64,000 nucleotides of DNA, from positions 1-64,000 of the forward strand of contig CANQMW010000013.1 in the NCBI GenBank assembly GCA_947625045.1, given 5' to 3'. Under the pieces are notes generated by a model that saw nothing but the letters and a program-made list of their open reading frames with translations, made no database searches and had not been told where the DNA came from. Positions 1 through 64,000 of the stretch are shown here, piece by piece (position 1 is the first letter of the stretch; the number at the start of each line of letters is the position of its first letter). This stretch comes from an uncultured Oscillospiraceae bacterium. Lineage in GTDB: Bacteria; Bacillota; Clostridia; Oscillospirales; Oscillospiraceae. Position numbers and translations under genes: made by a program.

Positions 1-51
1 GTGACGGCGGCGGAGCTCTTCGCCCACGCCGTGGGGGCCATCTGCGAATAA
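1..51 (+). CDS. C-terminal end of an unidentified protein (partial)
   Basis: An open frame enters from the left edge, encodes about 16 residues ending in AICE and stops with TAA at 49-51. It is followed 15 bases later by a strong terminator, which fits the end of a real gene. Too little is present to name a family. Confidence 0.45.
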   Translation: MTAAELFAHAVGAICE

Positions 52-65
52 AGGACATACAAAGA

Positions 66-99
66 CCGCGCCCGGTCCATGCCGGGCGCGGCATTTTTT
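66..99 (+). terminator. Rho-independent terminator
   Basis: A perfect 10-bp GC stem (66-75 with 82-91) with a 6-base loop is followed closely by a run of six T. It ends the gene entering from the left edge. The dCMP deaminase gene converges on it from the other strand. Confidence 0.85.
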
Positions 100-112
100 A
101 TATTTGTTCGGT

Positions 113-589
113 TCAGCTTACCACCGTGTCGTCCTGGTATATCCACTCGTTCACGTCCGTCTCCCGGATGTGGTCTTCCCCCAGGCGGGCCACCACCTTC
201 ACGATGCCCGCGTTGATGATGAGCCGGCGGCACATGGAGCAGGAGGTGGTGTCGGTGAGGTATTCGCCGGTCTTGGCGTCCCGGCCCACCAGGTACATGG
301 TGGCGCCGATCATGTCCCGCCGGGCGGCGGAGATGATGGCGTTGGCCTCGGCGTGGACGCTGCGGCAGAGCTCATACCGCTCGCCGGAGGGGATCTGCAG
401 CTCCTCCCGGTGGCATACGCCCATGTCCACACAGTTGCACCGGCCCCGGGGCGCGCCGTTGTAGCCGGTGGCCAATATCTCGTCATTCTTCACGATGATG
501 GCCCCATAGGTCCGCCGCAGGCAGGTGGACCGCTCCCGGGCCGCGTCGGCGATGTCCAGATAGTAGTTGAGCTTGCTCTTTCGTTCCAT
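113..589 (-). CDS. Deoxycytidylate (dCMP) deaminase family protein
   Basis: 158 residues of the cytidine/deoxycytidylate deaminase fold. It probably converts dCMP to dUMP to feed thymidylate synthesis in the cytoplasm. The zinc site is visible as HAEAN (H79, E81) and a Cys-x-x-Cys pair (C117, C120). The second motif reads SCSMC instead of the usual PCxxC, a mild departure. A central CNC...C stretch (residues 51-59) resembles the extra structural zinc site of dCMP deaminases such as ComEB. The start is supported by a GGAGGG site about 8 bases upstream and a TATAAT -10 element on the minus strand at 620-625. It is divergent from queH. ComEB in Bacillus belongs to a competence operon; no com genes are seen here. 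Confidence 0.85.
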   Translation of the reverse strand: MERKSKLNYYLDIADAARERSTCLRRTYGAIIVKNDEILATGYNGAPRGRCNCVDMGVCHREELQIPSGERYELCRSVHAEANAIISAARRDMIGATMYLVGRDAKTGEYLTDTTSCSMCRRLIINAGIVKVVARLGEDHIRETDVNEWIYQDDTVVS

Positions 590-647
590 GGCCGTTCTCC
601 CTCCTATGATGACGCTGTTATTATAGAGTTTTTTCCCAATGAAGTGG

Positions 648-676
648 TTACTTTTTTATTACATCTGTGGTATGAT
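648..676 (+). promoter_or_regulatory. Sigma-A promoter of queH, predicts a leaderless mRNA
   Basis: TTACTT (648-653) and TATGAT (671-676) are separated by 17 bases. The expected start of transcription, about 7 bases after the -10, coincides with the ATG of queH at 683. No ribosome site fits between them. Confidence 0.6.
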
Positions 677-682
677 GGGCTT

Positions 683-1285
683 ATGGAAAAGCGGAACTTT
701 CAAAAAGAGTTGGACGGGGTAACGGTCGGCCTCACGGGGCGGCCCAGCCTGCTGTTACAGGCCTGCTGCGGGCCCTGCTCCAGCTATGTGCTGGAGTACA
801 TGACGAAGTACTTCGACGTGACGGTCCTCTTTTATAATCCCAACATCCGCCCGGAGGCGGAATACGATAAACGCCTCGCGGCCTTAAAGCAGCTGCTGAC
901 GGCCATGCCCATGGACCATCCGCCCGCGCTGATGGAGCCCGGCTGGCGGGGGGAGGAGTTTCTCTCCGCCGTGAAGGGCCTGGAAGATGAGCCGGAGGGC
1001 GGGGCCCGGTGCGCGGTATGTTTTAAGCTGCGGCTGGAGGAGACGGCCCGGATGGCGGCGGAGTGGGGCTTTGACTATTTCGGCACCACCCTCACCGTGA
1101 GCCCCCACAAGAACGCGGAGGTCATCAACGCCATCGGGGAAAAGCTGGCCGGGGAGTATGAGGTGAAGTGGCTGCCCTCGGATTTCAAAAAGCGAAACGG
1201 GTATCTGCGCTCTATCCAATTGTCCAAAGAATATGATCTTTATCGACAAGAATATTGTGGATGTGGACTGCCTGAGAAATATTGA
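683..1285 (+). CDS. queH: Epoxyqueuosine reductase QueH
   Basis: 200 residues of the QueH (formerly DUF208) family. It catalyses the last step of queuosine synthesis, reducing epoxyqueuosine to queuosine in tRNA, and replaces the cobalamin enzyme QueG. The family cysteine motifs are visible: CCGPC near residue 28, a CAVC pair in the middle and CGC near the C terminus, the ligands for the iron-sulfur and metal centres. The only in-frame ATG that keeps the family N terminus is at 683. It has no Shine-Dalgarno sequence and follows a -10 box by 6 bases, so the message may be leaderless. Its stop codon overlaps the -35 box of the thiT promoter. Confidence 0.93.
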   Translation: MEKRNFQKELDGVTVGLTGRPSLLLQACCGPCSSYVLEYMTKYFDVTVLFYNPNIRPEAEYDKRLAALKQLLTAMPMDHPPALMEPGWRGEEFLSAVKGLEDEPEGGARCAVCFKLRLEETARMAAEWGFDYFGTTLTVSPHKNAEVINAIGEKLAGEYEVKWLPSDFKKRNGYLRSIQLSKEYDLYRQEYCGCGLPEKY

Positions 1286-1310
1286 CAAGCCGGGATACGG
1301 CGCGTATAAT
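1282..1310 (+). promoter_or_regulatory. Consensus sigma-A promoter of thiT
   Basis: TTGACA at 1282-1287 and TATAAT at 1305-1310 match both consensus hexamers with the ideal 17-base spacer. The -35 box overlaps the TGA stop of queH. It drives the TPP riboswitch and thiT. Confidence 0.92.
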
Positions 1311-1325
1311 GGCCATACAATCGAA

Positions 1326-1412
1326 AAGGGGTGCTGGGTGTGACCCGGCTGAGATGGCGCGTAGACGCGCCGGGCCCTGGAACCTGATCCGGATAATACC
1401 GGCGTAGGAAAA
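1326..1412 (+). ncRNA. TPP riboswitch (THI element)
   Basis: The conserved thi-box landmarks occur in order: GGGGTGC, GCTGAGA, CCTGGAACCTGATC, GATAATACC and GGCGTAGGAA. The variable P3 arm carries a GCGCG(T)...CGCGC stem. It senses thiamine pyrophosphate in the nascent leader of the thiamine transporter gene. A terminator follows directly, so control is by transcription attenuation: high TPP should stop thiT transcription. Confidence 0.96.
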
Positions 1413-1436
1413 ATGGCAGCGTTTCCCGCTGCGCTC

Positions 1437-1475
1437 CGCCGTCGGCCATATCATGACCGGCGGCGTCCTGTTTTT
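1437..1475 (+). terminator. Riboswitch-controlled terminator before thiT
   Basis: A 9-bp stem with one G-U pair (1437-1445 with 1457-1465) is followed by a T run at 1471-1475. It lies between the TPP aptamer and the thiT ribosome site, where the expression platform is expected. Confidence 0.85.
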
Positions 1476-1498
1476 CCGCAGAAAGGAAAGGAGAAAAA

Positions 1499-2074
1499 AT
1501 GCAGAAGATCCAAACTCGTAAGCTCGTGGAGAGCGCCATGCTCATCGCCGTGGGAACGGTGCTGAGCCTCATCAAGTTCGATATGCCCATGGGCGGCGGC
1601 GTCACCCTGGTGAGCATGCTGCCCCTCATCATCCTCAGCCACCGCTATGGCTGGAAGTGGGGCACGGTCAGCGCCTTCGTGTACAGCCTTTTGCAGCTGG
1701 TGCTGGGCCTGGACAACGTCCGCTACGCCACCGGCTTCGGCATGGCCGTGGCCATCATCATGCTGGACTACGTGGTGGCCTACACGGTCATCGGCCTGAG
1801 CGGCATCTTCGACAAGACCATGGGCAAGGGCCTCCCCGCCGTGGCGGTGGGCATCGCCGTCACCTTTGTGCTGCGGTTTATCTGCCACTTCATCACCGGC
1901 GTGTGGATCTGGGACGCCATGTGGCCCAACGACTACGGGATGAACAGCTACATCTACTCCCTGGTATATAACGGCTGGTACATGGGCGCGGAGCTGGTGA
2001 TCACGGAGATCGTGGCCCTGCTCATCTACAAGCCCCTGGGCAAGTATTTCCGGGGCGAGGACCTGGCGAAATAA
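1499..2074 (+). CDS. thiT: Energy-coupled thiamine transporter ThiT
   Basis: 191 residues, six predicted membrane segments, of the ThiT family of ECF substrate-binding (S) components. It binds extracellular thiamine and works with the shared EcfAA'T module, which is not in this window. The C-terminal half has the aromatic-rich thiamine-binding loops (W and Y residues in the WIWDAMW and YNGWYMGAE stretches). The ATG is preceded by AAGGAG at 1488-1493. The TPP riboswitch directly upstream independently supports the substrate. It is monocistronic and ends at a bidirectional terminator facing the aro operon. Confidence 0.95.
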   Translation: MQKIQTRKLVESAMLIAVGTVLSLIKFDMPMGGGVTLVSMLPLIILSHRYGWKWGTVSAFVYSLLQLVLGLDNVRYATGFGMAVAIIMLDYVVAYTVIGLSGIFDKTMGKGLPAVAVGIAVTFVLRFICHFITGVWIWDAMWPNDYGMNSYIYSLVYNGWYMGAELVITEIVALLIYKPLGKYFRGEDLAK

Positions 2075-2106
2075 ATAAGGCAACCGTGTTTCTCTCTTTT
2101 GATAAA

Positions 2107-2147
2107 GGCGCGACCCCGCACTTTACGGGGCCGCGCCGCTCTTTTTT
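2107..2147. terminator. Bidirectional terminator between thiT and the aro operon
   Basis: A 12-bp stem with one internal mismatch (2107-2118 with 2126-2137) is flanked by T-rich sequence on the right and A-rich sequence on the left. It can end thiT on the plus strand and aroQ on the minus strand. Confidence 0.8.
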
Positions 2148-2580
2148 ATTTGCCGTAGTGCTCGGCGAGGTATTCTATTGCCATGCGGTAGCCGTCGAAG
2201 CCGAAGCCCGCGTAGGTCTTTACACAGGCCATGCCCGCATAGGAGATGTGGCGGAACGCCTCCCGGGCGGACACGTCGGACAGATGCACCTCCACCGCCG
2301 GGATGGATACCGCCTTCAGGGCGTCCAGGATGGCCACGCTGGTGTGAGTGTAGGCGGCGGGGTTGATGACGATGCCGTCCACCTTGCCGTAGGCCGCCTG
2401 TATCTTGTCCACGATGTCCCCCTCGTGGTTGGACTGGAAGCACTCACATTCCACGTTTTGCCGGGCGCACACATCCTCCACGAACCGCACCAGGGCGGCG
2501 TAGCTCTGGTCGCCGTATATGCCCGGCTCCCGGATGCCCAGCATGTTGAGGTTGGGACCGTTGATGACCAGTATCTTCAT
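2146..2580 (-). CDS. aroQ: Type II 3-dehydroquinate dehydratase
   Basis: 144 residues, the usual length for the small dodecameric type II enzyme. It dehydrates 3-dehydroquinate to 3-dehydroshikimate, step 3 of the shikimate pathway. The N-terminal NGPNLNMLG motif, the catalytic tyrosine (Y22 in the flexible lid), the INPAAYTH stretch and the VEVHLSD motif with catalytic H99 are all present. It is the last gene of the minus-strand aro operon. Its ATG overlaps the stop of the aroE/aroK fusion by four bases (ATGA), so translation is probably coupled. Confidence 0.96.
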   Translation of the reverse strand: MKILVINGPNLNMLGIREPGIYGDQSYAALVRFVEDVCARQNVECECFQSNHEGDIVDKIQAAYGKVDGIVINPAAYTHTSVAILDALKAVSIPAVEVHLSDVSAREAFRHISYAGMACVKTYAGFGFDGYRMAIEYLAEHYGK

Positions 2581-3803
2581 TTCAGCGCCTCCAATATCTG
2601 ATTGAGTGTGTCCTCCGGAGCCCCGTCATTGTCCACAACAAGGTCCGCGAAGGCGGCGTATTTGTCCTTCCGCTGGGCGTACAGAGTCTCGGCGGAATTG
2701 CGCTGGGACAGCGGCCGGCCCGCCGTGGGGAGCTTGGAAAGGTCTCTCGTCAGCCAGACGATGAACCCGTTCTGGTGCAGGAGGGGATAGTTTTCGGGCC
2801 GCGTCACGCACCCGCCCCCGGTGGCGATGACCGCCCCGGAGCCCTTGCCCAGCTCCGCCAGCGTCTCCGTCTCCCGGCGGCGGAAGCCCTCCTCGCCCTC
2901 GCGGTCGAAGATGACGGGGATGGGCATTTGGCTCTCGCGTTCTATCTCCCGGTCCGCGTCGATGAAGGGCCGGTCCAGGGCTTTGGCCAGATTCCGGCCC
3001 ACCATGGACTTGCCGCAGCCGGGCATGCCGATGAGGACGATGTTGGACATCTGGCGGGAGAGAGTTGACATAATTTCTTCCACCTTCTCGTCGGGGAAGG
3101 GGCGGCCCGCGAACTGCTCCGCGCTGGCCCGCGCCTGGGCCACCAGCATGCCAAGACCTCCTGCGCAGGGGATGCCGAGGCGCTCCGCCTCCATCAAAAA
3201 CGCCGTGCGCTGGGGATTGTAGACCACGTCGAACACCGCCTTGCAGGCGGGGAAATCGGCCACAGTCACCGGCGCTTTGCCCGTATCCGGGTACATACCG
3301 AGAGGGGTGGTGTTCACCAGAACCTCTGCGTCCCGGTGAAGATCAAGGTTACCATAATTATTCTCCCCTGTCCGGGATATGTTCACGATGGGCGCGGCCT
3401 CCATGTCCTCCAGGGCGGCGATCACCGAGAGTGACGCCCCGCCGGTGCCGAAGACCAGGGTCTTCCGCCCGGCCACATCCACGCCGGCGCTTTTCACGAT
3501 ATAGCGAAAGCCGGTGTAATCCGTGTTGTCCCCGTGCCAGCCGTCAGGCGTGCGGACAAGGGTGTTCACCGAGCCGATGCGCTTTGCGGCATGGGAGAGG
3601 GAGGCGCAGTAGGGCACCACGTCCTTCTTATAAGGGATGGTCACGTTCATCCCGGCCAGGTCCGTATTTTTCAGGAAACCGTCCAGCTCCTCCGGCTCCA
3701 CTTCGTAAAGGCGGTAGTCATATCCCGCCAGCATGGCGTGGATCTGGGGGGACCAGCTGTGGCCCAGCTTCCGGCCCAGGAGGCCGAACTTCTTATTTTC
3801 CAT
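2577..3803 (-). CDS. aroE/aroK: Shikimate dehydrogenase-shikimate kinase fusion (AroE-AroK)
   Basis: 408 residues joining two consecutive shikimate-pathway enzymes. Residues 1 to about 250 are AroE: NVTIPYK with catalytic K59, GDNTDYTG with D95, and the NADP motif GTGGAS at 119-124. It reduces dehydroshikimate to shikimate. Residues from about 253 are AroK: P-loop GMPGCGKS at 259-266, the shikimate-binding DAD-like and RRRE motifs, GGGCV and a GRPLS lid. It phosphorylates shikimate. The ATG at 3803 is preferred over an upstream in-frame codon because it gives the family N terminus and has GGAGGG at the right distance. It overlaps the end of the chorismate mutase gene by 11 bases. Confidence 0.94.
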   Translation of the reverse strand: MENKKFGLLGRKLGHSWSPQIHAMLAGYDYRLYEVEPEELDGFLKNTDLAGMNVTIPYKKDVVPYCASLSHAAKRIGSVNTLVRTPDGWHGDNTDYTGFRYIVKSAGVDVAGRKTLVFGTGGASLSVIAALEDMEAAPIVNISRTGENNYGNLDLHRDAEVLVNTTPLGMYPDTGKAPVTVADFPACKAVFDVVYNPQRTAFLMEAERLGIPCAGGLGMLVAQARASAEQFAGRPFPDEKVEEIMSTLSRQMSNIVLIGMPGCGKSMVGRNLAKALDRPFIDADREIERESQMPIPVIFDREGEEGFRRRETETLAELGKGSGAVIATGGGCVTRPENYPLLHQNGFIVWLTRDLSKLPTAGRPLSQRNSAETLYAQRKDKYAAFADLVVDNDGAPEDTLNQILEALK

Positions 3804-4071
3804 GGCTGCCCTCCATGCGACTCGTCTCATAGGCCCGCGTGGCGGCGATGATGGAGCCGTAAAGGGAGCCGATGAGCTCCGCCGTCTCAGGGCGGCACCG
3901 GGCCTTTACGGCCTCTATCTTGGCTTTCTCCCGCCCGGCGTCCAGCACCGGCAGGCCGTGGGCCTGCTTGTAGTCCGCGATGGCGGCGGCCACCTCAAAG
4001 CGCTTTTCCAAAAGGGCGACGAGCTCAGCGTCCACCCCGTCGATCTGCTCCCGCAGTTCGGAAAGGTCCAT
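3793..4071 (-). CDS. Chorismate mutase (AroQ-fold helical type)
   Basis: 92 residues with the all-helical AroQ-class chorismate mutase pattern: an N-terminal LREQIDGVDAELVALLEKR helix, then the VLDAGREKAK and SIIAATRAYE helices. It rearranges chorismate to prephenate, feeding tyrA of the same operon and an unseen prephenate dehydratase. The ATG at 4071 lies two bases past the aroC stop. The open frame continues upstream without a homologous start. It is a free-standing monofunctional enzyme, not fused to dehydratase or dehydrogenase. Confidence 0.9.
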   Translation of the reverse strand: MDLSELREQIDGVDAELVALLEKRFEVAAAIADYKQAHGLPVLDAGREKAKIEAVKARCRPETAELIGSLYGSIIAATRAYETSRMEGSHGK

Positions 4072-4073
4072 CC

Positions 4074-5078
4074 TCAGCACCTGCTTTCCAGATACGCGTC
4101 GTAGAGGGCCACGGCCGCCGCCGCCTCCACGCAGGGCGCCGCCCGCAGGACGATGCAGGGGTCGTGGCGGCCCTGGACGGTGAGCTTCACCGGTTCGTGG
4201 GCGGTCAGGTCCACGCTGTCCTGCTCCATGCCGATGGAGGGCGTGGGCTTGAAGGCGGCCCGGAACACGATGGGCATGCCGCTGGTGATGCCGCCCAAAA
4301 TGCCGCCGTGGTTGTTGGTCCGGGTACGGACCACGCCGAAGTCGTCGAAATAGAAGGGGTCGTTGTTCTCGCTGCCCTTCATACCGCCCACGGCGAAGCC
4401 GGCGCCGAACTCCACCGCCTTCACGGCGGGGATGGCGAACACGGCCTGGGAGATGCGGTTTTCCATGCCCCCGAACATGGGCTCGCCCAATCCCGCGGGC
4501 ACGCCGGTGCAGATGCACTCGATGACGCCGCCCAGGGAGTCTCCCGCCTCCTTCGCGGCGGCGAGGGCGGATTCGATGGCGGCGGGCTCCGTGTGGCCGC
4601 CGATGGAGAGTATGCGGGCGGATATGGATATGCCCTCGGCCTCCAATAGCTGCAATGCCAGGCCCCCGGCGATGCAGAGCGGCGCGGTGAGCCGGCCGGA
4701 GAACTGGCCGCCCCCGGCCACGTCCCGGGAAAGGCCGTACTTCACCGCGGCGGCGAAGTCCGCGTGGCCGGGCCGGGGCACCCGGAAGAGGTTTTCATAG
4801 TCCTCCGAGCGGGTGTTGGTGTTGCGGATGATGGCGGTGACGGGCGCGCCGCAGGTGTGGCCGTCCACCAGGCCGGAGACGAATTCCGGCCTGTCGGCCT
4901 CTTTGCGGGTGGTTGTATACTTGCCCTTTCCTGGAGCCCGGCGGTCCAGGAAGGCCTGCAGAGCGTCCATGTCGGGGGCAAAGCCCACGGGCAGGCCCTC
5001 GATGGTTACGCCGATGGCGGGGGCGTGAGACTGGCCGAAGATGGTGAAGCGGTAGCGCTCTCCGAAGCTGTTACTCAT
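4074..5078 (-). CDS. aroC: Chorismate synthase
   Basis: 334 residues, somewhat shorter than the usual 360-390. It converts 5-enolpyruvylshikimate-3-phosphate to chorismate with reduced FMN. The N-terminal FGERYRFTIFGQSHAP motif and GLP(V)GF segment, the central GGQFSGR signature and the NNHGGILGGI signature are intact. It overlaps aroA by four bases and is followed two bases later by chorismate mutase. Confidence 0.95.
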   Translation of the reverse strand: MSNSFGERYRFTIFGQSHAPAIGVTIEGLPVGFAPDMDALQAFLDRRAPGKGKYTTTRKEADRPEFVSGLVDGHTCGAPVTAIIRNTNTRSEDYENLFRVPRPGHADFAAAVKYGLSRDVAGGGQFSGRLTAPLCIAGGLALQLLEAEGISISARILSIGGHTEPAAIESALAAAKEAGDSLGGVIECICTGVPAGLGEPMFGGMENRISQAVFAIPAVKAVEFGAGFAVGGMKGSENNDPFYFDDFGVVRTRTNNHGGILGGITSGMPIVFRAAFKPTPSIGMEQDSVDLTAHEPVKLTVQGRHDPCIVLRAAPCVEAAAAVALYDAYLESRC

Positions 5079-6298
5079 GGCTCGTCCTCCAAAATGGCAT
5101 TGCCGCCCAGGGCGTTGTAGTCGGCCCAGAAGGCGGGATAGGATTTATTCACGGCCTGAGCCCCGTGGAGTATCACGGGCCCGTCGCATTTGAGGGCCGC
5201 AACGGCGGCGCTCATGGCGATGCGGTGGTCGTTGGCGCTGTCCACTTCGCCGCCAGCGAGGCGGGCCTGGCCTGTAATGATGAGGCCCTCGGGCAGTTCC
5301 TCCGCCCGGCCGCCCAGGGCCCGGATGAGCCCGGCCGTGGTGGCGAGGCGGTCGCTCTCCTTGATGCGAAGCCGCCCGGCGTTTTCAAACTTTGTCACCC
5401 CTGGTGAAACGGCGGCCAGCACGCTCAGCACCGGCACCAGGTCCGGCACATCCTGGCAGTCGACGACCGCGTTCCCCGCGGCGATGCGGCGGGCAAGCTC
5501 AACTACCGCCCGGTCCCCCTGGGGAGAGTCCGGGTCCAGGCCGGTGACGGTGAGGGTCCCGCCGCAGATATGGCTGCCGGCCACCCAGAAGGCGGCGTTG
5601 GACCAGTCCCCCTCCACCCAGGCTGTGCCGGGGGAGGCAAAGCGCCGCCCGCCGGGGACGGCGAAGGCGCTCTCATGCAGGGGGCAGTTCACGCCGAACA
5701 GGGCCAGGGCCCGCACCGTCATGGTGACGTAGGCGGCGGACTCCAGCTTCCCGGTGAGGGCGACGGTGCTGTCTCCATCCAGCATGGGCAGGGCGAACAG
5801 GAGCCCGCTGATGAACTGGGAGGACACGTTGGCGGCGATGGTATAGTCCCCCGGCGCGAGGCTCCCGGCCACGGCAATGATATCTTCGGCGGGCCGGGTC
5901 AGCTCTGCCCCGTGGCGCTCCAGCTCCTCCCACAGAGGGGACAGAGGCCGCTGGGGCAGCCGCCCGTGCATTTTTATTGTCGCCTCGGCGCCCAGGGCGC
6001 ATACCACCGGCAGCAAGAACCGCAGCGTGGAGCCGCTCTCCCCGCAGTCCAGGGCCGGATGGTCCGGCAGGGAAACGATGGGCCGGACGGTGAAGACGCC
6101 GTTATCATAAGAAATATCCGCCCCCAGGGCCCGCAGGCAGTCCGCCGTGGCGGTGATATCCGCGGAGAGGGTGGGGCAGGCGACGGTGGTGGGCCTGTCC
6201 GCCAGGGCCGCGCAGATCAAAAGCCGGTGGGCTTGGCTCTTGGAGGCGATGGCCGGGATGATCCCGGCCAGGGCGGAAGGGTGGATGACTGCGGTCAT
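5075..6298 (-). CDS. aroA: 3-phosphoshikimate 1-carboxyvinyltransferase (EPSP synthase)
   Basis: 407 residues, slightly short for the family. It transfers enolpyruvate from PEP to shikimate-3-phosphate. The N-terminal SKSQAHRLL (family SKS..R), the CGESGSTLRFLLP motif (family SGT), the NVSSQFISGLL motif, ESDRLA and NDHRIAM are all visible. The family LGNAGT motif reads LDCGESGST, a common variant in class II-like enzymes of Firmicutes. The start lies one base after the aroB stop. Confidence 0.95.
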   Translation of the reverse strand: MTAVIHPSALAGIIPAIASKSQAHRLLICAALADRPTTVACPTLSADITATADCLRALGADISYDNGVFTVRPIVSLPDHPALDCGESGSTLRFLLPVVCALGAEATIKMHGRLPQRPLSPLWEELERHGAELTRPAEDIIAVAGSLAPGDYTIAANVSSQFISGLLFALPMLDGDSTVALTGKLESAAYVTMTVRALALFGVNCPLHESAFAVPGGRRFASPGTAWVEGDWSNAAFWVAGSHICGGTLTVTGLDPDSPQGDRAVVELARRIAAGNAVVDCQDVPDLVPVLSVLAAVSPGVTKFENAGRLRIKESDRLATTAGLIRALGGRAEELPEGLIITGQARLAGGEVDSANDHRIAMSAAVAALKCDGPVILHGAQAVNKSYPAFWADYNALGGNAILEDEP

Positions 6299-6299
6299 G

Positions 6300-7355
6300 T
6301 CACAGCCCCTCTCTCATGAAGTCGTACACCTCGCCGGTATCCATGGGCAGCACCCGGCAGGAGCCGATCCACTCGGGCACGATGAGGTTGATGGTCCCAC
6401 CCGTGCGCTTTTTGTCGGAGAGCATCTTTTCCATGAGCGCGTCCAGGGGGATATCGGTGCATGTGGGCAGACCAAACTTTGCAAGCAGCGCGTCCACCCG
6501 GTAGGGCACGTCGGGACCGCACAGGCCGCGCTCTGCGCTGGCCCGGCATATGACCGCCAGGCCAACGGCCACGCTCTCGCCGTGGGAGAGGGTAAAGTCG
6601 CTGCAGGCCTCCACCGCGTGGCCCAGGGTGTGGCCCAGGTTCAAAAGGGCCCGGCGGCCCGTGTCCCGCTCGTCCTCGGCCACCACGTCCCGCTTCCAGG
6701 CCACGCACCGGGCGATCACCGACTCCCGGTCAAAGTCTTTCCCGTCGGCGGAGAGCAGTTCAAAAAGCTCCTCGTCGAAGAGCACCGCCGTCTTGATGAC
6801 CTCGGCGCAGCCGGCGGTGAAGATGTCCTCCGGCAGGGTGGCGAGGGTATCGGTGTCGCAGAGCACGTATTTCGGCTGCCAGAAGGCGCCCATGAGGTTT
6901 TTCCCCGCGGGCAGGTCCACGGCGGTCTTGCCGCCCACGGAGGAGTCCACGGCGGCGAGAAGGGTGGTTGGTATCTGGATGTAGGCCACGCCCCGCAGGA
7001 ATACGGCGGCGGCGAGGCCGGTCAGGTCCCCTACCATGCCGCCCCCCAGGGCCAAAAACAGGTCCGTGCGGGTGAGGTGCTGGTCGGCGGCGAAGTTCAG
7101 AATTTTCAAAAGGCTGTCCGCCGTCTTGGTACTCTCCCCGTGGGGGAGGGTGTAGACGGCGCCCTTAAGCCCCGCGGCGTTCAGACTGTCCGCGGCCTTT
7201 TGGGCCCAGAGAGGCCCCACCGCGTCGTCCGTCACAAGAAGATACCGCACGGCCCTGGGGCAGAGTGCCCGGGCTTTCTCCCCCAGTCCCGCCAGCAGGC
7301 CGGGGCCGATGTCCACATCGTAGGGGGCGGACACGGGCACATGTACGGTGGTCAT
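6300..7355 (-). CDS. aroB: 3-dehydroquinate synthase
   Basis: 351 residues, normal length. It is an NAD- and metal-dependent enzyme that cyclises DAHP to 3-dehydroquinate, step 2 of the pathway. Visible are ALGGGMVGDLTGLAAAVFLRG, the SVGGKTAVDLPAGKNLMGAF nucleotide/substrate loop, the metal-site E in AEVIKTAVLFD, and the metal-binding GHTLGHAVE and HGESVAVG motifs. Its ATG overlaps the stop of tyrA by four bases. Confidence 0.96.
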   Translation of the reverse strand: MTTVHVPVSAPYDVDIGPGLLAGLGEKARALCPRAVRYLLVTDDAVGPLWAQKAADSLNAAGLKGAVYTLPHGESTKTADSLLKILNFAADQHLTRTDLFLALGGGMVGDLTGLAAAVFLRGVAYIQIPTTLLAAVDSSVGGKTAVDLPAGKNLMGAFWQPKYVLCDTDTLATLPEDIFTAGCAEVIKTAVLFDEELFELLSADGKDFDRESVIARCVAWKRDVVAEDERDTGRRALLNLGHTLGHAVEACSDFTLSHGESVAVGLAVICRASAERGLCGPDVPYRVDALLAKFGLPTCTDIPLDALMEKMLSDKKRTGGTINLIVPEWIGSCRVLPMDTGEVYDFMREGL

Positions 7356-8185
7356 CCGTCTATCTCCTCCTTCCGGCGTTTGCCCTCCTCAAAGAGGGCG
7401 CACAGGCGGTCGAAATCATTCGCCGCGATGGCGTCCCGGTAGGCGGTGAGGCTCCCTATAAGAAAGTCCATCTCCGCGAGCATGTTGTCCCGGTTGTCCA
7501 ATATGAGCTCGCTCCACATGCCGGGATTGAGCCAGGCGACCCGGGTCAGGTCCTTGTAGCTGCCGGCAGAAAAGCCCTTGTGGCTTCCCGCGGCGGGGCT
7601 CTTGATATAGGCGTTGGACACCACGTGGCAGAGCTGAGACGTGAAGGCGATTATCTCGTCGTGGGCCTCGGCGGTGGTGACGCTGACCCGGCCGAAGCCG
7701 GCGGGCTTTAAGAGCGCCTTCACCCGCTGGAGGAATCCCGCGTCGTCGAACACAGGAGGCACGATGACCATGGGCGCCCTGTCGTAGAGGGTGGCCCGGG
7801 CGTACTTGTAGCCGGAATACTGGGTGCCCGCCATGGGGTGGCCGCCCACGAAGGTGAAGCCATGCTCCGCCGCGAGAGGGAACGCGAAGGCGCATACCTC
7901 CCGCTTCACGCCGGAGCAGTCCATGACGATCCCCGTCTTGGAGAAGTCGTCGGCATGGTCCCGGAGGTAGTCCATAGTGGCCTGGGGGTAGAGGGAGATG
8001 AGCACCAGGTCGCACTCCTTGAGCCGGTCCGGGGTGAGCTCGGCGTCTATGTCCCCCGCCAGCATGGCGAATTCCGTAGTGGAGCTGGTGCGGTTCCAGC
8101 CCAGGACGGTGACCGATGGGTCACGCTTATAGGCCTTGGCCAGGGAGCCTCCGATGAGGCCCAGGCCCACGATACCGACGGTCAT
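7352..8185 (-). CDS. tyrA: Prephenate dehydrogenase
   Basis: 277 residues. It oxidatively decarboxylates prephenate to 4-hydroxyphenylpyruvate, the committed step to tyrosine. The N-terminal Rossmann motif GIVGLGLIGGSLAKAYK, the DCSGVK stretch, the GGHPMAGTQYSGY motif with the catalytic histidine and the C-terminal helical dimerisation domain are present. No ACT domain follows, so end-product inhibition may rest elsewhere, with transcription control by the operon attenuator. It overlaps aroF by four bases. Confidence 0.94.
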   Translation of the reverse strand: MTVGIVGLGLIGGSLAKAYKRDPSVTVLGWNRTSSTTEFAMLAGDIDAELTPDRLKECDLVLISLYPQATMDYLRDHADDFSKTGIVMDCSGVKREVCAFAFPLAAEHGFTFVGGHPMAGTQYSGYKYARATLYDRAPMVIVPPVFDDAGFLQRVKALLKPAGFGRVSVTTAEAHDEIIAFTSQLCHVVSNAYIKSPAAGSHKGFSAGSYKDLTRVAWLNPGMWSELILDNRDNMLAEMDFLIGSLTAYRDAIAANDFDRLCALFEEGKRRKEEIDG

Positions 8186-9186
8186 CCCCGCACCACCTCA
8201 AGGATGCGCTTCATCTGGCCCATCAGCTCGTCGAACTGGGCGGGAGTCAGGCTCTGGGCCCCGTCGCACAGGGCATGCAGGGGGTCGTTGTGTACCTCCA
8301 CCATGATGCCGTCCGCGCCGCAGGCCGCCGCGGCCAGGGCCATGGAGGGCACCAGGTTGGAGTGGCCGGTGGCGTGGCTGGGGTCCACAACCACGGGCAG
8401 ATGGCTCAGCTCGTGCAGCACCGGCACGCAGCTCAGGTCCAGGGTGTTGCGGGTGTAGGTCTCATAGGTGCGGATGCCCCGCTCGCAGAGGATGACGTTC
8501 TCGTTGCCGCCGGCCATGATGTACTCGGCGGACATGAGAAGCTCCTTGTTGGTGCTGGCGATGCCCCGTTTTAAGAGCACGGTCTTGTTGGTCCGGCCCA
8601 GGCCCTTTAAGAGCTCGAAGTTCTGCATGTTCCGGGCGCCCACCTGTAAAACGTCCACGTCCTCGAAAAGCTCCAGGTCCCGGATATCCATGATCTCCGA
8701 CACGATGGGCAGGCCCGTGGCCTTCTTGGCCTCGCTCAATAGCTCCAGGCCCGTGGCGTGCAGGCCCTGAAAGTCATAGGGACTTGTCCGGGGTTTGAAG
8801 GCGCCGCCCCGCAAAAGCTTGGCACCGCTGGCCTTCACAGACTCGGCGATGCCGATGATCTGGTCCCGGGTCTCCACGGAGCAGGGCCCGGCGATGACGG
8901 CGAAGTGGCCGCCGCCGATCTTCACGCCCCCGGCGTCGATGACCGAGTCCTCGGGGTGGAACTTGCGGTTGCACTTTTTGAACGGCTCGCTGACCCGCTT
9001 CACGGACTGGACGATCTCCAGGCTCTCCAGAAGCTCCATGTCGATATGGGCGGTGTCGCCAACCAGGCCCAGGATGGTGTACTCGCTGCCCTCGGACACG
9101 TGGACCTGGACGGACTGGTCCTCCAGCCAGTGGATGAGGTGATCCCGCTGCTCGGGGGTGGTATTGGGTTTCAGAACGGTGATCAT
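8182..9186 (-). CDS. aroF: 3-deoxy-7-phosphoheptulonate (DAHP) synthase, type I-beta
   Basis: 334 residues. It condenses PEP and erythrose-4-phosphate, the entry step of the shikimate pathway. The N-terminal 70 residues form a ferredoxin-like ACT/FLD regulatory domain (family I-beta-R), so allosteric feedback is likely. The catalytic barrel has GPCSVET, LRGGAFKPRTSPY, GARNMQN, LLKRG, CERGIRTYE, DPSHATG and MVEVH motifs. It is the first structural gene of the operon. Its ATG at 9186 has AAAGGAG upstream and lies directly after the attenuator terminator. Confidence 0.96.
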   Translation of the reverse strand: MITVLKPNTTPEQRDHLIHWLEDQSVQVHVSEGSEYTILGLVGDTAHIDMELLESLEIVQSVKRVSEPFKKCNRKFHPEDSVIDAGGVKIGGGHFAVIAGPCSVETRDQIIGIAESVKASGAKLLRGGAFKPRTSPYDFQGLHATGLELLSEAKKATGLPIVSEIMDIRDLELFEDVDVLQVGARNMQNFELLKGLGRTNKTVLLKRGIASTNKELLMSAEYIMAGGNENVILCERGIRTYETYTRNTLDLSCVPVLHELSHLPVVVDPSHATGHSNLVPSMALAAAACGADGIMVEVHNDPLHALCDGAQSLTPAQFDELMGQMKRILEVVRG

Positions 9187-9202
9187 GGCGTGGCTCCTTT
9201 AC

Positions 9203-9239
9203 AAAAAAAGCTGTGCGGTCTTTCGTGCCGCACAGCTTT
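9203..9239 (-). terminator. Attenuator terminator upstream of aroF
   Basis: On the minus strand a 12-bp stem (9228-9239 with 9207-9218) is followed by seven T. It lies between the Phe/Tyr-rich leader peptide and aroF. GCGGCAC at its 5' arm and loop (9225-9231) can pair with the upstream GTGCTGC (9267-9273) as an antiterminator. That upstream segment can in turn pair with leader codons 6-8 (9314-9321). Confidence 0.88.
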
Positions 9240-9282
9240 GTGGTTTACGTGTCAATGGCTCTTTTTGCAGCACCTAACGCTA

Positions 9283-9336
9283 TTACTTCTCAAAAAAGTA
9301 ATAGGAATAGAAGTAGGTGCCGAAGAAACGTGCCAT
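9283..9336 (-). CDS. Aromatic amino acid attenuator leader peptide of the aro operon
   Basis: A 17-residue reading frame, MARFFGTYFYSYYFFEK, has five Phe and four Tyr. It follows a good ribosome site (AAGGAG, 7 bases upstream) and a consensus promoter, and precedes the aroF attenuator terminator. Classical attenuation of the pheA/trp type is inferred. Ribosomes stalled at the Tyr/Phe codons for lack of charged tRNA would cover 9314-9321, free 9267-9276 to form the antiterminator and permit readthrough. There are no Trp codons, so control would be by Phe and Tyr, matching the tyrA and chorismate mutase content of the operon. Confidence 0.93.
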   Translation of the reverse strand: MARFFGTYFYSYYFFEK

Positions 9337-9367
9337 TTTCTCTGCTCCTTTAAATTCGGATGGTGGC

Positions 9368-9396
9368 ATTATATATCCAAATCCGCCGCTTGTCAA
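9368..9396 (-). promoter_or_regulatory. Consensus promoter of the aro operon
   Basis: On the minus strand TTGACA (9396-9391) and TATAAT (9373-9368) are separated by exactly 17 bases. Transcription would begin about 25 bases before the leader-peptide ATG. Confidence 0.93.
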
Positions 9397-9409
9397 TGCC
9401 CGCCGTCAG

Positions 9410-9450
9410 AAAACGCAAAACGGCGGAGACGGCCTGTACCGTCTCCGCCG
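9410..9450 (-). terminator. Terminator of the FemXAB gene
   Basis: A perfect 12-bp stem (9421-9432 with 9439-9450) is followed on the minus strand by a T-rich tract. It isolates the aro promoter from the upstream gene. Confidence 0.8.
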
Positions 9451-9500
9451 CCTGCGCGGTAGGGAGGACAAAAGAGAGGATCATGAACAAGCATGTATCT

Positions 9501-10631
9501 TTACTGCCCCGCTGGGACAGGGGAGGGCGCGGGCAATGCCAGTGGCTCCGGCACGGGCGCACTTGCCGGGGCCCGGCGGTGGCGGCGCAGGGTGGTGAGC
9601 CTGTCCCGGGCGGTCATGAAGGCCCGCTCCGCCAGGCGGTAGAGCCGGTACACCACGGGCCGGTAGGGGGCGTACACCTCTCCGATGAACCGGTGCAGGT
9701 CCCCGCCGAAGCGGCGCTTGAAGAGGTAGAGGCCGTTGTTGGGGGCGGCCTCGTCCGTCACCTCCAGCACGCCCCGCAGGTCGTATACATCGTCGCCCCG
9801 GGCCAGGGCCAGCTTTATCATCTCCCACTGGAGCAGCGGGCAGGGCATGACGTTGCGGTGCATGGTGGCGCTGGCGCCGAAGGCGTACCAGGTCTTGTTG
9901 CCGTAGAAGATGGGCATGGCCCCGGCCACAGGCTGGCCCTCGTAATAGGCCAGGAGCAATGTGGTGTGCTCCGGGCCCAGCTCGTCCCACACCCGCTGGA
10001 AGTAGGAAAGGGGCCGGGCCAGGAAGCCGTCCCGCCGGGCGGTCTCGTCCATGAGGGCGGAGAATATCTGAAGGTCCCGGCGGGTGCCTTCCCGGACCAC
10101 CACGCCCCGGCGCTCCGCCAGGCGGATATTGTACCGCAGCTTGGGGTGGAACCCGGCCAGCACCTCCGCCTCCGTCTTGCCCCGAAGGTCCAGGCGGAAC
10201 ACCTGCCGGGGTTGGATGACGTCCCGGGCGTCCCGGGGCGTATGGACCTTGCAGCCCAGCTTTTCCATGGCGGCGCGGAAGGTATCATTGTCCTCCTCCA
10301 CGTCCGGCTCCATGCGCAGGGCCATGGCCCTGTATTTCCAGGCCAGCAGCTCCGCCCCCTCCATGAGCTGGCGCAGGGCGTCGGCGTCATCCGGGTCGCA
10401 CACCGGTCCCCGGGCGGCGTACATGAGGCTGCCGAAGAGGGGTATCTTCCGGATGAGGATGGAGAGGCCGCCGGTGATATTCCCTTCCGCGTCCTCCGCC
10501 AGGACGATCTCGTTTTTCCAGTTGGATTTGACCCGGGCCCACTCCGGGGACTGCTGGAAGTTGCAGCGGGGGTGGCGGGAGAGGAATTCGGTGTAGAGGC
10601 GCCGTGTCTCGTCGTCTGTTACGAACCGCAT
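9501..10631 (-). CDS. FemX/FemA/FemB-type peptidoglycan interpeptide-bridge aminoacyltransferase
   Basis: 376 residues of the FemXAB family, which adds amino acids from charged tRNA to the lysine side chain of lipid II. Two GNAT-like halves are recognisable: an N-terminal half with NFQQSPEWARVKSNWKNE, and a C-terminal half with FHPKLRYNIRLAERRG and FGASATMHRNVMPCPLLQWEMIKLA followed by YDLRGV. The C-terminal tail is basic then Pro/Ala-rich. The ATG at 10631 is chosen because GGAGG lies 8 bases upstream and the family N terminus starts there. Which residue is transferred cannot be told from sequence. It is monocistronic. Confidence 0.85.
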   Translation of the reverse strand: MRFVTDDETRRLYTEFLSRHPRCNFQQSPEWARVKSNWKNEIVLAEDAEGNITGGLSILIRKIPLFGSLMYAARGPVCDPDDADALRQLMEGAELLAWKYRAMALRMEPDVEEDNDTFRAAMEKLGCKVHTPRDARDVIQPRQVFRLDLRGKTEAEVLAGFHPKLRYNIRLAERRGVVVREGTRRDLQIFSALMDETARRDGFLARPLSYFQRVWDELGPEHTTLLLAYYEGQPVAGAMPIFYGNKTWYAFGASATMHRNVMPCPLLQWEMIKLALARGDDVYDLRGVLEVTDEAAPNNGLYLFKRRFGGDLHRFIGEVYAPYRPVVYRLYRLAERAFMTARDRLTTLRRHRRAPASAPVPEPLALPAPSPVPAGQ

Positions 10632-10782
10632 GATATCTGCCTCCTTTTCCCTTGATGGCTCTATGATAGCGGCCGCCTGCATAGCGATTGCATCAAGTGT
10701 TTTAAGAAAACCTTAACGGGGTTTAAGGAACGATTAATTTCCCCGCCTGTAAGGAATAACGCGGCCGGGAGACAGACTGTGA

Positions 10783-10817
10783 CGGCAAAAAACCTCCCCT
10801 GTGTAAGGGGAGGTTTT
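10783..10817 (-). terminator. Terminator of the TauE/SafE gene
   Basis: A 12-bp stem (10789-10800 with 10806-10817) with a 5-base loop carries T runs on both sides. It ends the minus-strand exporter gene. The 10632-10780 interval otherwise holds only the FemXAB promoter region; I see no gene there. Confidence 0.85.
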
Positions 10818-10837
10818 ATATATGCCAGCCCGGAACT

Positions 10838-11596
10838 TCAAAAGAACGTCTCGTAGACGACCCGGACGAAGAAGATGGCCAGGACTACGGCGATGAGGGG
10901 CTTGACGATCTTGGAGCCCTTGGAGACGAAGCTGCGGGCGCCCATGTAGTTGCCCGCGATGCCGAAAAGCCCCGCCGTGATCCCCAGGGGCAGCCACACC
11001 TGGCCGTTGACGAGGTACGTCACCAGCGCGGCGATGTTGGTGGAGAGGTTGATGACCTTGGTGGTTCCGGCGGCGTCGTTGAGGCTCATGTGGGCAAGGC
11101 CCGTCAGAAGCAGCAGCAGAAATGTGCCCGTGCCGGGGCCGTAAAAGCCGTCGTATACGCCTATCACCAGCGCCAGGACCGAGGCGATGAGGGCGGTCTT
11201 TCCCGGAGAGAGGGGGTCCTTCCCGGCGGTGTCCATGGCCTTGCTCTTAAAGACATACAGCGCCGTCAGGGGCAGGACGAACAGCAGTATTATCTTGAAC
11301 ACCCGGTCCGACACCAGCAGCGCCAGATTGGCCCCGCCCGCGGAGCCTATGAGGGCGAACACGGCGCAGAGAAGACACAGCTTCGGCTTTATGTACCCCG
11401 CCTTCCAGAACTTCCAGGTGGTGAGGGTTGTGCCCATGGCGGAGCTTATCTTATTGGTGCCGATGCTCATGTGCACCGGCAGCCCGGCGATGAGGTAGGC
11501 GGGCAGGGATATGAGCCCACCGCCCCCGGCGATGGCGTCCACGAACCCGCCGAGAAACACCAGCGGGCAGACGATGAGATACTGAGTCCAGGACAT
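10838..11596 (-). CDS. TauE/SafE-family sulfite or small-anion exporter
   Basis: 252 residues and about seven to eight hydrophobic membrane segments. The repeated family signature appears as GGFVDAIAGGGGLISLPAYL with GTNK near the N terminus and as GVYDGFYGPGTGTFLLL with GTTKVINL in the second half. Family members export sulfite, sulfonates or organic anions; the substrate here is not determined. The ATG at 11596 has AGGAGG at the right distance, better than an upstream in-frame codon. It is transcribed divergently from the gamma carbonic anhydrase gene. Confidence 0.88.
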   Translation of the reverse strand: MSWTQYLIVCPLVFLGGFVDAIAGGGGLISLPAYLIAGLPVHMSIGTNKISSAMGTTLTTWKFWKAGYIKPKLCLLCAVFALIGSAGGANLALLVSDRVFKIILLFVLPLTALYVFKSKAMDTAGKDPLSPGKTALIASVLALVIGVYDGFYGPGTGTFLLLLLTGLAHMSLNDAAGTTKVINLSTNIAALVTYLVNGQVWLPLGITAGLFGIAGNYMGARSFVSKGSKIVKPLIAVVLAIFFVRVVYETFF

Positions 11597-11613
11597 TGGA
11601 AGGCCTCCTGCGG

Positions 11614-11681
11614 TTGACACGGACCGGCAAAGACAGTATAATTTTCCCTGATACTATACGCGCCCGGCGCGTGAAAAGCAA
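11614..11681. promoter_or_regulatory. Interleaved divergent promoters
   Basis: On the plus strand TTGACA (11614-11619) and TATAAT (11637-11642), spacer 17, drive the carbonic anhydrase gene. On the minus strand TTGCTT (11681-11676) and TATAGT (11658-11653), spacer 17, drive the TauE/SafE gene. The two start regions face each other within 70 bases, so they may interfere. Confidence 0.85.
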
Positions 11682-11695
11682 GAGGGACAGTTTCT

Positions 11696-12205
11696 ATGAT
11701 TTTGACTTACAAGGGGAAGACCCCTGTGATTGATGAGACCGCCTTCGTGGCGGAAAACGCCACTCTCATCGGGGACGTGACCGTGGGGCCGGACGCCTCC
11801 GTATGGTTCGGCGCGGTGGTCCGGGGGGACAACGGCCCCATCACCATCGGCCGGGGCAGCAACGTGCAGGATAACGCCACCCTTCACACGGAGCCGGGCT
11901 TCCCCCTTACCGTGGGCGAGGACGTGACCATCGGCCACAACGCGGTGGTCCACTGCGGCGAGGTGCGCACCGGCGCCCTCATCGGCATGGGCGCGGTGGT
12001 ATTGAACGAGGCGGTCATCGGCGAGTACGCCACCGTGGGCGCTGGGGCTGTGGTGAAGCAGAATGATATTATCCCGCCCATGTCTCTCGCGGTGGGTATC
12101 CCGGCGAAGGTCATCAAGACCGACGTCGTCTCTCAGAAGGAGACGAACACCGCCAACGCCCGGGGCTATGTGGCCCGGAAAAACGCCTACATGGCGGGAA
12201 AATGA
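11696..12205 (+). CDS. Gamma-class carbonic anhydrase-like hexapeptide-repeat protein
   Basis: 169 residues forming a left-handed beta helix of isoleucine-patch hexapeptides (GDVTVG, GPITIG, VIGEYATVGAGAVV). It belongs to the YrdA/PaaY/gamma-carbonic anhydrase group. Metal-binding histidines appear in the THTEP-like NATLHTE segment and in GHNAVVHCGE. A C-terminal helix (TNTANARGYVARKNAYMAG) closes the trimer. Zinc- or iron-dependent CO2 hydration is the family activity, but several relatives are acyltransferase-like and activity is not proven by sequence. Confidence 0.85.
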   Translation: MILTYKGKTPVIDETAFVAENATLIGDVTVGPDASVWFGAVVRGDNGPITIGRGSNVQDNATLHTEPGFPLTVGEDVTIGHNAVVHCGEVRTGALIGMGAVVLNEAVIGEYATVGAGAVVKQNDIIPPMSLAVGIPAKVIKTDVVSQKETNTANARGYVARKNAYMAGK

Positions 12206-12218
12206 GATAGACGCGCAT

Positions 12219-12250
12219 CGCCCCGGCTCGGGAAGAGCCGGGGCGTTTTT
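12219..12250 (+). terminator. Terminator of the carbonic anhydrase gene
   Basis: An 11-bp GC-rich stem (12219-12229 with 12235-12245) is followed by five T. It lies between two convergent genes. Confidence 0.85.
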
Positions 12251-12254
12251 CGTC

Positions 12255-13049
12255 TTATACAGCCGCGCCGCAGGCGGTGAGGACCCAGCAGATGAGGATG
12301 GGCAGGAAGAGCGCCGGCAGGTAGTCCGCGGTCTTCAGCTTTTTGATGCCCAGAAGGTTCAGGGCGATAGCCAGCAATATCATGGAGCCCACGCAGTTCA
12401 TCACGGGCATGACCCCGATGCGCTCCAAGAAGGGCTGGATGGAGGCGGCCAAGGCAACCAGGGCCCCCTGGAACACCAGCACGAAGGCCGCCGAGGCCAG
12501 CACCGACGCGCCGTATGTCACGGCGAGGCAGGTGCTGGAGCAGAAGTCCAGCATGGACTTGATGAGGAGCGTTGTGTGGCACTCCAGCGCCAGATGCCCC
12601 GCGGGATTGGCCGCGCTCTCAAAGGAGCCCAGCACCGTCATGGAGCCGATGCAGAACAAAAGGCACGCCGTGACGAAGCCCTCCGCCGGGTTCTTGAGCC
12701 CGGCCTCGCCGCCGCCCATCCGGGCCAGCACCGCGTCGCCCAGCCGGCCCAGCCGGTCGTCGATGCGAAGGGCCCAGCCGATGAGAAGCCCCGCCGCCAT
12801 GCTGGCCACGCAGATGAGTGCCTGCACGCCGCTCTCTACCCCCAGGAGCCCCGAGGCCGCCGAGAATACGGTGCAGAAGCCGAGACACGCCATCATGGCG
12901 TCGGGCAGCTTCTCCCGGGGCGGGAACTTGCCAGGCTTTTTCATCCCGCCGGACCTGCGCCGCAGCAGCAGCCCCAGGGTACTGCCCATGAGCACCGTTA
13001 TCACGTTGGCGAACACGCCGAAATACTTCCACACAGCCTTTGTCCTCAC
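12255..13049 (-). CDS. DUF554 family integral membrane protein
   Basis: Up to 264 residues with about seven hydrophobic segments. It matches the DUF554 family (YdfK/YqgA-like): an N-terminal GVFANVITVLMGSTLGLLL, a VF/FCTVFSA segment, a CIGSMTVLGSFE motif and a C-terminal LGIKKLKTADYLPAL. Function is unknown; a channel or transporter role is only supposed. The start is uncertain: GTG codons at 13049, 13034 and 13016 are all possible and none has a strong ribosome site. A start at one of the latter two would match family N termini better. Confidence 0.8.
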   Translation of the reverse strand: MRTKAVWKYFGVFANVITVLMGSTLGLLLRRRSGGMKKPGKFPPREKLPDAMMACLGFCTVFSAASGLLGVESGVQALICVASMAAGLLIGWALRIDDRLGRLGDAVLARMGGGEAGLKNPAEGFVTACLLFCIGSMTVLGSFESAANPAGHLALECHTTLLIKSMLDFCSSTCLAVTYGASVLASAAFVLVFQGALVALAASIQPFLERIGVMPVMNCVGSMILLAIALNLLGIKKLKTADYLPALFLPILICWVLTACGAAV

Positions 13050-13109
13050 TGATTTAAAGAGATATAGCAGAAGCAGTATATCACATTTTCGACGCTTTTC
13101 AAGGCCTGT

Positions 13110-14321
13110 TTACTGGCGGTAGCCCTCCAGAAAGTCCCCTATCTCTAAAATGGCCTTATAGATGATCTCCGGCTCGGGCAGGAGCACAAGCCTAAAGTGG
13201 TCGGGCCGGGGCCAGTCGAAGCCGCTGCCGGGGACCAGCAGGATGTGCTTCGCCTCCAGAAGGTCCACGGCAAACTGCCGGTCGTCATGGATGACGACGC
13301 GGTGGTCTATCTTGGGAAAGAGGTAGAAGGCGGCTTGGGGCTTTAAGTAGCTCACGCAGGAGAGCTGGTCCAGGGCCTTCACGGCGGCGGCCCGCTGCTC
13401 GTAGATGCGCCCGCCGGGGGTGAGCATGGCCCGGGTGCTGTCCGGGTCCGCCATGGCCGCGGGGATGACCAGCTGGGTCAGGGCGTTGCCGCACAGGCGG
13501 AGAGCCGAGAGCTTCGTCATGCACTCTTTGAGCTCCGCCGTGAGGGCCGCCGGGCCGGACACCACCGCCCAGCCGCACCGGAAGCCGCACACGATGTGGC
13601 TCTTGGAAAGACCGTTCAATGTCACCACCGGGATGTCCGGGGCGATGGCGGCGGCGGAGCGGAAGGGCACGCCGTCCATGATGAGCCGGTCGTATATCTC
13701 GTCCGCGATGAGCAGCAGTTCCCGCTCCCGGCAGAGCTTCGCCACCTGCTCCGTCAGGGCGGGGGAATATACCTGCCCGGTGGGGTTGTTGGGGTTTATA
13801 AGCACCACGGCCTTCGTCCTCGCCGTCACCTTCGCGGCCATGTCGGCCACGTCCGGGTACCAGCCCGTCTGCTCGTCGCAGCGGTAGAACACCGGCTTTG
13901 CCCCGGCCAAGAACGCTGAGTTGGACCAGAGGCTGTAGCTGGGGGCGGGCATAAGCAGCTCGTCCCCGGCGCTGAGGACGCAGGAGCAGAGCATCTGGGC
14001 CATCTCGCTGACCCCGTTGCCGATGAATATGTCGTCGGCGGTGATATCTTTAAGGCCCTGGGCGGCGTGGTAAGCCCGCAGGGCCTCCCGGGCCTCCGGC
14101 ATGCCCTTGGGGTCGCAGTAGGCCACGGCCCTGTCGGCGTTTTCCATGAGCGCTCTCTTCACGCTCTCGGGCATGGTGAAGCCGAAGGCGCCGGGGTTGC
14201 CGGTATTGAGCTTCAGTATCTCGATGCCCCGGCGCTCCATGTCCAGGGCCTTCTGGTATACGGGCCCCCGGATGTCGCTGTGGACAAGTTTCAGTTTATC
14301 GGAACTTTCGATGGGTCTCAT
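13110..14321 (-). CDS. Class I/II PLP aminotransferase, AlaA-like
   Basis: 403 residues of fold-type I aminotransferase. Visible are the LNTGNPGAFGF N terminus, GNGVSEMAQ phosphate loop, LINPNNPTGQVYS, IADEIYDRL with the PLP aspartate, the LNGLSKSH lysine segment and GFRCGWAV with the carboxylate-binding arginine. The nearest characterised group is the glutamate-pyruvate transaminase AlaA of bacteria. The residue after the PLP lysine pair is His where AlaA has Tyr, so specificity is tentative. The ATG has GAGGAG 9 bases upstream. It stands alone. Confidence 0.88.
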   Translation of the reverse strand: MRPIESSDKLKLVHSDIRGPVYQKALDMERRGIEILKLNTGNPGAFGFTMPESVKRALMENADRAVAYCDPKGMPEAREALRAYHAAQGLKDITADDIFIGNGVSEMAQMLCSCVLSAGDELLMPAPSYSLWSNSAFLAGAKPVFYRCDEQTGWYPDVADMAAKVTARTKAVVLINPNNPTGQVYSPALTEQVAKLCRERELLLIADEIYDRLIMDGVPFRSAAAIAPDIPVVTLNGLSKSHIVCGFRCGWAVVSGPAALTAELKECMTKLSALRLCGNALTQLVIPAAMADPDSTRAMLTPGGRIYEQRAAAVKALDQLSCVSYLKPQAAFYLFPKIDHRVVIHDDRQFAVDLLEAKHILLVPGSGFDWPRPDHFRLVLLPEPEIIYKAILEIGDFLEGYRQ

Positions 14322-14400
14322 ATCTGTATGCTCCTCTATAAATTATTTCTTATATGAAGCGGAAAGTATATTAGCACTGTTTATTGCTTTCCGCAAGGAC

Positions 14401-14440
14401 AAAAAAGCATCCCCCGGCCCTTTGTAGAGGCCGGGGGATG
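14401..14440 (-). terminator. Terminator of the DAACS symporter gene
   Basis: A 12-bp stem (14408-14419 with 14429-14440) is followed on the minus strand by six T. The 14322-14400 stretch is AT-rich promoter sequence of the aminotransferase gene. Confidence 0.88.
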
Positions 14441-14498
14441 GATGCTATCCTGTGCGTCCGGCCTCTTTTCAGCGGCCAGACGGTTTTTTACGCTGGCC

Positions 14499-15734
14499 TT
14501 ACTTCTTTGCGGCCAGACGTGCTGCGCGCTTGGCGTCCAGACGGGTCATGTACAGCGCGCAGGTGGAGTCGCCCACGATGTTCAGCGTGGTACGGCCCAT
14601 ATCGAACAGCTTGTCGACGCCGGCGATCAGGGCGATGCCTTCCACAGGCAGGCCCACGCTCTCCAGCACCATCGCCAGCATGATCATGCCCGCGCCGGAC
14701 ACGCCCGCTGTGCCGATGGAGGCCAGGGTGGCGGTGAGGACGATCATGGCCATCTGGCCCAGGGTCAGGCTGATGCCGTAGCAGGTGGCGATGAAGATGG
14801 AGGTGACGCCCATGTAGATGGCGGTGCCGTCCATGTTGATGGTGGCACCCAGGGGCAGCACGAAGGAGCTGACCTCGGGGTCAGAGCCCATCTTGTTGGA
14901 GCAGTCGATGGTCACGGGCAGGGTGGCGGCAGAGGAGGTGGTGGTGAAAGCCACGACCATGGCCGGCCAGATGCCCTTTACGAACTTGGCGAAGCCCACC
15001 TTGCCCAGGGCGGTGACGGACACGCCGTAGCAGAGCACGAAGTGGAGGATGTAGGCCAGATACGCCACGCCGATGACGATCATCAGCGAGCCCACGATCT
15101 TCGGGCCGTTCACGGCCACCACGTCGGCCATCAGGCAGAACACGCCGATGGGGGTCAGCTTGATGATGAAGCCCATGATCTTCATGACCACGGCGTAGGC
15201 GCTCTCCATCACGTCGCTGAACTTCCTGCCCGCGTCGCCGGCAAGAAGGATGCCCGCGCCCAGGAACAGGGCCACGACGATGACCTGCAGCATGTTGGCG
15301 TCGGAAAAGCTCTGCCACATGTTGGAGGGGAAGATGCCCTTGATGACGTCCATGACGTTGGAGGAGTTGGCCTCATATTCAAGGCCCGAGGTCTTCAGCA
15401 CCGGGAACAGGTTCATGGCGTTGGCGATGTTGGCGAACACCAGGCCGATGATGATGGCCACGGCGGTGGTGCCCAGGTAGTAGACGATGGTCTTCCAGCC
15501 GATGGAGCCCACGCGCTTGATGTCGCCCAGGCTCACCACGCCGCTGACGATGCTGGTCAGGACCACAGGTACGACCAGGAATTTCAGCAGGTTGATGTAG
15601 ATGTCGCCGAAGGGCTTTAAGTAAGCGGTGGTGAACGCGCCGCCGTCAGCCATGCCGTACATGCAGGCCAAGCCGGCGATGATGCCCAGGATCATGCCGA
15701 TAAAGATCCATGCGGGCAGTTTCAGCTTCTTCAT
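14499..15734 (-). CDS. Dicarboxylate/amino acid:cation symporter (DAACS family)
   Basis: 411 residues of the GltP/GltT/DctA fold. It takes up glutamate, aspartate, serine/threonine or C4-dicarboxylates with Na+ or H+. Family hallmarks are FVVPVVLTSIVSGVVSLGD in TM3, the serine-rich HP1 hairpin TTTSSAATLPVT, the TM7 NMDGTAIY motif, HP2 (GTAGVSGAGMIML) and the TM8 DKLFDMGRTTLNIVGDS motif. The aspartate in MGRTTLNIVGDS argues for an amino acid substrate. The ATG at 15734 has AAGGAG 8 bases upstream; the in-frame GTG at 15743 abuts that site and is rejected. Confidence 0.93.
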   Translation of the reverse strand: MKKLKLPAWIFIGMILGIIAGLACMYGMADGGAFTTAYLKPFGDIYINLLKFLVVPVVLTSIVSGVVSLGDIKRVGSIGWKTIVYYLGTTAVAIIIGLVFANIANAMNLFPVLKTSGLEYEANSSNVMDVIKGIFPSNMWQSFSDANMLQVIVVALFLGAGILLAGDAGRKFSDVMESAYAVVMKIMGFIIKLTPIGVFCLMADVVAVNGPKIVGSLMIVIGVAYLAYILHFVLCYGVSVTALGKVGFAKFVKGIWPAMVVAFTTTSSAATLPVTIDCSNKMGSDPEVSSFVLPLGATINMDGTAIYMGVTSIFIATCYGISLTLGQMAMIVLTATLASIGTAGVSGAGMIMLAMVLESVGLPVEGIALIAGVDKLFDMGRTTLNIVGDSTCALYMTRLDAKRAARLAAKK

Positions 15735-15835
15735 TGTCTCCACTCCTTCATGTTTATTTTATAACATATAAGACTATAACATATTCTTATATCAATGTAA
15801 AGAGAAAAATTATAATTGTCCCGTTCCGTGGCACG

Positions 15836-15863
15836 AAAAGCGCCCGGACATGCGTCCGGGCGC
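15836..15863 (-). terminator. Terminator of the lipoprotein gene
   Basis: A perfect 10-bp stem (15840-15849 with 15854-15863) is followed on the minus strand by TTTTC. The AT-rich bases 15740-15835 hold the symporter promoter region. Confidence 0.8.
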
Positions 15864-15880
15864 CTTGGAATGGGCGGGTA

Positions 15881-16675
15881 TCAGTCGGGGTCGTACTTGA
15901 CCACCAGGTCCTGGGCCGTCATGAGAACGGTGAAGAACCGGTTGATGGCCGAGGGCCGGCCGGAAAAGGCCCATGTGCCGTCTCTCAGCTCATAGTGCAC
16001 CGTCACGTCCTGGTCGGTCCGGGGCGCGCCGTATTCCAGGTCGAAGTCGAACATATCCCCCTCCCGCTCAATGTCCAGCTCGCAGAGATACTCGGCCGTG
16101 TCCGCCGGGGTGATTTTGCCGATGCACAGCTTCCCGTCCACGTCCTGGGCGCCGGACTCGTCCAGGAGCACGTCCGCGATCTCCTCGTGGAAATGGCGGC
16201 AGAACGCGGCGAAGAGCTCGTCATAGGTGGCGAAGTTCCGCGAGCTGACGGGGAACACGTCCATCTCCCCGGTCAGGTGGGCCACGGTGGCGGCGGGCTC
16301 GGCCGCGTCGGGGTCGATGAGGGAGGCGGTGTCATAGCACCAGCTGCCGTAAAAGCCCAGGGCCGCGGTCAGGGCGGAGACCAGGTCCGCCTTGGTCATG
16401 GAGCCGGCCGTGGGGGCCGCGTCGGTCTTTTCGGCAGGGGCGGGCGTGGCCGTGGCCTTGGCGGGCGCCTTCGTGGGCGCGGGGGTCTCAGTGGGCGCCG
16501 GCGTCTCCGTGGGCTCCGGGGTGGCGGTGGCGGGCACCAGCTCGTCGTCCGCCGCGGGGGCCGCGTGGACGCCGCCCACGCCATCCGGGTCCAGGATATC
16601 CGGACCAGCCGTCCGGGCGCAGCCGGTGAGCAGGGCCGCCATGAGCAGCAGCGCCGCTATGCAGGTACGTTTCAT
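15881..16675 (-). CDS. Putative lipoprotein with Pro/Thr-rich linker, unknown function
   Basis: 264 residues. A lipoprotein signal peptide ends in a LLTGC lipobox, predicting attachment to the outer face of the membrane. Residues about 45-95 are a low-complexity Pro/Thr/Ala/Glu linker with TPEPTETPAPT-like repeats, the kind of stalk that lifts a domain from the surface. The remaining 165 residues contain a compact alpha/beta domain with MTKADLVSALTAALGFYGSW, FATYDELFAAFCRHF and a C-terminal WAFSGRPSAINRFF. I do not recognise the domain. The ATG at 16675 is preferred over a TTG at 16696. It is monocistronic. Confidence 0.75.
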   Translation of the reverse strand: MKRTCIAALLLMAALLTGCARTAGPDILDPDGVGGVHAAPAADDELVPATATPEPTETPAPTETPAPTKAPAKATATPAPAEKTDAAPTAGSMTKADLVSALTAALGFYGSWCYDTASLIDPDAAEPAATVAHLTGEMDVFPVSSRNFATYDELFAAFCRHFHEEIADVLLDESGAQDVDGKLCIGKITPADTAEYLCELDIEREGDMFDFDLEYGAPRTDQDVTVHYELRDGTWAFSGRPSAINRFFTVLMTAQDLVVKYDPD

Positions 16676-16755
16676 TGTATGTCGGTTCCTTTCCAAAGGT
16701 TTTATGTCCTGGATGCATTATACCGTATGTCCGTCCCTTTCGCAAGCGGTCCGCC

Positions 16756-16784
16756 TTGCGGTTTCATGGGGAGTGGGGTATAAT
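16756..16784 (+). promoter_or_regulatory. Promoter of the 66-residue membrane protein gene
   Basis: TTGCGG (16756-16761) and TATAAT (16779-16784) are separated by 17 bases and lie 46 bases before the small gene's ATG. Confidence 0.65.
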
Positions 16785-16829
16785 CATGGTATCAGAGTGG
16801 AAAATCGGAATTTGTGTGGGGGCGATAGC

Positions 16830-17030
16830 ATGACGAAGGGATATAAGATCATGATTTCAGTTTTTGCCATTGTATGTAGCTTTGGCGCTACTGGGATTGG
16901 ATGTGGTTTTGTAGGCATGTCATCTTTAAAATTTGGAATGAGGCTTGTCTGTGATTTCTTTTTTATTATGCAGAGCATAGCTACATGCTGGGTCATTATC
17001 GCCCTGTTCAGAAAAGAGAAATCAAAATAA
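16830..17030 (+). CDS. Small two-helix membrane protein, unknown
   Basis: 66 residues with two hydrophobic segments (MISVFAIVCSFGATGIGCGFVG and CDFFFIMQSIATCWVIIALF) and a basic tail RKEKSK. It has a purine-rich ribosome site (GTGGGGG) and its own promoter. Its base composition is clearly more AT-rich than its neighbours, suggesting recent arrival, together with the adjacent DUF559 cassette. I do not recognise a family. Confidence 0.55.
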   Translation: MTKGYKIMISVFAIVCSFGATGIGCGFVGMSSLKFGMRLVCDFFFIMQSIATCWVIIALFRKEKSK

Positions 17031-17069
17031 CATATTCTGATTTATCGCGCCGCAGGCGCACAATAGCGA

Positions 17070-17126
17070 AGGCTCCCTTGTGCAAAGGGAGCTGTCAGCG
17101 CCAAAGGCGCTGACTGAGGGATTGTT
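17070..17126 (+). repeat. Left terminal repeat of the DUF559 cassette
   Basis: About 57 bases built from two small hairpins: CTCCCTTGTGCAAAGGGAG and CAGCG...CGCTG. It ends in ACTGAGGGATTGTT immediately before the DUF559 ATG. An inverted copy lies at 17471-17520 and a diverged copy at 23352-23409. Confidence 0.85.
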
Positions 17127-17495
17127 ATGGAGCGAAAGCACAACAAAACACTCACGTCAAGGGCCAAAGAGCTCCGCAAAAGCATGACAAAGGAAGAACG
17201 TCATCTTTGGTATGACTATCTTCGGGAGTATCCCATTCCTTTTTTAAGGCAAAAGGTCCTTGGTAAATACATCGTTGACTTCTACTGTGCCCAGGCAAAA
17301 TTGGTCATAGAATTGGACGGCTCGCAGCATTTTGAGCCGGATACCATGGCAAAAGATGTGGATAGAACGAACTTTTTGTCTGACTATGACTTAACGGTCA
17401 TAAGGATACCGAATAATGAGATCAGTCAAAACTTTGATGGTGTTTGCGAATACATAGATCGGGCTGTAAAACAATCCCTCAGTCAGCTTCGCTGA
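17127..17495 (+). CDS. DUF559 endonuclease-like protein inside an inverted-repeat cassette
   Basis: 122 residues of the DUF559 family, related in fold to very-short-patch-repair (Vsr) and restriction endonucleases. The N terminus SRAKELRKSMTKEERHLWYDYLRE and the core FLRQKVLGKYIVDFYCAQAKLVIELDGSQHF are typical. The VDFYC...LVIELDGSQH stretch carries the putative metal-binding D and E residues. The ATG follows the left repeat directly and the last codons lie inside the right repeat, so gene and repeats form one 451-base unit. The unit resembles a homing or self-spreading cassette; mobility is inferred, not shown. Confidence 0.85.
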   Translation: MERKHNKTLTSRAKELRKSMTKEERHLWYDYLREYPIPFLRQKVLGKYIVDFYCAQAKLVIELDGSQHFEPDTMAKDVDRTNFLSDYDLTVIRIPNNEISQNFDGVCEYIDRAVKQSLSQLR

Positions 17496-17520
17496 CAGCC
17501 CCCTTTGCACAAGGGGGCCT
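17471..17520 (-). repeat. Right terminal (inverted) repeat of the DUF559 cassette
   Basis: Read on the minus strand it repeats the left end almost base for base: GGCCCCCTTGTGCAAAGGG, then GCTGTCAGCG...GCTGACTGAGGGATTGT. It contains the end of the DUF559 gene and can also fold as a terminator-like hairpin. Confidence 0.85.
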
Positions 17521-17684
17521 TTGGTCTGGTGGTGACTTTGACAACTTCCCTTTTCTCGGGGAGAGCGGGGCGGGAGCGTCGGATGATGTTCCCGCCCGCA
17601 TGCTTTTATATAAGCAAGCGGTGCCGCATGTTCCCCCGGAAAACACATATACTTTACAAAAGTGAATGGGAAAGGACGGTCGTC

Positions 17685-18146
17685 ATGGCAAAAAAGAAGC
17701 CTCTTATCATAAGCCTTGCCATCAGCCTGGGGGTGGGCGGGCTGTCGGCGCTGCTGACCAACAGGTCCATGGAGAAGTACGCCTTTTTGGACCAGCCGCC
17801 CCTGGCTCCGCCGGGGTGGGTGTTCCCAGTGGTGTGGACGGTGCTGTTCGTCCTCATGGGCATTGCGGCGTATCTGGTGTGGCGGGAGAACGGCCCGGGG
17901 AAGAAGACTGCGCTGACGCTCTACGGGACGCAGCTCATCTTCAATTTCCTCTGGACCATCATCTTCTTCAATATGGCCCGGTACGGCTTCGCGCTCATAT
18001 GGCTCATTGCTCTGTGGGGTCTCATCCTGGCCACGCTCCTGCGCTTCTGGCGGGAGAACGCCACGGCGGGGAAGCTGATGGTGCCCTATCTACTCTGGGT
18101 CACCTTCGCGGCCTATCTCAACGCTGGCGTGTGGTATCTGAACTGA
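17685..18146 (+). CDS. TspO/MBR family tryptophan-rich sensory protein
   Basis: 153 residues and five predicted membrane helices. The family motifs PPLAPPGWVFPVVWTVLFVLMGIAAYLVW and the tryptophan-rich NFLWTIIFF and LIALWGLI segments are clear. TspO proteins bind porphyrins and related tetrapyrroles and modulate stress responses. The ATG at 17685 begins the family N terminus and has AAAGGA upstream. The 17521-17684 stretch between the DUF559 cassette and this gene holds no other gene that I can support. Confidence 0.92.
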   Translation: MAKKKPLIISLAISLGVGGLSALLTNRSMEKYAFLDQPPLAPPGWVFPVVWTVLFVLMGIAAYLVWRENGPGKKTALTLYGTQLIFNFLWTIIFFNMARYGFALIWLIALWGLILATLLRFWRENATAGKLMVPYLLWVTFAAYLNAGVWYLN

Positions 18147-18170
18147 TATTGGGGCCCCCATGAAAGCCCA

Positions 18171-18204
18171 GGAAAACGGTCCGGTCTCCGGACCGTTTTC
18201 CTTT
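18171..18204 (+). terminator. Terminator of the TspO gene
   Basis: A 13-bp stem (18171-18183 with 18189-18201) is followed by TTT. It sits directly after a 15-base fragment of the CCCCATGAAAGCCCA intergenic repeat (18156-18170). Confidence 0.8.
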
Positions 18205-18210
18205 AAAATG

Positions 18211-18262
18211 AGTAGGAAATTTTCTAAAACCCGTTGACACAGTAGGAAATGGGGGTTATACT
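18211..18262 (+). promoter_or_regulatory. nifS operon promoter with two AGTAGGAAAT boxes
   Basis: TTGACA (18234-18239) and TATACT (18257-18262), spacer 17, form the promoter. The 10-base box AGTAGGAAAT occurs at 18211-18220, upstream of the -35, and again at 18241-18250, inside the spacer. A similar GATAGGAAAT lies in the cysK leader. This resembles binding sites of Rrf2-type regulators (CymR/IscR), and an rrf2 gene lies between the two operons. Confidence 0.75.
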
Positions 18263-18304
18263 ATCCCACGGACGATAAGCTTACCCGGAAAGGTGAGAAG
18301 ACTT

Positions 18305-19492
18305 ATGTATGTATATGCGGACAACGCGGCGACTACCGCTGTGAGCAAAACGGCGCTTGACGCCATGCTCCCCTATTTCACCGAGGAGTACGGCAACGCC
18401 TCCAGCCTCCATACCCCCGGCCAGCGGGCCGCCGAGGCCCTTCTGAAGGCCCGGGAGACGGTGGCGAAGGCCATCAACGCCGACGCCAGGGAGATCTACT
18501 TCACCGGCGGCGGCAGCGAGGCCGACAACCAGGCCATCCTCACCGGCGCCGTGCTGGGTGCCCGGAAGGGAAAAAAGCACATCATCTCCACCGCCTTCGA
18601 GCACCACGCGGTGCTGCACACCCTGGAAAAGCTGGAAAAAGAGGGCTATGAGGTGACGCTGCTGCCGGTGCATGAAAACGGCGTGGTGACGCCGGAGGAC
18701 GTGGCAGCCGCCATCCGGGAGGACACGGCCCTCGTGACCATCATGATGGTCAATAACGAGATCGGCACGGTCCAGCCCATCGCCGAGATCGGCGCGGTGT
18801 GCCGTGAAAAGGGCGTGCTCTTCCACACCGACGCGGTCCAGGCCGTGGGTCATCTGCCCGTGGACGTGAAGGCGCTGAACGTGGATATGCTCTCCATGGC
18901 GGGGCACAAGTTCCACGGCCCCAAGGGTGTGGGCGCCCTCTATGCCCGGAAGGGCGTGGCCGTCGCCAACGTCATCGAGGGCGGCCAGCAGGAGCGGGGC
19001 AAGCGGGGCGGCACGGAGAATATCCCCGCCATCGTGGGCATGGCCGCGGCGCTGGAAGAGGCGGTCGGAAAGCTGGACCAGGACATGGCCTATGTCACCG
19101 GTCTGCGGGAAAAGCTCATAGAGGGCCTTTCCAAGATCCCCCACAGCCGCCTGAACGGCGACCGGGAAAAGCGCAACCCCGGCACGGTGAACTTCTGCTT
19201 CGAGGGCATCGAGGGCGAGGGGCTCCTGCTGTGGCTGGACGCCAAGGGCGTGGCGGCCTCCTCGGGCAGCGCCTGCACCTCCGGGTCCCTGGACCCCAGC
19301 CATGTGCTGCTGGCCCTGGGCCTGCCCCACGAGATCGCCCACGGCTCTCTGCGTCTGAGCGTGGACGCCTGGAATACGGAAGAGGAGATAGACCACATCC
19401 TCGCGGCGGTGCCCGAGGTGGTGGACTATCTGCGGGATATGTCCCCGGTGTGGGACGAACTGGAGCGGGGCGTGACGCCCCATCTCATATAA
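18305..19492 (+). CDS. nifS: Cysteine desulfurase (NifS/IscS type)
   Basis: 395 residues of a PLP enzyme that takes sulfur from cysteine as a protein-bound persulfide and passes it to NifU and MnmA, its operon partners. Visible are the YADNAATT N terminus, [43 protein letters not shown], the PLP-lysine segment [12 protein letters not shown] near residue 200 and the catalytic cysteine loop [10 protein letters not shown] near residue 325. The ATG at 18305 is used; a GTG at 18293 overlaps the ribosome site. Confidence 0.95.
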
Positions 19493-19505
19493 GGAGGACA
19501 TTGAA

Positions 19506-19952
19506 ATGGCACTATATAGCGAGACCGTGATGGATCACTTCCAGCACCCCCGGAACGTGGGCGAGATGGAGGACGCCGACGGCATCGGCGAGGTGGGCAA
19601 CGCCGTATGCGGCGACATCATGCGCATGTATATCAAGGTAGACAATGGCATCATCACCGACGTGAAGTTCAAGACCTTCGGCTGCGGCAGCGCCATCGCC
19701 AGCTCTTCCATGGCCACGGAGATGATCAAGGGCAAGCCCATCGAGGAGGCCCTGGAGCTCTCCAACAAAGCCGTGGCCCAGGCATTGGACGGCCTGCCCG
19801 CCCATAAGCTGCACTGCTCCGTGCTGGCCGAAGAGGCCGTGCGGGCGGCGGTGAAGGACTACTACGACAAGAATAACATCGCCTACGACCCGGCCATGTT
19901 CGGCTGCGACAGCTGCGCCCATGAGCACGACCACGCCCCCGACGGGGAGTAA
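19506..19952 (+). CDS. nifU: Iron-sulfur cluster scaffold protein, NifU N-terminal/IscU type
   Basis: 148 residues. The three scaffold cysteines are present as C35 (GNAVCGD, with D37), C60 (FGCGSA) and C104 (LHCS). It assembles Fe-S clusters from NifS-derived sulfur. The C-terminal extension CDSCAHEHDH adds two cysteines and three histidines beyond the usual domain and could bind metal. It is 13 bases after nifS and overlaps the mnmA start by 32 bases. Confidence 0.94.
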   Translation: MALYSETVMDHFQHPRNVGEMEDADGIGEVGNAVCGDIMRMYIKVDNGIITDVKFKTFGCGSAIASSSMATEMIKGKPIEEALELSNKAVAQALDGLPAHKLHCSVLAEEAVRAAVKDYYDKNNIAYDPAMFGCDSCAHEHDHAPDGE

Positions 19953-21021
19953 TAATAAAGCCCTCGTCGCCATGTCCGGCGGCGTGGACTCCTCCGTGGC
20001 GGCGCTGCTGATGCGGCGGCGAGGCTACGAGTGTATGGGTGTGACCATGAAGCTCTTTGACGGGGAGACGGGGGATAAGACCTGCTGCTCCGCCGACGAC
20101 GCCATGGACGCCCGCAGCGTGGCCATGCGCCTGGGCATGCCCTTTTACGTGTTCAACATGGGGGCGGACTTCGATAAAGAGGTCATCGGCCGGTTCGTGG
20201 CCGCCTACGAGGCGGGCCAGACGCCGAATCCCTGCATCGAGTGCAACCGGCACATGAAGTTCGAGCGGCTGCTGGAAAAGGGACGCGTGCTGGGCTGCGA
20301 CACCCTCGCCACAGGGCACTACGCCCGGGTGGAGCAAAATGACGCGGGCCGGTGGCTTTTGAAAAAGGCCGCGGACCCGGAGAAGGACCAGAGCTATGTG
20401 CTCTATATGCTCACCCAGGAGCAGCTTGCCCACATCCGCTTCCCTTTGGGGGAGATGACCAAGGATGCGGTCCGGGCCTTGGCGGAGGAGAACGGGTTTC
20501 TCAACGCCCATAAGAAGGACAGCCAGGACATATGCTTCGTCCCGGACGGGGACTATGCCGCCTTCATCCGCCGCTATACCGGCCGGGACTATCCTGCCGG
20601 GGACTTCGTGGACGAGGCGGGCCATGTGCTGGGCCGCCACGAGGGGCAGATCGCCTATACATTGGGCCAGCGCCGGGGCCTGGGCGTATCCGGGGGCCGG
20701 CGGCTGTATGTGTGCGGCCGGGATATGGAGAAGAACACCGTCCTGCTGGGGGACAACGACAGGCTATTCACCTGCCGCCTGCGGGCCAGGAACATAAACC
20801 TGATACCCTGGGACGCCCTGCCGGGCACGGTCCGGTGCAGGGCCCGGATACGGTATAAGCACTTGGAGCAGCCCGCAACCGTGACCCAGGTAGGGCCGGA
20901 TGAGATAGAGGTGCTCTTTGACGAGCCCCAGCGGGCCGTCACCCCCGGCCAGGCCGTGGTCCTCTACGACGGGGACACGGTGCTTGGCGGCGGGACCATA
21001 TGCGATACGGAGGACATCTGA
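19921..21021 (+). CDS. mnmA: tRNA-specific 2-thiouridylase MnmA
   Basis: 366 residues. It thiolates U34 of Lys, Glu and Gln tRNAs using sulfur relayed from the desulfurase encoded upstream. The PP-loop SGGVDSS is at 19-25, the catalytic cysteine pair is in PNPCIECNR (near 105) and QDICFVPDG (near 202), and C-terminal beta-barrel domains follow. The start at 19921 lies inside nifU; its ribosome site is poor, so translation may depend on coupling with nifU. No other upstream start fits the family. Confidence 0.94.
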   Translation: MSTTTPPTGSNNKALVAMSGGVDSSVAALLMRRRGYECMGVTMKLFDGETGDKTCCSADDAMDARSVAMRLGMPFYVFNMGADFDKEVIGRFVAAYEAGQTPNPCIECNRHMKFERLLEKGRVLGCDTLATGHYARVEQNDAGRWLLKKAADPEKDQSYVLYMLTQEQLAHIRFPLGEMTKDAVRALAEENGFLNAHKKDSQDICFVPDGDYAAFIRRYTGRDYPAGDFVDEAGHVLGRHEGQIAYTLGQRRGLGVSGGRRLYVCGRDMEKNTVLLGDNDRLFTCRLRARNINLIPWDALPGTVRCRARIRYKHLEQPATVTQVGPDEIEVLFDEPQRAVTPGQAVVLYDGDTVLGGGTICDTEDI

Positions 21022-21022
21022 C

Positions 21023-21604
21023 ATGACGAGAGATGAGGCGTGGGCCCTGCTCACAAAGTATAACAAGGACCGCTTTCACCTGCAGCACGCGCTGACGGTG
21101 GAGGGCGTGATGCGCTGGTACGCCAATGACCTGGGCTATAGGGACCAGGCGGACTTCTGGGCCATGGTTGGACTTTTACACGACCTGGACTTTGAGATGT
21201 GGCCGGAGGAGCACTGCGTGAAGGCCCAGGAGCTGATGCGGGAAGCGAACCTCGACGAGGCGCTCATCCACGCCACATGCAGCCATGGGTACGGCCTCAC
21301 CGGCGTGGACATGGAGCCCACGGCGGAGATGGAGAAGGTCCTCTTCGCCGCGGACGAGCTAACCGGGCTCATCGGCGCGGCGGCCCTCATGCGGCCATCG
21401 AAGAGCGTCCAGGACATGGAGGTCAAGAGCCTCAAGAAGAAGTTCAAGTCCACCGGCTTCGCCGCCGGGTGCAGCCGGGAGGTCATCCAGAAGGGCGCGG
21501 ACATGCTGGGCTGGCCCCTGGAAGAGCTCATGGAAAAGACCATCGCCGCCATGCGCTCCTGCGAGGCGCAGGTGCAGGCGGAGATGGCCAAGATCCCGGA
21601 ATAA
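21023..21604 (+). CDS. HD-domain hydrolase
   Basis: 193 residues with an HD-type metal phosphohydrolase core: RFHLQHALTVEGVMRWYA, then VGLLHDLDFEMWPEEH with the HD dyad, then CSHGYGL and a D in FAADELTGLI. Similar stand-alone HD proteins are annotated as hydrolases of unknown substrate. It starts one base after the mnmA stop with GGAGG 9 bases upstream, so it is the last gene of the nifS operon. Why it sits with sulfur-transfer genes is unclear. Confidence 0.85.
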   Translation: MTRDEAWALLTKYNKDRFHLQHALTVEGVMRWYANDLGYRDQADFWAMVGLLHDLDFEMWPEEHCVKAQELMREANLDEALIHATCSHGYGLTGVDMEPTAEMEKVLFAADELTGLIGAAALMRPSKSVQDMEVKSLKKKFKSTGFAAGCSREVIQKGADMLGWPLEELMEKTIAAMRSCEAQVQAEMAKIPE

Positions 21605-21614
21605 AATCAGCAAA

Positions 21615-21689
21615 TTAGAACACGGTCCTGTCCCAAAGGCACCAGACGAGATAGGCTGCCAGCCCGATCAGCACGATGGCGCCCCTCAT
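21615..21689 (-). CDS. Possible 24-residue single-helix membrane peptide
   Basis: On the minus strand a short frame encodes MRGAIVLIGLAAYLVWCLWD followed by RTVF: one membrane span with charged ends. GAGGGG lies 5 bases before the ATG. It is antisense-convergent with the HD-hydrolase gene and divergent from rrf2. The reading frame continues upstream, so the start is not certain and it could be a chance frame. Confidence 0.25.
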   Translation of the reverse strand: MRGAIVLIGLAAYLVWCLWDRTVF

Positions 21690-21810
21690 CCCTATCCCCT
21701 CACTTTCATCGGATGGGACGAGCATACGGCCCAAAAGCATCAATTCGGTAACAAACCGGCATCGAAACGGCATCTTTTTTCTTAAAAACCCCAAAGAGGA
21801 GGGCGTCGAA

Positions 21811-22248
21811 ATGAAAATATCGACCAGAGGCAGATATGCCCTGCGGACCATGGTGGACCTGGCCCAGCACGGCGGGGAGGGACTGGTGACCCTGAAGGAC
21901 GTGGCCGCCCGGCAGGACCTGAGCCAGAAGTATCTGGAACAGATCGTCACACAGCTCAGCAAGGCGGGGCTCGTCAAGGGCACCCGCGGCCCCCAGGGGG
22001 GCTATCGGCTGGCCCGGGCGCCGCAGGACTACACCGTGGCGGAGATATTGGAACAGGTGGAGGGGTCCCTGGCCCCGGTGGAGTGCTTGGAGACGGAGAA
22101 GAATACCTGCGAGCGGTGCTCCTCCTGCGCCACCATCGACATGTGGACAGGCCTTTATAAAGTCGTCACCGACTACCTGGGGAATATCACCCTGGCGGAT
22201 GTGGTCCAGCGGGCCAACGCCGCCGCGGGCAACGACTACGTGATATGA
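21811..22248 (+). CDS. Rrf2-family transcriptional regulator, IscR-like with Fe-S cysteines
   Basis: 145 residues. The N-terminal winged helix (MKISTRGRYALRTMVDLA, LSQKYLEQIV, TRGPQGGYRLAR) is typical of Rrf2 proteins. Cysteines at 92, 100, 103 and 106 sit where IscR binds its [2Fe-2S] cluster, so it is probably a cluster-sensing repressor rather than the cluster-free CymR. It lies between the nifS operon and cysK. Both have AGGAAAT boxes at their promoters, making it the likely regulator of both. GAGGAGGG precedes the ATG. Confidence 0.9.
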   Translation: MKISTRGRYALRTMVDLAQHGGEGLVTLKDVAARQDLSQKYLEQIVTQLSKAGLVKGTRGPQGGYRLARAPQDYTVAEILEQVEGSLAPVECLETEKNTCERCSSCATIDMWTGLYKVVTDYLGNITLADVVQRANAAAGNDYVI

Positions 22249-22256
22249 ATATGGCG

Positions 22257-22291
22257 ATATCCCGGCTCCGGAAGAGGCCGGGATATTTTTT
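22257..22291 (+). terminator. Terminator of rrf2
   Basis: A 10-bp stem (22257-22266 with 22277-22286) is followed by a run of T. Confidence 0.82.
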
Positions 22292-22302
22292 GCGGAGCAT
22301 AG

Positions 22303-22367
22303 TTGACAGGGTCGGAAAAAGGTGTATAATAACAGCATGCGGAAAGCATACTAAACCGATAGGAAAT
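22303..22367 (+). promoter_or_regulatory. cysK promoter and Rrf2-type operator
   Basis: TTGACA (22303-22308) and TATAAT (22325-22330) have a 16-base spacer. Just downstream, TAAACCGATAGGAAAT ends at 22367 and resembles the CymR/IscR-type box; it also matches the AGTAGGAAAT boxes of the nifS promoter. Its position after the -10 suits a repressor. Confidence 0.75.
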
Positions 22368-22383
22368 AGAGGGGAATTTCATT

Positions 22384-23313
22384 ATGGGTATCTACAAGTC
22401 TTTTACCGAGCTGGTGGGGGGCACGCCCCTGCTGGAGCTGACCAATCTGGAAAAGAAGCTGGGTCTGAAGGCGAAGGTGGTGGCGAAGCTGGAGTACTTC
22501 AACCCCGCCGGGTCCGTGAAGGACCGCATCGCCAAGGCGATGATCGAGGACGCGGAGGCCAGCGGGAAGCTGAAGCCCGGCGCCGTCATCGTGGAGCCCA
22601 CCTCCGGCAACACGGGCATAGGCCTGGCCGCCGTGGCGGCCTCCAAGGGCTATAAGATCATCCTGACCATGCCGGAGACCATGAGCGTGGAGCGGCGGAA
22701 CCTCCTGAAGGCCTACGGCGCGGAGCTGGTCCTCACCGAGGGGGCCAAGGGCATGAAGGGGGCCATCGCCAAGGCGGATGAGATCGCCGCCAATACCCCC
22801 GGCGCCTTCATCCCCGGCCAGTTCGTGAACCCTGCCAACCCCGCCGCCCATAAGGCCGCCACCGGCCCGGAGATCTGGGAGGATACCGACGGCGCGGTGG
22901 ACATCTTCGTGGCCGGCGTGGGCACCGGCGGCACCCTCACCGGCGTGGGCGAGTACCTGAAGGAGAAAAAGCCCTCCGTGAAAGTGGTGGCCGTGGAGCC
23001 TTCCGCCTCCCCGGTGCTTAGTAAGGGCGTGGCCGGGCCCCATAAGATACAGGGCATCGGCGCAGGCTTCGTGCCGGAGGTGCTGAACACGAAGGTCTAC
23101 GATGAGATCATCCCCGTGGAGGCGGAGGACGCCTTCGCCCTGGGCCGTGAGCTGGGCAGGACCGAGGGCATCCTGGTGGGCATCTCATCCGGCGCGGCCC
23201 TCTGGGCGGCCATCGAGCTTGCCAAGCGCCCGGAAAATGAGGGCAAGACCATCGTGGCCCTGCTGCCGGACACGGGGGATAGGTATTTGTCCACGCCCAT
23301 GTTCCAGGAGTAA
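22384..23313 (+). CDS. cysK: Cysteine synthase A (O-acetylserine sulfhydrylase)
   Basis: 309 residues, fold-type II PLP enzyme. It makes cysteine from O-acetylserine and sulfide. Key sites are the PLP lysine K46 in [11 protein letters not shown], the substrate loop TSGNTGIG at 74-81, the phosphate loop [12 protein letters not shown] and the C-terminal [18 protein letters not shown] precedes the ATG. It supplies the substrate of the desulfurase encoded 3 kb upstream, consistent with shared control. Confidence 0.96.
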
Positions 23314-23319
23314 ACCATC

Positions 23320-23348
23320 AAAGCCTCCCCTCGGGGAGGCTTTCCTTT
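23320..23348 (+). terminator. Terminator of cysK
   Basis: A GC hairpin (arms 23320-23330 and 23333-23343) is followed by CCTTTTG. The arms meet with only two bases between, so the inner pairs must open. Confidence 0.7.
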
Positions 23349-23351
23349 TGG

Positions 23352-23537
23352 AGGCTCCCTTGTGCAAAAGGAGCTGTCGCCGCCGTCAGGCGGTGACTGA
23401 GGGATTGTTACCAAGCTAGGTAGAATTCCAAGACTGGTAACAACCCTTCCGAGCGCCGCAGGCGGCGCCCACCTCCCCTTGCACAGGGGAGGCTTTGGAA
23501 GAAACCTTGGTCACCCCTCTTTTACACAAGGGGGCTT
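23352..23537 (+). repeat. Gene-less relative of the DUF559 inverted-repeat cassette
   Basis: Bases 23352-23409 copy the left end of the DUF559 cassette (GGCTCCCTTGTGCAAAAGGAGCTGTC, then ...GGTGACTGAGGGATTGTTA). About 28 unrelated bases follow, then a diverged inverted end (23437-23495), and a further partial end finishing in ACACAAGGGGGCTTTTT at 23537. There is no DUF559 frame. It fills the interval between cysK and the convergent ATP-grasp gene and probably also serves as a terminator. Confidence 0.8.
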
Positions 23538-23552
23538 TTTCTTGTGCTGGGC

Positions 23553-24578
23553 TCACCGCCTGAACTCGGGGACGTATCGCAAAAATGTCGGCAGCATGCC
23601 GATGCCGTCGGGGGTCTGGGGCACGTGCTGGTAAAAGAGGTAGTCGGTGAAGTCGTTGCCCTCCACGATGGCGGGGCCGTCAGGCGTCAGCCCCACGTCC
23701 CAGCCCACGTACCGCAGCTGGGGCGTCACCATGGCCGCGTCCAGGCACATCCGGCAGGCCTCCTTGAAAAAAGGCACCTGATAGCCCAAAAGCGGCAGGC
23801 CGGAGCGGGGATGATGGGTGTACGTCTGGCGCATATATCCCTCCCCCAGCACCCCGGGCCAGAGGACCGTGCCTGTGTCCAGGTCCACCCGGCAGCCGAT
23901 GCCCCCAGGGCCGTAGTTGTCCACGCACACGTCCTCCACGCCGAACTTCTGCACGGCGTAAATGACGTGGGGGTCCCCGCCGGAGTCGATGAGGGTCACG
24001 ATGCGCACGCAGTTGAGGCTGGCGGGGTTGTAGGCCGCCACGTCCGGGTGCTGGGGCAGCACCTCCTCCCACACGCAGGGGCCCTTGTCCGCGAGGGTAG
24101 CCTTCACCGCCGCAGGCGCCGCATCCGGGGCCGCTTCGTGGATGAAGCATCCGTGGCCGCAGGAGCCGGTCCGGGGCTTCACGAAAAAGCGCGGGTGCTT
24201 CTGCAAAAAGGCGGCCAGATCCTCTTCTGTCGCCTCCGCCGGGTCCAGCACATCCCGCTTCACATAAGGGGCGTAGAGCCGGGCGAACAGGGCCTTGTCG
24301 TCGATGCGGGGCGCGTAGGCTTCGTCGTTGAGGCAGTCCATGAGTTTGCGGCTGACGAGCCGGGTGACCATGGTGGCCTTCTGCGCCTCGGTGAGGTCGT
24401 ACATGCCGAACTGGATATAGTCGTGGTAGCCCGCGCCGTAGCGGAGGGCGCAGCGGACCATGTCGGCGGCGAGCCACGCCCGGCTCCGGCCGCTCAGGTC
24501 ATGGGCCCGGTCCAGGATGGGCCGGAACCGGCTCCATCGCATGCCGCCCAGGACGCGGAGATAGTAGGAGAGTTTCAT
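23553..24578 (-). CDS. ATP-grasp protein (sugar-transfer-associated type)
   Basis: 341 residues resembling the ATP-grasp enzymes found with surface-polysaccharide genes. The nucleotide-binding FVKPRTGSCGHGCF loop, CVWEEVLPQHPDVAAYNPASLNCVRIVTL, the metal-site GIGCRVDLDTG and EGNDFTDYLFYQHV segments are visible. Such enzymes ligate a carboxylate to an amine, but the substrates are not known. The ATG at 24578 gives the family N terminus (MKLSYYLRVLGGMRW) and has AAAGGA upstream. No glycosyltransferases are adjacent. Confidence 0.75.
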   Translation of the reverse strand: MKLSYYLRVLGGMRWSRFRPILDRAHDLSGRSRAWLAADMVRCALRYGAGYHDYIQFGMYDLTEAQKATMVTRLVSRKLMDCLNDEAYAPRIDDKALFARLYAPYVKRDVLDPAEATEEDLAAFLQKHPRFFVKPRTGSCGHGCFIHEAAPDAAPAAVKATLADKGPCVWEEVLPQHPDVAAYNPASLNCVRIVTLIDSGGDPHVIYAVQKFGVEDVCVDNYGPGGIGCRVDLDTGTVLWPGVLGEGYMRQTYTHHPRSGLPLLGYQVPFFKEACRMCLDAAMVTPQLRYVGWDVGLTPDGPAIVEGNDFTDYLFYQHVPQTPDGIGMLPTFLRYVPEFRR

Positions 24579-24771
24579 TTTATGGGTTCCTTTCCCCGGG
24601 GCGCGGACCCCGGCAGGAAACAGGATAGGGGCCCGATGCGTCGGACTTGCATCATAGCTGCATCGAAACGGCATCGGCCTTTTTAAGAGTTCATTAAATG
24701 GCCCAAACCGCCTTGACATGGGCGTTTGGGAGGGTTACCTTCGAGCCAGTTCTTGAAAGGAGGACCCTTCC

Positions 24772-26127
24772 ATGTGGGAAAAGATTTATGACTTTTTCGA
24801 TACCCTCTGGGGATACCCCATGCTTGTTTTGCTGGTGGGCGGTGGGATATATTACGGCGTGCGCACCAGGTTTTATCAGATACGGTGTCTGCCCCTCATC
24901 TTCCGAAAGACCTTCGGGGAGATGTTCAAAAAAGACGGCGGCGGGGAGGGGAGCCTGACGCCCCTGGAGACGCTGTCCACGGTCCTCGCGGGGACGGTGG
25001 GCTCCGGCAACATCGCCGGCGTGGCCAGCGCCATCGCCGTGGGCGGGCCGGGGGCCCTCTTTTGGATGTGGGTCACGGCCCTGTTTGGCATGATGACGAA
25101 GCTGGCCGAGGTGGCCCTCACCATCCGCTACCGGAAAAAGGGGGAGGACGGGGAGTGGTACGGCGGGCCCATGCACTACATGCGCGGCGGCCTGGGGCAC
25201 AAATGGCGGTGGCTGGCGGGGATGAACGCCGTGGCGCTTCTCTGCCTCGTGCTCACGGACGCGGCCTTCGTGCAGGTCAACACCGCCGCCACGGCCCTGG
25301 ACGACGCCTTTCATGTGCCATTGCCCCTCACCGGCGCCGCCATCGCGGGGGTGAGTCTGCTGGTGGTCCTGGGCGGGACGAAGGGGATAGGCAGGTTCTG
25401 CGCCCGGCTGGTGCCGCCCATGTGCTTTCTCTACATCGTGGGGTGCCTCGCGGTCATCGGGACGCATTTGGAGAACCTGGGCCCGGCGCTGGGGATGGTG
25501 TTCAAGTACGCCTTCACCCCTATGGGGGCCGTGGGCGGGTTCGTGGGCTCCACGGTGCTCAACACCATGACCAAGGGCGGCTTCCGGGGCATATTCTCCA
25601 ACGAGGCCGGGGAAGGCACCGCCGCCACCGTCCACGCCAACGCGAAGACCGACCACCCCATCCACCAGGGCTTTTACGGCGTAGTGGAGGTCTTTATAGA
25701 CACCATCGTCATCTGCACCCTCACGGGCCTCGCCATCCTCTGCTGCGGGGACCTGTGGGCGGGGGGCCAGGAGGGGGTCTATCTCACTTTCGCCGCCTTT
25801 CGGGAGACCTTCGGCCCCGCCGGGGCGGCGGTGGCGGGGGTGTGCGTGTTCCTGTTCGCCTATTCGTCCTATCTGGGCTTTTTCGTGGAGTTCCGGACCA
25901 GTCTGGAATACCTCTTCCACGAAAGACTGACCCGCTATCTGAAGTGGCTGTTCTTCATCCCGCCCATCCTCTCCTGCACTATGCCCGTGAGCCAGGTGTG
26001 GGACCTGGCGGACATGGTGGTGGGGTTCATCTTCATCCCCAACATGATCGCCGTGCTGGCCCTGAGCCCCCAGGTGCTGGATATGCTGAAGGAATACACA
26101 GCCCTCTGCAAAGTGGAGAAGAGATGA
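24772..26127 (+). CDS. Alanine/glycine:cation symporter (AGCS family)
   Basis: 451 residues and about ten membrane helices. It imports alanine or glycine with Na+. The family signature appears as LAGTVGSGNIAGVASAIAVGGPGALFWMWVTALFGM, with later GGTKGIGRF and the conserved RGIFSNEAGEGTAATVHA motif. AAAGGAGG precedes the ATG. A TTGACA lies at 24713-24718, but the matching -10 (TACCTT) is weak. The 24579-24771 interval holds only this promoter region and a short direct-repeat motif. Confidence 0.94.
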   Translation: MWEKIYDFFDTLWGYPMLVLLVGGGIYYGVRTRFYQIRCLPLIFRKTFGEMFKKDGGGEGSLTPLETLSTVLAGTVGSGNIAGVASAIAVGGPGALFWMWVTALFGMMTKLAEVALTIRYRKKGEDGEWYGGPMHYMRGGLGHKWRWLAGMNAVALLCLVLTDAAFVQVNTAATALDDAFHVPLPLTGAAIAGVSLLVVLGGTKGIGRFCARLVPPMCFLYIVGCLAVIGTHLENLGPALGMVFKYAFTPMGAVGGFVGSTVLNTMTKGGFRGIFSNEAGEGTAATVHANAKTDHPIHQGFYGVVEVFIDTIVICTLTGLAILCCGDLWAGGQEGVYLTFAAFRETFGPAGAAVAGVCVFLFAYSSYLGFFVEFRTSLEYLFHERLTRYLKWLFFIPPILSCTMPVSQVWDLADMVVGFIFIPNMIAVLALSPQVLDMLKEYTALCKVEKR

Positions 26128-26129
26128 GA

Positions 26130-26165
26130 AAAGCGCCTGACCCATGGGAGGTCAGGCGCTTTTTC
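26130..26165. terminator. Bidirectional terminator
   Basis: A perfect 12-bp stem (26130-26141 with 26151-26162) is flanked by A and T runs. It serves the AGCS gene on the plus strand and the aminotransferase on the minus strand. Confidence 0.88.
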
Positions 26166-26177
26166 CAATAGAACGCT

Positions 26178-27461
26178 TTATGCCTTTTCCAGCAGGACCT
26201 CCAGGGCCGCGAGACGCGCCGCCACGCAGAAAAGCTGCACGGCCGCCGCCAGGGAGGGCAGGTCCGGGAAGGTGGGGGCGATACGGATGACGCTGTCGTG
26301 GGGGTCCTTCCCGTAGGGGAAGGGGGCGCCGGCGGGGGTCAGGACCAGGCCCGCCTCCTTGCACAGGGCTACGCACCGGGCGGCGGTGCCGTCCAGACCC
26401 TCATAGGCCACGAAGTAGCCGCCCTTGGGGCGGATCCAGCGGGCGATGCCCCGGGGGGCGATCTCCTTGTCCAGGGTGTGCAGCACGCAGTCAAATTTGG
26501 GCTTGACGATGGCGGCGTGCTTTTTCATGTGGGCGTAGATACCGTTCACGTCCCCGAAGAAGTGGACGTGCCGGAGCTGGTTTATCTTGTCGTAGCCGAT
26601 GGTCTGCACGCCCATCTGCTTCAGGATAAACTTCACGTTCCCCTCGCTGGCCGCCATGACGGCCAGGCCCGCCCCGGAGAAGGTGACCTTGCTGGTGGAG
26701 GCGAACTCGTAGACCATATCCTCGCTGCCCTGCTCTTTGCAGGCGTCGAAGATGTTGAGAAGCCGGTCGTCCTCCGCCTCGAACCCGTGGACGATGTAGG
26801 CGTTGTCCCAGAAGATGCGAAAATCGTCCGCCGCGGGCTTCAATGCCGCGAAGGCCCGGACCGTGTCGTCGGAATAGGTGACGCCGGAGGGGTTGGAGTA
26901 CTTGGGCACGCACCATATGCCCTTCACCGCCGGGTCGGACTCCACAAGCTCTTTCACCATGTCCATGTCCGGACCGGTGGGCAGCAGGGGGACGTTGATC
27001 ATCTCGATGCCGAAGGCCTCGCATATGGCGAAGTGGCGGTCATAGCCGGGCACCGGGCAGAGGAACTTCACCGTCCCCTGCTGGCCCCAGGGCTTGCTGC
27101 CCTTGTAGACGCCCAGCAGCAGGGCCTTCACCACCGCGTCGTACATCAGGTTCAGGCTGGACTGGCCGCCCATGATGATGTTCTTTTGCTCCAGACCCAA
27201 GAGGTCCGCGAAAAGCTGCTTGCACTCGTCCACGCCGGCCAATTCCCCGTAGTTGCGCACGTCCGTGCCCTTGCGGGTGACGATGAGGCCGGCCGGGTCC
27301 TGGCCCAAAAGGCCCATGGACAGGTCCAGCTGCACCGGGTTGGGCTTGCCCCGGGCCATGTTCAGGTCCCGGGGGATGGCCGCCAGCTCCTTGTATTCCT
27401 TCGCGACGAGCGCGTGCTCGGCCTGGAGTTCTTCCTTGGTCATATCAAGATAACTTTTCAT
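26178..27461 (-). CDS. Aspartate aminotransferase, subgroup Ic-like (Asp_aminotransf family)
   Basis: 427 residues of the divergent PLP aminotransferase family typified by actinobacterial AspT. The motifs MARGKPNPVQLDLSMGLL, GGQSSLNLMYDAVVKALL, FLCPVPGYDRHFAICE, PKYSNPSGVTYSDDTV, FWDNAYIVHGF, STSKVTFSGAGLAVMAAS (PLP lysine) and RWIRPKGGYFVAYE are present. It interconverts aspartate/2-oxoglutarate and oxaloacetate/glutamate. Two ATGs six bases apart (27467, 27461) are equally possible. A good promoter precedes it. Confidence 0.88.
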   Translation of the reverse strand: MKSYLDMTKEELQAEHALVAKEYKELAAIPRDLNMARGKPNPVQLDLSMGLLGQDPAGLIVTRKGTDVRNYGELAGVDECKQLFADLLGLEQKNIIMGGQSSLNLMYDAVVKALLLGVYKGSKPWGQQGTVKFLCPVPGYDRHFAICEAFGIEMINVPLLPTGPDMDMVKELVESDPAVKGIWCVPKYSNPSGVTYSDDTVRAFAALKPAADDFRIFWDNAYIVHGFEAEDDRLLNIFDACKEQGSEDMVYEFASTSKVTFSGAGLAVMAASEGNVKFILKQMGVQTIGYDKINQLRHVHFFGDVNGIYAHMKKHAAIVKPKFDCVLHTLDKEIAPRGIARWIRPKGGYFVAYEGLDGTAARCVALCKEAGLVLTPAGAPFPYGKDPHDSVIRIAPTFPDLPSLAAAVQLFCVAARLAALEVLLEKA

Positions 27462-27493
27462 TATCATAACCGTTCCTTATTTTATTCCCATAC

Positions 27494-27522
27494 AGTATAA
27501 TAGATACAGTCTGGATTTGCAA
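27494..27522 (-). promoter_or_regulatory. Promoter of the aspartate aminotransferase gene
   Basis: On the minus strand TTGCAA (27522-27517) and TATACT (27499-27494) are spaced by 17 bases. Confidence 0.75.
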
Positions 27523-27554
27523 TCCTTTTTATGCTGTTATCCCGCTTTTTGGGA

Positions 27555-27590
27555 AAATAGACAAGTCCCCGGCCAAATGAGGCCGGGGAC
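27555..27590 (-). terminator. Terminator of the BCCT gene / lic-type operon
   Basis: A 10-bp stem (27565-27574 with 27581-27590) is followed on the minus strand by a T-rich tract. Confidence 0.8.
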
Positions 27591-27609
27591 TGGCAGTTAT
27601 GATGATGGG

Positions 27610-29139
27610 TCAGCTGCCCAGCTCCTTCAAATAGGCCTTGGCGTCCTTGATGAAGCTGGCGATGATGAGCACGATGACCATGGCGATGGGGAAGGCCGCG
27701 ATGATGGACACGGTCTGCAGGTTGTTCATGGACCCCTCGGAGAAGATGAGGGCGATGGGCAGGAGGATAAGGAGAATGGCCCAAAAGAGCTTCATCCCCC
27801 GGCCGGCTTCTTCCTCCCCGGTGAGCTCCCGATAGCTGTACTGGCTGGCAACCAGGGTGATGGAGTCGAAGCTGGTGGCGTAAAAGGCGATCATGGAAAG
27901 GGCCAGCAGACCCAGCACGATCTGGTGGCAGGGCAGGGTGCCCAAGATAGCGATAACGGTCTCGTAGAGGTCCCCGCAGGCGCCGTAAAAGCCCAGCACG
28001 TCCATCTTTCCCATCATCTGAAGCCCTAAGCCGTAGTTGCCCAGGACGATGAAGGACACCAGCGTGCTGCTCACGCCGAAGATGTAGGTGCCCAATATGA
28101 CCTGCTTTACCGTGCGGCCCCGGCTGATAGAGCCCATGAAGAAGGGGGAGGCCACCGCCCACACCATCCAGTAGGCCCAGTAGAAGATGGTCCAGTTCTG
28201 GGGGAAGGAGGAGGTGCGAAGAGCGTCCGTCCAGGTGCTGAGGCCGATGTAATTTTGGAACATGTTCCCCAGGGCCGTGAAACCCGTCTCGATGATGTAC
28301 CGGGCCTGGCCGCCGAAGAGGAGGACGTAGAGAAGCAGCGTGCCGAAGAGGTACATGCAGGCGTTTGCCAGCCACGATACCCCCCTGATGCCCTTCAATA
28401 CCGCCCCGGTGTACACAAGGCAGGTGATGACCAGGATGGCAATGGTCAGGTACTTGGAGCTGGGTACCCCCACCAGGGAGGTGAGAGCCGCCGATAGGAG
28501 CGGCGTGGCCACGGAGAAGGTTGTGGCGGTGCCCGCGATGAGGGCGATGACCGCCAGCACATCGATGAACCGGCCCGCCGCCTTATCGGTATGGGGGCCC
28601 AGGATGGCCCGGCAGGCCTCGGAGTATTTCTGCTTCTTCACCCCCCGCACGTGGAGCATGAACCCGAAGCAGGCGGCAAGGGTGGCGTAAAAGCTCCACA
28701 CCGTGGGGCCCCAGTGGAACAGGGGGTAGGTGGAGGCCCAGTCCTGGATGGAGCCCATCTCCGCCACATGGGGCTCCTGGGCGTAGTATATCCACTCGCA
28801 CAGGGAGTAGAAGAGGATGTCAGCGGCGAGACCGCAGGTGAACACCATGGCCCCCCAGGTCCAAAAGCCGTACTTGGGCTTCTCCCCGGGCTTGCCAAGG
28901 GTGATCTTCCCGATGGGGGAGAAGGATATCCAGAGGGACACGATGAGCACGCCGAGGCCTATGATCAGGTAATACACGCCGAAGCTGTCGCCGAGAAAGC
29001 CCCGGATGGCGGCCAGGGCCCCGGTGGAGCGCTCCGGCGAGAGAATGAACACCACGCACAGCGCCAATATCGCCCCGAAGGGCACCACGGTGGTAAAGGG
29101 GTCCAGACGCCGCCTGGGGGCGGCAGTTTTCTTCTCCAT
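27610..29139 (-). CDS. BCCT family choline/betaine-type transporter
   Basis: 509 residues and twelve predicted membrane helices. The BCCT signature in TM8 and the following loop (NWTIFYWAYWMVWAVASPFF, then GSISRGRTVKQVI) is clear, with aromatic residues that box quaternary amines. It is the last gene of a three-gene operon with a choline kinase and nucleotidyltransferases, so choline is the likely substrate. It stands where other lic loci carry the LicB permease. The ATG at 29139 is preferred over 29145 because AGGAGG is 7 bases from it. It starts two bases after its neighbour. Confidence 0.92.
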   Translation of the reverse strand: MEKKTAAPRRRLDPFTTVVPFGAILALCVVFILSPERSTGALAAIRGFLGDSFGVYYLIIGLGVLIVSLWISFSPIGKITLGKPGEKPKYGFWTWGAMVFTCGLAADILFYSLCEWIYYAQEPHVAEMGSIQDWASTYPLFHWGPTVWSFYATLAACFGFMLHVRGVKKQKYSEACRAILGPHTDKAAGRFIDVLAVIALIAGTATTFSVATPLLSAALTSLVGVPSSKYLTIAILVITCLVYTGAVLKGIRGVSWLANACMYLFGTLLLYVLLFGGQARYIIETGFTALGNMFQNYIGLSTWTDALRTSSFPQNWTIFYWAYWMVWAVASPFFMGSISRGRTVKQVILGTYIFGVSSTLVSFIVLGNYGLGLQMMGKMDVLGFYGACGDLYETVIAILGTLPCHQIVLGLLALSMIAFYATSFDSITLVASQYSYRELTGEEEAGRGMKLFWAILLILLPIALIFSEGSMNNLQTVSIIAAFPIAMVIVLIIASFIKDAKAYLKELGS

Positions 29140-29141
29140 GT

Positions 29142-29867
29142 TCATCCCTCCTTGATGAGATGCCGGTAGCCTGGGTCCGCGGCGGCCAGGTCCGCGAGGC
29201 TGTCTATCTCCATTACGTCCCCGGCCTTCATGGGCCGCACGCCCAATCGATAGTCCCCGGGGTGGCAGAACAGGGCCACATCGTCCCAATATATCTGCCG
29301 GTTCCGCTTTCCCTCGAATTCCAGCTCCAAATGCCTTCTGAGCTTTCGCCCGTCCTCCGCTGTCCAGCGGGAGACGCTGTAGAGCTGCCAGCCGTGGCTG
29401 CCCCCGGTGCGGCTGCAATGGGTGACCACGCCGTCTTCCACGGTCAGCAGCCACTCGTCGGTGGGCTCGTCGGTCCACACGCAGTTGTAGCCGGAGCGGT
29501 CGAAGTCTGGCGCCAGGGCGGCGGCGTCCTTTATGAGCTGGTCCCCGTCCAGGATGAGGGCGTCTTCGATGTGTTCCCGGGCGGCGTACAGGGAGGAGAT
29601 GTTGTTGCAGGTATCGTACCATGGGTTTTCGATGAGCGTAAGGCCCGGATACTTGGCGGACAGGTACGCGAATTGCTCCTTTTTATAGCCCACCACCACG
29701 TATATCTCCCGGACGCCATTCTCATGCAGGGAGGCGATGCAGGATTCGATCATGGGCACGCCGTTCACGGGGATGAGGGGCTTGGGGGTGGCGAATGTCA
29801 GGGGCCGGAGCCGGGTGCCCTCCCCGGCGGCCATGATGACGGCCCTTTTCACGGTGTGCGCGCTCAT
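29142..29867 (-). CDS. LicC-like nucleotidyltransferase (probable CTP:phosphocholine cytidylyltransferase)
   Basis: 241 residues of the sugar-nucleotidyltransferase fold: AVIMAAGEGTRLRPLTFATPKPLIPVNG, NPWYDTCNNISSLY, ILDGDQ metal site and WDDVALF. The NNISSLYAA stretch is typical of LicC-type enzymes that make CDP-choline. Its ATG overlaps the fusion gene's stop by four bases. The operon thus has two nucleotidyltransferase domains; which one acts on phosphocholine, and what the other does, is open. Confidence 0.85.
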   Translation of the reverse strand: MSAHTVKRAVIMAAGEGTRLRPLTFATPKPLIPVNGVPMIESCIASLHENGVREIYVVVGYKKEQFAYLSAKYPGLTLIENPWYDTCNNISSLYAAREHIEDALILDGDQLIKDAAALAPDFDRSGYNCVWTDEPTDEWLLTVEDGVVTHCSRTGGSHGWQLYSVSRWTAEDGRKLRRHLELEFEGKRNRQIYWDDVALFCHPGDYRLGVRPMKAGDVMEIDSLADLAAADPGYRHLIKEG

Positions 29868-31597
29868 GCTCCCAGCTCCTTTGCCAGACGATAAAAGTCC
29901 TTGGCGTAGCGGTACTGCCGCAGGGAATACTCCCCGAACTCCACGCCCAGGTTCCGCTTATACTCGCACCAGTTGCTCCACAGTAGCCCCCCGGCGGCCA
30001 TATAGCAGTATATCTTGAGCCGGGTCTCCGCCAGGCAGCCCTCGGGGAAGTAGGCGTCGATAAGCCTGTCGGCCCGGGCCCGGTCGTAGAGGGCGTAGAT
30101 GGCGAACATGGCGATGTCCACATGGGGGTCCTGCATCCCGGCGTACTCCCAGTCGATGAGCTGGATGTCCCCGCCGTCCCGGCCGGTGAAGAGAAAGTTG
30201 TCCGGCACCGCGTCCATGTGGGTGAGGCATTTCTCCCCGGCGTGGGCCTCGATGAAGGGCCGCAGGGACAGGACATTGGCCTTCGTTTGGGCGTAGTCCC
30301 GGTAGATGGAGGAGGCCCCGTCCCAGAGGGACTCGTAGTAGTCGATGGTGGCGAAGATGTCGAATTCGTGGGGCACCGTGAGACGCATCTCATGGAAGGC
30401 CCTCAGCCGGGCCATGCACCGGCGCACGTCGTTTATATTGCCGGGGTCGCACACCCGCACCCGGTCCAAAAACCGGGTCAGCTTGTAGCCCGTGTCCGGG
30501 TCTAAAAGCACCGGGTCGTCGCAGAGGCCCTTTCCCCGGATGGCGGCGTAGGCCGCTGCCTCCTGATGGCGGTCAATGAGCTTATCCGTGCCCTCCCCGG
30601 GCACCCGCATGACGTACCGCTCGCCCCGGCAGGTAAAGAGGAAGGAGCGGTTGGTGATGCCCTTTTTCAGCACCTCCACGTCCAGGACGTCGGAAGGGTC
30701 CGCGTCCAGCGCCGCCGCCGCGGCGGATATGGCCCGGGAGCGGAGATGGGCCGAGCCGCTGTCCAGCTCCCGCAGGCCGTCATAGGTGTTGATCTCCACC
30801 GCCTTTCGGTTGGGCCAGACACGGGCGTACACCGTCCCGCCGCAGGTGAAGAGGGCGTCCTCCCACCAGGCGTCGTGACAGCGGCTGTCGGCGTCCATTT
30901 CAAGGATGCGGGCGCGCAGCGGCCCCGCCAGGGCACGGGGGATGTAGGATACTCCCACCATGGCGCTGCCGCCCTGGGCGGGGATGAGCTCCATGCGCCG
31001 GTTGGGCCGGACGGTGGAGGCGGGGGAGGGCTCGTCGGTGACCATGTACCAGCCGTACAGCTCCCGGGAGGAGAAGGGGTCATCGGCGCACCACACGTCG
31101 CAGGGCAGAATATAGGCGTTTTCCAGCCGGTCCGCCGCGAGGGCCAGGGAGTGGAGGTTGTTGCGCCCGGCATAGTCCCGGTTCACGATGAGCTTCACGC
31201 CGTACTGGTCGATCAAAAACTCATAGGCCTCCTTCATGAAGCCTACCACCACGGCGATGTCGGTGACGCCCGCGGCATGGAGCTGGCGGATGAGCCGCTC
31301 GATGAGGCTCTCCCCATGGACCTCCAAAAGCCCCTTGGGCGTCTCGGTGTTGATGGGCGCCATGCGCATGCCCGCCCCGGCGGCCAATATCACCGCCTGC
31401 CGGGGGCGGTTTTCCTCCAGCAGGGCCCGGGCCTTCTCCGTGGGGGCCATGCCGGCGAGATACCCCTGCTCCGTCAATGACCGGAGGCAGCGGTTCACCG
31501 CTCCCAGGCTGTGGCCGCTTCGCTCCGCCAAAGGCCGCTGGCCGGCATAGGGCGCGCCGCCCAAAATGTTCAGGATATCCATTTCCTGAATGTTCAT
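29864..31597 (-). CDS. Winged-helix/nucleotidyltransferase/choline kinase three-domain protein (LicC-LicA type)
   Basis: 577 residues. Residues 1-60 form a winged helix (LAERSGHSLGAVNRCLRSLTEQGYL). About 66-300 is a nucleotidyltransferase (AVILAAGAGMRMAPINTETPKGLLEVHG, NNLHSL). About 310-577 is a LicA/choline-kinase fold with a KKGITNRSFLF phosphate loop, the catalytic THMDAVPDNF (Brenner motif, HxDxxxxN) and LIDWEYAG. It would phosphorylate imported choline, activate it to CDP-choline and perhaps sense its own DNA. The ATG at 31597 is used; the first in-frame codon is a TTG. TGTTCA/TGAACA arms (31591-31596, 31621-31626) frame the start and could be an operator. Confidence 0.87.
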   Translation of the reverse strand: MNIQEMDILNILGGAPYAGQRPLAERSGHSLGAVNRCLRSLTEQGYLAGMAPTEKARALLEENRPRQAVILAAGAGMRMAPINTETPKGLLEVHGESLIERLIRQLHAAGVTDIAVVVGFMKEAYEFLIDQYGVKLIVNRDYAGRNNLHSLALAADRLENAYILPCDVWCADDPFSSRELYGWYMVTDEPSPASTVRPNRRMELIPAQGGSAMVGVSYIPRALAGPLRARILEMDADSRCHDAWWEDALFTCGGTVYARVWPNRKAVEINTYDGLRELDSGSAHLRSRAISAAAAALDADPSDVLDVEVLKKGITNRSFLFTCRGERYVMRVPGEGTDKLIDRHQEAAAYAAIRGKGLCDDPVLLDPDTGYKLTRFLDRVRVCDPGNINDVRRCMARLRAFHEMRLTVPHEFDIFATIDYYESLWDGASSIYRDYAQTKANVLSLRPFIEAHAGEKCLTHMDAVPDNFLFTGRDGGDIQLIDWEYAGMQDPHVDIAMFAIYALYDRARADRLIDAYFPEGCLAETRLKIYCYMAAGGLLWSNWCEYKRNLGVEFGEYSLRQYRYAKDFYRLAKELGA

Positions 31598-31633
31598 AAA
31601 CAAAATAAAACCTCATTTCGTGAACATAGGGCC

Positions 31634-31662
31634 ATTATAATACGGCCGGGCGGGGATGTCAA
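31634..31662 (-). promoter_or_regulatory. Consensus promoter of the lic-type choline operon
   Basis: On the minus strand TTGACA (31662-31657) and TATAAT (31639-31634) are exactly 17 bases apart. Confidence 0.9.
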
Positions 31663-31666
31663 CCCC

Positions 31667-32128
31667 TTAAACCCGGCCCTCCTGAATGGCAGCCAGCAGG
31701 CCCCGGCAGCCCTCGTCCACGTCCCGCCAGGTGGCCTCGAAATCCCCGGTGTACCAGGGGTCCGCCACATCTCCGGGCCGGTCGGTGTATTCCAGCAGCA
31801 TGCGCAGCTTGTCCTCGCCGCCGCTGCCGCATATGCGCCGCATATTGCGGAGATTGGCCCCGTCCATGCCCACCAGAAGGTCGTATTTTTTGTAGTCCTC
31901 CCGGGTCATCTGCCGGGCCACCTTCCCGGCGCAGTCGATGCCGTGCTTGGCCAGCATCCGCCGGGCGGGGGGATAGACGGGATTTCCGATCTCCTCCGTG
32001 CTGGTGGCGGCGGAGGCGATGGTGAATTCCGCCGCGAGGTCCGCTTTTTTCACGATGTCCTTCATCACGAACTCGGCCATGGGACTGCGGCAGATGTTCC
32101 CGTGGCAGACGAAAAGTATCCTATACAT
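31667..32128 (-). CDS. Low-molecular-weight protein tyrosine phosphatase
   Basis: 153 residues, the normal length. The N-terminal P-loop CHGNICRS (C8-R14-S15) holds the catalytic cysteine and arginine, and the general-acid aspartate is in the DPWY motif near residue 121. In Gram-positive bacteria such enzymes act on tyrosine kinases of polysaccharide synthesis or on arginine phosphate. It is a single gene upstream of, and not overlapping, the lic-type operon. Confidence 0.93.
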   Translation of the reverse strand: MYRILFVCHGNICRSPMAEFVMKDIVKKADLAAEFTIASAATSTEEIGNPVYPPARRMLAKHGIDCAGKVARQMTREDYKKYDLLVGMDGANLRNMRRICGSGGEDKLRMLLEYTDRPGDVADPWYTGDFEATWRDVDEGCRGLLAAIQEGRV

Positions 32129-32521
32129 GTTTTATCCTGCTCCCGGCGTTATCATGTCTCTTTTCCGCCTCAGCATACCACAGTTTTTGGCCCGTGAAAA
32201 CCCCAAAAGCGCCTATTTCGCAAAAATCGGCTTTGACTGCGAAAACGTCAGGACCGTTGCATTGAACAGTTTGGTCCATAATGCTAAATTTATAAGTAGA
32301 GATACCATATCCGGGGCAGGCGAGCGCGAAATGGCCGAATACGGCCCTGAATTGTTCGTGCCAATCCGGAAAATTAATGGTATAATAGCGCTGATACCGC
32401 TATTATACCTCAGGATACCGGTCGCGCTCCCGGCAAATGCCGGAACCGCGCGACATGGTATAATAATATGCTAAGGAAAGAAGACGACTGGAAAGGTGCC
32501 ACACTACGGGAGGAATGGCAT
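32129..32521 (+). promoter_or_regulatory. Upstream control region of the Sel1/peptide locus
   Basis: 393 bases without a gene between the phosphatase and the LytTR regulator. It is AT-richer than the surroundings. ATGGTATAATA occurs twice (32377-32387 and 32455-32465), each with a perfect -10 but no recognisable -35. The first starts a perfect 12-bp inverted repeat (32379-32390 with 32398-32409) that puts TATAAT on both strands. The second follows a long GTCGCGC...GCGCGAC hairpin (32421-32453). ACCGTTGCA (32253-32261) and ACAGTTTGG (32266-32274) resemble LytTR half sites. Activator-dependent transcription is inferred. Confidence 0.55.
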
Positions 32522-33253
32522 ATGCGGATCGCAGTCTGCGACGATGACCTTGCGGAACAGGAACAGTTCGACGGGGCGCTGCACGGGTGGGACCCGACCC
32601 GGAGCGCAGAGAAGTTTTTGAGCGGAACGGCTCTGCTGGAGGCGGCCCGGGAGGACCCGCCCTTCGACATCGTGTTTTTGGACATCTACATGCCCGGCGA
32701 GAACGGCATGGATATAGCCAAAGCGCTGGGGGAGATATCCCCGGAGACAGGCGTTGCCTTCGTAACCACCAGCCGGGAGCACGCGGTGGAGGCCTTCTCC
32801 CTGCATGCCCTGCACTACCTGGTGAAGCCGGTGACCACCGAGGGGGTGGTGGAGGCGTTCAGGCGGCTGACGGAGCTGCGCGCCCGGCAGCGGGAGCGGA
32901 TATCCTTCACGGTGGGGCCGGACCGGTACACGGTCTTTCTGGACCAGATATCCCTTCTGGAAAACGACAACCACGCGGTGAACGTCTCCCTGGCCGACGG
33001 CCGGCGGCTGAAGGTCTGGACGCCCTTCAACGAGCTGGTGCAGAGGCTGGACGACAGCTTTCTGCGCATCAACCGGGGCATCGTTGTGAACATGGACTAC
33101 ATCGTGCACATGGAGACGGACATATGCACTCTCCGGGACGGCAGCCGCCTGCCCATCGCGGTGCGGCAGAGCGCCGCCATCCGCGCGGCCTACGATAACT
33201 ACGTCTTCGACCGGCTGAGCCGGCGCAGGGGCATGGGAGAGGGGACGCCATGA
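32522..33253 (+). CDS. LytTR-family response regulator
   Basis: 243 residues. Residues 1-120 are a receiver domain with the acidic pocket (D7-D9), the phosphorylation site D54 in FLDIYMPGENG, a T/S at TTS and K in LVKPV. About 130-235 is a LytTR DNA-binding domain (FLDQISLLENDNHAVNV, FNELVQRLDDSFLRINRGIVVNMDYI). Such regulators control bacteriocin, quorum-sensing and virulence peptides (AgrA, ComE, PlnC). The ATG at 32522 has GGAGGA 7 bases upstream. Its stop overlaps the kinase ATG (ATGA). It heads the presumed operon with the Sel1 proteins and peptides. Confidence 0.92.
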   Translation: MRIAVCDDDLAEQEQFDGALHGWDPTRSAEKFLSGTALLEAAREDPPFDIVFLDIYMPGENGMDIAKALGEISPETGVAFVTTSREHAVEAFSLHALHYLVKPVTTEGVVEAFRRLTELRARQRERISFTVGPDRYTVFLDQISLLENDNHAVNVSLADGRRLKVWTPFNELVQRLDDSFLRINRGIVVNMDYIVHMETDICTLRDGSRLPIAVRQSAAIRAAYDNYVFDRLSRRRGMGEGTP

Positions 33254-34677
33254 GCGCATATCTGCGGAACGCGGCGGGCTTTCTCGTGCAGGTCTTCCCC
33301 TGCGTGCTGATGGTCTTCCTGCCCTTTTCCGAGGGGGCCTTCCGGTTCAGGAAGAAGACGGTCTTTGCCGCTCTCGCCGGGCTGGCCCTGGCTCTGGCGG
33401 CGCTGTTTCCCGCCCTGATGCGGGCCGCGGCGGACCGGGACCTGGCCCTGGGCGCCAACCTTTACATGCTGGCCGCCATACTGCTGACCCTGGCCGCCGA
33501 GAGCTGGCTGGTGCGGGAGGCGGCGATCAAAAAGGTCCTGGTGCTGTTCGCGGTGTTTTTCTACGGCGCGTCCCAGTACTGGCTGGTGAACATCCTCATC
33601 GGCGTGCTGGCCGAGCCGCTGGGCCTTTCCACGGAGCTTGAGAGCGGGGCCGTCTATTCCCCCTGCGGCCTGGTGATGTACGCCGTCACGGCGGTGCTCC
33701 TGTTCCCCATAATGGACCGGTTCGTGCTCCGGCCCCTGCGGGAGTACCTGCAGGAGATAGAGATGGAGCAGATGCGCCAGGAGTTTTTCATCCTGGTGGT
33801 GTCCACCGCCGTGTTCCTCGCCCTTCTGATGGGCGCGGACATGACGTTCTACCGGGTGGGCTACCGGCGGTATGTGCAGGAGATGCTGCTGTTCGTGGTG
33901 GTGCTGCTGGACCAGGTGCTCATCTACTGGCTGGTCTTCCGGGAGTCGGTGCGGCGCAAACGGGACAGCGACTACCAGCGGGCCATGGAGATGCAGCAGC
34001 TGCAATATGAGCGGATCGTCAGCGACATGGAGAGCACCCGGCGGATGCGCCACGACATGCGCCACCACTATAACGCCCTGAACGAGATGCTCCAGAAGGG
34101 AAAGCTGGAGGAGATGAAGGGGTACCTGGCCCAGGTGCTGGACGCCACCGGGCGGCGGCTGAACGAGGTCTACTGCAAAAACATGGTGGTGAACGGCCTT
34201 TTGCAGTACTACGCGGGCCTGGCCCGGGAGGAGGGCATCCGCTGCGTCATCCAGGCGGAGTGCGGCGAGCTGTCCATCGAACCGGCGGACCTGACGGTGC
34301 TGTTCGGCAACGCCCTGGAAAACGCGGTCAACGCCTGCCGGAAGTGCCCGGACGACAAGTGGATCCGGGTGCAGGTGGGCACGGTGCAGGGCTCCCTGGC
34401 CGTGGAGATAGCCAACGCCTGCCAGGGGGTCCGCCTGGACCGGCGCTACCAGACGGCGGACGGCTTCTCCCCGGCGGAGGCCTTTCTGAGCGACGGGAAG
34501 GTGGGCTACGGCCTGCGGAGCATAGCCCACACCGCCCAGAAATACGGCGGCAGCGCCATGTTCCGCTTCAACGGCGAGACGAAGACCTTCACGGCGCGGA
34601 TGCGGCTCAATATGCCCGCGAGCATGGAAAAAAGCGGGGGGGGGGTATTGGACCTTCCGCCCCGCTGGAACGAATAA
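33250..34677 (+). CDS. GHKL-type sensor histidine kinase (AgrC/HPK10-like)
   Basis: 475 residues. About six N-terminal membrane helices (residues 10-235) form the sensor. Then comes a coiled linker, the phospho-acceptor H268 in MRHDMRHHYN, and a GHKL ATPase domain with GNALENAVNA (N box) and GYGLRSIAH (G box). This is the AgrC/ComD class, which normally detects secreted peptides. A run of ten G at 34636-34645 lies after the last catalytic strand. Reading frame changes there give different tails: VLDLPPRWNE as sequenced, or a longer tail ending in an ATGA overlap with the next gene if one G is gained. Confidence 0.9.
   Translation: MSAYLRNAAGFLVQVFPCVLMVFLPFSEGAFRFRKKTVFAALAGLALALAALFPALMRAAADRDLALGANLYMLAAILLTLAAESWLVREAAIKKVLVLFAVFFYGASQYWLVNILIGVLAEPLGLSTELESGAVYSPCGLVMYAVTAVLLFPIMDRFVLRPLREYLQEIEMEQMRQEFFILVVSTAVFLALLMGADMTFYRVGYRRYVQEMLLFVVVLLDQVLIYWLVFRESVRRKRDSDYQRAMEMQQLQYERIVSDMESTRRMRHDMRHHYNALNEMLQKGKLEEMKGYLAQVLDATGRRLNEVYCKNMVVNGLLQYYAGLAREEGIRCVIQAECGELSIEPADLTVLFGNALENAVNACRKCPDDKWIRVQVGTVQGSLAVEIANACQGVRLDRRYQTADGFSPAEAFLSDGKVGYGLRSIAHTAQKYGGSAMFRFNGETKTFTARMRLNMPASMEKSGGGVLDLPPRWNE
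34636..34645 (+). repeat. G10 homopolymer near the 3' end of the sensor kinase gene
   Basis: Ten G after AGC. The length is the same as in peptide E and occurs in the same presumed operon. Frame changes would alter only the tail after the ATPase domain. Confidence 0.9.
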
Positions 34678-34717
34678 ACAGTAAATACGTGAGCGAAAAG
34701 CACAGGAGGTACATACG

Positions 34718-37606
34718 ATGAAGCTTCGGAAAGTATTGGCGTTCATCCTGGCGGCGGCCATGGTGCTGAGTCTGGGCCCCGCGGCCCTGGCGTCGGAGGA
34801 CGCTGCGGCCCTCTGCGAGCAGGGGTGGGAGGCCTTTGACGCGGGCGACACGGCGGGCGCGCTGGAAAAGTTCACCGCCGCGGCGGAGGCCGGCGACGGC
34901 GAGGCCGCCGGCATGCTGGCGTACATGTATACGGCCGGCGTGGGCACGGAGCCGGACCCGGAGCTGGCCTTCCAATGGGCCTCCCAGGGCGCGGAGACAG
35001 GCGACGCCGAGGCCCAGATGCTGCTGGGATATATGTATTACAGCGGCCAGGGCACCGAGCCGGATATGGACCTGGCCCGGCAGTGGTCTGAAAAGGCCGC
35101 GGACCAGGAAAACGCCACGGCCATCTTCAACCTGGCCCACATGTACGCCACCGGCGAGAGCGTGGAGCAGGATTACGAAAAGGCTGTGGAGCTCTATCAG
35201 CGCGCGGCGGACCTGGGCGAACCTGCGGCGCTGGTTGGTCTGGGCTATGCCTATGACGAAGGCCTGGGCGTGGAGAAAGATGACGCCAGGGCCGTGGAGC
35301 TCTACCAGCAGGCGGCGGACCTGGGCGTCCCCTCCGCCCAGCAGAACCTGGCCGTGATGTACTTCTACGGCGAAGGCGTGGAGCGGGACTGGGCCAAGGC
35401 CCTGGAGCTGGCCCAACAGGCGGCGGAGGGCGGCGACTTCAGCGGCATGGAGTTCATAGGCGAGTTCTGTGCCGAGGGCTACGGCGTCATGGACGTGGAC
35501 TATGTCCAGGCGGCGGAGTGGTACCAGAAAGCCGCGGACGCGGGCAATATCGAGGCCGCGTACCGGCTGGGCCGGCTATATGACAATGGCCTGGGCGTGG
35601 AGCAGGACGAGACAAAGGCGGAGGAGCTGTACGGCCAGGCCCTGGAGGCCATCCAGACCGGCGGCGAGCCCGCGGGGGCCACATCCCAGCGCATTTTGGG
35701 CGAGATGTACCGTCTGGGCCTGGCTGTGGAACAGGATCCTGACAAGGCCCTGGAACTGCTGACCCAGGCCTCCGACGGCGGCGACATGCTGGCGCCGGGC
35801 AAGCTGGGGTATATGTACCTCAGAGGCGAGGGCGTGGAGCAGGACTGCGCCAAGGCGCTGGAGATGTTCACCTTGGGCGCGGAGCGGCATGACACCTACG
35901 CGCTGGAGTGGCTGGGCGATATGTACTATGACGGCGAGGGCGTGGACCAGGATTACGCCAAAGCGGCGGAATATTACGAGGCCGCGGCGGAGCTGGGCAG
36001 CGCCTATGGCGGGGCGTATCTCTCCGCCATGTACTATACCGGCCAAGGCGTGGAGCAGGACGACGAAAAGACCCTTCTGTGGGCGGAAAAGGCCGCGGTG
36101 GGCGCCGGCAGCAACGGGATACGGGGCCTGGCCGCCAACAACACCGGCTGGTGCTATGAGTGCGGCATCGGCACGGCGGTGGATAAGGCCAAGGCCTTTG
36201 AATACTATACCCAGGGCGCGGCGCTTGGCAACGCGTATGCCCAGTATTCCATGGGCGACTTCTATGAACACGGCTACGGCGCGGTGGATATAGACTATTC
36301 TGAGGCGGCCCAATGGTACGAAAAGGCTGCGGAGCAGGACCATGCGCTGGCCGCCTACTGTCTCGCGAGGCTCTATAAAAACGGCCGGGGCGTGGAGGAG
36401 GACGACGCCAGGGCCGCGGAGCTCCTCGCCGCCGCCGTGGAGGACGGCGACTATAGGGCCGCGTACGACCTGGGCAGCATGTACTATTTTGGCAAGGGCA
36501 TGGACGTGGACTACGCCAAGGCTGTGGAATACTACCGCCTGGCGGCGGAGCACGGCGTGCCGGACGCCGCCTACAATCTGGCCTCTATGTACTATTTTGG
36601 CGAGGGCGTGGAGAAAGACTATGCCAAGGCCGCGGAATATTCCACCCAGGCCTCGGAGCTGGGCGACGCCGGGGCCATGTCGAACCTGGGCATTCTGTAC
36701 AGCTATGGCCAGGGCGTGGAGCAGGACTTCGGCAAGGCCTTTGAGCTCTTTTCCCAGGCGGCGGCGCTGGGCAACAGCGACGCCGTCAACGACCTGGCCG
36801 ATCTTTACGAGCACGGCTGGGGAGTGGAGAAGGACTATGAAAAGGCCTTTGAGCTCTACTCCCAGGCCTCGGATATGGGCATGAGCCTGTCCACCTGCAG
36901 CCTGGCGGAGTTCTACCTCTATGGCAAGGGCGTGGAGCGGAACGCCGCCAAGGCCCTTGAAATGGCCCAAAAGGCCGCGGACGCAGGCGACTCCAAGGGC
37001 ATGTGGCTGCTCGGCGACATCTATGACCGGGGCTACGGCGCGGTGGATGTGGACGACGCCAAGGCCGTAGAGTGGTATGAAAGGGCCCTGGAGGCGGACG
37101 GGGAAAACGCCGAGGCCCTGCTGTGGCTGGGCTCCATGTATGATCAGGGCACAGGCGTGGAGCAGGACCAGGCCAAGGCGGAAGAGCTCTACGGCCAGGC
37201 CGCCGCGCTGCTGCAGGAATGGGAGGCGGAGGACATCCTCTCCACCGGCGAGAAGTCCGCGCTGGGCCTGATGTACCTCATGGGCTGGGGCGTGGAAGAG
37301 GATGACGCCAAGGCCGTAGAGCTTCTCACTGCCGCGGCGGAGGACGACGACCCGGGGGCCCTGTATGCTTTGGGCAACTGCTATTATGACGGCGAGGGCG
37401 TGGACCAGGACTACGAAAAGGCATTTGAGTTCTATACCCAGGCGGCCGGATGGAGCGAGCCCCAGGCAGTCTATGCGCTGGGGGTGCTGTACTGGAACGG
37501 CGAAGGCGTGGAACAGGACGGCGCCAAAGCCATGGAACTGTTTGAGCAGGCCGCGGCGCTGGGCGAGGAACACGCCGCCCAGGCGCTGGCGGACCTGTCT
37601 GAATAA
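34718..37606 (+). CDS. Secreted Sel1-like repeat protein 1 (962 residues)
   Basis: A Sec signal peptide (MKLRKVLAFILAAAMVLSLG, cleaved near ALASED) is followed by an almost unbroken array of 36-residue Sel1-like repeats, about 26 by length. The repeat core is LGxMYxxGxGVEQDYAKAxExYxxAAELG. Sel1 repeats form an alpha-solenoid for protein-protein contacts, so it is probably an extracellular scaffold or receptor. There is no cell-wall anchor or lipobox. The first 50 coding bases and the ribosome site region (GGAGGTACATA) are nearly identical to those of the next gene, showing duplication. It lies 40 bases after the kinase gene. Confidence 0.9.
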   Translation: MKLRKVLAFILAAAMVLSLGPAALASEDAAALCEQGWEAFDAGDTAGALEKFTAAAEAGDGEAAGMLAYMYTAGVGTEPDPELAFQWASQGAETGDAEAQMLLGYMYYSGQGTEPDMDLARQWSEKAADQENATAIFNLAHMYATGESVEQDYEKAVELYQRAADLGEPAALVGLGYAYDEGLGVEKDDARAVELYQQAADLGVPSAQQNLAVMYFYGEGVERDWAKALELAQQAAEGGDFSGMEFIGEFCAEGYGVMDVDYVQAAEWYQKAADAGNIEAAYRLGRLYDNGLGVEQDETKAEELYGQALEAIQTGGEPAGATSQRILGEMYRLGLAVEQDPDKALELLTQASDGGDMLAPGKLGYMYLRGEGVEQDCAKALEMFTLGAERHDTYALEWLGDMYYDGEGVDQDYAKAAEYYEAAAELGSAYGGAYLSAMYYTGQGVEQDDEKTLLWAEKAAVGAGSNGIRGLAANNTGWCYECGIGTAVDKAKAFEYYTQGAALGNAYAQYSMGDFYEHGYGAVDIDYSEAAQWYEKAAEQDHALAAYCLARLYKNGRGVEEDDARAAELLAAAVEDGDYRAAYDLGSMYYFGKGMDVDYAKAVEYYRLAAEHGVPDAAYNLASMYYFGEGVEKDYAKAAEYSTQASELGDAGAMSNLGILYSYGQGVEQDFGKAFELFSQAAALGNSDAVNDLADLYEHGWGVEKDYEKAFELYSQASDMGMSLSTCSLAEFYLYGKGVERNAAKALEMAQKAADAGDSKGMWLLGDIYDRGYGAVDVDDAKAVEWYERALEADGENAEALLWLGSMYDQGTGVEQDQAKAEELYGQAAALLQEWEAEDILSTGEKSALGLMYLMGWGVEEDDAKAVELLTAAAEDDDPGALYALGNCYYDGEGVDQDYEKAFEFYTQAAGWSEPQAVYALGVLYWNGEGVEQDGAKAMELFEQAAALGEEHAAQALADLSE

Positions 37607-37634
37607 AAAATAATTGACCAGGGAGGTACATAAA

Positions 37635-40600
37635 ATGAAGCTTCGGAAGGTATTGGCATTGCTCCTGGCGGCGGCCATGCTGCTCGGCCTGTGCGCAGGC
37701 TGCGGCAAAAAGTCCGAGGAGATGTATGACGAGGCCATAGAGGCCATCCAGGGCGGCGACGCCGCCAAGGGCGAGGAACTGCTTGAAAAGGCGGCGGAGA
37801 AGGACTATGCTCCTGCCAGCGCGGCACTGGGCGACATGTATTCTTACGGCGAGGGCGTGGAGCAGGACTACGCCAAGGCCGCGGAGATGTACCAGAAGGC
37901 CGCAGACGGCGGCGACGGCGACAGCATGCTTCAACTGGGCACGTTGTATGCCTTGGGCGAGGGTGTGGAAAAGGACTTCGACAAGGCCTTTGAGCTGTTC
38001 ACCAAGGCCGCGGAGCTGACCCCTGAGGCCTGCGCCAACCTGGGTGTAGCCTACTGGAACGGCGCCGGCACGGAGAAGGACTACGGCAAGGCCGTGGAGT
38101 GCTGGACCAGGGGCTATGAGGAATGCGACGATGGTCCCTATAAGATCCAGTGCGCCGAGTGCCTGGGCAATGCCTATTATTACGGCCGGGGCACGGAGCA
38201 GAGCTTTGAGAAGGCCTTTAAGATGTTCTCCCAGGCCGCAGAGGCCGGTTCCGCCTACGCCCAGGAGTATATGGGCCGGATATATCAGTTTGGCTACGGC
38301 GTGGTGGACATAGACTGCGCCCAGGCGGCGGAATGGTACCAGAAGGCCGCGGACCAGGGCGACGCGGGCGGCATGGTATTCCTGGGCGACCTTTACGCCA
38401 GAGGCGAGGGCGTGGAGCAGGACGAGGCGAAGGCCGACGAGCTCTACGGCCAGGCGCTGGATACCCTCAACGAGGCCGGCGAGGACGCCCGGTATGAAAA
38501 CGGCTGGTTCCTCCTGGGCTATATCTACAAAAACGGCCTGGGCGTGGAGGAAGACGCCGACAAGGCCATGGAGTACTTTACTTCCTCCGCGGAGATCGGC
38601 GACCCGGACGGCATGTTCGATCTGGCCCGGTGCTATTACGAGGCGGGCGAGTACGACAAGGCCCTGGAGCTCATGAATGAGTGCGCGGACATGAACATGC
38701 CCGAGGCCCTGGTGCTGCTGGGCGTGATGTACGGCAGAGGCGAGGGCGTGGAGCAGGACTATGCCAAAGCCCTGGAGCTTCTTGAACAGGCCGAAGCCCT
38801 GGGCGACCCCTACGTCTGCTACTACCTGGCCGACATATACATGTACGGCCTGGGCGTGGAGGAGGACTATCCCAAGGCCCGGGAGTACTATGAGCAGACC
38901 ATGACCATCGCCGGGCTGGACGACGAGACCCTGGGCTACGTTTTGGAGAACGACGGCTGGTTCTATGAGTACGGCATGGGCGTGGAGATGGACAAGGCCA
39001 AGGCCTTCCAGCTCTACACCCAGTCGGCGGAGCTGGGGTATGTGGACGGCCAGACCTCTTTGGGCCGGTTCTACGACTACGGCTATGACGTAGTGGACAA
39101 GGATTACGCCACGGCGGCGGCGTGGTACCAGAAGGCTGCGGACCAGGGGGACGCCGAGGCCATGCTGTACCTGGCCTGGCTCTATGAGCAGGGCGAAGGC
39201 GTGGAGGTGGATAAGGACAAGGCCGGCGAGTTCTACGCGCAGGCCCTGGAGACCGCCTCGGAGAACGAGGATTACAGCTATAACGCGCTGGTGCTGGGCT
39301 ACCTTTACCTGGACGGCACCGGTGTGGAGCAGGACGATGAAAAGGCCCTGGCGTACTTCACCGCCGCGGCGGAGGACGATATCTTCGAGGCCGAGTGCCA
39401 GGCGGGCGTGCTGTATCTGCGGGGCTACGGCACGGAGAAGGACGAGGCCAAGGGCATTGAGCTGCTGGAAGACGCGGCGGCGCACGGCGTGCCCGAGGCG
39501 TACTACTATCTGGGCCAGGCCTATGTGACCGGCATCGGCGTGGAGCAGGACTATGAAAAGGCCCGGGAGTATCTGGAACAGGGCGAGGCTCTGGGCGACC
39601 CCTTCGTCAGCTTCCATCTGGCCGACATGTATATGTACGGCCTGGGCGTGGAGGAGGACTATGCCAAGGCGAGAGAGTACTATGAGAAGGCCCTGACCCG
39701 CACCGGGGTGAACGACTCCGCTCTGGGTCACGCCGCGGAGTGCGACGGCTGGTTTTATGAGTACGGCATGGGCGTGGAGATGGACAAGGCGAAGGCCTTC
39801 GAGCTCTACACCCAGTCGGCGGAGCGGGGCTATGTGGACGGCCAGACCTCCCTGGGCCGGTTCTATGACTACGGCTATGGCGTGGTGGACATAGACTACG
39901 CCAAGGCCGCGGAGTGGTACCAGAAGGCGGCGGACCAGGGCGACGCGGAGGCTATGCTGTACCTGGGCTGGCTCTATGAGCAGGGCGCGGGCGTGGAGAT
40001 GGACAAGGCGAAGGCCGACGAGCTCTATGCCCAGGCCCTGAAGGCCGCCTCGGAGAACGAGGACTACAGCTACAATCAGCTGGTGCTGGGCTACCTTTAC
40101 CAGCTGGGCTGCGGTATGGAGCATGACTCTGAAAAGGCCCTGGGATACTTCACCGCGGCGGCGGAGGACGATATCTTCGAGGCCGAGTGCCAGGCGGGCA
40201 TGATGTATCTGCGGGGCCGTGGCACGGAGAAGGACGCGGCCAAGGGCCTGGAGCTGCTGGAGGACGCGGCGGCCCACGGCGTGCCGGAAGCCTATCTCTA
40301 CCTGGGCCGCGCCTATGTGGACGGCGACGGCATAGAGCAGGACTATGAAAAGGGCCGGGAGCTGCTGGAACAGGGCGAGACCTTGGGCGCCGTCGACGCC
40401 AGTTTCTATCTGGCCGACATATATATGTACGGCCTGGGCGTGGACGAGGACTACGCCAAGGCACGGGAGTACTATGAGCAGTCCATGACCCGCGCCGGGA
40501 TCGACGATGAGTCCCTGGGCTACGCATTGGAGAACGACGGCTGGTTCTATGACTATGGTATGGGCGTGGAGATGGACAAGGCGAAGGCCTTTGAGCTTTA

Positions 40601-43600
40601 CACCCAGTCGGCGGAACTGGGCTATGTGGACGGTCTCACCTCCCTGGGCCGGTTCTATGACTACGGCTACGGCGTGGTAGACGTGGACTATGCCAAGGCC
40701 GCGGAGCTCTACCAGAAGGCCGCGGACCAGGGCGATCCCGAGGCCATGCTGTACCTGGCCTGGCTCTATAAACAGGGCGCGGGCGTGGAGATGGATAAGG
40801 CCAAGGCCGAGGAGCTCTTCTCCCAGGCCTTGGAGACCGCCTCGGAGGATGAGGACTATGGCTACAACCAGCTGGTGCTGGGCTATCTCTACGGATATGG
40901 CTACGGTGTGGAGGAGGACCTTGAAAAGGCCCTGGGATACTTCAACGCCGCGGCGGAGGACGACATCTTCGAGGCCGAGTGCCAGGCAGGCATACTGTAT
41001 CTCATAGGTCTCGGCGTGGAGCAGGACGCGGCCAAGGGCATTGAGATGCTGGAAGACGCCGCGGCCCACGGCGTGCCGGAGGCTTACTCCTATATGGGCG
41101 ATGCCTATCAGGCCGGCATCGGCGTGGAGCAGGACCTTGCCAAGGCCAAAGAGCTCTACGAGAAGGGCGCGGCCCTGAGCGGTATATGGTCCTTGACGGC
41201 CCTGGGCAATATGTATATGTACGCCGACGGGGTGGAGATGGACAAGGCCAAGGCCTTTGACTGGTACAGCCAGGCGGCGGCTCAGGAAGACGCGGACGCC
41301 ATGTATATGGTGGGCGACTTCTATGAAAGCGGCTATGGCGTGGTGGAGAAGGACCCGGCCCAGGCGGCGGCGTGGTACGAAAAAGCCGCGGCCCTGGACC
41401 AGGTGGAGGCCATGTGTTACCTGGCGGATCTCTATGAAGACGGCGAGGGCGTGGAAAAGGACGAGGCCAAGGCCCGGGAGCTTCGGGAGAGCCTGGCCGC
41501 GATCCTCACGGAAAAGGAGGCGTCGGGCGATCTCACCGCCGCCGAGGCGCAGATACTGGGCCATCTCTATTACTTCGGCTGGGGCGTGGAACAGGATTAT
41601 GAAAAGGCCTTTGCGTTCTACATGGCCGCCGCGGAGGCCGGCAGCTGGCCGGCGGTCCGGGACGTGGGCGACATGTATTACTGGGGCCAGGGCGTGGAGC
41701 AGGACCGCGAAGAGTCCGTGGAATTTTACAGCCAGGCGGCGGAGCACGGCATCCGCGCAGCCATGTACTCTATGGGCTATGCCTACGAGTACGGCGAGGG
41801 CGTGGAGCAGGACAACGCCCAGGCGATAGAGTGGTATGAAAAGGCCGCGGCCCTGGGGTATACCTACGCTCTGGATGAGCTGGGCTTTCTGTACGCCACC
41901 GGCGAGGGCGTGGACCATAACTACGACAGGGCCCTGGAGATATTCACCCAGGTGGCGGCGTCGGACGCGTCCGACGAGGAAAGAGGTTACGCGCTGTACA
42001 GCCTGGGCTATATGTACGGACACGGCTGGGGCGTGGAGGAAGACGACGCCAAGGCCTTCGAGTATTACACCCAGGGCGCGGAGCTGGGCGAGAGCCTGGC
42101 CATGAGCCGCCTGGGCAGCGCCTATGCCTACGGCCAGGGCGTGGAGCAAAACGCCGAAGAGGCCCTGAAGTGGTACACCAAGGCCGGGGAGGCCGGCAAT
42201 CCCGACGGCCCGGACTGCATGGGCGACATGTATATGTACGGCGTCGGGGTGGAGCAGGACTACGCCAAGGCCTTTGAGAACTACACCCAGGCCGCGGACA
42301 TGGGCGACGAGGACGCTCAGTTCCAGGTGGGCCGGTTCTATCAGTATGGCTTCGGCGTGACGGACAAGGACATAGCCCAGGCGGCGGCGTGGTACGAAAA
42401 GGCCGCCGAACAGAAGGACGAGGAGGGCATGCTGGCCCTGGCGCGGCTCTATATGACCGGCCACGGCGTGGAGAAGGATGAGGCCAAGGCCAAGGAGATC
42501 ATAGAGAGCCTGGCGGAAAAGCTCACGGAGAAGGAGGAAGAGGGCGCCCTCTCCTCCCCGGAGAAGCGGGTGCTGGCCACCCTTTACGTCAGCGGCGGCA
42601 TCCTGGACAAGGACGAGGAAAAGGCTGTGGCTCTCTATGCAGAGGCCGCGGAGGACGGTAACTACGAGGCGGCGGCCGCCCTGGCCGTCGCGTATCAGAA
42701 CGGCATCGGCGTGGAGAAGGATGAGGCCAAGGCCGCGGAGCTCTTCGCCCAGGCGGCGGAGCACGGCGTCATCCGGGCCATGTACGAGCTGGGCAGGATG
42801 TATTATAACGGCGCCGGCGTGGAGCAGGACTACGCCAAAGCGGCGGAGCTCTATGCCCAGGCGGCGGACCTGGGCTATGCTCCGGCCCAGAACGCCATGT
42901 CCAATGTGTATTATTTCGGCGAGGGCGTGGAGCCGGACTACGGCAAGAGCATGGAATACAGTGAACTTGCCGCGGATGAGAACAATGAGGACGAGGCAAG
43001 GGCGATCGCGCTCTACAACCTGGGCTATTTTTACGAATCGGGCGAGGGCGTGGAGCAGGACAGCGCCAAGGCGATAGAACTCTACAGCCAGGCGGCGGAC
43101 CTGGGCGACACCTGGGCCATGTACAACATGGCCGACATGTACATGTTCGCCGTGGGCGTGGAACAGGACCTGGCCAAGGCCTTTGAGCTCTACAGCCAGG
43201 CGGCGGAGCTGGGTGACGCCGAGGCCCAGTACATGGTGGGCGACTTCTATGAAAACGGCTTCGGCGCGGTGGATATAGACCAGGCCAAGGCCATAGAGTG
43301 GTACGAAAAGGCGGCGGAGCAGGACCAGCCGGAGGCCATGTTCTATCTGGCGTACGATTATGAGGACGGCGCGGGCGTGGAGCAGGATGAGGCCAAGGCC
43401 CAGGAGCTTTTCGACCGCCTGGCCGCCCTGCTCACCGCCAAGGACGAGGCGGAGCTGACCGGCACGGAGGCGCGGGTCCTCGCCTGCCTCTATGGCGATG
43501 GTCAGGGCGTGGAAGAGGACGACGTTAAGTCCGCGGAGCTCATGGCCGCCGCCGCGGAGCAGGACGACTACCGGGCCGTGCACTATCTGGGCCAGGACTA

Positions 43601-46600
43601 TGCCGCCGGCTGGGGCGTGGAGCAGGACTATGACAAGGCCGTGGAGCTCTACACCCTGGCGGCGGAGCACGGCGTGCGCCGGGCGATGTACGAGCTGGGC
43701 GCGATGTATCTGAGCGGCGACGGCGTGGAACAGGACTACGCCAAGGCGATCGAGTGGATCGAAAAGGCGGCGGAGCAGGACCTCCCCGAAGCCTATTACA
43801 CCCTGGGCTGGATGTATGCCCACGGCAACGGTGTGGAGGAGGACGGCGCCAAGGCTGTGGAGTACTATACCCGGGCCGCGGAGCTGGGCAACGTCTACGC
43901 CGCGAACAACCTGGGCTGGATATATGGAACCGGCACGGCCGTGGAGCAGGACTATGACAAGGCCATAGAGTATTATACCCAGGCGGCGGATATGGGCGAC
44001 GCCTACGCCGCGTACAACCTGGGCTGGTTGTATGAAAGCGGCGAGGGCGTGGAGCAGGACTATGACAAAGCCGTGGCGTATTACACCCAGTCGGCGGACC
44101 TGGGCTACGACTGGGCCATGCTGAACCTGGGCTATATGTACAGCCGTGGCCACGGCGTGGAAAAGGATGATGAAAAGGCCTTTGAGCTCTACAGCCAGGC
44201 GGCGGAGCTGGGTAACAGCACGGCCATCAATAACTTGGGCAATATGTATGAGCTCGGCTGGGGCGTGGAGAAGGACTATGACAAGGCTATTGAGCTCTAT
44301 ACCCAGGCCGCGGATATGGGCGAAGGCCTGGCCTTAACCAACCTGGGCGACATGTACGAGCGCGGCCATGGCGTGGAGAAGGACAAGGCCAAGGCCGTGG
44401 AGCTGTATACCCAGGCCGTGGATATGGGCGACAGCCATGGGATGTACCGCCTGGCAAAGCTCTATCTCTACGGCCAGGGCGTGGAGCGGGACGCCGCCAA
44501 GGCCCTGGAGCTGGCCCAACAGGCCGCGGACGCGGATGATTCCTACGGCATGCTGCTGATGGGCGAGCTCTGTGACATGGGCTTCGGCGCGGTGGACGTG
44601 GATGACGCCCAGGCCGTGGCGTGGTATGAGAAGGCCCTGGAGGATGACGATGAAAACGCCGAGGCCATGGTGCAGCTGGGCTCCATGTATGACCACGGCG
44701 AGGGCGTGGAAAAGGACGAGGCCAGGGCCGCGGAACTCTATGCCCAGGCCGCCCCGCTGCTGCAGGGGTGGGAAGAGAGGGACACTCTTTCCGCCAGCGA
44801 GCAGGCACTGCTGGGCAAGATGTACGTCAACGGCGACGGCGTGGAAAAAGACGAGGCCAAAGGCATAGAGCTCTTGACCGCCGCGGCGGAGGACGACAAT
44901 CCGGACGCCCTGTACACCCTGGGCACCCTCTATTACCACGGCGTGGGCGTGGAGCAGGACTATGCCAAGGCGGTGGAATACCTGACCGCCGCGGCCGGAT
45001 GGAGCGAGCCCCGTGCCGTCTGCGCGCTGGGGAATATGTATTGTTACGGCGAGGGTGTGGAGCTTGACAAGGCCAAGGCCTTCGAACTCTACAGCCAGGC
45101 CGCGGAGCTGGGCAGCGCCGACGCCATGTATATGGCGGGCGACTTCTATGAAAACGGCTGCGGCGTGGTGGATATAGACCTTGCCAAGGCCGTGGAATGG
45201 TACGAAAAGGCGGCGGAGCAGGACCAGGCGGAGGCCCTTTATAATCTGGCCGGATGCTATGAGGACGGCAAGGGCGTGGAGCAGGACGAGGCCAAGGCCC
45301 AGGAGCTTTACGACAGCCTGGCCGCCCGGCTCACCGCCATAGACGAGAGCGAGCTCACCGCCGCGGAGGCCCGTATCCTCGCCTGCATGTATGAACTGGG
45401 CCAGGGCGTGGAGAAGGACGAGGCCAAGTCTGCCGAGCTCATGGCCGCCGCCGCGGAAGGGAACGACTGCCGGGCCGTGTACTATCTGGGCCAGTTCTAT
45501 TATCACGGCGTCGGCGTGGAAAAGGACGCCGCCAAGGCCGCGGAGCTCTATACCCAGGCGGCGGAGCACGGCGCGCGCCGGGCGATGTACGACCTGGGGT
45601 ATCTCTATTACGCCGGTGAAGGCGTGGACCAGGACTACGCCCAGACGGTCCAGTGGCTTGAAAAGGCGGCGGAGCAGGAGCTCCCCGACGCTTATTACAA
45701 CCTGGGCTACCTGTATGCCGCCGGTGAAGGTGTGGAGCAGGACTATGGCAAGGCCGTGGAGTATTACGAAAAGGCGGCGGACCTGGGCGATGCCGACTCT
45801 GCGTACAACCTGGGCTTCATGTATGACCACGGCGAGGGCGTGGAGCAGGATTATGCCAAAGCCGTGGAGTATTACAGCCGGGGCGTGGAGCTGGGCAGCA
45901 GCTGGGCCATGGTGAACCTGGGCTATATGTACAGACACGGCGAGGGCGTGGAGAAGGACTATGACAAGGCCTTTGAGCTCTACAGCCAGGCGGCGGAGCT
46001 GGGCGACAGCACGGGCCTCAACAACCTGGCCGTGATGTACGAGAACGGACAGGTCGTGGAAAAGGACTATGAAAAGGCCGCCGAACTGTACACACAGGCC
46101 GCGGATCTGGGCGAGGGCTCGGCCATGAACAGCCTGGCGGAGTTCTACCTCTACGGCAAGGGCGTGGAGCGGGACGCCGCCAAGGCCCTGGAGTGGGCCC
46201 AAAAGGCCGCGGACGCGGGCAATTCCGACGGCATGCTTTTGATGGGCAAGCTCTATGACCTGGGCTTCGGCGCGGTGGACGTGGACGCCGCCCAGGCCGT
46301 GGCGTGGTATGAGAAGGCCATGGAGGCGGACGATGAAAACGCCGAGGCCATGGTACAGCTGGGCTCCATGTATGACCAGGGCGCGGGCGTGGACAAGGAC
46401 GAGGCCAAGGCCGGTGAGCTCTATGCCAAGGCCGCCGCGCTGCTGCGGGAGTGGGAAGAGGAGGACGACCTCTCCACCAGAGAGCAGGCACTGCTGGGCA
46501 AAATGTACGTCAACGGCGACGGCGTGGAAAAGGATAAGGCCAAGGGCGTGGAGCTGCTGACCAAGGCGGCGGAGAACGACGACCCGGACGCCCTGTACGA

Positions 46601-46868
46601 TTTGGGCACCCTCTATTACCACGGCGCGGGCGTGGACAAGGACTATGCCAAGGCGGTGGAATACCTGACCGCCGCGGCCGGATGGAGCGAGCCCCGTGCT
46701 GTCTACATGCTGGGGACCTTGTACATGAACGGCGAGGGCGTGGAGCAGGACGAGGCGAAGGCCGCGGAACTGTTCACTGAGGCCGCGGCGCTGGGCATTG
46801 AGGACGCCGCCCAGGCGCTGGAGGAACTGGCGGCGGAGCCCGCCGCCAGCGAGGCGCCTGCCGCGTAA
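37635..46868 (+). CDS. Giant Sel1-like repeat lipoprotein (3077 residues)
   Basis: A signal peptide ends in GLCAGC, a lipobox-like motif (C23), so the protein is probably tethered to the membrane surface. The rest is an unbroken run of about 84 Sel1-like repeats by length, with no enzymatic domain and a short Ala/Glu/Pro tail. This is far longer than usual Sel1 proteins. Three near-identical 792-base blocks (around 38.76-41.13 kb) and a 1,683-base-spaced pair (around 44.5 and 46.2 kb) show recent expansion. The C-terminal module (ERDAAKALE..., AAGWSEPRAV) is shared with Sel1 protein 1. The ATG at 37635 has GGGAGG upstream and lies 28 bases after the previous stop. Confidence 0.9.
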   Translation: MKLRKVLALLLAAAMLLGLCAGCGKKSEEMYDEAIEAIQGGDAAKGEELLEKAAEKDYAPASAALGDMYSYGEGVEQDYAKAAEMYQKAADGGDGDSMLQLGTLYALGEGVEKDFDKAFELFTKAAELTPEACANLGVAYWNGAGTEKDYGKAVECWTRGYEECDDGPYKIQCAECLGNAYYYGRGTEQSFEKAFKMFSQAAEAGSAYAQEYMGRIYQFGYGVVDIDCAQAAEWYQKAADQGDAGGMVFLGDLYARGEGVEQDEAKADELYGQALDTLNEAGEDARYENGWFLLGYIYKNGLGVEEDADKAMEYFTSSAEIGDPDGMFDLARCYYEAGEYDKALELMNECADMNMPEALVLLGVMYGRGEGVEQDYAKALELLEQAEALGDPYVCYYLADIYMYGLGVEEDYPKAREYYEQTMTIAGLDDETLGYVLENDGWFYEYGMGVEMDKAKAFQLYTQSAELGYVDGQTSLGRFYDYGYDVVDKDYATAAAWYQKAADQGDAEAMLYLAWLYEQGEGVEVDKDKAGEFYAQALETASENEDYSYNALVLGYLYLDGTGVEQDDEKALAYFTAAAEDDIFEAECQAGVLYLRGYGTEKDEAKGIELLEDAAAHGVPEAYYYLGQAYVTGIGVEQDYEKAREYLEQGEALGDPFVSFHLADMYMYGLGVEEDYAKAREYYEKALTRTGVNDSALGHAAECDGWFYEYGMGVEMDKAKAFELYTQSAERGYVDGQTSLGRFYDYGYGVVDIDYAKAAEWYQKAADQGDAEAMLYLGWLYEQGAGVEMDKAKADELYAQALKAASENEDYSYNQLVLGYLYQLGCGMEHDSEKALGYFTAAAEDDIFEAECQAGMMYLRGRGTEKDAAKGLELLEDAAAHGVPEAYLYLGRAYVDGDGIEQDYEKGRELLEQGETLGAVDASFYLADIYMYGLGVDEDYAKAREYYEQSMTRAGIDDESLGYALENDGWFYDYGMGVEMDKAKAFELYTQSAELGYVDGLTSLGRFYDYGYGVVDVDYAKAAELYQKAADQGDPEAMLYLAWLYKQGAGVEMDKAKAEELFSQALETASEDEDYGYNQLVLGYLYGYGYGVEEDLEKALGYFNAAAEDDIFEAECQAGILYLIGLGVEQDAAKGIEMLEDAAAHGVPEAYSYMGDAYQAGIGVEQDLAKAKELYEKGAALSGIWSLTALGNMYMYADGVEMDKAKAFDWYSQAAAQEDADAMYMVGDFYESGYGVVEKDPAQAAAWYEKAAALDQVEAMCYLADLYEDGEGVEKDEAKARELRESLAAILTEKEASGDLTAAEAQILGHLYYFGWGVEQDYEKAFAFYMAAAEAGSWPAVRDVGDMYYWGQGVEQDREESVEFYSQAAEHGIRAAMYSMGYAYEYGEGVEQDNAQAIEWYEKAAALGYTYALDELGFLYATGEGVDHNYDRALEIFTQVAASDASDEERGYALYSLGYMYGHGWGVEEDDAKAFEYYTQGAELGESLAMSRLGSAYAYGQGVEQNAEEALKWYTKAGEAGNPDGPDCMGDMYMYGVGVEQDYAKAFENYTQAADMGDEDAQFQVGRFYQYGFGVTDKDIAQAAAWYEKAAEQKDEEGMLALARLYMTGHGVEKDEAKAKEIIESLAEKLTEKEEEGALSSPEKRVLATLYVSGGILDKDEEKAVALYAEAAEDGNYEAAAALAVAYQNGIGVEKDEAKAAELFAQAAEHGVIRAMYELGRMYYNGAGVEQDYAKAAELYAQAADLGYAPAQNAMSNVYYFGEGVEPDYGKSMEYSELAADENNEDEARAIALYNLGYFYESGEGVEQDSAKAIELYSQAADLGDTWAMYNMADMYMFAVGVEQDLAKAFELYSQAAELGDAEAQYMVGDFYENGFGAVDIDQAKAIEWYEKAAEQDQPEAMFYLAYDYEDGAGVEQDEAKAQELFDRLAALLTAKDEAELTGTEARVLACLYGDGQGVEEDDVKSAELMAAAAEQDDYRAVHYLGQDYAAGWGVEQDYDKAVELYTLAAEHGVRRAMYELGAMYLSGDGVEQDYAKAIEWIEKAAEQDLPEAYYTLGWMYAHGNGVEEDGAKAVEYYTRAAELGNVYAANNLGWIYGTGTAVEQDYDKAIEYYTQAADMGDAYAAYNLGWLYESGEGVEQDYDKAVAYYTQSADLGYDWAMLNLGYMYSRGHGVEKDDEKAFELYSQAAELGNSTAINNLGNMYELGWGVEKDYDKAIELYTQAADMGEGLALTNLGDMYERGHGVEKDKAKAVELYTQAVDMGDSHGMYRLAKLYLYGQGVERDAAKALELAQQAADADDSYGMLLMGELCDMGFGAVDVDDAQAVAWYEKALEDDDENAEAMVQLGSMYDHGEGVEKDEARAAELYAQAAPLLQGWEERDTLSASEQALLGKMYVNGDGVEKDEAKGIELLTAAAEDDNPDALYTLGTLYYHGVGVEQDYAKAVEYLTAAAGWSEPRAVCALGNMYCYGEGVELDKAKAFELYSQAAELGSADAMYMAGDFYENGCGVVDIDLAKAVEWYEKAAEQDQAEALYNLAGCYEDGKGVEQDEAKAQELYDSLAARLTAIDESELTAAEARILACMYELGQGVEKDEAKSAELMAAAAEGNDCRAVYYLGQFYYHGVGVEKDAAKAAELYTQAAEHGARRAMYDLGYLYYAGEGVDQDYAQTVQWLEKAAEQELPDAYYNLGYLYAAGEGVEQDYGKAVEYYEKAADLGDADSAYNLGFMYDHGEGVEQDYAKAVEYYSRGVELGSSWAMVNLGYMYRHGEGVEKDYDKAFELYSQAAELGDSTGLNNLAVMYENGQVVEKDYEKAAELYTQAADLGEGSAMNSLAEFYLYGKGVERDAAKALEWAQKAADAGNSDGMLLMGKLYDLGFGAVDVDAAQAVAWYEKAMEADDENAEAMVQLGSMYDQGAGVDKDEAKAGELYAKAAALLREWEEEDDLSTREQALLGKMYVNGDGVEKDKAKGVELLTKAAENDDPDALYDLGTLYYHGAGVDKDYAKAVEYLTAAAGWSEPRAVYMLGTLYMNGEGVEQDEAKAAELFTEAAALGIEDAAQALEELAAEPAASEAPAA
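38760..41135 (+). repeat. Three tandem 792-base higher-order repeats in the giant Sel1 gene
   Basis: The landmark GACGGCTGG (encoding DGWFY...YGMGVEMDKAKAF) begins at 38952, 39744 and 40536, exactly 792 bases (264 residues) apart. Flanking segments such as GLGVEEDYAKAREYYE and EDDIFEAECQAG recur with the same period. The outer limits given are approximate. Confidence 0.8.
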
Positions 46869-46944
46869 AAAATTTCCGGGCCTTTTAGCCCTTTTGCGCC
46901 TGTGAAACGTATAAAGAGACAGAAACAAAAAGGAGGCTCGACCT
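46869..46944 (+). promoter_or_regulatory. Junction between the giant Sel1 gene and the peptide genes
   Basis: 76 bases with a short GGGC...GCCC hairpin followed by TTTT (46878-46895), at most a weak terminator or processing site. Next come a TATAAA without a matching -35 and a strong AGGAGG (46931-46936). The peptide genes may be transcribed by readthrough from the upstream genes. Confidence 0.4.
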
Positions 46945-47163
46945 ATGAGCGAGGAAAAGAGACTGGACGAGAAGAAACTGGAAGAGGTCACCGGCGGGGT
47001 CTCTGATGAGTCTGATGAGGAGATAAGCGCGTTTTATGCGGCCAATTGCGGCTGCTGCCAGAGGCAGAACAAATGTCCCCTCTCTCGCAATAGGTGGGAA
47101 TTCTATGGCAGATTTAAAACCCTCGGCGGATGCTCTGCCCGCATACAGGCCGAGCCGAACTGA
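46945..47163 (+). CDS. Double-glycine leader, cysteine-rich small peptide A
   Basis: 72 residues. Residues 1-18, MSEEKRLDEKKLEEVTGG, look like a double-glycine leader of the kind cut by C39-peptidase ABC exporters. An acidic spacer and a core NCGCC...KCP...LGGC follow. This copy is the most diverged and lacks CPYG. AGGAGG lies 8 bases before the ATG and the sequence to the ATG (GGAGGCTCGACCT) recurs, with one change, before peptides F and G. No known bacteriocin family is recognised. Confidence 0.75.
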   Translation: MSEEKRLDEKKLEEVTGGVSDESDEEISAFYAANCGCCQRQNKCPLSRNRWEFYGRFKTLGGCSARIQAEPN

Positions 47164-47183
47164 CGCAGAAGGAGGAACATACT

Positions 47184-47408
47184 GTGAACGACGAAAAGAG
47201 ACTGGATGACGAGGCTTTGGAAAACGTGTCCGGCGGGACCGGGAATGATGAGGATGATTTCCTGTACGACTTTACCATGAACAATTGCCAACACTGCAGC
47301 AAGGCCCTGAATGCCGCCTATTATAAGACGGCGACGTACTGCGATCCGATGTCGAAGTACGGCGCGGTCCATGGCGACGGAAATGCGCGCTGCCCCGATA
47401 TCTGCTGA
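47184..47408 (+). CDS. Double-glycine leader, cysteine-rich small peptide B
   Basis: 74 residues starting at a GTG (AGGAGG 8 bases upstream). The leader (M)NDEKRLDDEALENVSGG is followed by an acidic spacer and a core NNCQHCSKALN..., then TYC, ARCP and a final C. The CxxC and CP positions match the family; the CPYG motif is replaced by CDPM. It begins 20 bases after peptide A. Confidence 0.72.
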   Translation: MNDEKRLDDEALENVSGGTGNDEDDFLYDFTMNNCQHCSKALNAAYYKTATYCDPMSKYGAVHGDGNARCPDIC

Positions 47409-47429
47409 AAAACCAAGGAGGAACATACC

Positions 47430-47636
47430 ATGAGCGAAGAGAAGAGACTGAACGACGAGACCCTGGAGAACGTGTCCGGCGGGAGCCAGGGGCCGGATAA
47501 CGATCCGTTCCATTCCTTTTTGGCCAGCAATTGCGCCCGTTGCCGTTTGGCCTGGGACTGTCCCTATGGGGGCAGCGATAAGGCCTTCAGCCAGCTGGGC
47601 GCGGGCGCGAAGTGCCTGAAGATGGAGGCCTGGTGA
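47430..47636 (+). CDS. Double-glycine leader, cysteine-rich small peptide C
   Basis: 68 residues. Leader MSEEKRLNDETLENVSGG; core SNCARCRLAWDCPYGGSDKA then FSQLGAGAKCLKMEAW. It shows the family pattern C-x2-C-x6-C-P-Y-G-...-AF-x2-LG-...-C. The codons of the double glycine are GGC GGG, not a G run. Its stop overlaps the ATG of peptide D (TGATG region), so translation is coupled. Confidence 0.78.
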   Translation: MSEEKRLNDETLENVSGGSQGPDNDPFHSFLASNCARCRLAWDCPYGGSDKAFSQLGAGAKCLKMEAW

Positions 47637-47851
47637 TGAACGACGAAAAGAGACTGGATGACGAGGCTCTGGAAAAGGTGTCGGGCGGTCAGGGCGAGTC
47701 TATGAATGCGAATAAGGTATATATATTTGCGGCTAAAAACTGTTTTCATTGCAGCCACAATGAAGTTGACTGTCCCTATGGGGGACACAAGGAGGCCTTC
47801 AAAGAATTGGGCTGCGACCTGAACGCGAAGTGCCCCTATAAGGGGGTTTGA
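47636..47851 (+). CDS. Double-glycine leader, cysteine-rich small peptide D
   Basis: 71 residues. Leader MNDEKRLDDEALEKVSGG; core KNCFHCSHNEVDCPYGG then HKEAFKELGCDLNAKCPYKG. It carries the four family cysteines plus one after LG. GGAGG 7 bases upstream lies inside the end of peptide C. The double-glycine codons are GGC GGT, so this copy is not slippage-prone. Confidence 0.78.
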   Translation: MNDEKRLDDEALEKVSGGQGESMNANKVYIFAAKNCFHCSHNEVDCPYGGHKEAFKELGCDLNAKCPYKGV

Positions 47852-47854
47852 CCT

Positions 47855-48086
47855 ATGAACGACGAAAAAAGACTGGACGACGAGGCCCTGGAAAAAGTGT
47901 CGGGGGGGGGGTCCAACGATGCAGTATCAGTATAGATTCTATGAGAATAATTGCCATTCTTGCCGTAAGTATAACACCCTCAACCATAACACCAACACCT
48001 GGAACTGTCCCTATGGTACGATCGAAGATGCCTTCAAAGAATTGGGCAGCAGCCCGTACGCGAAGTGCCCCTGTAAGGAGGCTTGA
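47855..48086 (+). CDS. Small peptide E, out of frame at a G10 tract (phase-off copy)
   Basis: The leader MNDEKRLDDEALEKVSGG is intact, but a run of ten G at 47902-47911 spans the double-glycine codons and shifts the frame, giving a stop at 47933-47935 after 26 residues. With nine G the frame continues through a full core (YQYRFYENNCHSCRKY..., WNCPYGTIEDAFKELG, KCPCKEA) to the TGA at 48084-48086, 76 residues. The core is otherwise undamaged, with no other stop or frameshift, which favours a switchable gene over a dead one. Confidence 0.7.
47902..47911 (+). repeat. G10 homopolymer at the double-glycine site of peptide E
   Basis: Ten G directly after TC of the serine codon. Nine or twelve G would place the core in frame with the leader. 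Confidence 0.9.
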
Positions 48087-48089
48087 CCT

Positions 48090-48290
48090 ATGAACGACGA
48101 AAAGAGACTGGACGAGAGCACCCTGGAAAATGTGTCGGGGGGGGGTGGGGGTACAACGCATTATAGATTCAAGGAGAATAATTGCTTTTCCTGCCGCCAC
48201 AATAACACCCCGAACTGTTACTATGGGAGCAGCATAACAGCTTTTGAAACGCTGGGCGTGGGCGCGAAGTGCCCCCATAAGGAGGCTTGA
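48090..48290 (+). CDS. Double-glycine leader, cysteine-rich small peptide F
   Basis: 66 residues. Leader MNDEKRLDESTLENVSGG runs into extra glycines (GGGTTH); core NNCFSCRHNNTPNCYYG..., AFETLGVGAKCPHKEA. Its nine-G tract at 48137-48145 keeps leader and core in frame. AAGGAGG lies in the last codons of peptide E, so translation is probably coupled to that gene. Confidence 0.76.
   Translation: MNDEKRLDESTLENVSGGGGGTTHYRFKENNCFSCRHNNTPNCYYGSSITAFETLGVGAKCPHKEA
48137..48145 (+). repeat. G9 homopolymer at the double-glycine site of peptide F
   Basis: Nine G, one T, then five more G. With nine G the gene is in frame. Confidence 0.9.
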
Positions 48291-48293
48291 CCT

Positions 48294-48497
48294 ATGAACG
48301 ACGAGACCCTGGAAAAAGTGTCGGGGGGGGGCGACGAGGCTGATGATATGAATCGTATTATTAGCTTTGAACGGAAGAATTGTTATTCCTGCTACCGACA
48401 GGTCTTCAGGACCTGTCCCTATGGTTCGGGCGAAGATGCCTTTGTAGCATTGGGCAGCAGCATATACGCGGTGTGCCCTGATAAGGAACGCATATAA
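48294..48497 (+). CDS. Double-glycine leader, cysteine-rich small peptide G (shortened leader)
   Basis: 67 residues. The leader is only MNDETLEKVSGG: the EKRLDD part seen in the other copies is missing, a clean in-frame loss. Core KNCYSCYRQVFRTCPYG..., EDAFVALGSSIYAVCPDKE. A nine-G tract at 48323-48331 spans the double-glycine codons and is in frame. It is the last peptide gene before the locus terminator. Confidence 0.76.
   Translation: MNDETLEKVSGGGDEADDMNRIISFERKNCYSCYRQVFRTCPYGSGEDAFVALGSSIYAVCPDKERI
48323..48331 (+). repeat. G9 homopolymer at the double-glycine site of peptide G
   Basis: Nine G following TC; leader and core are in frame at this length. Confidence 0.9.
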
Positions 48498-48503
48498 GAT
48501 AAA

Positions 48504-48543
48504 GACCCTCCCTGCCGCGTCAGGCGGCAGGGAGGGTCTTTTC
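48504..48543. terminator. Terminator of the Sel1/peptide locus
   Basis: A perfect 15-bp stem (48504-48518 with 48524-48538) with T run on the right and A run on the left. It closes the presumed plus-strand operon and also serves the acyltransferase gene on the minus strand. Confidence 0.9.
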
Positions 48544-49720
48544 AGCTTTCGGGATCCTTTTCCGGGGGCTTGGTGGCCCGCAGGCCCCAGCGCTGCACGG
48601 GCTTTTCCCAGAAGTAGGTCAGCGCCGCGGCGATGACGGCGGCGAAGACGAAGCACACGACGGTATAGATCGTCTGCCAGGGCTGCTCGTAGGCCTGGTT
48701 GGGCAGCTCCGAGACGTAGGGGGGTATGTGCCAGTCCTTCCACCGCAGGGCCAGGAACTGATGCCACATGTAGAAGTTGAAGGATATGTCCGCCAGCACT
48801 TTTGTCACCGGGTTATCCAGGGCCCGGGCCAGTTTCGGCGGCGCCAGGCACCCGCACACGAGAAATGCCCCGCCCAAGAGCCCCAGCGCGGGCCGCCAGT
48901 TCATCTGGCCGTGGCGGATGGCCTCGTAGTCCCCTATGGGCTGGATGTACATCACCAGCAGCATCCCGAGAAAGGCAAGCACCATCCCCGCCGGGGCGAG
49001 GACGCGCCGGACCGCCCGGGAGGGTTTATCCGACGCCTCCAGCCGGGCGAAGATCAGCGCCGCGGCCATGCCGCAGGCGTACAGGTCCAGCTGGGCGGGG
49101 AGCTGGTTGAAGTACATGGAGCAGTCCTGTTCCCCGTAGACCCAGGCCCGGTAGGTGAAGGCCAGGATGACCATGGTCCCGCAGGTGAGGGCCGGGCGCT
49201 TTGTGAAGGCCCGGGCCAGGAGGGGCCAGAGGATGTAAAACTGCACCTCCACCGCCAAGGTCCACAGCACCCCGGACAGGGGGGAGAGGAGGTAGCTCTC
49301 ATAAAACAGGGTGTGGGTGAAGGTGAAGTGGGCCCACAGGTCCTTCGCCATGACCCAGCCGCTGCGGTAGAGCCCCTGGGGGATGGCCCAGCCGTAGAGC
49401 ATGATGAGGACGGTCAGGTAGTAGCTGGGCACGATGCGCCAGAACCGCTTGCGGTAGTGCTCCTCCGGCGGCTCCAGTTCCTGGCCCCGGAGCTGCCGCC
49501 GGGCATAGGGCAGGGCCAGGAGAAACCCAGACAGCAAAAGCATCTCGTCCACCATCATGTAGCCGTGGCGGACGATCTGCTGTAGGTTTATATAATGCGA
49601 GCCCACCATGAAGCCCGGGTCCAGCCAGCTCTGCTGCCAGATGTGGAACCAGGCCACGATGAAGATGGCGGCCACCCGCAGCACATCCGGGGCGGCCAGC
49701 CGCTCCCGCCGGGGGGTCAC
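48542..49720 (-). CDS. Acyltransferase family 3 (OafA/YrhL-like) membrane protein
   Basis: 392 residues and about ten membrane helices. The family N terminus APDVLRVAAIFIVAWFHIW with the catalytic histidine, a VDEMLLLSGFLLALPYARR segment, FWRIVPSYY and a C-terminal ISFNFYMWHQFLALR are visible. Such enzymes O-acylate cell-surface polysaccharides or peptidoglycan. The start is a GTG at 49720 overlapping the trmB stop (GTGA), chosen because it begins the family N terminus; upstream codons lie in trmB. Confidence 0.85.
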   Translation of the reverse strand: MTPRRERLAAPDVLRVAAIFIVAWFHIWQQSWLDPGFMVGSHYINLQQIVRHGYMMVDEMLLLSGFLLALPYARRQLRGQELEPPEEHYRKRFWRIVPSYYLTVLIMLYGWAIPQGLYRSGWVMAKDLWAHFTFTHTLFYESYLLSPLSGVLWTLAVEVQFYILWPLLARAFTKRPALTCGTMVILAFTYRAWVYGEQDCSMYFNQLPAQLDLYACGMAAALIFARLEASDKPSRAVRRVLAPAGMVLAFLGMLLVMYIQPIGDYEAIRHGQMNWRPALGLLGGAFLVCGCLAPPKLARALDNPVTKVLADISFNFYMWHQFLALRWKDWHIPPYVSELPNQAYEQPWQTIYTVVCFVFAAVIAAALTYFWEKPVQRWGLRATKPPEKDPES

Positions 49721-50415
49721 GGCCGGGCCTCCGCGCCCCGGGGCCGCCGCTCCGTCTCGGGGATGGGCGGGTGCGACCCCCTGGTCTTCACGGCCACGCA
49801 CCGGTGGATGGGGATGCCCTGCTCGTGGAATTTGGCCTCGTAGTCGGTCATGACCCCCACGGGGCCATTCGCGTGCAGGTCCCGGGTGACCTCCCGGAGC
49901 TCGTAACCCAGAAGTTCAAACTGTTCCAGGCTCCACTCAAAGAGCCAGGGCTGGTCGGTCTTGTACTCGATGCGCCCGCCGATGGGCAGCGCGTCCCAGT
50001 AGAGGGCCAGGAAGCTGGGGGCGGTGAGCCGGTGCTTGGCCTCCTTCTTCCGGGGCCAGGGGTCCGGGAAGTTGATGTAGATGCAGGATACCTCGCCGGG
50101 GGCGAAGATGTCCGGCAGGTTCACCACGTCCGTGTCGATGAACCGGACATTTTGTATCTCCTCCCAGCAGACCCGCTCCATGGCCGTGACCATGGCGTTG
50201 GGCACCTTCTCGAGAGCCACCAGCAGCGTGTCGGGGGCGGCTTTTGCCGTCTCGGCGGTGAAGCGGCCCTTGCCGCAGCCCATCTCCGCCCGGACTTCTT
50301 TGCAGCCGGGCAGCAGCGCCGCCCATTGGCCCCGCTGGGCCGCCGGGTCGAACACCTGCACCGCGGCGCACTTCTCCATCCGGGGGATGAGGTTTTTCTT
50401 GTTGCGCATGCGCAT
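49717..50415 (-). CDS. trmB: tRNA (guanine-46-N7)-methyltransferase
   Basis: 232 residues. It methylates G46 of tRNAs with SAM. Visible are EMGCGKGRFTAE (SAM motif I), ALEKVPNAMVTAMER, the YINFPDPWPRKKEAKHRL catalytic signature and the C-terminal GVMTDYEAKFHEQGIPIHR motif typical of TrmB. It overlaps the acyltransferase gene by four bases and is 70 bases downstream of pheT. Confidence 0.95.
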   Translation of the reverse strand: MRMRNKKNLIPRMEKCAAVQVFDPAAQRGQWAALLPGCKEVRAEMGCGKGRFTAETAKAAPDTLLVALEKVPNAMVTAMERVCWEEIQNVRFIDTDVVNLPDIFAPGEVSCIYINFPDPWPRKKEAKHRLTAPSFLALYWDALPIGGRIEYKTDQPWLFEWSLEQFELLGYELREVTRDLHANGPVGVMTDYEAKFHEQGIPIHRCVAVKTRGSHPPIPETERRPRGAEARP

Positions 50416-50485
50416 GGGGCATGCCTCCTGTGTGACAGTATGGTTTCCCGGCCTCCAAAGGGGGCCGGGAAAAATGTTCGGGGTG

Positions 50486-52846
50486 TTACGCCTTGAGGGC
50501 GACGCCCTCCTTGGCCAGGGCGTCCACGATGCCGTCCGTGACGGCCATGACCTCCTCCCGGGTCAGGGTGCGCTCATTGTGGGAGAAGGTGAGGCGCACG
50601 GTGATGGACTTGCCCGCCTCGTCGGCATAGGTGCCGGTGACCCGGGCCTTTTTGAGGATGGGGGAGTTCGCGGCGGCGATGGCCTTTTCGATGGGCTCGT
50701 ATCTGTCCGCCAGGAAGGTCATGTCCACCTCCATGCCGGGGTACTTGGAGGGCTCCTCGTAGACGATGGGCTCAGGCTCCACCTGGGTGAGCTTCGCCAC
50801 GTCCAGCTCCATGAACACGATGGCCGCCTTCTTGTCTATCTTCTGGCCCACGGTGGGGTGGACCACGCCGATCTCGCCGAGACACACGCCGTCGCAGAGG
50901 ATGGCGTTCAGGTTCTTGGGGTGCTGATAGGAGTGGGTGGCCTCGATCTTCTCGTAGGAGAGGCTCTTGTGGCGGATGTCGGCCACCAGCACGGCGGCCA
51001 TGTCCCGCAGCCTGAAATAGAGGCTCTCCAAGGATTCCAGCTTGCTGAAAAGGGTCACGCAGAGCTTTTTCTGCTCGACGCAGAGGCCGTCCTCGTCCAG
51101 CCCATTGACCACCCGGCCTATCTCGAACACGCCGAAGGCGGGGCCGTAGCCGGTGTTGAGCTTCACCTGGCACAGCTGGGTGGGCACGATGGAGCGGCGC
51201 AGGGTCTTGATGTTGGGGTTGGAGGCGTTGGCCAGGTCCACGTTGGGCTCCACCTCGATGCCAAGGCGCTTATAGTCATCATAGTAGGCCCAGACGTAGG
51301 AGTGCAGCTCATGGAGGGAGAAGCGTTTCACCAGCATGTCCTTCAGCTTGTCCTCCACGGTCTTCTCCGCGGCGGCCCGCACTGGGTACAGGGGGGACAC
51401 GGCGGTGTGCACGTCGAAGTTGTCGTAGCCGTAGATGCGGGTGATCTCCTCGATGATGTCCGCCTTGATGGTCACGTCCTTGGTGGCCCGCCAGGAGGGG
51501 ACCTTCACCTTGAAGCTGTCGCCGGTGTTCTCCACGCCGAAACCAAGGGCGGTGAGGGTCTTCACGATGGTGCTGTTATCAATTTCAATGCCCGTGTACC
51601 GGTCCACGTAGGCCTTGTCGAAAGAAAGCTCCACGGGGGGATAATGGAAGGCGTACTCGTCCGTGAGGGAGGAGGTGACCTTCGCGCCCGGGTCGGTGTC
51701 CATCAAAAGCTTCATGAACCGGGCGATGGCGGTGACGGTCATCTCCGGGTCCAGGCTCTTTTCGTAGCGCATGGAGGCGTCGGTCCGGTGGCTGAGGCGC
51801 ACCGTGGACTTGCGGATGGATACCGGGTCGAAGGTGGCCGATTCCAGGGTCAGGGAGGTGGTGTCGTCCACGATCTCCGAGTCCAGGCCGCCCATGATGC
51901 CGGCGATGGCCACGGGGGTGTCGTCGTTGCAGATCATGAGGGTGTTCTCGTCGATGTGGCGCTCCACCCCGTCCAGGGTCTGGAAGGTGAAGGGCTCGTC
52001 GAAGCGGCGGATGCGTATCTTCGTGACCTTCCGGGAGTCGAAGGCGTGCATGGGCTGGCCCATCTCCAGCATGAGGTAGTTCGTCAGGTCCGCCAGGAAG
52101 TTGATGGCCCGCATGCCGCAGTAGTAAAGGCGGATGCGCATGTCCACGGGGCTCACGGTGGTGGTTATATTCTCCACCTGCAGGGCGGAATAGCGCTGGC
52201 ACAGGGGGTCCAGGATCTTCATGTCTATTTTGGGCAGGCCGTCGTAGGGGGTCAGGTCCAGGGTCTCGATGGGTTTCAGGGGCCGGCCCGCCAGGGTGGC
52301 GAACTCCCGGGCCACGCCGTAGTGGCCCCACAGGTCCGGGCGGTTGGTGATGGACTTGTTGTCCACCTCGAAGATGATGTCCTCGATGCCGTAGATGGAT
52401 TTCAGGTCCGTGCCGTTGGGCACATCGTCGGTGATATCCATGATGCCGGAGTGGTCGTCGGAGATGCCGATCTCCTTCTCCGAGCAGCACATGCCGTTGG
52501 ACATGTGGCCCGCCAGGGGCCGGGGGGCGATGGTGATGTCGCCCAGCCGGGCGCCCACCTTCGCGAAGGCGGTCTTCATGCCCTCCCGGACGTTGGGCGC
52601 GCCGCAGACCACGTCCACGGGCTCCGCCCCGCCGGCGTCTACTTTCAGGAGGTGGAGCTTCTTGGACTCGGGGTGGGGCTGGACCGATACGATCTGGCCC
52701 ACCACCACGCCGTCTATGTCGCTGCCCTTGTAGAATATCTCATTCTCCACCTCGGCGGTGGACAGGGAGAACTGGTGGATGAGGGCGTTTTTATCCAGGC
52801 CGGAGAGATCGACGAAGTCGCCTATCCAATTCATAGAGAGAAACAT
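50486..52846 (-). CDS. pheT: Phenylalanine-tRNA ligase beta subunit
   Basis: 786 residues, normal length. Domain order: an N-terminal FLSMNWIGDFVDLSGL module, a tRNA-binding OB domain (VVVGQIVSVQPHPESKKLHLLKVD), B3/4 editing domain, B5 domain (FHYPPVELSFDKAYVDRYTG), the catalytic-like core and a C-terminal FDX-anticodon-binding domain (KYPGMEVDMTFLADRYE ... RLTFSHNERTLT). It forms the alpha2-beta2 enzyme with PheS. AAAGGAG is 8 bases before the ATG, 16 bases after the pheS stop. Confidence 0.96.
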   Translation of the reverse strand: MFLSMNWIGDFVDLSGLDKNALIHQFSLSTAEVENEIFYKGSDIDGVVVGQIVSVQPHPESKKLHLLKVDAGGAEPVDVVCGAPNVREGMKTAFAKVGARLGDITIAPRPLAGHMSNGMCCSEKEIGISDDHSGIMDITDDVPNGTDLKSIYGIEDIIFEVDNKSITNRPDLWGHYGVAREFATLAGRPLKPIETLDLTPYDGLPKIDMKILDPLCQRYSALQVENITTTVSPVDMRIRLYYCGMRAINFLADLTNYLMLEMGQPMHAFDSRKVTKIRIRRFDEPFTFQTLDGVERHIDENTLMICNDDTPVAIAGIMGGLDSEIVDDTTSLTLESATFDPVSIRKSTVRLSHRTDASMRYEKSLDPEMTVTAIARFMKLLMDTDPGAKVTSSLTDEYAFHYPPVELSFDKAYVDRYTGIEIDNSTIVKTLTALGFGVENTGDSFKVKVPSWRATKDVTIKADIIEEITRIYGYDNFDVHTAVSPLYPVRAAAEKTVEDKLKDMLVKRFSLHELHSYVWAYYDDYKRLGIEVEPNVDLANASNPNIKTLRRSIVPTQLCQVKLNTGYGPAFGVFEIGRVVNGLDEDGLCVEQKKLCVTLFSKLESLESLYFRLRDMAAVLVADIRHKSLSYEKIEATHSYQHPKNLNAILCDGVCLGEIGVVHPTVGQKIDKKAAIVFMELDVAKLTQVEPEPIVYEEPSKYPGMEVDMTFLADRYEPIEKAIAAANSPILKKARVTGTYADEAGKSITVRLTFSHNERTLTREEVMAVTDGIVDALAKEGVALKA

Positions 52847-52862
52847 GCCGAACGCTCCTTTC

Positions 52863-53915
52863 TTATTCGTCGTCGGTGAACTGGCACATGCTGGCTAAGC
52901 TGCCGCCGTTCAGGTCGCGGATGTCCGCGATGCCGTACTTCATCATGGCCAGACGCGTCAAGCCCAGCCCGAAGGCGAAGCCGGTATACTCCTCCGGGTC
53001 GATGCCGCCCATGCGCAGCACCTCGGGGTGGATCATCCCGCAGGGGCAGAGCTCCAGCCACCCGCTGTGCTTGCAGGAGGGGCAGCCCTCGCCGCCGCAG
53101 ATGAGGCAGTTGATGTCCAGCTCAAAACCCGGCTCCACGAAGGGGAAGAAGCCCGGGCGCAGCCGGACCTTGATGTCCCGCTCAAAGACCTCGGAGAGCA
53201 TGGTCTTCATGAAGAAGATGAGGTTGGAGATGGAGATGTTCCTGTCCACCATGACCCCCTCCATCTGGAAGAAGGTGTTCTCGTGGCAGGCGTCGGTGGC
53301 CTCGTTGCGGAAGCACCGGCCGGGGAAAATGGCCTTGATGGGGGTGCCGTCCTCGATGAGGGCCTTGCGGTATTTTCGGTAGATGGCGTTCTGGGCCGCA
53401 GAGGTCTGGCTCTTCAAGAGCTGGCCGTTTTCGAGATAGTAGGTGTCCTGCATGTCCCGGGCGGGGTGGAACTTGGGGATGTTCAGCGACTCGAAGCACT
53501 CATAGTCGCTGACGACCTCCTTGTAGTCTTCCACGGTGAAGCCCATGGACTTGAACACCCGCTCGCACTGGCGCTGGACAAGGGTGATGGGGTGATAGGA
53601 GCCCCGGTCCAGAACGGGGGGCAGAGACAGGTCAAACTCGTCCACGGCGTCGATCTGCCGCTTCAGCTCCAGGGCCTGCAGCTCCTCCTTGCGCACCGCG
53701 ATGCGCTCCGCCACCCGGTCCTTGAGCTCGTTGACCTCCTGGCCCAGCTCCCGGCGGGCCTCGCCGGACAGGGTGCCCATGGACTTCAAAAGGGCCGTGA
53801 CGCTGCCCTTCTTGCCCAGATAGGCCACGCGCATGTTCTCCAGGTCCAGCGCGTTTTCGATCTTCTTCAGTTCCGCCTCGAACTTTTCAGTCAGCGCGGC
53901 GATCTCCTGATTCAT
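52863..53915 (-). CDS. pheS: Phenylalanine-tRNA ligase alpha subunit
   Basis: 350 residues. N-terminal coiled coil (residues 1-90) contacts tRNA-Phe. Class II motifs include LDRGSYHPIT, the motif 2 region PGRCFRNEATDACHENTFFQMEG and the motif 3 GFAFGLGLTRLAMMKYGI. The segment CLICGGEGCPSCKHSGWLE has four cysteines and may bind zinc, as in other Firmicutes. GGAGGC lies 6 bases before the ATG at 53915. No T-box precedes it, although many Firmicutes pheST operons have one; instead a long palindromic repeat lies in the leader. Confidence 0.96.
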   Translation of the reverse strand: MNQEIAALTEKFEAELKKIENALDLENMRVAYLGKKGSVTALLKSMGTLSGEARRELGQEVNELKDRVAERIAVRKEELQALELKRQIDAVDEFDLSLPPVLDRGSYHPITLVQRQCERVFKSMGFTVEDYKEVVSDYECFESLNIPKFHPARDMQDTYYLENGQLLKSQTSAAQNAIYRKYRKALIEDGTPIKAIFPGRCFRNEATDACHENTFFQMEGVMVDRNISISNLIFFMKTMLSEVFERDIKVRLRPGFFPFVEPGFELDINCLICGGEGCPSCKHSGWLELCPCGMIHPEVLRMGGIDPEEYTGFAFGLGLTRLAMMKYGIADIRDLNGGSLASMCQFTDDE

Positions 53916-53956
53916 TCTGACGCCTCCAATATCTGTGGTATACTTCTTTTCGGGGT

Positions 53957-54063
53957 CCCCATAAAAGCCCAGCGAAGCGGGTTTCATGGGGAGAAGGAGG
54001 AAGTTTTCCGGCCGATGTCTGCGGCCTCGCCAGCGAGGCCCGCAGCATCTCCGGGAAACTTCC
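53957..54063 (-). repeat. Palindromic intergenic repeat in the pheS leader
   Basis: Two foldable parts. 53957-53991 is a hairpin whose arms read CCCCAT...ATGGGG and is 34/35 identical to 56753-56787. 53999-54063 is a longer hairpin (GGAAGTTTTCCGG against CCGGGAAACTTCC with inner GCGGCCTCG/CGAGGCCCGC arms). It lies between tRNA-Leu and pheS. It carries no T run, so it is not a simple terminator. Confidence 0.7.
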
Positions 54064-54067
54064 GACG

Positions 54068-54150
54068 TGGTGCGGGTAGGGAGATTTGAACTCCCACGGT
54101 CGCCCACGGGAACCTAAATCCCGCGTGTCTGCCAATTCCACCATACCCGC
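54068..54150 (-). tRNA. tRNA-Leu, anticodon UAG
   Basis: On the minus strand GCGGGTA pairs with TACCCGC as the acceptor stem, followed by A and an encoded CCA (54070-54068). The anticodon loop TTTAGGT between CGGGA and TCCCG gives anticodon UAG. The long variable arm (GTGGGCGACC region) and GTTCAAATC T-loop fit leucine. It reads CUA and probably other CUN codons. Confidence 0.95.
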
Positions 54151-54322
54151 GTGTCTGACGAAACCATACCATTATAGCGAAAAACCATCTTTGATGCAAG
54201 AGCATATATAAATTTCGGTAAGCCGCGATTTTATTGACGGGGCGGCCGGTTTGTGGTATTTTTTATATAGGCCAACAGCGCCGGAAAAGACCGGCCCGCG
54301 CCTTGGGAAAGGAGCGATAACT

Positions 54323-54907
54323 ATGGCAAACAGGATCATCACCATCAGCCGTGAATTCGGAAGCGGCGGCCGCACGGTGGGGAAGATGACGGCGGAAAAG
54401 CTGGGCATCCACTGCTACGACAACGAGCTTCTGGAGAAGATCGCCGAGGAGAGCGGCCTGGCGAAGGAATACATAGCCGAGCGGGGTGAGTACACCCCCC
54501 GGGGCGGATGGCTGGCCACCGCCTTCGCGGACCGGTCCGTGAATGGCCTGAGTGTGCAGGACTATCTCTGGACCGTGCAGAGAAAGCTCATTTTGGAGCT
54601 GGCGGAGCAGGAGAGCTGCGTCATCGTGGGCCGGTGCGCAGACTATATCCTGGACGGCAAGGCGGACCTTTTGAAGGTGTTCGTCTACGCCAGCATGGAA
54701 AAGCGGGCGGAGCGCATCGTGAAGCTCTACGGCGAGACCAGTGAGACCCCGGAAAAGCGCCTCAAGGACAAGGACAAGCGCCGGGCGGCCTACTACCAGT
54801 TCTACACCGACATGGAGTGGGGCAAGGCCCAGCACTACCACATCGCCGTGGACAGCGGCACCTTGGGCATCGACCGCTGCGTGGACATCATCGCGTCGCT
54901 TTACTGA
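54323..54907 (+). CDS. Cytidylate kinase-like family protein
   Basis: 194 residues of the Cytidylate_kin2 group. It begins with ITISREFGSGGRTVGKMTAEKLG, a P-loop variant with GSGGR in place of the usual GKST, then CYDNELLEKIAEESGL, the CVIVGRCADYIL motif and the DKDKRRAAYYQFYT lid. Nucleotide kinase activity is presumed from the family but its substrate is unknown; a separate CMP kinase usually exists. GGGAAAGGAG precedes the ATG. It is monocistronic. Confidence 0.88.
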   Translation: MANRIITISREFGSGGRTVGKMTAEKLGIHCYDNELLEKIAEESGLAKEYIAERGEYTPRGGWLATAFADRSVNGLSVQDYLWTVQRKLILELAEQESCVIVGRCADYILDGKADLLKVFVYASMEKRAERIVKLYGETSETPEKRLKDKDKRRAAYYQFYTDMEWGKAQHYHIAVDSGTLGIDRCVDIIASLY

Positions 54908-54922
54908 TACCGCACGTCGGAG

Positions 54923-54956
54923 AGCAAAAGTCCCCTCGTTTGAGGGGGCTTTTGCT
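54923..54956 (+). terminator. Terminator of the cytidylate-kinase-like gene
   Basis: A 15-bp stem with one G-U pair (54923-54937 with 54942-54956). Confidence 0.75.
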
Positions 54957-55011
54957 ATTCATTTGACTTGCACCCGCGTGCCGTGCTAAAGTAGCCGGGG
55001 AGGTGAAGCGG

Positions 55012-55686
55012 ATGTACCGTATATTCATCGTGGAGGACGACGCGGCGCTGGCGGACGTGATGGCCCGGCAGATCGGCTCCTGGGGCCATGAGGTGCGCTG
55101 CGCCCGGGATTTTCAGAACGTGATGGCGGAGTTTTCCGCCTTCGACCCCCATCTGGTGCTGCTGGACATCGGCCTGCCCTTTTATAACGGCTACCACTGG
55201 TGCGAGCAGATCCGCAAGGTCTCCCAGGTACCGGTGGTGTTCATCTCCTCCGCCTCGGACAACATGAACATCGTCATGGCCATGACCATGGGCGGGGACG
55301 ACTTCCTGCCAAAGCCCGTGGACCTGAACGTGATGACGGCGAAATTGAACGCGGTGCTGCGCCGGGCCTACGACATGGGCGGCAAGGCGCCGGTGCTGGA
55401 GCACAGGGGCGCGGTGCTGAATCTGAACGACGCCAGCATCTCCTATGAGGGAAAACGGGTGGAGCTTACGAAAAACGAGTTTCGCATATTGCAGACCCTC
55501 ATGGAGAACAAGGGGAAGATCGTCAGCCGGGACACCCTCATGACCCGGCTGTGGCAGATGGACGCCTACGTGGAGGAAAATACCCTCACCGTGAACGTGA
55601 CGAGGCTTCGGAAAAAGCTGGAGGATGCGGGGCTATCCGACTTCATCACCACCCGGGTGGGCGCGGGGTATATGGTGGGGCCATGA
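55012..55686 (+). CDS. BceR-like OmpR-family response regulator
   Basis: 224 residues: receiver domain with acidic pair (D9, D10), phosphorylation site D52 in LVLLDIGLPFYNGYHWCEQI and K in PKPVDLNV, then an OmpR-type winged helix (VELTKNEFRILQTLMENKGKIVSRD...). The INGYHWCE-like segment is typical of BceR/VraR-type regulators of antimicrobial-peptide ABC transporters, which follow here. GGAGG is 8 bases before the ATG at 55012. A weak promoter (TTGACT, 54963) precedes it. Its stop overlaps the kinase ATG. Confidence 0.92.
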   Translation: MYRIFIVEDDAALADVMARQIGSWGHEVRCARDFQNVMAEFSAFDPHLVLLDIGLPFYNGYHWCEQIRKVSQVPVVFISSASDNMNIVMAMTMGGDDFLPKPVDLNVMTAKLNAVLRRAYDMGGKAPVLEHRGAVLNLNDASISYEGKRVELTKNEFRILQTLMENKGKIVSRDTLMTRLWQMDAYVEENTLTVNVTRLRKKLEDAGLSDFITTRVGAGYMVGP

Positions 55687-56669
55687 GCTTTTGGACGTAT
55701 ATAAAAAGCCACAGATATGCCGCGCTGGTGCGGGCCCTGTTCACGGCGGTGTTCGCCCTGGTGCTGTGGCTGTATGATATCCCCGCGGAGGCAGCGCTGT
55801 ACGCCGGGGGCCTCTGCACGCTTATGGGCCTGGGGCTTCTATGGGCGGGGTATATGCGCGCCCGCCGGGCCCGGGAGGCGCGCATGGAGGCGCTGGAGAA
55901 CCTGCCGGTGTGGGCCGGGGCCCTGCCGGAGGCGGGGAGCCCCGAGGCGGAGGACTTCCGGGCCATGGCGGAGAAGATGCGCGCCGTGTGCGCGGCGCTT
56001 TCTCAGGAGAACGACCGGGCCCGGCGGGAGAGTCTGGACTGGTATACCGCCTGGGTGCATCAGATCAAGACGCCCATCGCCGTCATGCAGATGACGCTGC
56101 AATCCGAGGATACCCCGGAGCACCGGGCCTTGGAGGCGGAGCTGTTCCGGGTGCGGCAGTACGCGGAGATGGCGCTTACGTACCTGCGGCTGGGGGAGGG
56201 AGCTTCAGACCTGGTGATACGAAAGGTCCCGCTGGACGGGGTCATACGTCAGGCGGTGCGAAAGTACGCCGCGCTGTTCGTGCAGAAAAAGCTGGCCCTG
56301 CGCTATGAACCCACAGAGGCTGAGGCTCTCACCGACGAGAAATGGCTGTCCTTCATATTGGAGCAGCTATTGGACAACGCGGTGAAGTATACCCCCGCCG
56401 GGTCCGTCACCATCGCGGTGACGCCGGAAAAGGTCCTGCGGGTGGCGGACACGGGCATCGGCGTGGCGGCCGAGGACCTGCCCCGCATCTTTGAAAAGGG
56501 CTTCACCGGCTACAACGGCCGGGCCGACAAGACCGCCACGGGCCTGGGGCTCTATCTCTGCCGCCAGGCGGCGGACAAGCTCCATCACCGGCTCTGGGCG
56601 GAATCCACGCCGGGGAAGGGAAGCGTCTTCTGCCTGGACCTGCACAGCGACAAATTAGAGGTGGAATAA
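55683..56669 (+). CDS. BceS-like intramembrane-sensing histidine kinase
   Basis: 328 residues. Two closely spaced N-terminal membrane helices with almost no external loop (residues 12-58), the hallmark of Bce-type kinases that sense through their partner transporter. The dimerisation histidine is H126 in WVHQIKTPIAVMQM. The ATPase domain has LLDNAVKYTP (N box), ADTGIGV (G1) and TGLGLYLCRQAADKL (G2). ATGA overlap with the regulator. Confidence 0.92.
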   Translation: MSFWTYIKSHRYAALVRALFTAVFALVLWLYDIPAEAALYAGGLCTLMGLGLLWAGYMRARRAREARMEALENLPVWAGALPEAGSPEAEDFRAMAEKMRAVCAALSQENDRARRESLDWYTAWVHQIKTPIAVMQMTLQSEDTPEHRALEAELFRVRQYAEMALTYLRLGEGASDLVIRKVPLDGVIRQAVRKYAALFVQKKLALRYEPTEAEALTDEKWLSFILEQLLDNAVKYTPAGSVTIAVTPEKVLRVADTGIGVAAEDLPRIFEKGFTGYNGRADKTATGLGLYLCRQAADKLHHRLWAESTPGKGSVFCLDLHSDKLEVE

Positions 56670-56694
56670 TGCCCCTTTTGAAGAGAGCTGCCTG

Positions 56695-56900
56695 CCCGAC
56701 GGGCGGCGAGAACCGGCAGTGCCCCGCACGCGGTTGGTGAGCGTAAAGGGGCCCCCATGAAAGCCCAGCGAAGCGGGTTTCATGGGGAAAAGGCGGAGCC
56801 GCAGGCCATTTGAACTTTGCCGCTTGCGGCAAAGAAAAACCTGGTCTGCGTGCTCCAACGCCGTTTAGCGGGAGGGGCCCTGTCGGGCTCGGCCGCCCTG
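56695..56900 (+). repeat. Composite intergenic repeat (nested)
   Basis: Segments 56708-56732 (GAGAAC...CCCGCACGCG) and 56864-56888 (TTTAGCGGG...GTCGGGC) match, in inverted orientation, the compact element at 61165-61232. Between them lie about 120 extra bases including the 35-base CCCCAT...ATGGGG hairpin (56753-56787) shared with the pheS leader and a GCCGCTTGCGGC hairpin. The 350-base interval between the kinase and the ABC genes holds no gene. Confidence 0.7.
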
Positions 56901-56941
56901 CACCAGTGGGTTTTGGATTCACCTTACAAAATTGTCATATC

Positions 56942-56997
56942 CGGGCGTCAAAATGTCACGGGAATCGATTTTGACAGCCCGGATGTTTTGCTATGAT
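56942..56997 (+). promoter_or_regulatory. Promoter and dyad operator of the Bce-type ABC transporter
   Basis: CCGGGCGTCAAAAT (56942-56955, left arm from 56941) is mirrored by ATTTTGAC-A-GCCCGG (56968-56982), a likely BceR-type binding site. The right arm overlaps TTGACA (56971-56976). An extended -10, TGCTATGAT (56989-56997), follows with a short 15-base spacer, consistent with an activated promoter. Confidence 0.7.
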
Positions 56998-57021
56998 GAG
57001 GACACAAAGGAGGTAATTCGT

Positions 57022-57789
57022 ATGACGATACTGCAAGTGGAGGGCCTGTCGAAGACATACACGGGCCGCTTCGGGGCCAACCAGGTGAAGGCCCTTTCCA
57101 ATGTGTCCTTTTCCGTGGAGCAGGGGGAGTATGTGGCCATCATGGGCGAGTCCGGCTCCGGCAAGACCACCCTTTTGAACATGCTGGCGGCCTTCGATAA
57201 GCCCACCGGCGGCAAGGTGCTCCTGGAGGGGCGGGACATCTCCGAAATACACGAGGACGAGCTGGCCGCCTTCCGGCGGGACTGCCTGGGGTTCGTGTTC
57301 CAGGATTTCAACCTTCTGGACAACTTCAACCTGCGGGACAACATCTTCCTGCCCCTGGTGCTGGCGGGGATGAGCTATGTGGACATGTCCAAGCGATTGC
57401 AGCCCGTGGCCCAAAAGATGGGCATCACGGACATCCTGAACAAGTACCCCTACGAGGTCTCCGGCGGCCAGAAGCAGCGCGCCGCCGTGGCGAGGGCGGT
57501 CATCACAGGGCCCCGGCTGCTGCTGGCGGACGAGCCCACGGGCGCGCTGGACTCCAAGTCCTCCGAGGGGCTCATGGAGCTGTTCGCCAGCCTCAACGCC
57601 GACGGCCAGACCATATTGATGGTCACCCACTCCGTCCGGGCGGCCAGCCATGCCGGGCGGGTCATCTTCATCAAAGACGGGGAGCTTTTCCACCAGCTCT
57701 ACCGGGGTGACATGGCAAAGGAGCAGTTCTATCAGAAGATCGCGGACACCCTGACGCTCCTGGCTACGGGAGGGGAGAGCCATGAATAA
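57022..57789 (+). CDS. BceA-like ABC transporter ATP-binding protein
   Basis: 255 residues. Walker A GESGSGKTT (42-50), Q-loop in FVFQDFNLLDNFNLRDNI (typical of the MacB/BceA peptide group), signature VSGGQKQRAAVARA, Walker B LLLADEPTGALD and the H-loop THS. With the permease it detects and detoxifies cell-wall-active peptides such as bacitracin. Ideal ribosome site AAGGAGGT 7 bases upstream. It overlaps the permease gene by eight bases. Confidence 0.95.
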   Translation: MTILQVEGLSKTYTGRFGANQVKALSNVSFSVEQGEYVAIMGESGSGKTTLLNMLAAFDKPTGGKVLLEGRDISEIHEDELAAFRRDCLGFVFQDFNLLDNFNLRDNIFLPLVLAGMSYVDMSKRLQPVAQKMGITDILNKYPYEVSGGQKQRAAVARAVITGPRLLLADEPTGALDSKSSEGLMELFASLNADGQTILMVTHSVRAASHAGRVIFIKDGELFHQLYRGDMAKEQFYQKIADTLTLLATGGESHE

Positions 57790-59791
57790 GGGCTTTTATT
57801 CCCGCCTGGCCCGGCAGAACCTGCGGAAAAACGCCCGGGCCTACGGGCCGTTCATCCTGGCCGCGGTGCTCACCGTCGCCATGTTCTATATCATTCTGGC
57901 CTTGGCTGTGGACCCCAACATGGAGTCCATGACCGGGGCTGCTACCATCCAGATCGTGCTCCGGTACGGGGTCATCGTGGTGGGCCTGTTCGCGGTCATA
58001 TTCCTTTTCTACACCAACAGCTTCCTTCTGAAACGCCGGCAGCGGGAGTTCGGGCTTTTCAACGTGCTGGGCATGGAAAAGCGCCATTTGGTGAAGGTCA
58101 TCGGCTGGGAGACCCTGTATATCTTCCTCCTGAGCCTGACGCTGGGCCTCATCGTGGGCCTGGCGCTCAACAAGGCGCTCTTCCTCGTGGTGGCGAAGAT
58201 CCTGGGCGTGACCGCGCCCATGGGGTTTCTGCTGTCACCGCGCCTTTTGGGCGTGGTGCTGGCTGTGACGGCGGGGCTCTTTGGGGCCATATTCCTCTTC
58301 ATCTTCCTCTTCGGCGTCCGGCGGGTATACGTGGCCCGGCCGGTGGAGCTGCTGCAGGCCGAGCACGCCGGGGAGCGGGAGCCCAGGGCCAAATGGCTCA
58401 TGGCGGCGCTGGGCCTCGCCTGCGTGGGAGCGGGGTACTATATCTCCATCGCCACAACCAACGTGCTGCAGGCCATGCTGCTGTTCTTCGTGGCGGTGGT
58501 GCTGGTCATCATCGGCACGTACCTGCTCTTCACGGCGGGCAGCATCGCCATGCTGAAAATTCTCAAAAATAACAAGCGCTATTATTATAAGACCCGGCAC
58601 TTCACCGCCGTATCCGGCATGATGTACCGGATGAAGCAAAACGCCGTGGGCCTGGCCAACATATGCATCCTCTCCACTATGGTGCTGGTCATGATATCGG
58701 GCACCAGCTGCCTCATGCTGGGCATGGAGAAGAGCCTTTCCGAGCGCTATCCCTGCGACGTGAACATCCCGCTGACCAACGCCGAGACCATTGAGATGGT
58801 GAAGAAGGCCGTGGCGGACGCGGGCATCCAGCCGGAGGGGGAGGTGTGGTATGAGTACGTTTCCTTCGCGGCCCATCGGACAGAGAAGGGCCTGGACCCC
58901 ACCAGGGACTATTCCTTTGACACGAACGATCAGGACCTGCTGGCGGACGTGATGGCGGTGGACCTGGAGGACTATAACCGCATTACCGGCCAGGACTATA
59001 CGCTGGCCCCTGACGAGATATTGCTCCGGGTGGACCGGGCGGAATATACGGCCGATACCCTGACGCTCCATGGCAAGACCTACACCGTGAAGGCGCAGGT
59101 GACGGAGATGATGAAAAACGGCGATGCCACCGCGAACCTCACCAGCACCTGGTACATTGTTGTGGCAGACCGGGAAGAGCTTGTGCGCATCGCCGCGGCG
59201 GAGCAGGCCACAGGGGGCGGCATGGCCGACGGCCAGCCGCACCAATACTACGGCTTCGAGGTGCCCGGCCACGACGAGGACACGGCCCTGGCCGCACGCA
59301 AGGCCATCCGTGCCGCCTGGGCCAAGGCGTCGGACGACGGGACCGTGGACCTGGCCGGGACCTATGAGATACGGGCCTGGGAGCGGCAGGATTTCGTCAG
59401 CATCTACGGCAGCCTCTTCTTCCTGGGGATGTTCCTGGGGCTTCTCTTCACCATGGCGGCCATCCTCATCATCTACTACAAGCAGATGAGCGAGGGCCGG
59501 GACGACCGGGAGCGGTTCCAGATCATGCAAAAGGTGGGCATGAGCCGCCTGGAGGTGAAGCGAACCATCCAGAGCCAGGTGCTCATCGTGTTCTTCCTGC
59601 CGCTGCTCATCGCGGGGCTGCACACCGGTTTCGCCTTCCCCATCATCAACCGGGTCCTGGCCATCTTCAGCCTGGTGGGCACGGACTTTTATATCTGGTG
59701 CGTGCTGGGTTCCTTTGGGGCCTTCGCGGCGCTGTACGCCGTGGTGTACGCCCTCACCGCCCGGACCTATTATAAGCTGGTGAGCATGTGA
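57782..59791 (+). CDS. BceB-like FtsX-family ABC permease
   Basis: 669 residues and ten predicted membrane helices in the BceB layout: TM1 near 22-42, three more helices, then a paired set, and a large extracellular domain of about 200 residues (roughly 310-530) between helices 7 and 8, where Bce permeases bind their peptide ligands. It ends with a helix trio including GSLFFLGMFLGLLFTMAAILIIYYKQMSEGRDD, the conserved junction. The upstream kinase lacks a sensor loop, so this permease is the probable sensor. Confidence 0.93.
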   Translation: MNKGFYSRLARQNLRKNARAYGPFILAAVLTVAMFYIILALAVDPNMESMTGAATIQIVLRYGVIVVGLFAVIFLFYTNSFLLKRRQREFGLFNVLGMEKRHLVKVIGWETLYIFLLSLTLGLIVGLALNKALFLVVAKILGVTAPMGFLLSPRLLGVVLAVTAGLFGAIFLFIFLFGVRRVYVARPVELLQAEHAGEREPRAKWLMAALGLACVGAGYYISIATTNVLQAMLLFFVAVVLVIIGTYLLFTAGSIAMLKILKNNKRYYYKTRHFTAVSGMMYRMKQNAVGLANICILSTMVLVMISGTSCLMLGMEKSLSERYPCDVNIPLTNAETIEMVKKAVADAGIQPEGEVWYEYVSFAAHRTEKGLDPTRDYSFDTNDQDLLADVMAVDLEDYNRITGQDYTLAPDEILLRVDRAEYTADTLTLHGKTYTVKAQVTEMMKNGDATANLTSTWYIVVADREELVRIAAAEQATGGGMADGQPHQYYGFEVPGHDEDTALAARKAIRAAWAKASDDGTVDLAGTYEIRAWERQDFVSIYGSLFFLGMFLGLLFTMAAILIIYYKQMSEGRDDRERFQIMQKVGMSRLEVKRTIQSQVLIVFFLPLLIAGLHTGFAFPIINRVLAIFSLVGTDFYIWCVLGSFGAFAALYAVVYALTARTYYKLVSM

Positions 59792-59825
59792 GAGGCGACA
59801 GGCGGGCCTCTCGCGGACAGTACGA

Positions 59826-59859
59826 TTCCCCCGTTTTTTCCAAACGGGGGAACTTTTTG
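59826..59859 (+). terminator. Terminator of the Bce-type operon
   Basis: An 11-bp stem (59826-59836 with 59842-59852) is followed by CTTTTTG. Confidence 0.85.
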
Positions 59860-59908
59860 ATAAAAACGCCGTCTTATGGGTCAGAATAGAGGTAAGGAGG
59901 CGTACAGT

Positions 59909-61144
59909 ATGAGACGTATCTTGGCAATGGCGCTGGCCCTGGCCCTGCTGGCCGGCTGCGCGGGAAATAAGGGGAAGGAGGCGCCTCCGGCGCCGGAGAT
60001 GACCCCGGAGCGGGACCTGGCGGCAAAAGTGACCGCCCGGCCCGTGATGGGCGCGGAGGTGACGGAGGAGGGTGCTTTGGCAGCGGTCAAATTCGGACTG
60101 GACCTCTTCCGGGAGAGCCTGGACGGGGAGAACACCCTGGTGTCGCCTCTGTCCGTGCTGGAGGCCCTGGCTATGACGGCCAACGGCGCGGCGGGGGACA
60201 CCCTGGCGCAGATGGAGAGCGTGTTTGGCCTTAAAAGGGACGACCTCAACGGCTTTCTGCTGGCCTACCGGCAGGGCCTGGGGGAGGGGGCGAGCCTGGC
60301 CAACGGCATATGGCTCAACGACGGCCTGGGGCTCAACGTAAAGGAGGCCTTTTTGCAGGCCAACGCGGACTATTACGGCGCGGGCGTCACCCAGGGGGCC
60401 TTCGACGAGGCGGCCCGGGACGAGATCAACGCCTTCGTCCGGGACCACACCGCCGGGCGCATAGAGCGCATATTGGACGAGCTGGACCCGGCCGCGGCCA
60501 TGGTGCTGGTGAACGCCCTTTCTTTTGACGGGACCTGGGAGACCATCTACCGGGAGGACCAGATCCAGGAGGGCACCTTCACCGGCGCCGCCGGAGAGAG
60601 CCAGGACGCCGCCTTCATGTGGTCGGACGAGGAGGCGTATCTCGCCGACGGCCATGCCCAGGGCTTTATAAAGTATTATGAGGGCCGGGACTATGCCTTT
60701 GCGGCCCTGCTGCCCGAGGAGGGCATGAGTTTGGCGGACTACGCCGCCACGCTGACGGCGGAGGGCCTGCGGGCTATGCTGGAGAATCCGTCCGCGGAGA
60801 GCGTGAGCGCCGCTCTGCCCAAGTTCACGGCGAGCTGGGGCGCGGAGCTGTCCGCCGCCCTCGCGGCCATGGGCATGCCGGATCTCTTTGACCCGGAAAG
60901 GGCGGACCTCGACGCCATAGCGGCGGACGCCGCCCTGCACGTGAGCCAGGTGCAGCACAGGACCTTCATCAACGTGGACGAGAAGGGCACCCAGGCCGGG
61001 GCGGCCACCGCCGTGGAGGTCCGGGTGGCCAGCCTCATGGGTCCGGAGAAGCAGGTAGTGCTGGACAGGCCGTTTATCTATATGCTCATCGACTGCGAGC
61101 ACCATGTGCCGCTGTTCATCGGCGCGGTGACGGAGGTAGGGTGA
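59909..61144 (+). CDS. Serpin (serine protease inhibitor) lipoprotein
   Basis: 411 residues. A lipoprotein signal ends in LLAGC, so the serpin is displayed on the outer membrane face. Serpin landmarks are NTLVSPLSVLEALAMTANGA, LVNALSFDGTWE, FAALLPEEGMSLADY, LPKFTASWGAEL, and the hinge and reactive loop beginning VDEKGTQAGAATAVEV, followed by DRPFIYMLID. The small-residue hinge indicates an inhibitory serpin. The scissile bond lies in the VRVASLMGPEK stretch but cannot be fixed. Gut bacteria use such proteins against host or microbial serine proteases. TAAGGAGG precedes the ATG. Confidence 0.93.
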   Translation: MRRILAMALALALLAGCAGNKGKEAPPAPEMTPERDLAAKVTARPVMGAEVTEEGALAAVKFGLDLFRESLDGENTLVSPLSVLEALAMTANGAAGDTLAQMESVFGLKRDDLNGFLLAYRQGLGEGASLANGIWLNDGLGLNVKEAFLQANADYYGAGVTQGAFDEAARDEINAFVRDHTAGRIERILDELDPAAAMVLVNALSFDGTWETIYREDQIQEGTFTGAAGESQDAAFMWSDEEAYLADGHAQGFIKYYEGRDYAFAALLPEEGMSLADYAATLTAEGLRAMLENPSAESVSAALPKFTASWGAELSAALAAMGMPDLFDPERADLDAIAADAALHVSQVQHRTFINVDEKGTQAGAATAVEVRVASLMGPEKQVVLDRPFIYMLIDCEHHVPLFIGAVTEVG

Positions 61145-61164
61145 CGATGGCAAAGCGCGGCCTC

Positions 61165-61232
61165 GCCCGACAGGGCCCCTCCCGCTAAAGTTCGCTTCGC
61201 TCACCGAGCGCGTGCGGGGCACTGCCGTTCTC
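61165..61232 (-). repeat. Compact intergenic repeat (short form of the 56.7 kb element)
   Basis: Contains GCCCGACAGGGCCCCTCCCG (61165-61184) and CGCGTGCGGGGCACTGCCG (61209-61227), which are the inverted counterparts of the two ends of the composite element at 56708-56888, here separated by only about 20 bases. Confidence 0.7.
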
Positions 61233-61242
61233 ACCGCGCGTC

Positions 61243-61270
61243 AAAAGCGCCGCCGGATTTCCGGCGGCGC
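61243..61270 (-). terminator. Terminator of the DUF1002 gene
   Basis: A perfect 10-bp stem (61247-61256 with 61261-61270) is followed on the minus strand by TTTTGA. Confidence 0.85.
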
Positions 61271-61285
61271 CTTACTATGCTCTTT

Positions 61286-62155
61286 TCAGTCCTTATGGAA
61301 CAGCCCGGTCACGAAGTCTACGGCCTTTTGGAACAGGCCCGTCAGCTTTTCGCCGAAGCTGGCGGCCTTCTCGGCGTACTGGGCCACGGTGGAGAGGGCC
61401 CCCTTGAACTGCTGGACCTTCTCCTGCAGCTCGTTGGTGGAGAGCCCCTCCAGCGTTCTGCACAGGCTCACCAGCCTATCCATGGTCTCGTCGGAGAGGT
61501 CGTAGCCGTACCGGCCCGCGATGGAGTTCACCTGGCCTTTCAGGTCCTCGTCCGACATGGACTTGGTCTCGTCCAGCAGGAGCTTCATCTCGTTGACGAT
61601 GGCCACCGCGTCCAAATCGTCGATCTGGTCGGCAAGCTGGGCGGTGGTTACAAGCTCATCGGCGGCGGCATCCTTGGCCTGCTGCGCCAGCTGCGTGCCG
61701 GTGATGCTCTCGTAGGCCTTGTATATGCCCGTGAGGGCGGCGGTGCCGGACACGCCGAAGGGCGCGCCCACCTTCACCTGGGCGTCGTAGATGCCCGCGG
61801 TCATCAGGGCGGCCTTGTACATGTCCTCGGTGCACCAGTCGATGTTGCTGGTGGTGACGGAAAGCCCCGCGTTGGCGCCCAGGATGCGGATGTATACGCA
61901 GGAGATGGCGTTGTGGCCGATGACGGATTCGTCCACCAGCCCTTCCAGATAATCCCGCTCCTCGGCGTTGGTCACGGTGAGCTCCGGGACGCTGCCCCGC
62001 ACGAGACCGAACTGGGAGTAGACCGTATCGATCTGCTCTTGCGTCAAGTCCGCGCCCAGCGCCACCCGCTCCTGGCCCTCGCTCACCGCGAAGGCGGGAG
62101 CGGCCAGGGCCAGGAACAGGCTCAGGATAAGTACAGTGCTGAGAAAACGCTTCAT
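61286..62155 (-). CDS. DUF1002 family secreted protein (YpuA-like)
   Basis: 289 residues. A Sec signal peptide (MKRFLSTVLILSLFLALAAP, cleaved near AFAVSE) precedes a DUF1002 region: VALGADLTQEQ, VTNAEERDYLEGL, AISCVYIRIL and YKAALMTAGIYDAQVKVGAP with GVSGTAALTGIYKAYE. The C-terminal third is a helical segment with a coiled LQEKVQQFKGALSTVAQYAEKA stretch. B. subtilis YpuA is its best-known relative; the function is unknown. It starts ten bases after the mutase gene and is probably cotranscribed. Confidence 0.88.
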   Translation of the reverse strand: MKRFLSTVLILSLFLALAAPAFAVSEGQERVALGADLTQEQIDTVYSQFGLVRGSVPELTVTNAEERDYLEGLVDESVIGHNAISCVYIRILGANAGLSVTTSNIDWCTEDMYKAALMTAGIYDAQVKVGAPFGVSGTAALTGIYKAYESITGTQLAQQAKDAAADELVTTAQLADQIDDLDAVAIVNEMKLLLDETKSMSDEDLKGQVNSIAGRYGYDLSDETMDRLVSLCRTLEGLSTNELQEKVQQFKGALSTVAQYAEKAASFGEKLTGLFQKAVDFVTGLFHKD

Positions 62156-62165
62156 AGGGGAGATA

Positions 62166-63899
62166 TCAGCCCTTCAGCGCGTCCGCCGCGGCGGAGAAGG
62201 CCTCCACCTTCGCCGCGCACTCGGCCTTGTCGGCGCCCCGGGCCAGGATGTAGATCTTGATTTTGGGCTCGGTGCCGGAGGGGCGGACGATGAAGTTGGT
62301 GCCGTCCTCCAGCTCGAAGTAGAGCACGTTGGACCCGGAGATAGGGGTGTGGTCCACGGCGCCCAGGCCGGGCACGGACACGGTGCCGTCCCGGTAGTCC
62401 CGCATGCGGGCGACCCTCTGGCCGCCCAGCTCCATGGGGGTATGCTCCCGAAGGTTCGTCATGAGGGCCGCCATGCGCTCGGGCCCGTCCACGCCCTCCA
62501 TATAGATGTTCACGGTCTTCTCGGAGAACCAGCCGTATTTCTCGTAAAGGGCTTCCAGGGCGTCCAGCAGGCTCATGCCCTTCTTGTAGTAGTGGGCGGC
62601 CATCTCAGCGATCATCATGGAGGCGGTGACGGCGTCCTTGTCCCGGACGTAGTCGCCCATCATGTAGCCGTAGCTCTCCTCAAAGGCCAGCAGGTACTTC
62701 TCCCCGGTGCCCGCGGCGGCGTAGCTTGCCAGCCGCTCGGCCATGAACTTGAAGCCGGTGAAGGTCTGGCCGTATTCCACGCCGTTGGCCTCGCAGATGG
62801 TCTTCACCATGGAGGTGGACACGATGGTGGAGAGGATGACGGGCTTCTCCGGCATGGTGTTATTCCGCTGGCGGGCGGTGATAACGTAGTCCGCCAGCAG
62901 GCAGCCCATCTGGTTGCCGGTGATGGTGTGGTACTCTCCATCTTTGCCCAGAGCCATAACGCCCACCCGGTCGGAGTCCGGGTCGGTGCCGATGATGAGG
63001 TCGCTGCCCACCTTCCGGGCCAGGTCCACCGCCAGGTAGAACCCCTCAGGGTTCTCGGGGTTGGGGCTCTCCACGGTGGGGAAGGCCCCGTCGATGACCA
63101 TCTGCTCGGGCACGGGGTGGATGTGCTTCAGCCCCAGCCGCTTCAGGGCCTCGGGCACCAGGATGTGGCCCGCGCCGTGGAAGGGGGTGTACACCACCTG
63201 GAACTCGTCCGCCACGTCCTTCACGGCGGCGGGGTCGATGGCCTGGGCCATGACATTTTCCAGGAAGAGTTCGTCGGTCTTCTTACCGATGATCTCGATG
63301 AGGCCCTTGGCCTTGGCCTCCTCAAAGTCCATGACGGCGGGACCGGTGAAGATATCGATGGCCGCCATGTTCTGCGCCACCACCTCGGCGTGGTGGGGGG
63401 GAAGCTGGGCGCCGTCGGACCAGTAGACCTTGTAGCCGTTATAGGCCTTGGGGTTGTGGCTGGCGGTGATATTGATGCCCGCCGTGGCGCCATAGTGGAT
63501 GACGCCGAAGCTCAGCTCCGGGGTGGGGCGCAGGGATTCAAACAGCCGCACATGGATGCCGTTGGCCGCGCACACGCATGCCGCCTCCCGGGCAAATTCC
63601 GGGGAGTTGATGCGGCAGTCGTGGGCGATGACCACGCCCTTGTGCCGGGCCTCATCCCCCTCGGCCACCACGAGAGAGGCGAAAGCCTGGGTGGCCCAGC
63701 GGATGACATGGATGTTCATCCGGGCCAGGCCCGCCCCCATCACGCCCCGCAGACCGGCCGTGCCGAATTCCAGGGGGCCGCGGAAGCGGCTTTTGATCTC
63801 GTCCTCGTCGTTTCGGATGGCGTCCAGCTCGTGCCACTCCTCGTCGGAGAGGGCCGGGCTGTCCAGCCAGCGCTCAAATTCCTTCCTGTAGTCCGTCAT
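62166..63899 (-). CDS. pgcA: Phosphoglucomutase/phosphomannomutase (PgcA type)
   Basis: 577 residues, the usual length for the alpha-phosphoglucomutase of Firmicutes. It interconverts glucose-1-phosphate and glucose-6-phosphate for glycogen, teichoic acid glucosylation and UDP-glucose. Visible are FGTAGLRGVMG, the phosphoserine loop NITASHNPKAYNGYK, the metal loop GTDPDSDRVG, the sugar-specificity loop EESYGYM and the phosphate-binding RPSGTEPKIK. The ATG at 63899 lies inside the end of the upstream gene. Confidence 0.95.
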   Translation of the reverse strand: MTDYRKEFERWLDSPALSDEEWHELDAIRNDEDEIKSRFRGPLEFGTAGLRGVMGAGLARMNIHVIRWATQAFASLVVAEGDEARHKGVVIAHDCRINSPEFAREAACVCAANGIHVRLFESLRPTPELSFGVIHYGATAGINITASHNPKAYNGYKVYWSDGAQLPPHHAEVVAQNMAAIDIFTGPAVMDFEEAKAKGLIEIIGKKTDELFLENVMAQAIDPAAVKDVADEFQVVYTPFHGAGHILVPEALKRLGLKHIHPVPEQMVIDGAFPTVESPNPENPEGFYLAVDLARKVGSDLIIGTDPDSDRVGVMALGKDGEYHTITGNQMGCLLADYVITARQRNNTMPEKPVILSTIVSTSMVKTICEANGVEYGQTFTGFKFMAERLASYAAAGTGEKYLLAFEESYGYMMGDYVRDKDAVTASMMIAEMAAHYYKKGMSLLDALEALYEKYGWFSEKTVNIYMEGVDGPERMAALMTNLREHTPMELGGQRVARMRDYRDGTVSVPGLGAVDHTPISGSNVLYFELEDGTNFIVRPSGTEPKIKIYILARGADKAECAAKVEAFSAAADALKG

Positions 63900-64000
63900 C
63901 GTCAGGTTCTCCTTTCAAAAGCTCCTGGGCTTCGGCCAGGCGGCCCGCCGGGACGTATATGTCTACGCCGTTGCCGCTGACGCCGAGCATGACCTTCCCG
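63874..64000 (-). CDS. C-terminal end of a small protein upstream of pgcA, possibly DUF2007-like (partial)
   Basis: A minus-strand frame entering from the right edge encodes VSGNGVDIYVPAGRLAEAQELL near its end and stops with TGA at 63876-63874, overlapping pgcA by 26 bases. AAGGAG for pgcA lies within it. The VDIYVPAGRLAEAQELL ending is reminiscent of DUF2007 (putative signal-transducing) proteins, but only 41 residues are visible. Confidence 0.5.
   Translation of the reverse strand, partial: GKVMLGVSGNGVDIYVPAGRLAEAQELLKGEPDDDGLQEGI

Follow-up and report, generated by a model that had tools for sequence, protein, structure and literature searches.

Poly-G tracts at the double-glycine codons of leader peptide genes: probable contingency loci in an uncultured Oscillospiraceae bacterium

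Introduction

The best-known cases of phase variation by poly-G tracts come from Gram-negative bacteria of mucosal surfaces. A double-glycine leader is recognized by its Gly-Gly end and by hydrophobic residues at positions -4, -7, and -12, and an adjacent transporter is not always required for a precursor of this type.

The closest described system is the nap island of Neisseria gonorrhoeae. Its genes napR and napC code for bacteriocin-like peptides with double-glycine leaders: in the 5′ region of napR, a poly-G tract of 6–12 determines by its length whether the peptide has a GG leader, and napC contains a poly-T tract; the nap genes were judged phase variable in a study of more than 10,000 isolates (PMC11798529). 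napR is the nearest precedent for a poly-G tract in a GG-leader peptide gene (PMC11798529). This means that the kind of locus is already known and that the arrangement described here, in the neighboring peptide genes E, F, and G, is a variation on it. In napR, as there described, the length of the tract removes the leader, whereas in E, F, and G the leader and the cut site are constant and it is the core that changes. In addition, unlike in the described part of the nap system, several tract-bearing paralogues stand side by side here, the genome contains many more tracts, and the phylum is different.

Many poly-G/C contingency loci per genome, both between and within genes, have been described in Campylobacter (PMC8355987). 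The large number of G/C tracts is shared with the present genome; in the accessible part of that report, the context is host colonization and invasion, and there is no mention of cut-site tracts in exported leader peptides. In Cutibacterium (Propionibacterium) acnes, a Gram-positive commensal, 54 variable tracts were reported, nearly all of them G or C, which lie between genes or affect the reading frame, as they do here (PMC4746626). Their variation tracks the clades, the authors propose slow accumulation, and the accessible text mentions no tracts at the cut site of leader peptides (PMC4746626). Searches of an open-access library brought up no case of a poly-G tract placed where leader and core meet.

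Results and discussion

Arrangement of the peptide gene cluster

The analyzed stretch of DNA, hereafter the window, covers positions 1–64,000 of contig 13 of the source genome (G000; 2.93 Mb, 73 contigs). Seven small genes, A to G, all in the same direction on the forward strand, occupy 46945–48497, between an open reading frame (ORF) of 3,084 residues on the 5′ side and, on the 3′ side, a terminator-like hairpin read by eye at 48504–48542 (15-base arms at 48504–48518 and 48524–48538, then four T). Gene A, with a double-glycine leader, spans 46945–47163; B, with a GTG start, 47184–47408; C, 47430–47636; and D, the start of which overlaps the stop of C, 47636–47851. E (47855–48086), F (48090–48290), and G (48294–48497) follow. 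D to G are tightly packed: three bases separate the stop of each gene from the start of the one that follows, whose ribosome-binding site sits inside the final codons of its predecessor. The two very long adjacent ORFs upstream, at 34718–37606 (962 residues) and 37614–46868 (3,084 residues), have export-signal-like starts and Sel1-like repeats; in the larger ORF, Sel1 repeats were detected in the first 329 residues, the part covered by the scan.

The leaders of A to G are similar to MNDEKRLDDEALEKVSGG. In the aligned peptides, valine at -4 and leucine at -7 are found in six of six, and leucine at -12 wherever the leader is of full length. The cores have an NCxxC motif in common, and CPYG-like and AKCP-like motifs occur in most of them. 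When A, B, C, D, F, and G were compared with Pfam and NCBIfam, no curated family reached its cut-off. One tract-bearing peptide passes Pfam Nif11 (PF07862), at 25.0 against 23.8. Structural modeling of F from 12 sequences reached a mean pLDDT of 52 and was set aside.

The source genome has one C39-peptidase ABC transporter, composed of Peptidase_C39, ABC membrane, and ABC ATPase domains, at position 5704 of contig 34. Its best model is TIGR03796 (NHLP type), with 799 bits against a cut-off of 853, the translation having ended at the edge of the locus. In this match, and in the peptide that passes Nif11, the present system resembles the NHLP/Nif11 system (TIGR03796, TIGR03798, PF07862); it differs in that the six window peptides fall below every curated cut-off and in that the exporter, on contig 34, is not adjacent to the cluster on contig 13. 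The peptides would be cut and exported in trans by this single transporter.

G-runs at the double-glycine codons

A sequence-only reading of this DNA had placed runs of 10, 9, and 9 G on the double-glycine codons of E, F, and G, and counting confirmed them at 47902–47911 in E, 48137–48145 in F, and 48323–48331 in G. In all three, the junction consists of TC and the G-run, so that TCG GGG GGG encodes Ser-Gly-Gly. Nine G were held to be in frame, and indeed F (66 residues) and G (67 residues, with a shorter leader) are open as they stand. The ten-G copy was held to be out of frame with an intact core. This agrees with E, the tract length of which is taken as it stands in the draft assembly: its leader frame ends with VSGG followed by a tail of eight residues, GSNDAVSV, and a stop at 47933–47935, and a different frame, open as far as 48086, contains the intact cysteine-rich core. 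The mixed codons noted for the other copies were likewise found, the glycines of A to D being encoded by GGC-GGG or GGC-GGT.

The rest of the window contains a single further run of at least 8 G, at 34636–34645 (10 G). It lies at the 3′ end of a 475-residue ORF with the look of a sensor kinase, and has 9 G in the sister genome G023.

Length spectrum of the G-runs

On both strands of the whole source genome, 78 overlapping 8-mers and 49 9-mers of G were counted, which correspond to 29 runs of at least 8. Since 28 of these have 9 to 11 G (10 runs of 9, 15 of 10, and 3 of 11), only one is exactly 8 long. Runs of exactly 8 are similarly few against longer ones in three other genomes: 4 versus 31 in G023, 3 versus 33 in G011, and 6 versus 45 in G032. 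In these four genomes, which belong to one gut lineage, the number of long G tracts ranges from 28 to 45 per genome, and many of the tracts lie within exported-peptide genes. A sample of 181,750 bases of G000, drawn regardless of G-runs, contained 53 runs of 6 G, three of 7, two of 9, and three of 10, and no run of 8.

The total number of runs is not high. First-order copies of the window contained a mean of 4.9 runs of at least 9 each, that is, composition predicts more long runs than are seen, and 20.5 G 8-mers were expected in the window against 10 seen. This means that long G-runs are avoided, apart from a separate class of 9–11. The Poisson probability of three such runs within 430 bp is ~1e-8, but the three are not independent because E, F, and G are paralogues. 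In the seven window ORFs, GGG accounts for 12.1% of the glycine codons and TCG for 12.4% of the serine codons. Chance combined with codon bias is ruled out by the placement of the tracts and by the length spectrum; the total number of runs is no argument. The unusual features are the placement and the missing class of 7–8.

Tract lengths in sister genomes

Matches to the peptide profile were found in 13 of 35 genomes of the genus, G000 included. G023 is a sister genome with an orthologous cluster. Its F orthologue has TCC and nine G, where F has TC and nine G, and the two share a stretch of 122 identical bases reaching from the tract into the core. The one extra base leads to VSGG followed by GWGYNAL in G023, with the core out of frame; the same core is therefore in opposite phases in two sister species. 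Other copies in G023 include two in-frame ones of G type, with nine G each, and H, with mixed codons. The cluster at 46945–48497 and locus L070 (5082–6648) are mosaic paralogues, in which leaders, cores, and the last ten residues are shuffled among the copies and both species.

For a wider comparison, tracts of at least 9 G were paired by reciprocal best matches of their 400-base flanks, which gave 26 pairs (14 between G000 and G023, 12 between G011 and G032, all four being draft assemblies) and replaced an earlier hand-picked set with 10 of 24 unequal. The tract length is unequal in 11 of the 26 pairs and equal in 15; under a stricter cut (500 aligned bases, 85% identity) it is unequal in 7 of 19. 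At the background indel rate measured in 150-base flanks, 2.0 unequal pairs would be expected among 26 (p ~2e-6) and 1.5 among 19 (p ~4e-4). Examples are a pair with 11 versus 9 G and flanks 98.1% identical, and one with 9 versus 10 G and flanks 96.4% identical. Because at least 9 G was required on both sides, losses of tracts are uncounted in these figures. E has no clear orthologue; its best match (72.6%) is included in the pair list and may not be a true orthologue. A single fixed length in the relatives, which the sequence-only reading had regarded as incompatible with slippage, is thus not what was found, either in these pairs or in the F orthologue.

Peptides of this kind do not depend on the tracts: genome G022, with 19 peptide matches, lacks runs of 9 G. 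Runs of at least 20 G, often clustered, were seen in two further genomes of the genus (G001, contig 108 at 3024–3043, contig 114 at 4481–4506, and contig 228 at 7604–7630; G002, contig 116 from 4844); these are an artifact or another repeat class.

The genome-wide poly-G set

The tracts of E, F, and G belong to a genome-wide poly-G set. Eight of the 28 tracts of G000 are in leader-peptide genes, namely E, F, and G and five genes of the MSEDKKTLGGGLTPEQ and Nif11-like MNEKMLKELLGGGKTPEE types, in which the tract comes early in the leader. Among the 36 leader-class tracts counted, 14 are in frame and 22 out of frame, approximately as in random phase (p 0.48 against one third). This count left out G011_L201 and G032_L183, leader-like rows that resemble non-leader frames, as well as one extra in-frame G-type copy of G023 and G011_L114_4488. 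Contexts with identical ends were merged, so that 30 are shown for the 31 tracts of G023 and 43 for the 45 of G032.

A second leader class has its tract at codons 7–8, where an R-Gly-Gly motif precedes LTPEQ. It is represented by L045, L065, and L068 in G000, by L114, L197, and L205–L207 in G011, and by L182, L187, L190, L192, L217, L221, and L227 in G032, and is mostly out of frame in the latter two genomes. Peptides with tandem leaders and a tract at a V-A-Gly-Gly site were also observed in G011 (L214:1908) and G032 (L225:1988 and 2438); all three are out of frame, and their cores are glycine-rich and contain cysteine.

Seven of the 28 tracts of G000 lie in promoter-like spacers, with TTG at -35, a TATAAT-like box 0–3 bases past the tract, and a spacing of 17–18; several of these tract promoters are alike. 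Runs of 9–11 G before a TATAAT or TACAAT box are found at L036, L038, L042, L059, L060, L063, and L069 in G000 and at L157, L163, L169, and L170 in G023. Among 134 contexts from the four genomes, a -10-like hexamer starts within 8 bases past the tract in 17, compared with a mean of 3.4 across 49 other bins. Since a neighboring bin holds 11 and two distant bins 11 and 12, the promoter signal is real but not clean. The spacer tracts could tune promoter spacing. Downstream of several of them in G000, the next ORF begins with MKKRALSL, which is signal-peptide-like. At L040, a G-run with 10 versus 9 G between the sisters is located at the start of an ORF with the look of a LytTR regulator.

Constraint on out-of-frame genes

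The out-of-frame cores were read from the DNA as it stands. In three reciprocal-best pairs that are out of frame in both genomes, dS was 0.31 and dN 0.11, corresponding to a dN/dS of 0.37 (p ~2e-5). Pooling of five such pairs gave 0.38; this figure includes the less certain L197/L227 and L207_2055/L221, which are not reciprocal best and are absent from the figure of 0.37; one subset of these two by itself gave 0.41 (p 0.065). A regulator-like ORF with an early tract, in frame in G023 but not in G000, had a dN/dS of 0.10 over 132 codons.

Constraint is not uniform. For F and its G023 orthologue, dN/dS was 4.0, a value due to their differing tails, and in two pairs that are in frame there were 5–6 replacement changes and no silent ones. 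On balance, the pattern is the one expected from reversible switching and not from decay; there are also signs that the cores evolve fast.

Proposed mechanism and alternatives

E, F, and G are probably slipped-strand contingency loci, that is, phase-variable double-glycine-leader peptide genes in which the leader and the cut site are kept in every phase. The tracts of this lineage show what such loci are recognized by: a homopolymer early in the frame or in a promoter, a length difference between relatives that changes the frame, and constrained out-of-frame alleles. Where leader and core meet, slipped-strand mispairing in the G-run would alter its length and thereby the frame of the core. The leader and Ser-Gly-Gly would stay constant at any length of about 7 G or more, so that each phase keeps the cut site and the cargo alone changes: it would be either the cysteine-rich core or a short tail, which is GSNDAVSV in E and GWGYNAL in the G023 copy of F. 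Cells within one clone would then have differing subsets of the peptides. What is observed here is the sequence, the frames, the unequal lengths between sister species, the constraint on cores that are out of frame, and the presence of the transporter; slippage within the strain, processing of the peptides, and a function for them are inferred.

The sequence-only reading had proposed an on/off switch with a constant leader, an interpretation that the sister genomes support. The constancy of the leader stands, because the leader and Ser-Gly-Gly precede or lie inside the tract. The on/off part is open to refinement, since the out-of-frame phase still encodes a leader, a cut site, and a short tail, and may swap the cargo instead of simply switching it off.

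Three alternatives to slipped-strand switching were weighed. It seems quite unlikely that the lengths result from errors in sequencing or assembly and that all copies are truly in frame and fixed. The assemblies are drafts, homopolymers are error-prone, and the NODE names in the sister records point to short-read metagenome bins; however, runs of 9–12 G are short enough to be read through, copies out of frame predominate (22 of 36), the tracts are located at promoter spacers and leader sites, and their positions recur across separately assembled sister genomes. Alternatively, RNA polymerase or the ribosome might slip on the G-run, so that both products are made at once from unchanged DNA. Slippage on homopolymers is a generally known phenomenon, and it would also account for the constraint on out-of-frame cores. 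We give this explanation little credence, as the length of the DNA itself is unequal between sisters and the tracts in promoter spacers have no frame to correct.

The out-of-frame copies might also be decaying pseudogenes, in which the tracts grew slowly by duplication and drift and do not act as a switch, along the lines of the slow accumulation proposed in the accessible text on C. acnes (PMC4746626). The 14 of 36 tracts in frame are what random phase would give, and the families are multi-copy and mosaic, so that single copies may be dispensable. This alternative is nevertheless improbable: cores that are out of frame in both sisters stay open and under constraint (dN/dS 0.37), the runs hold at 9–11 where the flanks diverge, and neither E nor the G023 copy of F has a second lesion in its core. 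Loss of mismatch repair was rejected as a cause, since a MutL-type domain is present in six of six genomes searched, G000 included. The presence of this domain also means that slippage would be damped, which is a point against switching.

If the tracts do switch, a single clone would present many combinations of peptides. This would bear on gut competition and signaling, as well as on why genes of this kind pass for pseudogenes. Placement at the cut site would uncouple the export signal from the cargo. A bolder reading, which we put forward tentatively and consider rather doubtful, is that of a frame-proof cargo switch: poly-G being the only homopolymer whose own codons encode Gly-Gly, every phase would retain a working export signal and export a different peptide, either the complete cysteine-rich core or a short tail of the GSNDAVSV or GWGYNAL kind, giving a combinatorial secretome of dozens of peptides per clone. 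If it were true, the variable secretome would join tracts in leader peptides, promoters, and regulators.

Distribution in the family

The cut-site pattern was matched in 7 of 400 genomes of the family, and a reversed-pattern control in 1 of 400. Beyond G000 and G023, the other five matches (L237 and L240–L243) were not recognizable by eye as leader peptides. The leader-start pattern was matched in 2 of 400, both of this genus; G011 and G032 are outside both 400-genome tables. In the genus, many double-glycine leaders are accompanied by zinc-ribbon-like cores, e.g., CDEC...CPDC (L022, L025, L122, L123, and L124).
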